Shown here piece by piece: positions 1 to 36,756 of a DNA stretch of 36,756 bases. The notes under the pieces were generated by a model, which was given only the letters and a program-made list of their open reading frames with translations, did no database searches and was not told the origin of the DNA. The stretch comes from an uncultured Bacteroides sp. (lineage in GTDB: Bacteria; Bacteroidota; Bacteroidia; Bacteroidales; Bacteroidaceae). The DNA lies in NCBI GenBank assembly GCA_947074295.1, contig CAMTPC010000021.1:1-36756 (forward strand), written 5' to 3'. A program made the translations under genes and the position numbers. The number at the start of each line of letters is the position of its first letter. Positions within the stretch are counted from its first letter, which is position 1.

Positions 1-3000
1 TATTCGAAAATGAATTTCCGTATCATCAACAATCAGCTTGGCTCTCAGGGTAATGACTTTGTTATCGACGATATTGATATCTACATGATGCAACCCGCCG
101 TAGATGCCCATCTCACCGCCCCTATGTGTGGCAACAGTGCGGTAGTGACCATGGAAATCGACTATGAGAAGATGATTGACATCGTAGGTCTCAGCGAGAG
201 CACCCAGGATGTGGCATTGCCCATCGGCTGTACGGTCGTAGACAGAATCATCTATGAACGCTACTTAGGAGGTTATGATAAGAAGGGAAACCCAGTGTCC
301 AATCCCACCGAAGCAGGCGCATTGGCCGAGGCAAAGGTGAAGATTTCCACACAAGCATCCATTACCGGGTCGGCCGACTATTTCTATTTCATGCTTCGCC
401 ATGGACCAGGAAACAATTATTTCGAAAATGCTTATACTCTAGAACCAACAAATCTGGCAGTGGGTAGCGTATTGACCATCGACGAGTATTTTAGTGAATT
501 TGATGAGGAAGTGGGCAAAATCACTGAAAAAATATTCCGAAAGAATAGTACTGACAAAAAACTGTTTCTCCAAGTGCAGATGATTGGTACGCCCGAAATG
601 CCTATCGCGGTGGCTCGCGACTATTATGTGATTTTCAATACACTAGCTCCCGATTTAATAAATAGTAATGATTATCTAAAGTATAGCGATATTGCAAACA
701 AAGATGAACATTATTATTTCAATCCTATTCGCGACCCCAATTACGCGGACAACCTTGCTACACTGACCAATGGCAACAACTACAAGACACAAGGTAAATG
801 TGATGTTTTCGCCGAGTATTCATTGGTCGGAACCATGTCTGTCGAGATTGACGGTACTCCTTCCTTGTTTTACGGAGGAACGGAGATGTGCGCCAATTCA
901 CGACCCACCTTTGCCATACGTAGCTTGAGCTATATCATCGACGGCAAGGAGCAGGTGATCAATACGGAAGAGTTGGGGTTGTATCTGGACTGGTACAAAG
1001 GGACGGTGTTCGACTTTGAGAAACGCAAATATCTTTTGACAGATATAAACAGCGACACCTATGATGTGACACCTAGAGATGGCGTGACTTATGTGGATTC
1101 TATCTCCGTGAAGCAAGCGTTAAACGCATTCCGAAATCTCTATCACACAGCCGAGATGATTGATGGACACGATATTCAACACGCCGTTGACTCCATCGGC
1201 AGCAACTATGTAGCGGCCATGCGCACACTGCTGATAGAGCTCACGACAGATGCGGAACACCTAAATACGGGCTTTGAGGATGATAATACTTTGAGACTTC
1301 ACAGCCGAGAATACACACCACTGATCGGCGATGTCAATACGGAGAATGACTTCCTTGTCATACCTATCGCAAAATCTATCAATAATAATAAACTGGTGGG
1401 AGAAGGAAACAATCAGAAACCCATCAGCACCGTTATCTGTCTGGATTCACAGTTCATTAGCGTCACTTCGTCGGAGATCGCCCCTTCGATGTCGGTTGGC
1501 GAAACCAATGTGGCCTATACCATGTCAGTGGTGCCAGTGCGTGTGGGTTTGAAACACATCAAAGAATTGAGCTTTGAAAAGACTGAGAAAGACGAGACGG
1601 CTTCTACCCCCTATTTACGCATTCCTATTCGTATCGCCGAGTTCAGCCACGAAGATTTTGATAATATCAAAGATGTGATCAACTCGAGTGAATATTATCG
1701 TAGAGTACAACTTTACCAAACGAATGATCCTTATGTGAATGACAATGGACTTGTCAATACCATCGTAGGGTATATTCAGATGATTAATGTGGAAAAGACA
1801 GAGGACGAGAAAAACTCTAACTCTACGACCAGTACAAATCCAAATAACAATGTAGCCATCTTCTTCTATCACGACGAAAACGGGAATCTCCCTATCGAAT
1901 TCAGGGAAGGCTATACCTATAAACTGAAATTCTTCATCAGTGAGTTTGCTAAGGATGGTACTAAGTCGAACACTTGTGAGGGAAATGTATTTATACACCT
2001 TAAAATAGTGCCCGAATACCAAGTATGGAGTCCACAGCCCGGTAACCGAAACTGGAACAATGATAAGAACTGGAGGCGTGCCGAAGCGGATGAGTTTTAT
2101 CGCACGGATGGCTACATATCCAATAACTTAAACTATTGGAATGCTGATGATAGTGAGCGCGAATCATTTGTGCCTATCTTCAACACCAAGGTCATCGTCA
2201 ATCCTAGCAATATCTCTCCATCATTACATTTGGCTGATTTAAGTATTGATCATAGGGGTGTATTGGATATGACCAGCGATAATTTGATAATAAAAGAAGC
2301 TACAAAGGATATTGAGTTTGAAATGACTATACGCAACAAAGTCCCTGCCACATCGACAGAACCCTTCTACTATCCATGTAGCAGCTTCTATGCCAACACC
2401 TGTGAAGAGATCTATTTCAAGGAGGGTGCAGCCATCATGAACCCACACCATCTGACTTATGACATGGCACGTGTGGAATTGGGCATCAACAAAGAACGCT
2501 GGTACTTGATGGGATCGCCACTGCAAGGAGTAGTGGCAGGCGATATGTACACGCTGAAATCGGGCGTGCAAGATACGGACGCTTTCAAGGATATCATCTA
2601 TAGCATCACGGACAACAATCGTTTTGCACCGGCAGTGTATCAGCGTGGATGGGACAAGGTGATGGCGACGGTGTACGATTTTAACGGAGGCAATAACGAT
2701 GCTATGCAGACCGATCGCAATGTGGCGATTAAGGCGGCGTGGAGCAGCGTGTACAATGAAGTATTGGTGCCCTACGTACCCGGGGTGGGCTTCAGTGTGA
2801 AGTCGGTACCTTCGGACATCAATCAGCTAAGGACCAATATTCGCTTGCCCAAAGCGGATACAGAATATAACTACTACACTTCGTCTGACTCGGCGCAGAG
2901 CGATGCTGAGGATTTGGCCGTGATGGGTAGCCTGCGCAATGACAACGGTCGATTGGCATCGGACGCCTTGACCAAGGAGAAAGGAATATTAAGCGTTTCG

Positions 3001-3972
3001 CTCAGTGATAACAATATCGGCAATAGCGACGCGGCGAACAAGCTCTATCTGCTAGCCAATCCTTTTATGTCGCACCTCAACATGCAGGAGTTTTTCAATG
3101 TGAACAGTATGTTTATACCTGCCTACTGGCTGATGACGGCCGATAAGCAAGTGGGAGTGATCATGAACGGCAGCACTGATGCTTCGGCGACTGATGCAGC
3201 TACCAGCATAGCACCCATGCAGGGCTTCTTTGTGCAGCTGGCCGATGGAGAAAAAGCCAACCCTACGGTGATATATACAGCGGCAATGATGACCAATCCA
3301 CTGGGCAGTACTAATGCACTGACACGCACCGCCAATGGCATCAGTCAACTCTATATCACCACTACACGCGGTGGGATATCGGGCACTGCTACCCTACGCG
3401 TAGCCAACGAAGAGGCCAACGAAGAGGAACTGCTGAATCTGCCTACCCTACTAGACAGCAACTGGGATGCTTATCCCATGGTCTATACTATCGGCAACGG
3501 ACAAGCCATGCAGATACAGACGGTAAAAGCTATCACCACCATACCGCTGGGAATCTATAGCAATAGCATTGAAGAGGTAGAAGTAAGATTTGATGGGGTG
3601 GAAACGTTCGAAGGGCTTACCCTCTACGATGCCCTACTCGACGAAACTACCGATATAGAAGAAGGCATGACTTTAACACTTCCGGGCAACACCAATGGCA
3701 GATATTTGCTTACATTTGCATCGGCTATCGAGGACGACCTGATGGAATCGATCACGATATCGGCTGTGGAGCGTGGACAGATCTGGGTGACCTCGGACTT
3801 CAACGACCCCATAGAGGAGGTGATAGTCGTAGATCCCAATGGACGTGTTTGCAAGTATGCAACAGGTGTCAACACCAACAGTACAACGATCTATATCGAA
3901 AGCGGAGTATATGTGGTGCGCGTCAAGACAGCCAATGCCAGCAAGACTGGCAAACTGTTTGTGCGCAACTAA
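1..3972 (+). CDS. Giant surface protein with C-terminal T9SS type A-like sorting domain, 5'-truncated at window edge (giant A)
   Basis: Frame is open from base 1 (tat tcg aaa atg...). The first residues align to an internal segment of the 15177-20660 protein (NNQLGSxGNDFVIDDI...PMCG), so the true start is upstream of the window. C-terminus DPIEEVIVVDPNGRV...SGVYVVRVKTANASKTGKLFVRN resembles the TIGR04183-type sorting domain. Confidence 0.85.
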   Translation, partial: YSKMNFRIINNQLGSQGNDFVIDDIDIYMMQPAVDAHLTAPMCGNSAVVTMEIDYEKMIDIVGLSESTQDVALPIGCTVVDRIIYERYLGGYDKKGNPVSNPTEAGALAEAKVKISTQASITGSADYFYFMLRHGPGNNYFENAYTLEPTNLAVGSVLTIDEYFSEFDEEVGKITEKIFRKNSTDKKLFLQVQMIGTPEMPIAVARDYYVIFNTLAPDLINSNDYLKYSDIANKDEHYYFNPIRDPNYADNLATLTNGNNYKTQGKCDVFAEYSLVGTMSVEIDGTPSLFYGGTEMCANSRPTFAIRSLSYIIDGKEQVINTEELGLYLDWYKGTVFDFEKRKYLLTDINSDTYDVTPRDGVTYVDSISVKQALNAFRNLYHTAEMIDGHDIQHAVDSIGSNYVAAMRTLLIELTTDAEHLNTGFEDDNTLRLHSREYTPLIGDVNTENDFLVIPIAKSINNNKLVGEGNNQKPISTVICLDSQFISVTSSEIAPSMSVGETNVAYTMSVVPVRVGLKHIKELSFEKTEKDETASTPYLRIPIRIAEFSHEDFDNIKDVINSSEYYRRVQLYQTNDPYVNDNGLVNTIVGYIQMINVEKTEDEKNSNSTTSTNPNNNVAIFFYHDENGNLPIEFREGYTYKLKFFISEFAKDGTKSNTCEGNVFIHLKIVPEYQVWSPQPGNRNWNNDKNWRRAEADEFYRTDGYISNNLNYWNADDSERESFVPIFNTKVIVNPSNISPSLHLADLSIDHRGVLDMTSDNLIIKEATKDIEFEMTIRNKVPATSTEPFYYPCSSFYANTCEEIYFKEGAAIMNPHHLTYDMARVELGINKERWYLMGSPLQGVVAGDMYTLKSGVQDTDAFKDIIYSITDNNRFAPAVYQRGWDKVMATVYDFNGGNNDAMQTDRNVAIKAAWSSVYNEVLVPYVPGVGFSVKSVPSDINQLRTNIRLPKADTEYNYYTSSDSAQSDAEDLAVMGSLRNDNGRLASDALTKEKGILSVSLSDNNIGNSDAANKLYLLANPFMSHLNMQEFFNVNSMFIPAYWLMTADKQVGVIMNGSTDASATDAATSIAPMQGFFVQLADGEKANPTVIYTAAMMTNPLGSTNALTRTANGISQLYITTTRGGISGTATLRVANEEANEEELLNLPTLLDSNWDAYPMVYTIGNGQAMQIQTVKAITTIPLGIYSNSIEEVEVRFDGVETFEGLTLYDALLDETTDIEEGMTLTLPGNTNGRYLLTFASAIEDDLMESITISAVERGQIWVTSDFNDPIEEVIVVDPNGRVCKYATGVNTNSTTIYIESGVYVVRVKTANASKTGKLFVRN

Positions 3973-3982
3973 AAAACGAGAT

Positions 3983-4516
3983 ATGAAGCGAAACGGAATA
4001 TTGACCAACGGCTTAGTGGCATTTGTATCGCTATTCTTTTTAGCGGGATGCATCACCTCGGGCGATGAAACGGTGTATGGCAGCAAGATTAAGGTGGGCG
4101 ATACACTGCCGCAGTTTAGCGTGACCACCAACACGGGCACTACGGTGAGCGATGAATCATTGCAAGGAGCCGTCGGGGTGATCGTATTTTTCTACTCCCC
4201 CTGCACCGATTGCAAGCACGATATGCCGATAGTCAATGAGGTGTATGAGCGGCTACGCGACAACAATGGCATCCGATGGATTGCCATCAGCCGCAGTGAG
4301 GGAGAAGAAGCGGTATCGGCCTACTGGACGTCCAATGACTTCACGCTGCCCTACTCGGCACAAGACGACCGCACGGTGTACGACCTTTTTGCCCACTCGG
4401 GTGTGCCCCGTATCTATGTGAGCGATGCCAATGGGGTGGTACGTGCCCTCTATGATGACAGTGTTCCGCTGGATGGCGATGCCTTTGAGCGCACGCTACT
4501 TTCCTTGCTTCATTGA
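3983..4516 (+). CDS. Thioredoxin-fold (TlpA/AhpC-TSA-like) lipoprotein with CxxC
   Basis: MKRNGILTNGLVAFVSLFFLAGC lipobox; KVGDTLPQFSVTTNTG..., FYSPCTDCKHDMP active-site-like CxxC, GVPRIYVSDANGVV. ATG at 3983 is 10 bp after giant A; the longer ORF from 3839 overlaps giant A and is unlikely. Confidence 0.82.
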   Translation: MKRNGILTNGLVAFVSLFFLAGCITSGDETVYGSKIKVGDTLPQFSVTTNTGTTVSDESLQGAVGVIVFFYSPCTDCKHDMPIVNEVYERLRDNNGIRWIAISRSEGEEAVSAYWTSNDFTLPYSAQDDRTVYDLFAHSGVPRIYVSDANGVVRALYDDSVPLDGDAFERTLLSLLH

Positions 4517-6079
4517 TTCGGGATCTATTTCCTTTTTCACCTTCATCTCTTCGGGACGATTGTCCATGTTGTGGATATTGATCGGCATGGGCTTGGTGGC
4601 CTCGCCTGTGTAGAGCGAAAGATGTGGGAATGGTATCTCGATGCCCTTCTCGTCAAAGGTCTTCTTAAGGCGGAGCTGGTACTCGCGCTTGATGCGCCAC
4701 TGGTGCATCGGTTTGGTTTTCACCATCGCCTTGATCACAATGGAGCTATCGGCAAACTCATCCAATCCCAACACTTCAACGATATCGAGCATGTATTCGC
4801 CAAACTCTGGATCGGCCTTCATCTCCTTGCCTACATCCGTCATCACCTGCATCACGTAGTCGATGTTTTCTTTGTAGGCCACGCCAATCAGCATCACGAT
4901 GGCCGACCATTCCTTGGTCATGTTGGACAGTGTGTCGATCTTGCCATTCTGAAATATATGCACCACACCCGAGAGATCGCGCAACGTGATGGTGCGCAGT
5001 TCTATCTTCTCGACCAAACCCGTGGTGCCATTGATAATGGCATAGTCGCCCGTGCGCAGTTGGTCTTCCAGCAAGATGAAGAAGCCCGATATGAAGTCGC
5101 GCACTAGCTCCTGCGCACCGAAGCCCACAGCTAGCCCCACGATACCCGCACTGGCCAGAATAGGCCCGATATTGATATTGACTTTGGAAAGGATGATCAG
5201 TATGAAGATGGTCCACAGCAGTATCTTACCCACCCCATGCACGATGCCCGACAGCGTGTCTATCCGCTTCAGGGCCTCGGCCGTGTCAACGCTGGCATCC
5301 TTGGTGGCACGGTTGATGGCAATCTTGCGAACTCTACGGATCAGAATCTCCTGACCGCGCAGCAGAGCGATGAACACAGCGATGATGATGAGGATCACGG
5401 GTAGCTGCGTCACCATCCATGTGACGGCCTTGCGTATCAGGTCTTTCCAGAAACCACCGCTAAAAAGGCCCACCTCGTGCGAGTACCAACTGATGGTGAA
5501 ACTCAACGGCCGTGCCTTGTTGGAGACGCTATCGATGGGGATATCGGCAATAAACTCAGGATTGTAACCATTGACGTAGCGCGGATTGATCTTGATATAG
5601 CCATCCACAGGTGGTATATAGATAGCCACTGTCCCCTCATCTTGTATCACATTGAGGTTGTCATAGGCTTTTTTCACCTGCTCTATGCTGGAGTTGATCC
5701 CGATGTTCTCGGTGGTGCGGAAGCGCGGGTCCTTGATCTTCACCAGATCAATCTCGTCACTGTTCTTCTCGCTACCCGATGTCTCGGCGATGAATAGCAG
5801 CTTGTTGCTTTGGTCGTATACATAGAACTCTACTTTCTTGGGTATCGTGTCATTGCTCGACTCGCGGCGCGTCTGCAGCTGCTTGACATACTGCTCGCCA
5901 TAGGCCTTGCGTAGCGAAGAGGCAGTCATGCCTCGCCGCAGATGTCCCACTCTGCTATCGGTAATCAGGTAGGCACGCCCAATGGTGTCGCCATTATCTG
6001 TCACGTAGGGCTTTTCTATCACATCGCCACAACCTATCAGGGTGAACAGAATCAAAAGAATAAAGAGTAGCTTTTTCAT
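4496..6079 (-). CDS. MscS-family mechanosensitive ion channel
   Basis: TM segments followed by GPILASAGIVGLAVGFGAQELVRDFISGFFILLEDQLRTGDYAIINGTTGLVEKIELRTITLRDLSGVVHIFQNG, a typical MscS pore/beta domain; N-terminal lipoprotein-like signal and extra domain. Confidence 0.93.
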   Translation of the reverse strand: MKKLLFILLILFTLIGCGDVIEKPYVTDNGDTIGRAYLITDSRVGHLRRGMTASSLRKAYGEQYVKQLQTRRESSNDTIPKKVEFYVYDQSNKLLFIAETSGSEKNSDEIDLVKIKDPRFRTTENIGINSSIEQVKKAYDNLNVIQDEGTVAIYIPPVDGYIKINPRYVNGYNPEFIADIPIDSVSNKARPLSFTISWYSHEVGLFSGGFWKDLIRKAVTWMVTQLPVILIIIAVFIALLRGQEILIRRVRKIAINRATKDASVDTAEALKRIDTLSGIVHGVGKILLWTIFILIILSKVNINIGPILASAGIVGLAVGFGAQELVRDFISGFFILLEDQLRTGDYAIINGTTGLVEKIELRTITLRDLSGVVHIFQNGKIDTLSNMTKEWSAIVMLIGVAYKENIDYVMQVMTDVGKEMKADPEFGEYMLDIVEVLGLDEFADSSIVIKAMVKTKPMHQWRIKREYQLRLKKTFDEKGIEIPFPHLSLYTGEATKPMPINIHNMDNRPEEMKVKKEIDPESMKQGK

Positions 6080-6778
6080 GATACCATCTACATCAACTCG
6101 TTTATTTTAATGAAATACAGATTTCGTATCTTATAAAACGCAGATAATAGAAGGAATGTTTTTGTGAGAGATAGAATCACATAGCAAGCCGATTGCCAGT
6201 GATTCAGTGGATGACGAGCCTACAAGATCGACTGGCACACCACACTCCATTCTGCTCGAGAAAGCTCTTATCGCTTAAACAAGATACGTTTTAGGAGTCT
6301 CATTTCAACACTGTTATATAGAAAAAAACCTGTGTTAATTATACTAAATATCTTAAAAATGAAGAGGTCCGGAAACGGCTTTGTTGCACATACAACCATT
6401 TTAAAGTTACCAAATAAACAACTTAAAATGACCTCCAAAAAAGACTTTTATCCGAAAATACAGAGTATAAGCAAACGCCAAGCATTAGCATTACGAGTTT
6501 TAAGAGAGTCAACAAATGTCCTATTTTTATAAATTAACCGCTATAGAATACTCTATTTATCATATTCAATCAGTTAGAAGAGCCTCTAGCCATCTTAAAA
6601 GTGTTCGTTTTTAGTGATAATGGGCAACAAGCGGGAGACTGATTTTGTATTAAAATAACCTATTTAGTTAGGCAACTTTTAAGTTATATAATTTTATATT
6701 ATTGAAAATAAAAACAATATTACAAAACACGTGTTTTACTCTTACTCTAATGATAATCGTCACAAACGAAGCATCATA

Positions 6779-7381
6779 ATGAATAAAAATAAACGAAGAA
6801 TGACTTTAAGACAGCGCATTGCATTAGTTCTGTGTATATTGTTATCGACTACAATATGTCACCATGCTCGAGGCCAGGAAGTGGGAATCAAGACGAACCT
6901 GCTTTACGATGCCACCACTACCCTGAATCTGGGTGTAGAGGTGGGGTTGTCTCGCCACTGGTCGCTAGACATATCGGGCAGTCTCAACCCATGGAAATTC
7001 AAGGACGATAAGCAATTCAGGATATGGATGGCACAACCCGAGGCGCGCTATTGGTTTTGCGAGCAGATGAGCGGACACTTCATCGGGGTGCACGCCATGG
7101 GCGGACAGTTCGAAGCGTCGGGCGTGAAGCTGCCTTTCGGGCTGGTGAAATCGCTCAAGGATAATCGATACCAAGGATGGTATGTGGGTGCCGGATTTGT
7201 ATATGGCTATCAATGGGTGATGGCTCGCCACTGGAACTTCGAAGCCGCCGTGGGTGTGGGCTACGACTACCTGAACTGGACCAAGTATAAGTGCGGGAAG
7301 TGTGGCACCAAGGAGAAGAGCGGCCACACCAACTATTTTGGCATCACCAAGCTGGCCCTGACACTGATCTATGTTTTCTGA
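6779..7381 (+). CDS. DUF3575 domain-containing outer-membrane protein, first gene of type V pilus operon
   Basis: Signal peptide then QEVGIKTNLLYDATTTLNLGVEVGLSRHWSLDISGSLNPWKF...QPEARYWFCEQMSGHFIGVH, the DUF3575 pattern found with Bacteroidales fimbrial loci. Confidence 0.85.
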   Translation: MNKNKRRMTLRQRIALVLCILLSTTICHHARGQEVGIKTNLLYDATTTLNLGVEVGLSRHWSLDISGSLNPWKFKDDKQFRIWMAQPEARYWFCEQMSGHFIGVHAMGGQFEASGVKLPFGLVKSLKDNRYQGWYVGAGFVYGYQWVMARHWNFEAAVGVGYDYLNWTKYKCGKCGTKEKSGHTNYFGITKLALTLIYVF

Positions 7382-7428
7382 CCTGATATCATAAATGAAA
7401 AAGAATATCTACCTAGACCCCTTGACAC

Positions 7429-8856
7429 ATGAGAAAACGTTTCTACATCATTATATGGATAGCCGCATGGATAGGCACATGGAGCACAGCCATCGCGCAG
7501 CCGATGCGGATACAGGACAATATCGCGCTTGACAATGTATCGTTGACACGCGTCAATGATGAGATGGTGCTAGCACTGGACCTGGTGCTGAACGATTTGG
7601 AGCTACGTTCCAGCCAATCGCTGGTATTTGTACCCTACATCAATGCCTATGAGGGGATGGAGACGGCGTGGTTTCAACCCATCATCATCAACGGACGCAA
7701 GCAGCACATTCTTTACCAACGGGGCAGATACAACCGCAACTACCCTGATGCGGCCGAATTCAGACGCCTCAACGGCGAGCCACAGACTGTGCGCTATATC
7801 TCGGCCATCCCCTATGACACATGGATGGAGGCCTATAAAGTGGGTCTGCTGGAGGATGTATGTGGCTGCGGCGAACTGCTAGCGCAAAACAACGTGCAAG
7901 TGGCTCAATACCTGCCATTGCCTACCACCGCCTTTTTCGTGTTCATTGAGCCCGAAGTGGTATATAGCAAGAGTGGATCGGTAGAGGGCAAAGCCTATCT
8001 GGACTTCCCCGTAAACCAATCAACCATCGACCCCGGCTACCGCCGCAACCCCGAAGAGTTGGCAGTGATCCTAGAAACCATCAACGTGATGGAATACGAT
8101 CCCAACATCACCATCACTGGTATCGACATACACGGATATGCTTCGCCCGAAGGCAGTTATAGCAACAATGCCCGACTGGCTGCCAGCCGTGCCGAGGCAC
8201 TGAAGGAGTATGTGCGTCACCTCTATAAGTTCGACGAGGGGTTGTTCACCGTCACCTCTACCCCCGAAGATTGGGAAGGCCTCATCGAATGGCTCACCAA
8301 CAGCGACCTTCCACAAAAAGAGGCGCTGCTGGCCATTGCCACTTCCGACCTCTCGCCCGATGCCAAGGACCGCAAGATCAGAGACAACTATGGCAGCGTG
8401 TACCGCGATGTGTTGCTCATCGACTGCTACCCCAGCCTGCGCCATTCGGACTACGTGGTGCACTATGTCATCCGCCCCTTCACTGCAGAGGAGGCGTTGG
8501 CCCTGCTCAAGAAAAACCCCGCGCAGCTCAGTCTGCACGAAATCTATATGGCGGCTAGCCTCTTCGAGTCACAAAGTCCCGAATTTGCCGAGATACTCTA
8601 TGTGGCCGCTACCCTTTTCCCTGAAAGCGAAACAGCCAATGTGAACGCCGCCAATGCCGCTCTTGCCGCTGGAGACACGGCAGCCGCTCAGCGGTTCTTG
8701 GCCAAAGCAGGAGACAGTGGCGAGGCACAGCTGACACGCGGCATCCTCCAGATGTGGCAAGGACATATCGACCAAGCCCGTCTTCTCTTCCAAGAAGCAG
8801 CCGCCAAAGGAGTGGCAGCGGCATCCCAGAACCTGAAATTGATAGAGAATTATTAA
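7429..8856 (+). CDS. DUF3868/OmpA-like protein with TPR-like C-terminus, pilus-associated
   Basis: MRIQDNIALDNVSLTRVNDEMVLALDLVL...; OmpA-like TGIDIHGYASPEGSYSNNARLAASRAEALKEYV; alanine-rich helical C-terminus. Confidence 0.82.
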   Translation: MRKRFYIIIWIAAWIGTWSTAIAQPMRIQDNIALDNVSLTRVNDEMVLALDLVLNDLELRSSQSLVFVPYINAYEGMETAWFQPIIINGRKQHILYQRGRYNRNYPDAAEFRRLNGEPQTVRYISAIPYDTWMEAYKVGLLEDVCGCGELLAQNNVQVAQYLPLPTTAFFVFIEPEVVYSKSGSVEGKAYLDFPVNQSTIDPGYRRNPEELAVILETINVMEYDPNITITGIDIHGYASPEGSYSNNARLAASRAEALKEYVRHLYKFDEGLFTVTSTPEDWEGLIEWLTNSDLPQKEALLAIATSDLSPDAKDRKIRDNYGSVYRDVLLIDCYPSLRHSDYVVHYVIRPFTAEEALALLKKNPAQLSLHEIYMAASLFESQSPEFAEILYVAATLFPESETANVNAANAALAAGDTAAAQRFLAKAGDSGEAQLTRGILQMWQGHIDQARLLFQEAAAKGVAAASQNLKLIENY

Positions 8857-8892
8857 TAACTAATTTATTGTTTAACACTAAACTTTACTCAC

Positions 8893-10767
8893 ATGAAATT
8901 TTTAAAGTACTTACCTTTTGCACTAGCCATTGCTTTGATGGTGGGGTGTAGCGATGACAATGTGACTCTTCAAGAAGAAGAGAGTTCGGAACTCATGGCA
9001 GATGGTGGTTCGGTTAGTATCCGCATCAATCTTCCATCTACTACTGCAGTGACCCGCGCAACCGAAGCCGAGCTGGCCGACGGACTTAGCCAAGAATATG
9101 CGGTGAACGATGGTACCATCATCCTGTTTGACGCGCAAGAACGCTTCGTAACCAAACAGACCTTTACTGGTAGCGAACTTAACTTCACAGCCAATACGGC
9201 CAATAACATCACCTCTTCTTCTGTGGAAGTGAAGATTGGCCCTAACTTGAAGACACCTAAGTATGCCGCAGTATATCTCAACATGACTACCGCCGCTGCC
9301 ACCGAGCTGGTTTATTCGACATTCAACGAAACCAAGTCGCCTATCAATGGCCCCAACAATGCCATTGTGGATGTAAACGGTAATGGCTATTTCTTCATGA
9401 GCAACTCTACGTTTGATAACAGCAATGCGCCAACCAGCGTATATCACTCCACGAGTGGTTTGCAGACTCTACAAGAGCTAGATCCTGCATCAGTGAAATC
9501 TACTTCAGCAACCACCAATTCGAACGAAGCCACTACTAACATCTATGTAGAAAGAGCCTCTGTGAAGGTAGAACTTACATTCACCAATGCCTCTAACCAA
9601 GCCAATGAAGTGACAGGTAGTACAGCTATAGTAGACGCTACCACTGGCTTGCCCACTATCACCTTTACAGCAGGCGCTAATGTTGGCGACCAGATCACAG
9701 TAACAGGATGGACCTTGAATGCTACCAACAAGACTTACTACAGCACCAAGCTTATTGATGCTACTAACTGGGCAGATTGGTTGACCACTACCAAGTACTT
9801 CATGGCTCCTTATGTGTCTCGTCCAAGCGACTTCCGTTCACACTTTGGTATCGACACCAACTATGACGGCAGCACGTTGACTAACTCGGCTACACAGGGA
9901 TTCTACGAAGAGTTCAACTACGCATCGTTGAGCCAAGCCATCAATCCTAGCAAGACTACAGCTACCAGCACAGGTGTGCAATACCTGTATTGCTTGGAGA
10001 ATACATTCGATGTAGACAATCAGGAACAAAACCAAACGACTTCCCTATTGATCGCTGCCAACTATAAACAAGCTGGCAATGCCGACACCAGCGGCGACAT
10101 CTTCAAGCTAGGTACTACCATCTATGGTGGCAACGGTGTAAGCCTCATCAACCACTTGGTGACTGTGCTCAATGCCAATGGCTACCAAAAGGTTGCCGGA
10201 ACCACGGGCACTACCCCATCGGCTATCGTGGCTGCCGACCTCAAGATCAACAAAGGCAATTATATCTACAAAGACCTGATATTGCCCAACAATTGCTCTA
10301 TCGTGTTCAACGGCAATGTAGTGGCTGCTATGGATACCTCAATGGATGCCATCCTGAACTCGGTATTGGGCTACAGAGCCATCTCTTACTATAAGGGAGG
10401 TAACTGCTTCTACTCTGTACCTATCCGCCACTTCAACGACGAACAGGTGCCATTGCTCGACGCTACTGGCAACTATGTATCGTTCAACGGCACTGTGACT
10501 CATGTTAACAATACCGATCAGCTAGGTCGTTATGGTGTGTTGAGAAACAACTGGTACTCTGCCGAAGTAAGCTCTATCAGCAGCATCGGCCGTCCTGTAC
10601 CTGTAAGCCCAACCGATCCTATCAACCCAGATCCTAGTTATCCCGACCCACAAGATCCAGATCCAAACAATCCTGCTCCTACTCCAGACGATGTGGTTAA
10701 CACCTATCTACAGGCTAAGATCAATATCTTGCCATGGGCCAAACGTTCACAAAAGATTAAACTCTAA
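8893..10767 (+). CDS. Mfa1-family major fimbrillin (type V pilus subunit)
   Basis: Lipobox LMVGCSDD; TTAVTRATEAELADGLSQEYAVNDGTIILFD (typical fimbrillin N-terminal region with Arg before mature domain); C-terminal GVLRNNWYSAEVSSISSIGRPVP, Pro/Asp-rich linker, LQAKINILPWAKRSQKIKL. Confidence 0.87.
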   Translation: MKFLKYLPFALAIALMVGCSDDNVTLQEEESSELMADGGSVSIRINLPSTTAVTRATEAELADGLSQEYAVNDGTIILFDAQERFVTKQTFTGSELNFTANTANNITSSSVEVKIGPNLKTPKYAAVYLNMTTAAATELVYSTFNETKSPINGPNNAIVDVNGNGYFFMSNSTFDNSNAPTSVYHSTSGLQTLQELDPASVKSTSATTNSNEATTNIYVERASVKVELTFTNASNQANEVTGSTAIVDATTGLPTITFTAGANVGDQITVTGWTLNATNKTYYSTKLIDATNWADWLTTTKYFMAPYVSRPSDFRSHFGIDTNYDGSTLTNSATQGFYEEFNYASLSQAINPSKTTATSTGVQYLYCLENTFDVDNQEQNQTTSLLIAANYKQAGNADTSGDIFKLGTTIYGGNGVSLINHLVTVLNANGYQKVAGTTGTTPSAIVAADLKINKGNYIYKDLILPNNCSIVFNGNVVAAMDTSMDAILNSVLGYRAISYYKGGNCFYSVPIRHFNDEQVPLLDATGNYVSFNGTVTHVNNTDQLGRYGVLRNNWYSAEVSSISSIGRPVPVSPTDPINPDPSYPDPQDPDPNNPAPTPDDVVNTYLQAKINILPWAKRSQKIKL

Positions 10768-10827
10768 ACCTCTCGACCTCTGTGCGTGTGCACACTACAC
10801 GCTATAGATGATATAAGAACAAAAGGT

Positions 10828-10870
10828 AAGAAAACCCGGCAGTGTGTCACTGCGCTGCCGGAGTTTTCTT
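10828..10870 (+). terminator. Strong stem-loop between major fimbrillin and Mfa2-like gene (partial terminator, attenuator or RNA-stability element)
   Basis: AAGAAAAC-CCGGCAG ... CTGCCGG-a-GTTTTCTT: 15-bp stem with a single A bulge and U-rich 3' arm. An alternative overlapping pairing GCAGTG-tgt-CACTGC is also available. Confidence 0.75.
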
Positions 10871-10995
10871 CTCGCACATCTGCCACCACTGGGCAGCACC
10901 AATAAGCATCCACCACCCGGTGCCAAGAACAGGATGGTATCTTGGAGAAGCTTCCCCGACAGGACAACGCCTCTCCCACCTAAACAGAAAGAAAC

Positions 10996-11038
10996 AGGCT
11001 CGATGACAGAGCCTCACCAGATATACAGGCAGCTGGTG
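10996..11038 (+). repeat. Two tandem small hairpins in the same intergenic
   Basis: AGGCTC-gatgaca-GAGCCT (10996-11014) directly followed by CACCAG-12nt-CTGGTG (11015-11038). Confidence 0.5.
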
Positions 11039-11097
11039 ACAGCACTGCCCAGACCAACCTTAACAAAGACAGCGAGATGAAAGGTTTTGACACAACA

Positions 11098-12216
11098 ATG
11101 AAGAAAAGAGGAATAAGATATGCGATGGCGACCTTGCTGGCGGCATTGCTGCTCCACTCGTGCCACTTGATGGATATGGACCAGAGCGATTGTCCTACGG
11201 GACTTTATATCAATTTCGTGTACAACTATAATATCCATCGGGCCGACATGTTCAAGGATCATGTGGGAGGACTCAAGCTATTCATCTTCGACGAGAACGG
11301 CTACTTTGTGACCGAAAAGGCCGAGCACAACAACGACAGCCAGCAGCCACTTTCCTATTACGGCTATGCCATGCACGTGGAAGGCTTGCAACCCGGCAAA
11401 TACCAGTTCATCGCCTTAACGTTTCAGAAGAGATACGAAGATGCCCTGAGCACGAATGGTGCCAAGTATCGCCACAATCTATTGCAACCAGGCGACTCCA
11501 TGTCTATGCTCAAGACCACCCTAGACTTCGACGATTGGAAAGAGACCTCTTACGATGGCGCTTCCAAACAGATCAATGGCTATGCTGTCAATTCCGACTG
11601 TCCGCTCGACACCCTTTGGCACGGCATGTTGCTCACCCCCGTGGAGCTACGGGTAGACGAAGCCGCCTATGCCACCATCAGCCTGATGCGCAACACCAAA
11701 CGCCTCAACGTCAGCATCCGCCAGATGAGCCAAGGGCAGCAAGACCAGTGTAGCATCGAAAACTATGACGTGTATGTGGCCGACAAGAACGCCACCACCC
11801 TGTACAACAACGATGTGGAAGGCAACGAACAAGTGCTCTACACCCCCCACACCACATGGGACACCAAGGATATAGCCATGTCGCGAGCCGATGATGGCAC
11901 CACCATCACAGCGCAGACGGCCCACGCCGAGCTCAATCTGAATCGTCTGACAGCCGATACGGAAGGCACCAACACCTCCAAGCTTCATATCTACAACAAC
12001 CAGACCAACACCCTGGTGGCCGAGGTCAACCTGCCCGATCTGTTGCAACAAGGCCGTGCAGCCTACGATATGTACAGCTATTCCACTCAGGAGTATCTGG
12101 ACCGCGAGCACAACTATTCGCTCTCCTTCTATCTGGTGGGCGATAAATGGGAGTATGTCAATCTGTCGGTATCGTCATTGCCCTGGACCAAGCGCATTTA
12201 CCGTACGAAGTTATAA
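11098..12216 (+). CDS. FimB/Mfa2-family fimbrial anchor lipoprotein
   Basis: MKKRGIRYAMATLLAALLLHSCHLMDMDQSDCPTGLYINFVYNYNIHRADMFKDHVGGLKLFIFDENGYFV matches the Mfa2/FimB pattern. Alternative ATG at 11077. Confidence 0.87.
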   Translation: MKKRGIRYAMATLLAALLLHSCHLMDMDQSDCPTGLYINFVYNYNIHRADMFKDHVGGLKLFIFDENGYFVTEKAEHNNDSQQPLSYYGYAMHVEGLQPGKYQFIALTFQKRYEDALSTNGAKYRHNLLQPGDSMSMLKTTLDFDDWKETSYDGASKQINGYAVNSDCPLDTLWHGMLLTPVELRVDEAAYATISLMRNTKRLNVSIRQMSQGQQDQCSIENYDVYVADKNATTLYNNDVEGNEQVLYTPHTTWDTKDIAMSRADDGTTITAQTAHAELNLNRLTADTEGTNTSKLHIYNNQTNTLVAEVNLPDLLQQGRAAYDMYSYSTQEYLDREHNYSLSFYLVGDKWEYVNLSVSSLPWTKRIYRTKL

Positions 12217-12240
12217 ACCCAGTAGCCATCGACCCAGCGA

Positions 12241-13818
12241 ATGTTGAAAACAAGAACACATACGATCTATATACTGCTGATGCTCGCATTGCTGCTAGTG
12301 TCGGGAGGTTGCTCGTGGAGCACCGCCGATCACGAATACACGGATGACGAGAACTATGCAGGCATCTATATCAGCCTACGGATACAAGCCGGTCTGGACG
12401 CTACCCGCGTGGACCCCATAGGAGGCGAGTACGGCGAAGGCACCCAGAATGGCGAGAACAACGAGAGCGTGATCTACAACCTGGCACTGTTCTTCTACCC
12501 GGCTGCTGCAGCCACCTCGCTCGACGATACCAGCACCACTGCCCTCAACGCGCCGCTGACGCTGATCTATGTCAACGATATCGTCACCATCAACCAACAG
12601 ACGGGCGCCACACAGTGGAGCACCAATCCGATAGCCGCTAAAGCACTGGAACTCTACAAAGCCTACCGATTGATAGTGGTGGCCAATGCCAACCTGCCCG
12701 AGATGAGCACCATCAAGACACTGGGACAGTTGCGCAACTACCAGATAGGCAATATCTACACCCGTGGCACCACTCTGCAACAGTATGACAACTTCACGAT
12801 GTCGTCGCGTATCCTCAATGCCACCGATGAGAACAGCTTTGCCGTGACGGGCAATCATGTCTACAGCAATCCGCTCCCCGTAAGTGTCAAGCTAGACCGC
12901 CTCACCGCACGTGTCGACCTGATACCCTATACCTCGACCAATGGCGCCGTGTATAGCGGAGGCACTTATACCTACCCCGTGACTATTAATGGCACCCTCA
13001 ACGCCGATAAGGTGACACTGACCGGCATCACCCCAATCAATATACTGAACCAGAAAAGCTACTTGCTGAAACACATGGCAGCGGCAGGCAGCGATGGAGA
13101 GATCAATGCGGCATCTGTACGCCTTGTGGGCAAGGAAACGCCCGATGCCGGCAACGAGACAGGCTACGTGCTAGAACCCACCACCAGCAGCAAGACCAAG
13201 AACAGCGCCGAGCAACCCACCTGGTATGACTACTATTACAAGACCGTCAACTCGTGGAACTTGCTGCAACAGACGGCAGTGGATGGCTCGTATATCCTCT
13301 GTTATATCCACGAAAACACCATGACCAAAAGTGCGCAACTACCCCGCTACTCCACCGGCTTGAGCCTGAAAACCATCTACCAACCCTCCAAGTGGTGGGT
13401 AGACCAGAGTGGCGTATCGGTGGAGAAGACAGCCAGCGTGGGCGCCACTTTCTACACCTTCCGCGACAAGGTGTATGGCGACCTCACCGCCCTGGCACGG
13501 GGCATCAACCAGTGGACGGGTGCCACCAGCGTAACCGCCTCCACAGCTGCCACTTGGACAGGCGTGAAGACCTACACCAACGGCGTGTGCTACTACAGCT
13601 ATTGGATACGCCACTCCAATGACAACACACTGGATACCACGAAAGGAATCATGGAATACGCCATCGTGCGCAACAATATCTATCGGGTGATCATCGACTC
13701 GTTCTCGTCCATCGGGTCGCCTCAACCCGTCACCGAGGAGACGCAGAACGAAGACATCATCGTCAGCCTGTATGTCATCCCCTGGAACATCATCCTGAAC
13801 AAGAAAATCTACATCTAG
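12241..13818 (+). CDS. Second Mfa1/FimA-like fimbrillin (minor/accessory subunit)
   Basis: Lipobox LLVSGGC; ATRVDPIGGEYGEG...ESVIYNLALFFYP; C-terminus IMEYAIVRNNIYRVIIDSFSSIGSPQP...VSLYVIPWNIILNKKIYI parallels the 8893 fimbrillin C-terminus. Confidence 0.82.
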   Translation: MLKTRTHTIYILLMLALLLVSGGCSWSTADHEYTDDENYAGIYISLRIQAGLDATRVDPIGGEYGEGTQNGENNESVIYNLALFFYPAAAATSLDDTSTTALNAPLTLIYVNDIVTINQQTGATQWSTNPIAAKALELYKAYRLIVVANANLPEMSTIKTLGQLRNYQIGNIYTRGTTLQQYDNFTMSSRILNATDENSFAVTGNHVYSNPLPVSVKLDRLTARVDLIPYTSTNGAVYSGGTYTYPVTINGTLNADKVTLTGITPINILNQKSYLLKHMAAAGSDGEINAASVRLVGKETPDAGNETGYVLEPTTSSKTKNSAEQPTWYDYYYKTVNSWNLLQQTAVDGSYILCYIHENTMTKSAQLPRYSTGLSLKTIYQPSKWWVDQSGVSVEKTASVGATFYTFRDKVYGDLTALARGINQWTGATSVTASTAATWTGVKTYTNGVCYYSYWIRHSNDNTLDTTKGIMEYAIVRNNIYRVIIDSFSSIGSPQPVTEETQNEDIIVSLYVIPWNIILNKKIYI

Positions 13819-13840
13819 CAACGAAACGTAAACGAAGGAT

Positions 13841-15157
13841 ATGAAGAAACGACACCACATAGCAGGCATTCTATTTCTCCTGATCGGAGCGATGATAGGC
13901 AGTTGCACCCACGACGATGAGTCGCAGGGGCAATCGAGTTATGTAAACCCCGATCACATCACACTGAACATCACACGCGGACTCTCCGCTACAGACATAG
14001 GCACGGGCGCTATCGCCGAGGAGATGATCTACAACTGGACGATAGTTATCGTCAATGCCGCCAACCAGGTAGAAGCAACCTTGACACGCGGCAACTTCAG
14101 TGGCATGTCATCTACCCCGGTAGAGGCCGAGGAAGTGCGCCTCAGCAACTATAGCAGCCCTGTGAAGCTGACCAACGGCGCCAAGAAGATTTACACCTTC
14201 GTGAACATGGCCGTGCCCACAGCTTTCACTCAAAGCACCATCACCGAGGCAGCCGCCAATGCGCTGACCACTACTGTTGGAGGCAATGGCTTCGTCGTAT
14301 CTGCCAGCAACCCCATCCCCATGACCAGCATCGTGACTGCCACCCTAGACGATAGGCAGATACAAAAGATAGAGATCCCCGTGAAGCGCCTGATGGCGAA
14401 GGTGCGGTTCGACTTCAGCAACCTCACCACAAGTGCCATCACCGTGACGGGCATCAAGATGAAATACATCACCCAGAACGCTGCCAACAATGTCTACCTG
14501 TTTCAGCAACTTTCGGGCACACTGCCCGTGCTACCATCTGCTGCCACACAGGCCGACTACACCGCCTATAGCGGCAGCCTCAGCGTAGCTGCCAACAATG
14601 CCGCAACCGTGTCGCAGCGCTTCTACCTCAACGAATCGCCCAAGCCCACGAATGTGGAGTATATCGGTTTCACGCTCACCACCCAGAAGGCAGGGAGCGC
14701 CACCACCGAGACCCGCTACGCGCTGACCGACGTCAACGCCCTGAAGCGCAACGACTACCTGATCATCCCCATCGGTTTCACCTCCTATGTCTTCCAGCCC
14801 CGTATCGACTTCTATCCTCCCATCGGAGGCTATGCGCAGGCCGATATCACGAGCGACGCCAGCGAGGTGTTCTACTGCACTTTCAAGAGTGCCGGGCAGT
14901 TTGTGTTGCGTCCGCAGCTCTACAACAGCGCCACCATGGCACAGGTAGCCTCCTCGGCCGTCAGTGTGACAGTCACCCCCGTCGAGGGCAGCAACTTGCT
15001 GAACGGCACCGTGAGCCTAAGCCCCACCGATGGTTGGTGGACCGGCATGCTGACAGGCAATGAAGGCCGCCTGCTGCTGACACTCACCTATCAGGTGACC
15101 GAGAGTGGCGTGACCTTTACGCTAGAGCGAAAAATCTACCTCATTGTGAAACATTGA
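13841..15157 (+). CDS. Fimbrillin-like accessory/minor pilus lipoprotein with extra C-terminal beta-rich domain
   Basis: MKKRHHIAGILFLLIGAMIGSC lipobox; NITRGLSATDIGTGAIAEEMIYNWTIVIVNAANQV; VKRLMAKVRFDFSNLT; C-terminal YPPIGGYAQADITS... extension beyond a typical fimbrillin. Confidence 0.7.
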   Translation: MKKRHHIAGILFLLIGAMIGSCTHDDESQGQSSYVNPDHITLNITRGLSATDIGTGAIAEEMIYNWTIVIVNAANQVEATLTRGNFSGMSSTPVEAEEVRLSNYSSPVKLTNGAKKIYTFVNMAVPTAFTQSTITEAAANALTTTVGGNGFVVSASNPIPMTSIVTATLDDRQIQKIEIPVKRLMAKVRFDFSNLTTSAITVTGIKMKYITQNAANNVYLFQQLSGTLPVLPSAATQADYTAYSGSLSVAANNAATVSQRFYLNESPKPTNVEYIGFTLTTQKAGSATTETRYALTDVNALKRNDYLIIPIGFTSYVFQPRIDFYPPIGGYAQADITSDASEVFYCTFKSAGQFVLRPQLYNSATMAQVASSAVSVTVTPVEGSNLLNGTVSLSPTDGWWTGMLTGNEGRLLLTLTYQVTESGVTFTLERKIYLIVKH

Positions 15158-15176
15158 AAAAACGAAGGATCAGACC

Positions 15177-18100
15177 ATGACACGCTATATCAAAATACTA
15201 CTGCTGATGTGTTTGTCGCTATGTGCGCCACAAATCTTCTACGGGCAGACCACACTGAAACGAGTGGCCTCTACCAAAGCTGCGCCCGGCCAACCCACCG
15301 TGGTGTCCAACGGCAATGGCAGCGTGACCGATCTCCAAGCCGCCCATGTGCTGAGACAGACCATCTATATCGCCCCCTACTCCACTGCTCGCAGACGACT
15401 GCTGCCGCAGGTAAACCAGAGCAGCAAGATGACCCAATACATGCGTTGGTTCCCTTACGACAAGAAAGTAGCGTTGCCCACCTTTAGCGTGCAGGTAGGT
15501 ACATTGTTTGCCGATGCCACCAACGGGTATTACCTCAATGGAGGGACCAATTCTGCCAATATCCGCCCCGAGATAGACTACAACTTCATAGGGCGCACAG
15601 TGGCTTGCGACATCTCCAAGACAGCCGGCACACTGGCTTCCAATGTATTAACAGAACCACAACTGGACTATCGCATGATTTTCGATATACGGTCGGCCAA
15701 AGAAATATCCGATCAGCTGATGGCAACCGATACCATCAATGCGCTGGAGATGCACGACATCTTTGCGCCTATCGGCAGACCCTTGCTCATCGGCCCCGCC
15801 TATGCCTACACCACCATCAGTCAGAATTATGGCAGTGGCACATCGGCCTACACCGTGGCCCGACAGTCCAACTACTTCGTCTACAACTCGTCGACGGGCA
15901 CCTACTTAGAAACCAAGAGTGGCAACACTACCGCCATCACCGACTTCTATTGGTATTGTGCCGAGACAAAAACCACGATCACCACTAGCAGTGCCATAAT
16001 GCCCGGCAGCAATGGAACCATCACGCCGAGTACTGTCTATAACGGGCAGATACTAGCACTGGCCGCCTATACGGGCGCAGCCACCACACGCACCTGGTAC
16101 CTGATGAACACAGCAGGAAAATGCATAACTAAGTTCAAGATCAACTATCAGAATACCGATACCTATGGTCCGAAAAAAGACGGATTCGCACAATATACAC
16201 CCGAAAACCTAGCAGCTAAATACAAGCTCCTGTCCGAACGCCGGTTTGACTACGAGACCTACCCAGCAGGCAGTGGATTCAAGATATTCAAGAGCTATGG
16301 ACTGAACTGGGACGAATGTACTTATGGGTATTATAATCAGGATGCGGGTAACCCCGACTGGAGTCAATACGCCTTTATCTCCACCACATCGAGTGCCATG
16401 TCTAATAGCTGGACCTACTCGAACGTGTACGACCGCCTGTACGAACGCACCAATAAAGTCACCATGGGGATGATGTATTATGTGGACGCCTCTGAAGTGC
16501 AAGGCATCGTGTCCAAGCTCGACATCAGCTCAGCCGCCTGCCCTGGCACACAGCTCTATCTGACTGCATGGGTACGCAATGTAAACAATAAGGGAAAGCT
16601 GGGTCCTAACCTCAACTTCGAGGTAGTGGGCTATAACAACAGCACCGGAAAAGACGAGGTTCTGCGCGGCTTCACCACCGGTACGATGGATGTGGACGGC
16701 ACCAACGGCAACAGCTGGTATCAGGTGTTCTTCCCCGTCACCGTACCCCAGAAGGACTACACCAGGCTCTACTTCCAGATCGTGAACAATCAGTTGGGAT
16801 CTGACGGTAACGACTTTGTGATAGACGACATACAGGTTTTCATGGGCATGCCATCGGCCAGCGCGCAACGCCGCTCGCCTATGTGCGGCAAGCAGGCAGT
16901 GGTCAATATCAACCTGGACTATACCAAGCTAGCGAATATCATCGCCCTCAACTCCAAGGGCTATACCACGCAAGCGGTGAGCTACTGCATAGCCGACAAG
17001 CAAGTGTACGACAACTACTTGGAAGGTATAGACAAGAAAGGCAACACTGTGCCCGTAGCCAACCGCACTACTGCCAATGCCCTCAACGAGTCGCGCATCC
17101 TGCTCTACAGCGGGGCGGATATCAACGGCTCGTCCTATTTCAACTATTTCGTGTTCAGATACAATCAGGACAGCATAGCGGGTGGAGGCATCGGCAACTA
17201 CAAGAACATCTATGCCCTGCAACCCGACAGCACGCTTTACAAAGACATTGATACCTACAATACCTACTACACCACGGAGATGATAAAACAGCGTACAAAG
17301 GTATTCCGCCAAAACTCGTCTATCCCAACGCTATCCTTCCAAACCACACTGCAAGGCAGCGCGGATATGCCGATAGCCACCGGACGCGAATACTACATCA
17401 TCTTCAACAAAGACGCTATGCAGATAAGCGAAGCCACCTTCAACGGTACAGGCAGCCTTTTGTCGGCAAGCGATATCAGCACCTTGACCAATATGTCGAG
17501 CTACAACACCTCGGACAACTGTGCCCTGTTCACCACCGTGAAGCTGCGCGGCACATCTGCCGTGGAGATGAATGGACTAGGAACGCTCTACGATGCCGGA
17601 ACGGACGTATGTGCCAACACACGCCCCACCTTCGCCATCAACACCCTAGCCTATATGGAAAACGGCGTGCGCAAGACAGTGGGTGCCAGCGCCATGGGTA
17701 TCGTGTTCGATTGGTACAAAGGCACCATCAGCGAACTGGAAAGAAAGATCTATGCGGCGAGCGGTGCTAGTGGCTACCAGGTGGTGACCGAGAATAGCTC
17801 GGGTGCCTTCTCGGTGAAAGATGCGCTGAGCATATTCCGCAGCTACTATACCTCGGCAGGCGAAATCGAATATTTCCCCGCTGTGGGCACTTATACAGCA
17901 GCCATGCGCGCCTTGCTCATCGCCCTGTGCAACGACAGCAAGACTTCTAGCTTTTGCAACGACAACACCTTGTCGCTCTACAGCCAGAGCTATTCGCCCA
18001 ACCTGGGCAGCGAGGCGGGCATGATGTACTACTATGTAGCAATCCCGTTCAAAGGCACCATCATCGAAAGCGATATATTGAAGCTGATCTGTATGGAACC

Positions 18101-20660
18101 CCAACAGATCATCGTGCGCAGCGCCTCCAAGGCTCCATCGCTGACACTGGGTATCGACGGAGTGGACTATGGCAACGAATCGGTGATCCCCGTACGTCTA
18201 GGATTGTCGCAAATCAGAGACATGAAATCGAATATCGCCGCTGCCGACCAAACCAGCAAGGTGAAATACCTGCGCCTGCCTGTGTACACCAATAAGGTGA
18301 CATTCAGCAAGAGCACCTTTACCAATATAAAGAATGTGGCCAACAGCAATGACCACTACCGCAAGCTGATACTGATAGACAGCAACGACCCTATGGTGGT
18401 GAACCTCGCCGACAACAACATCGTGTTGGGCTACCTCAATTGGATAGACGTGAAGAAGAGCAATGCTGCCAACATGAACAGTCTGGGCATCTACTTCTAT
18501 TGTGACGCCAATGGCAACTTGCCCGTCAACCTGCGCGAAGGCTATACCTACACACTGAAATTCTTCATCAGCGAGTATGACGACTCCGAGAATACGGGCG
18601 ACTGCGAAGGCAGTGTGCTGATACCAATGAAGATAGTGCCCGAATACCAGATATGGAACGGCACCACCACGCAGCGCAACTATAACAATGATGCCAATTG
18701 GCTACGTGCCGAGCGCACCGATTTCTATGGTCCTACGACCTATACCAGCAATAATGTGAACTATCGCCAGTCGGATGTGTACAGCGCCGGAACCACCTAT
18801 GCCGAGACGCCACGCACCTCGTTCGTGCCCATCTACAACACGAAAATCATCATGCCGCCTAGCCGGGCACCTCGCCTCACCAACATCACACAGACCAGCT
18901 CCATCACTGTGGCCGATGTGTCGAAAGACACCCTGGTGATAGGTAGTGTGACACCGAAGATACAGAACGACCTGACCATCTATCCCCGTCAGACCGATGC
19001 CAACAGCGTGCCGTATTATCCCTGCCTGGCCTTCTATGCCAACCGCTGCGACACCGTGTACTTCCAGCCTGGAGGGGCGATGATCAACGCACAATACCTG
19101 ACCTACAACCGCGCTGTGGTAGACTTTGCCGTGAATATCAACCGCTGGTACTTGCTGGGATCGCCACTGAAAGGCGTTGTGGCAGGCGACATGTATACAC
19201 TCACCACACCGGGCACACAAAACACCTATGCCTTCGGGGCAGTGAACTATAGCACCACGCTGAACCACCGCTTCAAGCCCGCCGTGTATCAGCGTGCATG
19301 GGACAAGGTGTATGCCATCGCCTATCAGTTTGACAACCAGAGCAGTGTGGCATCCGCCCAAACCCAGCGCAACATGGCGATGAAAGCCACCTGGAGCACC
19401 GTGTTCAACGACGTGAATGTGCCCTATCTGCCTGGTACAGGATTCAGCATCAAGTCGCAACCCGAAACCACGGCGACCTATACGCAGAACATCTTCCGTC
19501 TGCCCAAGGCCGATACCCAATATGCCTACTACACCTATGACGGGCTGACCGACACGGGCGATAACACCGCAGTGACAGTGAACCGCACCAATGCCGGCAG
19601 GCTAGCCACCGATGGGCTGACAGCCAGCACCAACCTCACCGTGAGCCTCAGCGCCAGCAACTCCACGGGCAATGCTAATGGCAATGCCGAGAGCACCAAC
19701 AAGCTCTATCTGTTGGCCAACCCCTACATGTGCAACCTCAACATGCAAGCCTTCTTGACGGCACATAGCACCATCTTCGAGCAGCAGTACTGGCTACTCA
19801 CTGCCGACAGGCAGACGGGTGTGATTATGGGCGATGGCACGGTGAGCGTATCATCCAGCGGCACAGCGCCAACGGTAGGCCCCATGCAAGGCTTCTTCGT
19901 GCAACTCAAGAGCGGAGTAGCCGCCAATCCCACCGTGACCTATACCATAGCCATGATGGCGGACGGTGCTGCCCCCAGCACTGTTACCCGAGCCTCTGAT
20001 GAAAGCAGCGACAACGCCCGACAGCTCTATCTCGAAGCCGAGCGCGATGGTGTGACCTGCACCGCGCTGGTGAGACAGGTCGATGATGAAGATAAAAACG
20101 ACAATCAATACATGCTTAACCTCCCCACTCTTCTGGACGATAATATAGACATTCTGCCCATGGTCTATACTATCAGAGAGGGCGAGGCAATGCAAATACA
20201 TACACTGGATGGCGCCACCACTGTGCCGTTAGGCATCTACAGCAACAGCAACGAAGAGGTGGAACTACGCCTCAAGGGCACCGAGCATTTCGCCGGGCTG
20301 GCACTGTATGATGCGTTGACCCATACCTCCACGCCGCTCGATGACAATCCTACTTTGGTATTGCCAGGCAACACCAACGGCCGCTATCTGCTGGTCTTTG
20401 CCACAGATATCAATGAGGAGAGTGATCCGACACAGAGCATCACTGTATCGGCTATCGAAAGGGAAAGCATACTAGTGACATCGGACATCAATGACCCCAT
20501 CGAGGAAGTGATAATACATGACACCACAGGTAGAGTGTGCCACCATCAAACCAACATAAATACCAGCAGTCAGCTCATCTCGATGGCTGCGGGTACCTAT
20601 ATCGTGACTGTCAGGACGGCAGACACACTATATACTGCAAAGGTTTTAGTTCGAAGTTAA
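15177..20660 (+). CDS. Giant (1827 aa) secreted protein with C-terminal T9SS type A-like sorting domain, last gene of pilus operon (giant B; putative adhesin/tip)
   Basis: Signal peptide MTRYIKILLLMCLSLCAPQIFYGQ; MAM/jelly-roll-like LYLTAWVRN...NDFVIDDIQVFMG; core shared with giants A and C; C-terminus DPIEEVIIHDTTGRV...AAGTYIVTVRTADTLYTAKVLVRS. Confidence 0.85.
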   Translation: MTRYIKILLLMCLSLCAPQIFYGQTTLKRVASTKAAPGQPTVVSNGNGSVTDLQAAHVLRQTIYIAPYSTARRRLLPQVNQSSKMTQYMRWFPYDKKVALPTFSVQVGTLFADATNGYYLNGGTNSANIRPEIDYNFIGRTVACDISKTAGTLASNVLTEPQLDYRMIFDIRSAKEISDQLMATDTINALEMHDIFAPIGRPLLIGPAYAYTTISQNYGSGTSAYTVARQSNYFVYNSSTGTYLETKSGNTTAITDFYWYCAETKTTITTSSAIMPGSNGTITPSTVYNGQILALAAYTGAATTRTWYLMNTAGKCITKFKINYQNTDTYGPKKDGFAQYTPENLAAKYKLLSERRFDYETYPAGSGFKIFKSYGLNWDECTYGYYNQDAGNPDWSQYAFISTTSSAMSNSWTYSNVYDRLYERTNKVTMGMMYYVDASEVQGIVSKLDISSAACPGTQLYLTAWVRNVNNKGKLGPNLNFEVVGYNNSTGKDEVLRGFTTGTMDVDGTNGNSWYQVFFPVTVPQKDYTRLYFQIVNNQLGSDGNDFVIDDIQVFMGMPSASAQRRSPMCGKQAVVNINLDYTKLANIIALNSKGYTTQAVSYCIADKQVYDNYLEGIDKKGNTVPVANRTTANALNESRILLYSGADINGSSYFNYFVFRYNQDSIAGGGIGNYKNIYALQPDSTLYKDIDTYNTYYTTEMIKQRTKVFRQNSSIPTLSFQTTLQGSADMPIATGREYYIIFNKDAMQISEATFNGTGSLLSASDISTLTNMSSYNTSDNCALFTTVKLRGTSAVEMNGLGTLYDAGTDVCANTRPTFAINTLAYMENGVRKTVGASAMGIVFDWYKGTISELERKIYAASGASGYQVVTENSSGAFSVKDALSIFRSYYTSAGEIEYFPAVGTYTAAMRALLIALCNDSKTSSFCNDNTLSLYSQSYSPNLGSEAGMMYYYVAIPFKGTIIESDILKLICMEPQQIIVRSASKAPSLTLGIDGVDYGNESVIPVRLGLSQIRDMKSNIAAADQTSKVKYLRLPVYTNKVTFSKSTFTNIKNVANSNDHYRKLILIDSNDPMVVNLADNNIVLGYLNWIDVKKSNAANMNSLGIYFYCDANGNLPVNLREGYTYTLKFFISEYDDSENTGDCEGSVLIPMKIVPEYQIWNGTTTQRNYNNDANWLRAERTDFYGPTTYTSNNVNYRQSDVYSAGTTYAETPRTSFVPIYNTKIIMPPSRAPRLTNITQTSSITVADVSKDTLVIGSVTPKIQNDLTIYPRQTDANSVPYYPCLAFYANRCDTVYFQPGGAMINAQYLTYNRAVVDFAVNINRWYLLGSPLKGVVAGDMYTLTTPGTQNTYAFGAVNYSTTLNHRFKPAVYQRAWDKVYAIAYQFDNQSSVASAQTQRNMAMKATWSTVFNDVNVPYLPGTGFSIKSQPETTATYTQNIFRLPKADTQYAYYTYDGLTDTGDNTAVTVNRTNAGRLATDGLTASTNLTVSLSASNSTGNANGNAESTNKLYLLANPYMCNLNMQAFLTAHSTIFEQQYWLLTADRQTGVIMGDGTVSVSSSGTAPTVGPMQGFFVQLKSGVAANPTVTYTIAMMADGAAPSTVTRASDESSDNARQLYLEAERDGVTCTALVRQVDDEDKNDNQYMLNLPTLLDDNIDILPMVYTIREGEAMQIHTLDGATTVPLGIYSNSNEEVELRLKGTEHFAGLALYDALTHTSTPLDDNPTLVLPGNTNGRYLLVFATDINEESDPTQSITVSAIERESILVTSDINDPIEEVIIHDTTGRVCHHQTNINTSSQLISMAAGTYIVTVRTADTLYTAKVLVRS

Positions 20661-20688
20661 TTAAAGGTTTTTTATCAGGAGACAAGAG

Positions 20689-20740
20689 ACCCGCACAATA
20701 CCTGTTACAAGGTTATTATGCGGGTTTCTTTATGCGATTT
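20689..20740 (+). terminator. Rho-independent terminator of the pilus operon
   Basis: ACCCGCA (20689-20695) ... TGCGGGT (20719-20725), inner partial pairing, followed by TTCTTTATGCGATTTTTTTT. Confidence 0.7.
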
Positions 20741-20798
20741 TTTTTGAGTGAGCGTGGTTGGTGCAGTGAGTAAGGCTGAGCAGCGAAATGAACAAAGG

Positions 20799-21674
20799 TC
20801 AGTAAGTCTGGGCAGACACATCTTCACCACTATGGGCTTTTCGAAAAGTGCCCGGCGACACACCTTTGAGGCGCTTGAAAACCCGATTGAAATATGGGAT
20901 ATTATCAAATCCTGACGCATAGCACACGTCCGAGATAGTCAGCCTTTGTTCGGCCAGCAGTTGACAAGCCAGGTCGATGCGGTGCTCATTGAGATAGGTA
21001 ATGAAGGTTTTGTTAGTGGCTTTCTTGAAGAATACACAAAACGAGGCACGGTTCATGCCGATGTGGCGTGCCATGTCATCGAGGGTGATGCTTCGCTTGG
21101 CGTTGCATGTCACATAGATCTCTATCTGGCGCAAGCGCTCTTTCTCTTTATCGGGTTGGCGTTGCTGCCCTACCACGGTCTGCTTGGCACTATCGCTCAT
21201 CATCAACAGCAGTCGCAGGAAAGAGACCGCTTTCTCGGCATCACTCTGCACCCGCATGCGTTTCAATATATCCGATAACGAGTCGGCTGTCTGCTGATCG
21301 TATTTTATCGCCGCATCAGTCGATTTGAGCCGCTCGATGGGCATCGCCAATTCGGCAAAACAATGGGCACAGCGATTGAGCAGTGCGGTGTCAAACTTGA
21401 CGGTGATATTGGCGATGCGTCCCCGATGATCGGTGACATTTCCATCAAAATACCAACAATGAGGAATGCCGGGCGGAATCAATATGACTTCGCCGCTATC
21501 GAAAGGCTCGGAGGTGTCGCCGATAAGACGGATACCTGTGCCATAGATAATGTAGGACAGTTCCCAAGTGGATTGATGGTGCAGACCGATCTGTTCCTTG
21601 GGATCGAGGTGCACATAGTCGAAGACGAAGGAAGTAGGTCCATCGGTTGTATTATTTTTGTTCTTCTCTTTCAT
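20799..21674 (-). CDS. AraC-family transcriptional regulator
   Basis: N-terminal cupin-like (LHHQSTWELSYIIYGTGIRLIGD...VILIPPGIPHCW), C-terminal double HTH (ITLDDMARHIGMNRASFCVFFKKATNKTFITYLNEHRIDLACQLL...ISDVCYASGFDNIPYFNRVFKRLKGVSPGTFR). Confidence 0.95.
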   Translation of the reverse strand: MKEKNKNNTTDGPTSFVFDYVHLDPKEQIGLHHQSTWELSYIIYGTGIRLIGDTSEPFDSGEVILIPPGIPHCWYFDGNVTDHRGRIANITVKFDTALLNRCAHCFAELAMPIERLKSTDAAIKYDQQTADSLSDILKRMRVQSDAEKAVSFLRLLLMMSDSAKQTVVGQQRQPDKEKERLRQIEIYVTCNAKRSITLDDMARHIGMNRASFCVFFKKATNKTFITYLNEHRIDLACQLLAEQRLTISDVCYASGFDNIPYFNRVFKRLKGVSPGTFRKAHSGEDVSAQTY

Positions 21675-21698
21675 ACCAGTCCATTGAGGTTATATTTG

Positions 21699-21706
21699 CA
21701 AATATA
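21699..21706 (-). promoter_or_regulatory. Putative -7 box (TATATTTG) of the AraC-family gene, inside palindrome TATATTTGCAAATATA (21691-21706)
   Basis: Matches Bacteroidetes TAnnTTTG consensus on - strand; 16-bp perfect palindrome. Confidence 0.5.
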
Positions 21707-21753
21707 GTGCAAGTATTATAAACGATAGTGCAAAAGTGGGGACAGATAGTGAG
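21704..21753 (+). promoter_or_regulatory. Three direct repeats ATAGTGCAA / ATAGTGCAA / ATAGTGAG at exact 21-bp spacing, candidate AraC-type operator
   Basis: Copies at 21704, 21725 and 21746, lying between divergent araC-type and acyltransferase genes. Confidence 0.65.
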
Positions 21754-21754
21754 A

Positions 21755-21762
21755 TAACTTTG
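21755..21762 (+). promoter_or_regulatory. Putative -7 box (TAACTTTG) of the acyltransferase gene
   Basis: TAnnTTTG match, 39 bp upstream of ATG 21801, directly downstream of the third repeat; no clear -33 TTTG. Confidence 0.55.
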
Positions 21763-21800
21763 CGAAGACAGAAAAAGCAGAATCTATTATACTATTGATC

Positions 21801-22964
21801 ATGACAACCAATACATTAACATCCAAACCACGCTATGAGATACTTGATGGGCTACGCGGTGTAGCTGCCATGCTGGTGGTGGCCTATCATCTACTAGAGA
21901 CCTACTCGACTGGCCCTGTAGATCAAGTTTTGAACCATGGCTATCTGGCGGTCGATTTCTTTTTTGTCCTCTCGGGGTTTGTCATTGGCTATGCCTATGA
22001 CGATCGTTGGAAAGGGCTAAGCATCAAGGACTTCTTCGTACGCCGATTAGTACGTCTGCAACCCATGGCCATCATGGGGACGTTGGTGGGTGCGGCATTG
22101 TTTTACTTCGCTGCCTCGGACGCTTTTCCACTGATCCTAGAAACGCCGTGGTGGAAGGTGGTGATCATGATCGTGCTGGGTTGCTTCATGTTTCCCACAC
22201 CGCCATCCATGGATATCCGTGGCTGGTGGGAGGTCAACTCGCTCAACGGCCCGATGTGGTCGCTGATGTGGGAATATTTGGCTAATATCCTCTACGCCTT
22301 GTTCGTGCGCCGTTTCTCCAAAATAGGATTAGCCATCTTCGTTGCGCTATCCGCCTATCTCACCATCGACATCGCCTTCAACATCGATGTGTTCGGGTTG
22401 CTGAGTGAACGTACCAAATATGCACACACCTTTATAGGAGGCTGGAGCGTGACTCCCGAACAGCTTTACATCGGTATCTCGCGCCTGCTCTATCCCTTCT
22501 TTATGGGTTTGTTGCTGTCGCGTCTCAATGTGCTGATCCGCATGAAAAGAGGCTTCTACTGGTGCTCGCTCTTCATCACCGCCATCTTGGTGATGCCGCG
22601 CATCGGGGGCACTGAGCACATGTGGATGAATGGTGCCTACGAAGCCATCGTGGTGCTGTTCCTATTCCCACTGATCGTGATGATGGGAGCAGGTAGTCCC
22701 ATCACGGGCACGCGTTCCGTCAAGCTCTGCCAGTTTTTGGGCGAGATCTCGTATCCGCTGTACATCACTCACTTTCCATTGATCTATATGCAGATAGCTT
22801 GGGCTAAAAATCATCCCGATGCTCCACTGGGCACGCATGTGTTCTTGGCAGTGTGCATCTTCTTCCTCTCCATAGCAGTGGCCTATGCTTGCCTACGTCT
22901 GTATGACGAACCTGTGCGCGAATGGCTGAGACTGCGCTTCATCGTGAAAAAGAAAACCAATTAA
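21801..22964 (+). CDS. Acyltransferase 3 family (OafA/YrhL-like) membrane protein
   Basis: RYEILDGLRGVAAMLVVAYHLLE...LAVDFFFVLSGFVIGYAYDDRW...FFVRRLVRLQP; multiple TMs. ATG at 21801 preferred over TTG at 21795. Confidence 0.92.
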   Translation: MTTNTLTSKPRYEILDGLRGVAAMLVVAYHLLETYSTGPVDQVLNHGYLAVDFFFVLSGFVIGYAYDDRWKGLSIKDFFVRRLVRLQPMAIMGTLVGAALFYFAASDAFPLILETPWWKVVIMIVLGCFMFPTPPSMDIRGWWEVNSLNGPMWSLMWEYLANILYALFVRRFSKIGLAIFVALSAYLTIDIAFNIDVFGLLSERTKYAHTFIGGWSVTPEQLYIGISRLLYPFFMGLLLSRLNVLIRMKRGFYWCSLFITAILVMPRIGGTEHMWMNGAYEAIVVLFLFPLIVMMGAGSPITGTRSVKLCQFLGEISYPLYITHFPLIYMQIAWAKNHPDAPLGTHVFLAVCIFFLSIAVAYACLRLYDEPVREWLRLRFIVKKKTN

Positions 22965-22975
22965 TAATAGATAGT

Positions 22976-23362
22976 ATGATTAAAATAGACCATATCGCCA
23001 TTCATGTGAATGAGCTGGAAGCAGTAAAAGACTTCTTTATCCAATATTTCAAAGCGAAAGCCAATGACTTGTACGTGAATCCTATAAAGGGGAACCGAAG
23101 CTATTTCCTGAGCTTCGACAATGACACACGCCTGGAGATCATCAACAAGCCTGGACTGAGATGTGTAGATCGTGATTTCCAGGAATACGGCTATCACCAT
23201 CTGGCATTCAGCATCGGTGGCAAGGACAAGGTGGACAAGCTGACACAGCTATTGCAAGACGGTGGCTACGAGGTGATGAGCGGCCCTCGCCTCACGGGCG
23301 ATGGCTACTACGAGAGCTGTGTCCAAGGGCCAGAAAATATCCTGCTAGAGATTACTGAATGA
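22976..23362 (+). CDS. VOC-family (glyoxalase/bleomycin resistance-like) protein
   Basis: MIKIDHIAIHVNELEAVKDFFIQYF...YGYHHLAFSIGGKDKVDKLTQLLQDGGYEVMSGPRLTGDGYYESCVQGPENILLEITE; starts 11 bp after the acyltransferase stop. Confidence 0.9.
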   Translation: MIKIDHIAIHVNELEAVKDFFIQYFKAKANDLYVNPIKGNRSYFLSFDNDTRLEIINKPGLRCVDRDFQEYGYHHLAFSIGGKDKVDKLTQLLQDGGYEVMSGPRLTGDGYYESCVQGPENILLEITE

Positions 23363-23363
23363 A

Positions 23364-24173
23364 TCAGTTGAACACATTAAAGACCAATCCTAGCACAAAA
23401 TAGGGTTTGTTGTAGGTGGGATTGTAGGTGGCTGTACCCCAGATGGCCAGATCGAAATGGTTGAGGTCGAGGAGTTTCTTCTCGGCACGCAGGGTGAGGT
23501 TGGAGAAATGGAAGCCACGAGGGTAGTCGGGGTCATCTACATCCTTATTGGGCAGGAAGTAAGGTGATGAGAAAGGGACGGCCCCTACCACAGCTTGCAT
23601 ATCTATCCAGTTGGCAATGGAGAAGTCATAGGTCAGTTCGAAATAGGAGGAGAAATAACGTTTGCCGAATCCCACGAACTGGTCTTCTTCGTTGTACAGC
23701 CATTCGCGGTCTTTCTTTCCGGCGATGATGGTGCTCCAGCCGATGGTCAACGGAAAGCGTTCGCTGATCGTATAGCTGATATGGGCATCGATGACATGTC
23801 CACTGCGCCAACGACGTCCCCATCGAGACATCAGCTCATGATGGTCGATTCCCTTCGAATAATTGTCTGTCAATGAGATACCCAGATGATCATTGAAGTC
23901 ATAGCCCACATAGAGGGCCGTCTCCATATACCCCATCTTGGAGGAGATCAGATTCCAGCCGCCGATATAGGCACCCTTCCAGCCGACAGTGACTTCGGGC
24001 ATAAAGGCGATACTGCTGTTTTCGGTCGGCACACCGCGCCACATGTAGGATGTGGCGATATCACCTCGGAATGAAATCTGTGGTTTGTCCTGCGCCCATA
24101 GCAGGTTATTTAGAAGAAAAAAGAGTGAAATAAACAGTAATCTCTTAGCCTGTATCAAAATCTGTGTCTGCAT
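23364..24173 (-). CDS. Outer-membrane beta-barrel protein (TorF-like putative porin)
   Basis: Signal peptide ending LLWAQ; GDIATSYMWRGVPTENSSIAFMPEVTVGWKGAYIGGWNL; alternating beta strands, C-terminal aromatic VFNVFN. Confidence 0.68.
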   Translation of the reverse strand: MQTQILIQAKRLLFISLFFLLNNLLWAQDKPQISFRGDIATSYMWRGVPTENSSIAFMPEVTVGWKGAYIGGWNLISSKMGYMETALYVGYDFNDHLGISLTDNYSKGIDHHELMSRWGRRWRSGHVIDAHISYTISERFPLTIGWSTIIAGKKDREWLYNEEDQFVGFGKRYFSSYFELTYDFSIANWIDMQAVVGAVPFSSPYFLPNKDVDDPDYPRGFHFSNLTLRAEKKLLDLNHFDLAIWGTATYNPTYNKPYFVLGLVFNVFN

Positions 24174-24202
24174 TATCCTGGTTCGTTTTCTGAATCAGGG
24201 CG

Positions 24203-24210
24203 CAAAAGTA
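24203..24210 (-). promoter_or_regulatory. Putative -7 box (TACTTTTG) for the 23364-24173 gene
   Basis: TAnnTTTG match on - strand 30 bp upstream of the start codon. Confidence 0.45.
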
Positions 24211-24290
24211 CATTAATATTCAACAAGTTGCATCTTGAATTTTCCTAAAGAGTGTGATAGATGCTTATAGGCTACCTTCAATACCTCGTC

Positions 24291-26228
24291 TCACTCCACC
24301 GTCATCCTGTCTGCATTCATCCGCACCATATATTGTTGGATGATGGCTTTCAACTCTTGCTCCATCGTGGCTTGCATCGGTATATCGGTACCCAGAAGAT
24401 TGTCCTTGAGCAGACGATCGGTCTTGAAGGCGTAGATGGCGATGGTCTTCTCGCCGTCAAACTGCAACATATAATCGCCCTTGAAGTATTGGTAGATGCC
24501 GTTGTTGTGGTTCACGGCATAGGTATCCTCGGCAGGTGTTTCTAGCAGGTTGCAGCCAAACGCCACGAAGGGTTGGTCGTAGCCCAAATAGCCCAACACG
24601 GTGGGCATGATATCGATCTGCTGAGCGATGGACTCCACGTGTCCTTGCAGCTCGCCATCGGGTGTGAAGAAGATGATGGGCACGCCATAGCGGCCGGCAT
24701 CGGTCAGGTATTCGGGATGATCGCTCTGGTTGGTATGGTCGGCAGTGATGACAAACAGGGTGTTGTCGTACCAGGGTTGTGTGGCGGCTTTCTCGAAGAA
24801 GAGGCGCAGAGCGTTGTCGGTGTATCGCACGCACTTATGGATAGGCAGATTTTCCTCGGGATAGATGTCTTTATAGCGTTCGGGGATCACATAGGGATGA
24901 TGCGACGAAGCGGTGAAGATACCCGTAGTGAAGGGCTGGGGAAACTCGGACATCTTATCGGCGAAGTATTGCATGAACTCTTCGTCCCAGATGGCCCAGT
25001 TACCATCGAAATGGTCATCGTTGTTGTAGTCCTCGCGACCGAAATAGTCGGGATAGCCCACCGAGCGGGCATAGGCCTGGAAGCCCATAGAACCATTGCG
25101 CGCGCCATGGAAGAAGGCGGTATAGTAGCCTTTCTTCTTGAGCTCGCTGCCGATACCCGAAAGCTTGTTGAGCGAAGCGGGGGTCAGGAAGAAGGGTTCG
25201 ATGAAACGGGGAATGCCCGAAAGGATAGAAGGCAACCCGTCGATGCTCTGCTGGCCATTGGCGAAGGTATACTCCCACGTGAGGCTGCGTTGTATCAGCG
25301 AGTCGAGGAAGGGTGTGTAGCCCTTGTATGCGCCATCGGCCTCTAGTTGCGTATTGAGCGCGCCGATGTATTCCTTACCAAAGCTCTCTACAACCAGTAC
25401 CACTACATTCTTGGGGCGGAACGCCACACTGTCGGCAGGCTGATGCACGGGTGTGAAGACGGCTTCCATTGTGGCCTCATCGGCATAGTAGTGGGGTTCG
25501 GTAAAGGGTTTCTTTCCAAACGTACGGAAGATGGAGAAGGGGGTATTGAGCACGATGGCTGTCTCGGCAGGACGGTTGACGTACTGGTTGGCATTGCTGA
25601 TGGTGATGGGACGCACATCGCGACCGATACCGCCACGCATACCAAAGATGATGAACGGCGTAACGGCCAGCATCAATACGGTGTTGAAAATATAGTAGGT
25701 GAGCAGGCGCGGACGAGGCTCTACACGGGGCGTGCGGTAACACTTCCATAGGAAGAAACCAAAGGCTACGAATAGCAGTGCCAAGTACCAATGGCGCACG
25801 ATCTCGATGCCGAAGATGCCAGCTAGGTTGTCTTCGTTGGCAAACTGGCTGAACACAGAGGCTGTGGTGCGGCGGCCCGAGAACTGGAAGTACACGGTAT
25901 CGACCAGATTGGCTCCGATGGCGATGAGATTGACCACCAAGTAGATCCACTTGATGACACGCTCGTAAACGGGATTCTCCTTATAGTGCAGCGGGAAGAG
26001 CAGCAACACCACCCACAACACATTGAGGTACATGATGGCTGAGGTATCGAACACTAGTCCGCCACGCGACATTTCCCAGAGGTGGGCAAAACTGAGGTCG
26101 GTGAAATAGCTGAGATTCTCCCAGACAAAGACCAAGCGGCACACCATGAAACTGATATAAACGAGCAGTATATTGACAACGAGAGCAATCGGAGTAGAAA
26201 AGAGTGTCTTGAAACGATTCATCACCAT
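24291..26228 (-). CDS. LTA synthase-like sulfatase-family membrane protein (phosphoglycerol/phosphoethanolamine transferase-like)
   Basis: N-terminal TMs; NVVVLVVESFGKEYIGALN...TPFLDSLIQRSLTWEYTFANGQQSIDGLPSILSGIPRF...FVITADHTNQSDHPEY. ATG 26228 (or 26222) follows a promoter-like motif; the longer ORF start at 26330 is unlikely. Confidence 0.92.
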   Translation of the reverse strand: MVMNRFKTLFSTPIALVVNILLVYISFMVCRLVFVWENLSYFTDLSFAHLWEMSRGGLVFDTSAIMYLNVLWVVLLLFPLHYKENPVYERVIKWIYLVVNLIAIGANLVDTVYFQFSGRRTTASVFSQFANEDNLAGIFGIEIVRHWYLALLFVAFGFFLWKCYRTPRVEPRPRLLTYYIFNTVLMLAVTPFIIFGMRGGIGRDVRPITISNANQYVNRPAETAIVLNTPFSIFRTFGKKPFTEPHYYADEATMEAVFTPVHQPADSVAFRPKNVVVLVVESFGKEYIGALNTQLEADGAYKGYTPFLDSLIQRSLTWEYTFANGQQSIDGLPSILSGIPRFIEPFFLTPASLNKLSGIGSELKKKGYYTAFFHGARNGSMGFQAYARSVGYPDYFGREDYNNDDHFDGNWAIWDEEFMQYFADKMSEFPQPFTTGIFTASSHHPYVIPERYKDIYPEENLPIHKCVRYTDNALRLFFEKAATQPWYDNTLFVITADHTNQSDHPEYLTDAGRYGVPIIFFTPDGELQGHVESIAQQIDIMPTVLGYLGYDQPFVAFGCNLLETPAEDTYAVNHNNGIYQYFKGDYMLQFDGEKTIAIYAFKTDRLLKDNLLGTDIPMQATMEQELKAIIQQYMVRMNADRMTVE

Positions 26229-26249
26229 GTATATTTTGTTTTGGAGGGC

Positions 26250-26257
26250 AAAGATAC
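26250..26257 (-). promoter_or_regulatory. Putative -7 box (TATCTTTG) for the LTA synthase-like gene
   Basis: + strand CAAAGATA within ggagggcaaagatacaaag; matches TAnnTTTG on - strand, just upstream of ATG 26228. Confidence 0.5.
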
Positions 26258-26318
26258 AAAGTGATTTAGAAAATCTGATTGTGTATGTGCATTTTATCGC
26301 AAATAGATGAATACAATA

Positions 26319-26362
26319 ATAATTGCCCATTCACAAACTTACGATTGTAAATGGGCAATTAT
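26319..26362 (-). terminator. Hairpin downstream of DUF4190-like gene
   Basis: ATAATTGCCCATT (26319-26331) and AATGGGCAATTAT (26350-26362), perfect 13-bp arms, 18-nt loop with further pairing. Confidence 0.65.
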
Positions 26363-26382
26363 AATGTAATAAGATTATGACA

Positions 26383-26667
26383 CTATTGTATCGGGACGAT
26401 CTGTTCTACCACTGGTGCGGTATCTTCTGCGCCAACGGCAAATAGCAATAGTATAATCCCTATAAAGCATATGAAAAGTCCTGCAATAGCCAAAGCGCGT
26501 GGTTTCTTGAAGCAGCCCACGAAAGACAGGATAATGCCTATGATCCAGAATATCCATCCCATCACATTGACCCAACAGAATATCACACTCAATATGGCAA
26601 AAACAAAACCAGCGACTCCTACTCCATTGGAGCGACTCAACATCTGATTGTTATCATTTTCTCCCAT
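26383..26667 (-). CDS. Small DUF4190-like membrane protein
   Basis: GVGVAGFVFAILSVIFCWVNVMGWIFWIIGIILSFVGCFKKPRALAIAGLFICFIGIILLLF: paired TM segments with the DUF4190-like pattern. Confidence 0.78.
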   Translation of the reverse strand: MGENDNNQMLSRSNGVGVAGFVFAILSVIFCWVNVMGWIFWIIGIILSFVGCFKKPRALAIAGLFICFIGIILLLFAVGAEDTAPVVEQIVPIQ

Positions 26668-26713
26668 AGCTCATCTTTTTAATAAGGTAGATTAATACGA
26701 ATTATTACTTTCA

Positions 26714-26743
26714 GATTGTTCTGTCATCCATCACAGAACAATC
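26714..26743 (-). terminator. Hairpin between acyltransferase operon and DUF4190-like gene
   Basis: GATTGTTCTGT-catccatc-ACAGAACAATC, perfect 11-bp stem, 8-nt loop; no strong U-tract. Confidence 0.55.
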
Positions 26744-26846
26744 ATGAAATATAAACGTAGAAATTGAGAATGTGTTTAGCAAATCTGCCAAATTGAACAT
26801 TCTTTATACTTCCTGGGATGAAAATAGGAAGGCCAAATCCATGGCA

Positions 26847-27797
26847 TCAAAGGCGGCTGAGTCGCTTGGCACGTTCCTCCTCGGAATAGAGTTGATTGAA
26901 GCCTTCGCGCGTACGCTTCCAGCGATTATGCGACCACAACCAATAGGGAGGGCTAGCCTTGATCTGATCTTCGAGCATGCGGAAATATTGCTCGGTGATG
27001 CCAAACCTCGGAACATCTTTGACCGCATCGCTCATCAGCACGAACTTGCAGGTGTAGTGTCCGCGATCGGTGCGAGTGATATCTACGTAGACAGCCACAG
27101 CGTCTATCAGTCGGGTGATGCGCTCGGCACCGGTAAAGACGGGTGTATCGTGGTTCAGGAATTGCGTGAAATAGTGGATGTTGGGATAACCTGGCGCTTG
27201 ATCGGAGATATAGCCCACACAGCTGTTGTGCCCCGATCGCTCCCAGCCCACTACCGTGCGGAAGGTATCTTCCATGGTGATGCACTCGGTGGTGAATCGG
27301 CTACGCAAGTAAAGGAAGAGTTTGTCGAAAGCAGGATTCTCTAGCGCATGGTAGATCTGTCCTCTCTTCTGCTCGCCCTGAAGGCAAAGCGGTATAGAGC
27401 TGATCCACTCCCAGTTGCAGTAGTGCCCCAGAAATAGTGAGACGGAGCGCCCCTGACCCAAATAGGCATTGATCATCTCGGCATTCTCGAAAGTGAGCCG
27501 CTGACGCATCTGTTTCTCGCTGATGGAGAAGAGCTTGATGGTCTCAGCAAAGAGATCGCAGAAATGACGATAGAATTCTTTCTCGATGGAAATGATTTCT
27601 TTTGTACTTTTTTCGGGGAAAGATGAGGTGAGATTGTTACGCACAATCTTACGGCGATACCTAAATACGAAGTAAAGTAGCAAGTAGTTGAGGTCTGAGA
27701 AAAAATAGAGCACCCGTAATGGCAGCAGTGAAGCCAAAAACCAAAACACGTACACTAGATAATATAAAATGATATTCATCCGATGGATTAAATGCAT
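26847..27797 (-). CDS. Lysophospholipid/lipid A acyltransferase family protein (LpxL/HtrB-like)
   Basis: RKIVRNNLTSSFPEKSTKEIISIEKEFYRHFCDLFAETIKL...SVSLFLGHYCNWEWIS...PPYWLWSHNRWKRTREGF, canonical family motifs. Start may be Met at 27779. Confidence 0.92.
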   Translation of the reverse strand: MHLIHRMNIILYYLVYVFWFLASLLPLRVLYFFSDLNYLLLYFVFRYRRKIVRNNLTSSFPEKSTKEIISIEKEFYRHFCDLFAETIKLFSISEKQMRQRLTFENAEMINAYLGQGRSVSLFLGHYCNWEWISSIPLCLQGEQKRGQIYHALENPAFDKLFLYLRSRFTTECITMEDTFRTVVGWERSGHNSCVGYISDQAPGYPNIHYFTQFLNHDTPVFTGAERITRLIDAVAVYVDITRTDRGHYTCKFVLMSDAVKDVPRFGITEQYFRMLEDQIKASPPYWLWSHNRWKRTREGFNQLYSEEERAKRLSRL

Positions 27798-27803
27798 AGC
27801 CTG

Positions 27804-28838
27804 TTAAGTTAAAACCCCTTCTACTTTTTGAATCACTTGCTCGGGACGGATATCGTACAGGCAAGCATAATCGCCACGATAGCAAGGCTTGTCGCCAAAG
27901 ATAGAGCATGGGCGGCAAGACATCGTGAGCTGCACACAGTTGACCGGTAGTTGCTTCCAACCCAGAAAGCCTGCATAGGGATGTGTAGCTCCCCATACCG
28001 ACACCACCGGAGTATTGACAATAGAAGCCAGATGCATGTTGGCCGAATCCATCGACAGCATCACATCAAGATGGCTGATGAGGTTGAGCTCCTTGTCCAT
28101 ATCGAGCTTGCCGATCATGGAGGTGAGGTTGGGATATTTGGCTACCCAGCCATCGAGAATGTTCTTCTCGTGAATACCGCCACCGAATAAGAACACCCGC
28201 GTATTGGGGCGTTGGGCAAAATGAGCCACAACTTTCTCTTCCAGCTCAATCGGATAGACCTTCCCTTTGTGTTTGGCAAAGGGAGCGATACCGATCCATT
28301 TTTCGTCAACCGGACGCTTGCCCGTGATGGGTTCGATGATACTGAAATCGCCAGTGCCCTGCCCGTATATCGAGGTGAAGTTGAGCAGCACCGGGAAACC
28401 CAGTCGTTCCAGCACGTCGGCATAGCGGCGGAATCCGCTTTTGAGGTTCACCAAAACCTTGTCTTCTCTCCGAACCAGACGACGCTTGGCTTTGCGCTCC
28501 TTGTCGATGCGCTCCATGCCTGCACCCGTCACCGCAAAACGCATGCGCAGATACTTGGTGCGCAACACGTCATGAAAGTCGGCGATATAGTCGAAATTCT
28601 TTGTCTTGAGCTCGGCGTAGAGGCGATTGAGCCCCTCGATACCTCGATGTGCGCCATGAAACTGCGCCCCGAAAAAGGTAACATTCGAGGGCATCTCATT
28701 GAACAATGGCTTAAATTGCTCGCGGCTCAAAACCGTGATTTCTAGTTGAGGATACTGCAGGGCCAAAGAGGTGATCACCGGAACGGTCATTGCCACATCG
28801 CCCAGCGCCGAAAGGCGCATGATCAAGATACGGGCCAT
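27804..28838 (-). CDS. Glycosyltransferase family 9 (heptosyltransferase-like)
   Basis: MARILIMRLSALGDVAMTVPVITSLALQYP...ISHLDVMLSMDSANMHLASIVNTPVVSVWGATHPYAGFLGW...C-rich C-terminus. Confidence 0.93.
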   Translation of the reverse strand: MARILIMRLSALGDVAMTVPVITSLALQYPQLEITVLSREQFKPLFNEMPSNVTFFGAQFHGAHRGIEGLNRLYAELKTKNFDYIADFHDVLRTKYLRMRFAVTGAGMERIDKERKAKRRLVRREDKVLVNLKSGFRRYADVLERLGFPVLLNFTSIYGQGTGDFSIIEPITGKRPVDEKWIGIAPFAKHKGKVYPIELEEKVVAHFAQRPNTRVFLFGGGIHEKNILDGWVAKYPNLTSMIGKLDMDKELNLISHLDVMLSMDSANMHLASIVNTPVVSVWGATHPYAGFLGWKQLPVNCVQLTMSCRPCSIFGDKPCYRGDYACLYDIRPEQVIQKVEGVLT

Positions 28839-28853
28839 CTTAGGGTTGTTTTA

Positions 28854-29459
28854 TTATTTCTTAGCGTAAAGCACCGGATTCAACGCCGGATCATTATACA
28901 TCTTCATCTGTTTGTACACCTTCATGTACTTGCTACCCGAACCCATGTCGGCCAATAGCTGGTCGATAGCGGTCGATAGGTCTACACGTTGCTCCAGTAG
29001 CACGGCCAGCTTCTTCTCGCATTGTGCGTGGTGCTCGGGGGTGGTATCTGTACGCTCCACTTCCTTTTGCATGTGATAGATCTTTAGCGCAAGAATCGAC
29101 AGGCGGTCAATCGCCCATGCCGGACTTTCGGTGTTGATTGAGGCGTCTTCGGCCATCTCCACAGCCTTGAACTTTTCCAGGAAATAGCTGTCAATCAGCT
29201 CTACCAAATCCGTGCGGTCTTGATTAGAGCTATCGATGCGGCGCTTGATGGCCAATGCTTCTACAGGGTCGATGTTGGGATCGCGAATGATGTCTTCCAA
29301 GTGCCACTGCACAGCGTCAATCCAATTTTTCAGGTAAAGATAATACTCGATGGTTTTCAACTCGTATGGATTGTGCATCTCTGCATCCACATGATCGGTG
29401 ATGTGATAATCGTTGGTCGATTTCTGGAAAATATCGTTGCTTAGGCTACTAAATGTCAT
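28854..29459 (-). CDS. DUF4254 domain-containing protein
   Basis: ALAIKRRIDSSNQDRTDLVELIDSYFLEKF...TESPAWAIDRLSILALKIYHMQKEVERTD..., position upstream of GT9 gene. Confidence 0.82.
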   Translation of the reverse strand: MTFSSLSNDIFQKSTNDYHITDHVDAEMHNPYELKTIEYYLYLKNWIDAVQWHLEDIIRDPNIDPVEALAIKRRIDSSNQDRTDLVELIDSYFLEKFKAVEMAEDASINTESPAWAIDRLSILALKIYHMQKEVERTDTTPEHHAQCEKKLAVLLEQRVDLSTAIDQLLADMGSGSKYMKVYKQMKMYNDPALNPVLYAKK

Positions 29460-29491
29460 AAATTCAATGTTTTAAAAAGTGTATTAGAAGA

Positions 29492-29499
29492 CAAAGCTA
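29492..29499 (-). promoter_or_regulatory. Putative -7 box (TAGCTTTG) of the DUF4254-GT9-acyltransferase operon
   Basis: TAnnTTTG on - strand; TTGG 19 bp upstream as possible -33. Confidence 0.5.
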
Positions 29500-29543
29500 T
29501 GAAATAATAATTATTCGACCAATTAAATGTAACTTTTTTATGA

Positions 29544-29551
29544 TAACTTTG
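29544..29551 (+). promoter_or_regulatory. Putative -7 box (TAACTTTG) of pdxB
   Basis: TAnnTTTG match 26 bp upstream of the pdxB ATG. Confidence 0.55.
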
Positions 29552-29576
29552 TTGGGTAAGAAAAAGACTAAGAATT

Positions 29577-30623
29577 ATGAAGATCGTTATCGACAATAAG
29601 ATCCCCTATATTCGCGATGCAGTGTCGCAACTAACCGCCGACACCATTTATGCAGAAGGACAAGACTTTACGCCGGAGATGGTGAAAGAGGCCGATGTAC
29701 TGATAGTTCGCACCCGCACTCGCTGCGATAAAATGTTATTGGAAGGCAGCCGTGTCAAACTAATTGCGACTGCAACTATTGGTTTCGACCACATAGACAC
29801 CGCCTATTGCCGCGAGGCAGGCATCCGCTGGGTCAATGCCCCGGGCTGCAATGCCGCATCGGTAGCCCAATACATTGAGTCCGTACTGACTCTGCTCAAA
29901 ATGGCACGACTCGAGGATCTGAGCCGCTACACGCTGGGTATCGTGGGGGTAGGCAATGTGGGCAAGAAGGTTGCGGCCCTGGCCACACAACTCGGAATGA
30001 AAGTGCTCCTCAACGATCCTCCACGTGCCCAACAAGAGGGTGGTGATGGTTTTGTTTCTCTACAAAAGATCGCCGAAGAGAGCGACATCATCTCCTTCCA
30101 CACGCCGCTGAACCGTGGCGGGGAGTTCAATACTTTTCATCTGGCAGATGAGTCATTCTTCCGCCTGCTGAAGCGGCGCCCGATCATCATCAACACAGGA
30201 CGTGGCGAGGTGATCAAGACCGAGATCCTGAAAGCTGCCATGGACCGACAATTAGTGAGCGAGGTGATACTCGATGTATGGGAGAATGAACCCAACATCG
30301 ACCTGGAGTTGCTGGGACGTGTCGCTATCGGAACGCCCCATATAGCGGGCTATTCGGCCGACGGCAAGGCCAATGCCACCACAATGGCTCTCAACGCCGT
30401 GTGTACCCATTTTGCCATTAACACCCATTTCGATATCCAGCCACCTGCTCCCACCCACCCCGTGCTCCACGTGGCGGACTATAACGAAGCAATCCTCCGC
30501 ATCTACGATCCTCGCAATGACTGCGACGCCTTACGCCAAGCACCCGAGAAATTCGAATGGCTGCGCGGACACTATCCACTGCGTAGGGAGAAAGGAGCGT
30601 ATGAGATAGTGGTGAAAGAGTAA
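29577..30623 (+). CDS. pdxB: 4-phosphoerythronate dehydrogenase
   Basis: MKIVIDNKIPYIRDAV...FDHIDTAYCREAGIRWVNAPGCNAASVAQYI...LGIVGVGNVGKKVA...NEPNIDLELLGRVAIGTPHIAGYSADGKANAT, characteristic of PdxB. Confidence 0.95.
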   Translation: MKIVIDNKIPYIRDAVSQLTADTIYAEGQDFTPEMVKEADVLIVRTRTRCDKMLLEGSRVKLIATATIGFDHIDTAYCREAGIRWVNAPGCNAASVAQYIESVLTLLKMARLEDLSRYTLGIVGVGNVGKKVAALATQLGMKVLLNDPPRAQQEGGDGFVSLQKIAEESDIISFHTPLNRGGEFNTFHLADESFFRLLKRRPIIINTGRGEVIKTEILKAAMDRQLVSEVILDVWENEPNIDLELLGRVAIGTPHIAGYSADGKANATTMALNAVCTHFAINTHFDIQPPAPTHPVLHVADYNEAILRIYDPRNDCDALRQAPEKFEWLRGHYPLRREKGAYEIVVKE

Positions 30624-30633
30624 CTCCCCACAC

Positions 30634-30682
30634 AAAAAAACAGAGAACACCCGCCAAGAATCACCTCGGCGGTTGTCCTCTG
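30634..30682 (-). terminator. Hairpin between pdxB and giant C; A-tract on left side suits termination of - strand transcription
   Basis: aaaaaaa-CAGAGaACA.CCGCC-loop-GGCGG.TTGTcCTCTG; on the - strand the hairpin is followed by a T-tract. Confidence 0.6.
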
Positions 30683-30818
30683 CAACCTAAACAATGTTTA
30701 TACCCCATTAAACATCATTTACCTCAAAAACCCTTCTTTGCGGATAGACCCATTAAAACTATCCGCCTGCTATTTGTCGTTACTAATACTACCTATTGCT
30801 GTGTTTGCACATTGTTTG

Positions 30819-33800
30819 TCACCTGTTGACAAGTATCTTTTTCACCTTATTATTTGTTTTTGTTTGTACACGTATCACGTATACTCCGCTTTGCGGAAGC
30901 GCCAACGTGTAGCATGGCTGGTGCGGAGCTTGCTGCATCAGCATCCTGCCATCCATATCATATACCACAATACTTTCTAGGGGCTCGGAGGCCGATAGAA
31001 TCACGTCCAGACCATGGACTTGCATTTGTAGTTGCTCGCCGTCATCGGTACTCATCGGTGGATTGTCGAGCAAGTAGTAGCGGCCTGCTGCACTGACCTG
31101 CAGTGCTATTTCTTCCCCGTCTTCCAGCTGTGTGCATTGGTTGGTTTCTGCGTCCCATAGATATACGGGGATCGACAGATCTCCCTGACCGCGTAGACTG
31201 AAATAGACTGTCTCACCTTCTTCTCCTCCCCAAATACCCATAGGAATAGTGCTAAGACCAGGCACACTATTGATGCCTACCGCCTGTGTACCGGCTATGG
31301 TATACAGAGCGATGCGACTGTCCAGATTGCTGTCGAATAGTGCTTCGGTGTCTTCGGATGGGCAAAATGCCATATCGGCGCTATCGTCGATATGCAGATA
31401 GGCCTCGCTTTGGTAGCGGTCCGCACGCAGGGCAAGGGTGAGACTTTGGAGTAGCCCCTGCTCCATACGGGTAGACGTAGTGGTGGTTCCCATAGGCAGC
31501 GTCATGGTGGGTTGAAAGGAAATTTGCTTGCTTCCACCCGCCTTGAGTTGCACCATGAAGCTACGCAAAGGTGCGATGCTTCCCAGACCTGTCGCTTCGC
31601 TATAACTGTATTGCTCATCGGCCTCTATAGTCCAGTATTTGGCTTCGAGCTGTGTGTTGATGGCAAAAAACTGCTGCATGTTTATGGTTGCCATATAGGG
31701 ATTGCCCAGCAGATAGATATCGTTATCGGCATCGCTGTTGTCCGCTAGTCTTATCGTCACATTGCCATCGGCAGAGGCATCGGTGCGCAGTCGGTATGGC
31801 TGATCGCGTGACAGCTCCACTGTGTTGGCAGGTGAGTCGATCTGACCTTCCTCATCCTCCACAGCGAAATAGCGATAATGGGTGTCGGCTTTGGGCAGAC
31901 GAAACAGTACTTTTCCGGTGCCTGTCCGACGGTCGGCCTTGATGGAAAACCCTTGCGAGGAATAGTCCACCAAAACGTCATTGTACACGTGTGTCCAGGT
32001 CGACACCTTACCTGAATAGGCATCGTAGGTGCTGCCATCGGTACGGAGAACGATAGAGCCTGACTTGTCCCAACTACGCTGATATACAGGCAGCAACGAG
32101 CGGTCGTTTGTCACTAGGGAGTTGTCGAAGAATATATCGCAGAAGGCTTCCGTCTCTTGGCGGCGGCTAGCTAGTGGCAGATACATGTCACCTGCCACCA
32201 CACTTTGCAATGGCGATGACATCGTGTACCAGCTGTTGGCAGCAAGCTCCACATCAACCCATGCCCGCGTATAGCTCAGCAGATGCTGACAGCTCAGTGT
32301 CGCAGCAGGTTTGAAGTAGATTTCTCGGCATGTGTTGCCGTAAAACTTCTCACAGTCATAGCCCGTAGCAGCCGTTTTCAGCATCAGATCATATTCTATA
32401 GAGGAGGTGGCAGCCTCTACGCTCTTATAGGGTGATGTCATATCGGGCAGCCGTGTAGCAGCGTCTAGTGGCAGTGCATAGAGGCAAGGGGCCGCAGCAG
32501 TGGGGAGTGTCACCTTCGTGAAGCGCATGGGCGCGTAGCCTTGATGCGACAAGCCACTTCCACCCGACGAAGAGTAGTCGGTATAGTCGGTCTTGTAAAG
32601 GATAGCAGCGGTAGAGCGCGCCCAGTTGTCATCGTTGTTCCAGTTGCTACCCATGCCGGTAAAGGTCAGGTATTCGGGTACCACTTTCAGCACGAACTGG
32701 GTGTAGCCATTGCATTGGCTGCTAGCCTCATCGTTGCGATAGCCAAACTGCACTTTGTACCAGTAGCCTTCATGGGGCACGAAGGCCTGCAAACCATTTC
32801 CTTTTAACACAAAGCTAACGTCATAGTCTGTATCGGTGAGCGCGGCACGCAAGGTCTGTATCTGCCCTATGGCATAGGTTCCTGCGTCCATCGCGGCTTG
32901 ATGGATGGCAAAGGTGGGGTCGTTTGTCGCTATCAGATTCAGATACTCATCACCGTTTATCGTTGCCAGCCCGCTGCCTTTCGTCACTCTTCGTTCATAG
33001 CCATTGGAGTAGTCTTTCACGGGCAGCAGCATGGATGATCCATTGGTTTGCATGTCTTGTATCTGTTTCAGTCCCAGTCGCAAGGCTTCCGATCCACCGC
33101 CCACGGCTTGATAGTCCACATCGGCAAATCCCAAGTCCAGCACTGGCATACCCACTGAGTGCAGATAGACCTCGAACTTCAGCAGATTGTCGTCACAGAA
33201 TATATAGGGATAGCCGTTTATCATGATTTCATGGACTACAGGGCGTCCCGTGAACACGTTGTTGCCACGTTGCAGTGTCATGCCGATGGTTCGTGTATTT
33301 AGCAGCAAGTCATCTTTATAGGCTTGCAGACACTGAATATCTTGAGCGGTGAGGTTAGTGCCAGGCGTCAGCAAGTCCAGATCTACAGCAGCACCCGATC
33401 CCGCTGCCGGATAGTCGGCACGCAGATTCTTCAACGCGGTGATCAGCTCTACAGGCATCACGCCCTTGGTGTACCAGTCAAAGTTGATGGTAGTGATCAT
33501 GTAGCGTCCTCCTTCTCCATCGGGTATGGCGAGGGTTGCCACAAAGTCTTTCAACAGGGAAGATCCTTGGGTACACTCTATGCTATACTCGGAAGCCACA
33601 TCATTGTTTATGTCTTTTATTATGAATGAGTCGAGCGTGATATTGAAGTCATTGCTGACCACCGAACAAATATCGCTGGGGCTTCCCCACACCCACTGTT
33701 GCAGTGCGTCGGAGTAGGAGGCCACGGAGAGGTAATAGATGCTGCCCATATCAAGCGTCACATCAAAACTCTCGAAGAAAAAGAAGTAGCGCTTGCCATC

Positions 33801-36524
33801 GATCGTCTGATAGTGGGCATCTGCGGCAGGAAAGGATGCATCGAGCGTGATGGTGGCATAGTCGGTAGCCACGCCATCACCATTGTAGTCCACGGCTACA
33901 GTATTGCCTTTGTTGTTCATCAGCCTATAGCGCAGCGTTTTGGTCTCGTTGGGCGCCGTCATGCCGTAGAGGCGGCACATCTGGTCAAAGTCCGACCGCG
34001 CCTTCAGGGTGACAGGGCCAGTGCCACAATATTGTGATTGCTGGATCAGTTCTACCGTGGCGGTCTTCATATAGATACGTATATCGTCGATGGCATAGTC
34101 GGCGCCGCGCGTGCTCTTGCAGAAGTTGTCGATAGAGACACGATAGTGCGAATAGTCCACATTCATCACACTGTGTTGTAGCACAATCTCTGAGTAGACT
34201 TGTCGCCATTGTCCCAACAGCACGTTTCCACTGGTATCCAGCACTTTCACGGTTTCGGACATGGTGGAGTGCAGCAAGGTTTCTTCGCCAGTGGTGCCAT
34301 CTACCCCATAAATCTTGAACATCACCTGGGGTTTCTCTATAGCGGCAGTGATATCGGCGATCCATGCCGTGAATACGATATTGGTACCGGCGCATAGCTG
34401 CGTATTGACATCTACCGATACCAATGGGCGCGACTCGTCCGAAGCGTCGGTGTACATGAAGTAGCCATATTTATTGCCCCCGCTGTACTCGTAGGCCCGA
34501 TCGAAGAAGGGTTCGGTGGGGTGCCAGTACCAGCGATAACCCTGTTCGGTATTTGAAACTCCGTCCAGACGCGCCGATTTATACAAACCGAACTCGCCAT
34601 GCACGGGGCTGTATTTTTCGGCAAAAGTATAGACCACATTGCCTGGAACGGGGTTTTGTGTCTTGTAATCGGCCAACGATGGATAGATAAAACCATAGAA
34701 GGTATTGTCTATATTGTCTGGATACTGACGCATGTTGTTTGCGGTAGTCGGATAGCTATAATCGTACTTCGTGCGACTGGCATCCAGGTTATCGAAGTTG
34801 ATCTCGGCAGCCAGTGTATAGGTATAGTCCAGATAGTCGATGGTGCGTTTGCGATACTGTGGGTCTTGTAGCTGGAGTTGCGACAACACGGGCAGATCGG
34901 GCAAGAAGGTACAAATATGATAGGCCACAGGAGCTATACGTGTATGCTTGTCCCATAATGCCCGGATTTCATAATCCACAGATGTATTGATAATATAGCT
35001 TTCGGTCTTGTTAGACAAGTAAGCATACACCTCGAACTCATCGTCATAACCCACACCCGGCAGATCGGATTTCTTGAACGGGAACAGACGGGCAGCTGTC
35101 ACGTCATTGTTGGAGTAGGCATAGATGAGACTTCCGTTGTGCACCACAAACCACAATATGGATTGTCCTTGGCGCAGGGTGGTGCTTGCCTTGCTTTTAT
35201 CCGTGTCGTTGATGTCGCTTTGTTTAAGGGCATAGTAATAGTAATCGCCCGGGAAGCGGATATCTGTGCGAAGCGAAAACTCGGTATCATCTCCATTGCA
35301 GTTGAAAGTGACATGCCCATTGTTCTCGTAAAACTGTCGGTTGCCCACATCCGTCTTGTCGAGCAGCTCCTGTGCCTGCTCCGCAGCCGGACGAATGTTG
35401 AACAGATAGCGGATAGACAAGGTGGGTTCGGTGAAATGGGTTGCGCTAATCTCATAGTCGTGATAATCGCTGACGTCGCAGGCTATCACAGCGCCCGTGA
35501 ACCCGGTGGATGGTGCCTTATAGTTGATGACACCCACATCGCTTTTCACTTGCAGCTGTGTGGAGTTGATGGCTGTGTAGCCATAGCTCAGTTTATTGAG
35601 CGTGGTACTGCTATTGTGGCGTGAGGTGTTTGCCGAGAGACTGTTTGTATTATAGTCGAACCAGCGGTAATAGGCATGTGGCTCGCAATCGGAGCCATAA
35701 GAGTTTTGGATGGACCCGTCGCTTTTCACCAGATACTCGAAAGGGAGCACCAGCTTGACGGTGTTGCCTGGTTCTACAGATATATTGTACTTCCATTGAC
35801 GCGTTTTTTGCATATTGTTTCCATTCACTGTCTCTATCATATCGGTGTCATAGATGGTGCCACCTGGACGAAAGTTGTGGCGAAATGTCAGATCAGAGAA
35901 ATTTTTGGTGGCGAAGTTCACCACCGCTTTCAGCGTAGTAGGTTCTTTCGTCAGACTGCCGTTATTGCTACCAGCTTGTACACCCGAGAGATTGTTGGTG
36001 AGCACGCATACTACTTTATAGTCTTTCCAGCTCAGCGAGGAATTATTCTTATGAAGGCGCATGCCATATATATTGGCAAAGGTAGCCGAAGTGCCCCAGT
36101 CTATCCAGCCTGTGTTGGCATGGGGATAGTAATACACAAAGCCCTGAAGATAGGTGGTGTAACGAGTTTCGTTGTTGAGGGCCTCAAAACGCCAGCTGTT
36201 TGTATTGGGAAAGGTTTGTATCGTTTCTTGCCCATCGTTAGTCACGATATACCATCGTATATATACGTTTTGGCAAAACGTCTTTTCGTCGGCAATGCCC
36301 CACTCCTGCATCAGCAGGGGCACCTGATCGGCAATGGAGAATACCCGTGAACTTGTGGACTCATCTTCCAGCAGCTGACTCACATCGTAGGAGGTAGCAG
36401 TGGCAGTAGAGCCCACTGTGATGGAGTTCTGCGCCTGGAGGGCATCGCTCAAACATCCAGCCATAAACAGCAAGATGGTTACTAATAGAGATTTATAGCA
36501 ATATAAGATTCGACCTATATACAT
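30819..36524 (-). CDS. Giant (1901 aa) secreted protein with C-terminal T9SS type A-like sorting domain (giant C)
   Basis: Signal sequence LLVTILLFMAGCLSDALQAQ; NWNNDDNW, CEKFYGNTC, SSPLQSVVAGDMY, FRLPKADTHYRYF, NPYMATINMQQFF shared with giants A and B; C-terminus ESIVVYDMDGRMLMQQ...LPQSGVYVIRVQTKTNNKVKKILVNR. Confidence 0.85.
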   Translation of the reverse strand: MYIGRILYCYKSLLVTILLFMAGCLSDALQAQNSITVGSTATATSYDVSQLLEDESTSSRVFSIADQVPLLMQEWGIADEKTFCQNVYIRWYIVTNDGQETIQTFPNTNSWRFEALNNETRYTTYLQGFVYYYPHANTGWIDWGTSATFANIYGMRLHKNNSSLSWKDYKVVCVLTNNLSGVQAGSNNGSLTKEPTTLKAVVNFATKNFSDLTFRHNFRPGGTIYDTDMIETVNGNNMQKTRQWKYNISVEPGNTVKLVLPFEYLVKSDGSIQNSYGSDCEPHAYYRWFDYNTNSLSANTSRHNSSTTLNKLSYGYTAINSTQLQVKSDVGVINYKAPSTGFTGAVIACDVSDYHDYEISATHFTEPTLSIRYLFNIRPAAEQAQELLDKTDVGNRQFYENNGHVTFNCNGDDTEFSLRTDIRFPGDYYYYALKQSDINDTDKSKASTTLRQGQSILWFVVHNGSLIYAYSNNDVTAARLFPFKKSDLPGVGYDDEFEVYAYLSNKTESYIINTSVDYEIRALWDKHTRIAPVAYHICTFLPDLPVLSQLQLQDPQYRKRTIDYLDYTYTLAAEINFDNLDASRTKYDYSYPTTANNMRQYPDNIDNTFYGFIYPSLADYKTQNPVPGNVVYTFAEKYSPVHGEFGLYKSARLDGVSNTEQGYRWYWHPTEPFFDRAYEYSGGNKYGYFMYTDASDESRPLVSVDVNTQLCAGTNIVFTAWIADITAAIEKPQVMFKIYGVDGTTGEETLLHSTMSETVKVLDTSGNVLLGQWRQVYSEIVLQHSVMNVDYSHYRVSIDNFCKSTRGADYAIDDIRIYMKTATVELIQQSQYCGTGPVTLKARSDFDQMCRLYGMTAPNETKTLRYRLMNNKGNTVAVDYNGDGVATDYATITLDASFPAADAHYQTIDGKRYFFFFESFDVTLDMGSIYYLSVASYSDALQQWVWGSPSDICSVVSNDFNITLDSFIIKDINNDVASEYSIECTQGSSLLKDFVATLAIPDGEGGRYMITTINFDWYTKGVMPVELITALKNLRADYPAAGSGAAVDLDLLTPGTNLTAQDIQCLQAYKDDLLLNTRTIGMTLQRGNNVFTGRPVVHEIMINGYPYIFCDDNLLKFEVYLHSVGMPVLDLGFADVDYQAVGGGSEALRLGLKQIQDMQTNGSSMLLPVKDYSNGYERRVTKGSGLATINGDEYLNLIATNDPTFAIHQAAMDAGTYAIGQIQTLRAALTDTDYDVSFVLKGNGLQAFVPHEGYWYKVQFGYRNDEASSQCNGYTQFVLKVVPEYLTFTGMGSNWNNDDNWARSTAAILYKTDYTDYSSSGGSGLSHQGYAPMRFTKVTLPTAAAPCLYALPLDAATRLPDMTSPYKSVEAATSSIEYDLMLKTAATGYDCEKFYGNTCREIYFKPAATLSCQHLLSYTRAWVDVELAANSWYTMSSPLQSVVAGDMYLPLASRRQETEAFCDIFFDNSLVTNDRSLLPVYQRSWDKSGSIVLRTDGSTYDAYSGKVSTWTHVYNDVLVDYSSQGFSIKADRRTGTGKVLFRLPKADTHYRYFAVEDEEGQIDSPANTVELSRDQPYRLRTDASADGNVTIRLADNSDADNDIYLLGNPYMATINMQQFFAINTQLEAKYWTIEADEQYSYSEATGLGSIAPLRSFMVQLKAGGSKQISFQPTMTLPMGTTTTSTRMEQGLLQSLTLALRADRYQSEAYLHIDDSADMAFCPSEDTEALFDSNLDSRIALYTIAGTQAVGINSVPGLSTIPMGIWGGEEGETVYFSLRGQGDLSIPVYLWDAETNQCTQLEDGEEIALQVSAAGRYYLLDNPPMSTDDGEQLQMQVHGLDVILSASEPLESIVVYDMDGRMLMQQAPHQPCYTLALPQSGVYVIRVQTKTNNKVKKILVNR

Positions 36525-36756
36525 ATATCCAGCGTTTTTCAGTAAAAAGAAATAATGAGTGTCTTAAAAAGAGACAATCGGTAAACTTTTACAAATTTGC
36601 CACATTAATTAAGCAATAACAACCTTTGAGCGGTTTATAGCGCGGTTTTGTATCGGCAACGTTTGCAGAATCGACACATCTCAAAGAAATCAGATTACTG
36701 ACTATTTTTTCAACAATCTATACATCTATCTCGTTTAATATCAATATATTTGTTAA

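Follow-up and report, generated by a model that had tools for sequence, protein, structure and literature searches.

A giant protein with a type IX sorting domain ends a Bacteroides type V pilus operon: a candidate pilus-associated adhesin in the position of Mfa5

The operon and its last gene

The window, the whole 36,756-nucleotide stretch of DNA analysed here, is a complete contig (C21) of a 3.73 Mb Bacteroides draft genome. It carries an operon that runs from a DUF3575 gene (6779) through genes for a DUF3868/OmpA-like protein (7429), Mfa1 (8893), Mfa2 (11077), a second Mfa1-type fimbrillin (12241) and an Mfa3/FimD-like protein (13841) to a giant gene, giant B (15177-20660). An Mfa1-family pilin and an Mfa2 anchor within one operon identify it as encoding a type V (Mfa) pilus. 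From mfa2 onwards the genes are separated by 24, 22 and 19 bp; the gap between mfa1 and mfa2 is larger, at 309 bp.

6779-7381 (+), DUF3575 protein, likely the first gene of the operon (PF12099, 251 bits)
7429-8856 (+), DUF3868/OmpA-like outer-membrane protein, the conserved second gene (PF12984, 26.8 bits against a cut-off of 27; PF00691, 20.5 bits; gene order conserved)
8893-10767 (+), Mfa1-family major pilin with a lipoprotein signal ending LMVGC (NF038041, 175.7 bits against a cut-off of 130; PF15495, 88.9 bits)
10825-10875 (+), hairpin with a T-rich tail between mfa1 and mfa2 (-29 kcal/mol, z -6.6)
11077-12216 (+), Mfa2-type anchor (PF08842, 156.7 bits)
12241-13818 (+), second Mfa1-type fimbrillin with a lipoprotein signal ending VSGGC (NF038041, 163.6 bits)
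13841-15157 (+), Mfa3/FimD-like tip subunit with a lipoprotein signal ending MIGSC (Mfa3 5nf4, 1.5e-8; Mfa4 5dhm, 0.002; NF052322, 5e-10, a weak FimD-like match)
15177-20660 (+), giant B, proposed T9SS-exported pilus-associated adhesin (1827 aa, ATG start)
20680-20735 (+), terminator-like hairpin 3' of giant B (-25.4 kcal/mol, z -7.3)

The first-pass annotation had placed giant B 19 bp after a fimbrillin-like gene and at the end of an Mfa-type operon, just before a terminator. Both statements hold, the open reading frame following the stop of the 13841-15157 gene and preceding the hairpin at 20680-20735, the loop of which exceeds the limits of our consensus terminator scan. The hairpin between mfa1 and mfa2 is a candidate attenuator that may set expression of the major pilin above that of the anchor, tip and giant genes. 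A consensus promoter scan returned matches at chance level only, and a scan for the Bacteroides -33/-7 pattern returned none. The family profile of the second fimbrillin matched 4jrf (6e-25), 9y6o (4e-15) and Mfa1 (5nf3, 0.002). Convergent with giant B is a gene for an AraC-family regulator (20799-21674, -), possibly a regulator of the operon, and further along, at 26847-29459 (-), consecutive genes for a lipid A acyltransferase, a GT9 heptosyltransferase and a DUF4254 protein are likely to form an LPS cluster.

Giant B itself is built from the following parts.

15177-15248 (+), signal peptide, residues 1-24, without a lipobox (MTRYIKILLLMCLSLCAPQIFYGQ, read by eye)
16464-16856 (+), jelly roll at approximately residues 430-560, with NDFVIDDIQVF as its end and with Asp546 and Asp550 invariant (predicted structure)
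18984-20402 (+), conserved core, about residues 1270-1742, with conservation highest at 1281-1440, common to the class-2 relatives described below
20430-20657 (+), T9SS type A C-terminal sorting domain (CTD), about residues 1752-1827 (TIGR04183, 32.4 bits against a cut-off of 23)

The signal peptide noted at first reading is of the non-lipoprotein kind, whereas the preceding fimbrial products carry lipoboxes in their sequences. A jelly-roll or MAM-like segment had also been proposed, and the structural model of residues 25-640 (pLDDT 84) bears this out, with Foldseek matches to CBM22, CBM4, CBM16 and the MAM domain of neuropilin-1 at E values of 1.6e-5 to 5e-4 and TM scores, by target length, no higher than about 0.5-0.6. 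The domain has no Pfam match, and we therefore assign it to no family. For the T9SS-type C-terminus, the TIGR04183 match is joined by a match of the giant family profile to the CTD of gingipain RgpB (4.9e-5), and the AlphaFold model of the C-terminus resembles two CTDs of known structure, that of RemZ within the T9SS translocon (8gl8_D), with a TM score by target length of 0.82 and an rmsd of 1.8, and that of RemA (8gl6_D; 0.79). Long-range Foldseek matches of the 641-1827 model to GhpA, the nuclear pore and others were discarded, their rmsd being above 30 A. No VWA domain was matched in giant B by Pfam or NCBIfam, in agreement with the earlier reading that it lacks a VWA/MIDAS pattern; its DxSxS-like strings are isolated and not conserved, and were rejected as such a motif.

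The host genome encodes the T9SS machinery on which the first-pass proposal depended (SprA, 2888 bits; PorU, 1049 bits; GldM, 475 bits), and SprA is present in every tested genome with a CTD-bearing giant. Taken with the CTD and the Sec signal, these genes predict export of giant B through T9SS. There are 34 TIGR04183 matches in the 3.73 Mb of the host genome, so that the chance of finding one on the same strand within 10 kb downstream of a given operon is about 0.05. The arrangement recurs over dozens of genomes, which excludes chance.

Conservation of the giant with the pilus operon

Matches to the giant occurred in 39 of 201 genomes from the family of the host, and in these an Mfa2 gene precedes, on the same strand, the giants that score more than about 200 bits, wherever the contig extends far enough. 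The closest giant, in an uncultured Bacteroides MAG, is 72% identical to giant B. An alignment-based scan of GTDB, limited to the best 80 matches and thus favouring close relatives, yielded 78 loci with 64 giants having an intact 5' end, 63 of them with enough upstream sequence to be informative. Fimbrial genes, or once a tandem giant, lay upstream in all 63 of these loci from the best 80 matches. The nearest same-strand upstream open reading frame was a fimbrillin-type gene in 56 of the 63, at a median gap of 15 bp; in six of the other seven, fimbrial genes stood slightly further upstream, and in one (L116) the giant follows another. An Mfa2-profile match was found in 44 of the 54 loci with room for one. 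Such counts are conservative, since automatic calling loses some genes to antisense open reading frames. The preset test of the first-pass annotation, that homologues elsewhere should mostly have fimbrial neighbours, thus came out in its favour.

The recurrent order is that of the window (DUF3575, DUF3868/OmpA, mfa1, mfa2, mfa1-like, Mfa3-like, giant), with an open reading frame of about 190-230 aa at the DUF3575 position in most conserved loci, and it spans Bacteroidaceae, Muribaculaceae and Parabacteroides. Cultured hosts of a giant locus include Bacteroides luti, Parabacteroides gordonii, P. goldsteinii and Paraprevotella clara. By regular expression, a lipobox is present in 49 of the 55 direct neighbours and absent from 61 of the 64 giants. 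In two genomes (G176 and G148), the Mfa3-like gene and the giant occur as tandem units, and at loci L059 and L061-L062 such a duplication lies inside one operon. Prevotella sp. 885 (L133) has two giant-ended operons arranged tail to tail.

Family members range from 1629 to 3594 aa, and all 68 giants have the jelly roll. From the jelly roll to the C-terminus they measure 1067-1619 aa, and the stretch ahead of it, in giants with intact starts, 405 to 2156 aa. Conservation is low and insertions are largest in the first roughly 160 residues, and conservation peaks at residues 1281-1360. A variable N-terminus on a conserved remainder would suit a protein in which a conserved stalk or dock carries the part that binds ligands. 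The longest giant (L040:1766-12550, -; 3594 aa) has a RicinB lectin match in its long N-terminus (32.7 bits against a cut-off of 25.6). The lectin match is of the ricin-type beta-trefoil kind, and a Fascin match lies in the N-terminal part as well.

The window holds two paralogues of giant B, recognized by sequence comparison.

10-3972 (+), giant A, 43% identical to giant B, its 5' end cut by the contig end
30819-36524 (-), giant C, 29% identical in the C-terminal half, with a CTD

The 232 bp between giant C and the contig end contain no fimbrial gene or tip-subunit remnant, which weighs somewhat against giant C as a simple continuation of the operon on contig C198. Giant C nevertheless resembles the giants of two other loci (L102 and L105), the upstream genes of which match C198, and its likely partner is the second mfa operon of that contig, orthologous to L102/L105. 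This observation takes in locus L069 and a break in the assembly. In another genome (G135), the second mfa operon ends in an unrelated T9SS protein of 1665 aa (L076:5867-10864, -) that contains DUF11 repeats and weakly matches CBM4_9. The T9SS proteins that close pilus operons thus come from more than one family.

A C-terminal module of about 330 aa is widespread on its own in T9SS cargo of Bacteroidales, which could make the giants generic cargo that happens to lie near pilus genes. An order-level control of 20 loci comprised L170, L171 and L172 and 17 low-scoring, module-only loci. The conserved operon was present at none of the 17, two of which have little upstream sequence, as against fimbrial genes or a tandem giant at 63 of 63 full-length loci from the best 80 GTDB matches; only L174 among the 17 has an isolated tip-subunit-like gene. 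The linkage therefore belongs to the full architecture and not to T9SS cargo in general, and an incidental association is scarcely credible. As to the other three loci, L170 encodes a full-length relative with the fimbrial operon, L171 a full-length giant with no fimbrial neighbours, and L172 a class-2 relative with a DUF3868/OmpA gene.

Relation to Mfa5 and a proposed role at the pilus tip

Porphyromonas gingivalis Mfa5 is the precedent for a pilus component exported by T9SS (PMC7835359). Mfa5 (PGN_0291, 1228 aa) is encoded by the last gene after mfa1-mfa4, is by far the largest product, is the only fimbrial protein with a CTD, and is T9SS dependent; it sometimes occurs as two tandem copies and has a conserved C-terminal and a variable N-terminal part (PMC7835359, PMC5954841, PMC8313007). 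Giant B and its family parallel it: giant B is likewise last in its operon and 3' of tip-subunit genes, has a CTD from which the same export is predicted, and belongs to a family with the same division into conserved and variable parts. The two also differ. Giant B is longer, at 1827 aa, and begins 19 bp after its neighbour, whereas mfa5 is reportedly transcribed independently of mfa1-4. Mfa5 genotypes A-C combine a VWA domain with Ig-like domains bearing an isopeptide bond, and giant B has a CBM/MAM-like jelly roll instead.

The first-pass annotation had set giant B apart from Mfa5 by the VWA domain. That giant B lacks one stands, but the contrast is weaker than it was stated to be, because two of the P. 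gingivalis genotypes of Mfa5, D and E, lack it too; tandem mfa5 genes are also known in that species (PMC8313007). These two genotypes (genes of 4020 and 6615 bp) have a CTD and an N-terminus without known relatives (PMC8313007), features that giant B shares; they are described within one species only, and we liken them to giant B by description. The giant family profile did not match the Mfa5 chains in the PDB, though the deposited chains may not include the shared C-terminal half. Nor did it match in 23 genomes of the genus of G411, a genome with a FimD equivalog (587 bits) that we took for Porphyromonas, and no mfa cluster was found in 357 kb surrounding the fimD of G411; as G411 is probably not P. 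gingivalis, these negatives have no bearing on the relation to Mfa5. In P. distasonis, a published study reports no mfa5 match (PMC9409006). The literature covered, weak evidence with subscription journals mostly outside it, yielded no paper on this operon position outside P. gingivalis. A jelly-roll-bearing giant family occupying the Mfa5 slot in many genera appears new when set against genotypes D and E by description, and giant B itself is best classed, on its sequence, as a putative variant of the Mfa5-type, T9SS-dependent pilus component.

Other known tip proteins are more distant. FimC, FimD and FimE, like Mfa3 and Mfa4, are accessory tip proteins of type V pili that follow the lipoprotein route and have pilin folds, as giant B does not; it is the 13841 neighbour that shows a relation to Mfa3 and a weak one to FimD. 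The large multidomain tip proteins RrgA and GBS104 of Gram-positive pili resemble giant B by analogy only, being sortase assembled and VWA bearing, with no sequence relation to it detected.

The association of the giant with the pilus that the first-pass annotation proposed is strongly supported by the adjacency at all 63 informative loci, the T9SS genes of the host and the Mfa3-related neighbour. We consider it likely that giant B is a T9SS-dependent accessory component of the pilus in the operon slot of Mfa5, docking at the tip and presenting ligand-binding domains. The pilins, the anchor and the Mfa3-like 13841 product would follow the lipoprotein route. Giant B would cross the inner membrane by Sec, be recognized by its CTD, pass the outer membrane through SprA and be processed by PorU. 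Once on the surface, it may dock on the 13841 product at the pilus tip, most likely via its conserved C-terminal region, and so present to ligands, probably glycans, its CBM/MAM-like jelly roll and the variable domains of its N-terminus. The same gene order is kept in many gut bacteria related to this one, which makes the giant the probable ligand-binding end of the pilus.

The proposed docking partner is suggested by its relatives. The best match of the 13841 family profile is the tip subunit Mfa3, followed by Mfa4, and in P. gingivalis Mfa3 binds and bridges Mfa1, Mfa4 and Mfa5, its binding to Mfa5 being of nanomolar affinity (PMC5954841). Giant and neighbour also co-diverge (Mantel r 0.35, p 0.0005; 0.33 given Mfa2), and the association of the giant with Mfa2 vanishes given the neighbour (r 0.01, p 0.45); a weaker link, to the second fimbrillin, persists when the neighbour is held constant (r 0.22). 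We regard this co-divergence as supporting, not decisive, for a partnership.

Anchoring to A-LPS is established in P. gingivalis for many cargo proteins of T9SS type A, and such a protein could act beside the pilus and not on it. The giant might accordingly be anchored independently on the surface (to A-LPS via PorU) and have only its expression in common with the pilus, working as an adhesin or glycan-binding protein in its own right; paralogue C and the giant of L171, which have no adjoining fimbrial gene, would suit this alternative. That the giant stands directly beside the Mfa3-like gene in diverse genomes, that the two are duplicated as a unit and co-diverge, and that Mfa5 offers a precedent all argue the other way, and we think independent anchoring unlikely. 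Less probable again is that the giant serves mainly in assembly, stability or length control of the tip complex and not as an adhesin. Such a role has its model in P. gingivalis, where, according to work cited in PMC5954841, the entire tip complex is missing and the amount of Mfa1 fimbriae is reduced when Mfa5 is lost; variable N-terminal regions of CBM-like or lectin-like kind fit ligand binding better, and the two roles are compatible.

Type V pili are widespread in gut Bacteroidales, and their tips are little known outside P. gingivalis. If giant B is a tip component, a conserved and easily recognized candidate with a variable N-terminus offers a way of finding what these pili bind. It would also open to experiment the question, so far tied to Mfa5, of how a T9SS product becomes attached to a pilus of lipoprotein-route subunits.

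Class-2 relatives and the route of export

A second subfamily (class 2) shares the core of the giant at 185-297 bits, with proteins of 1259-1612 aa where complete. In SprA-positive genomes, its 12 proteins have a signal peptide and continue past the core in a tail of 83-90 aa that matches the CTD profile. In SprA-negative genomes, six proteins end 1-5 residues past the matched core (one, L156, matches only part of it) and lack a CTD; they have a lipoprotein-type signal, with a regular-expression lipobox in five and LYSC in the sixth. The association of SprA status with the CTD has a Fisher p of 5e-5, ignoring relatedness, and the negatives come from three genera. Four of the six SprA-negative clusters include a strong DUF3868/OmpA match, and some have weak Mfa2-like matches. 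In an SprA-negative Bacteroides genome (G149), a close mfa1-mfa2 operon runs on into lipoprotein genes, with no T9SS giant.

These differences raise the possibility, which we hold tentatively and at somewhat less than even odds, of a pilus-tip giant family in which the core is independent of the export route: it would carry a CTD where T9SS is present and become a surface lipoprotein alongside DUF3868/OmpA where it is not, one component having moved between two unrelated export pathways. Such a switch of route appears new. The predicted class-2 lipoproteins are at loci L066, L067, L068, L071, L155 and L156, and the CTD-bearing proteins at L063-L065, L070 and L157-L163.
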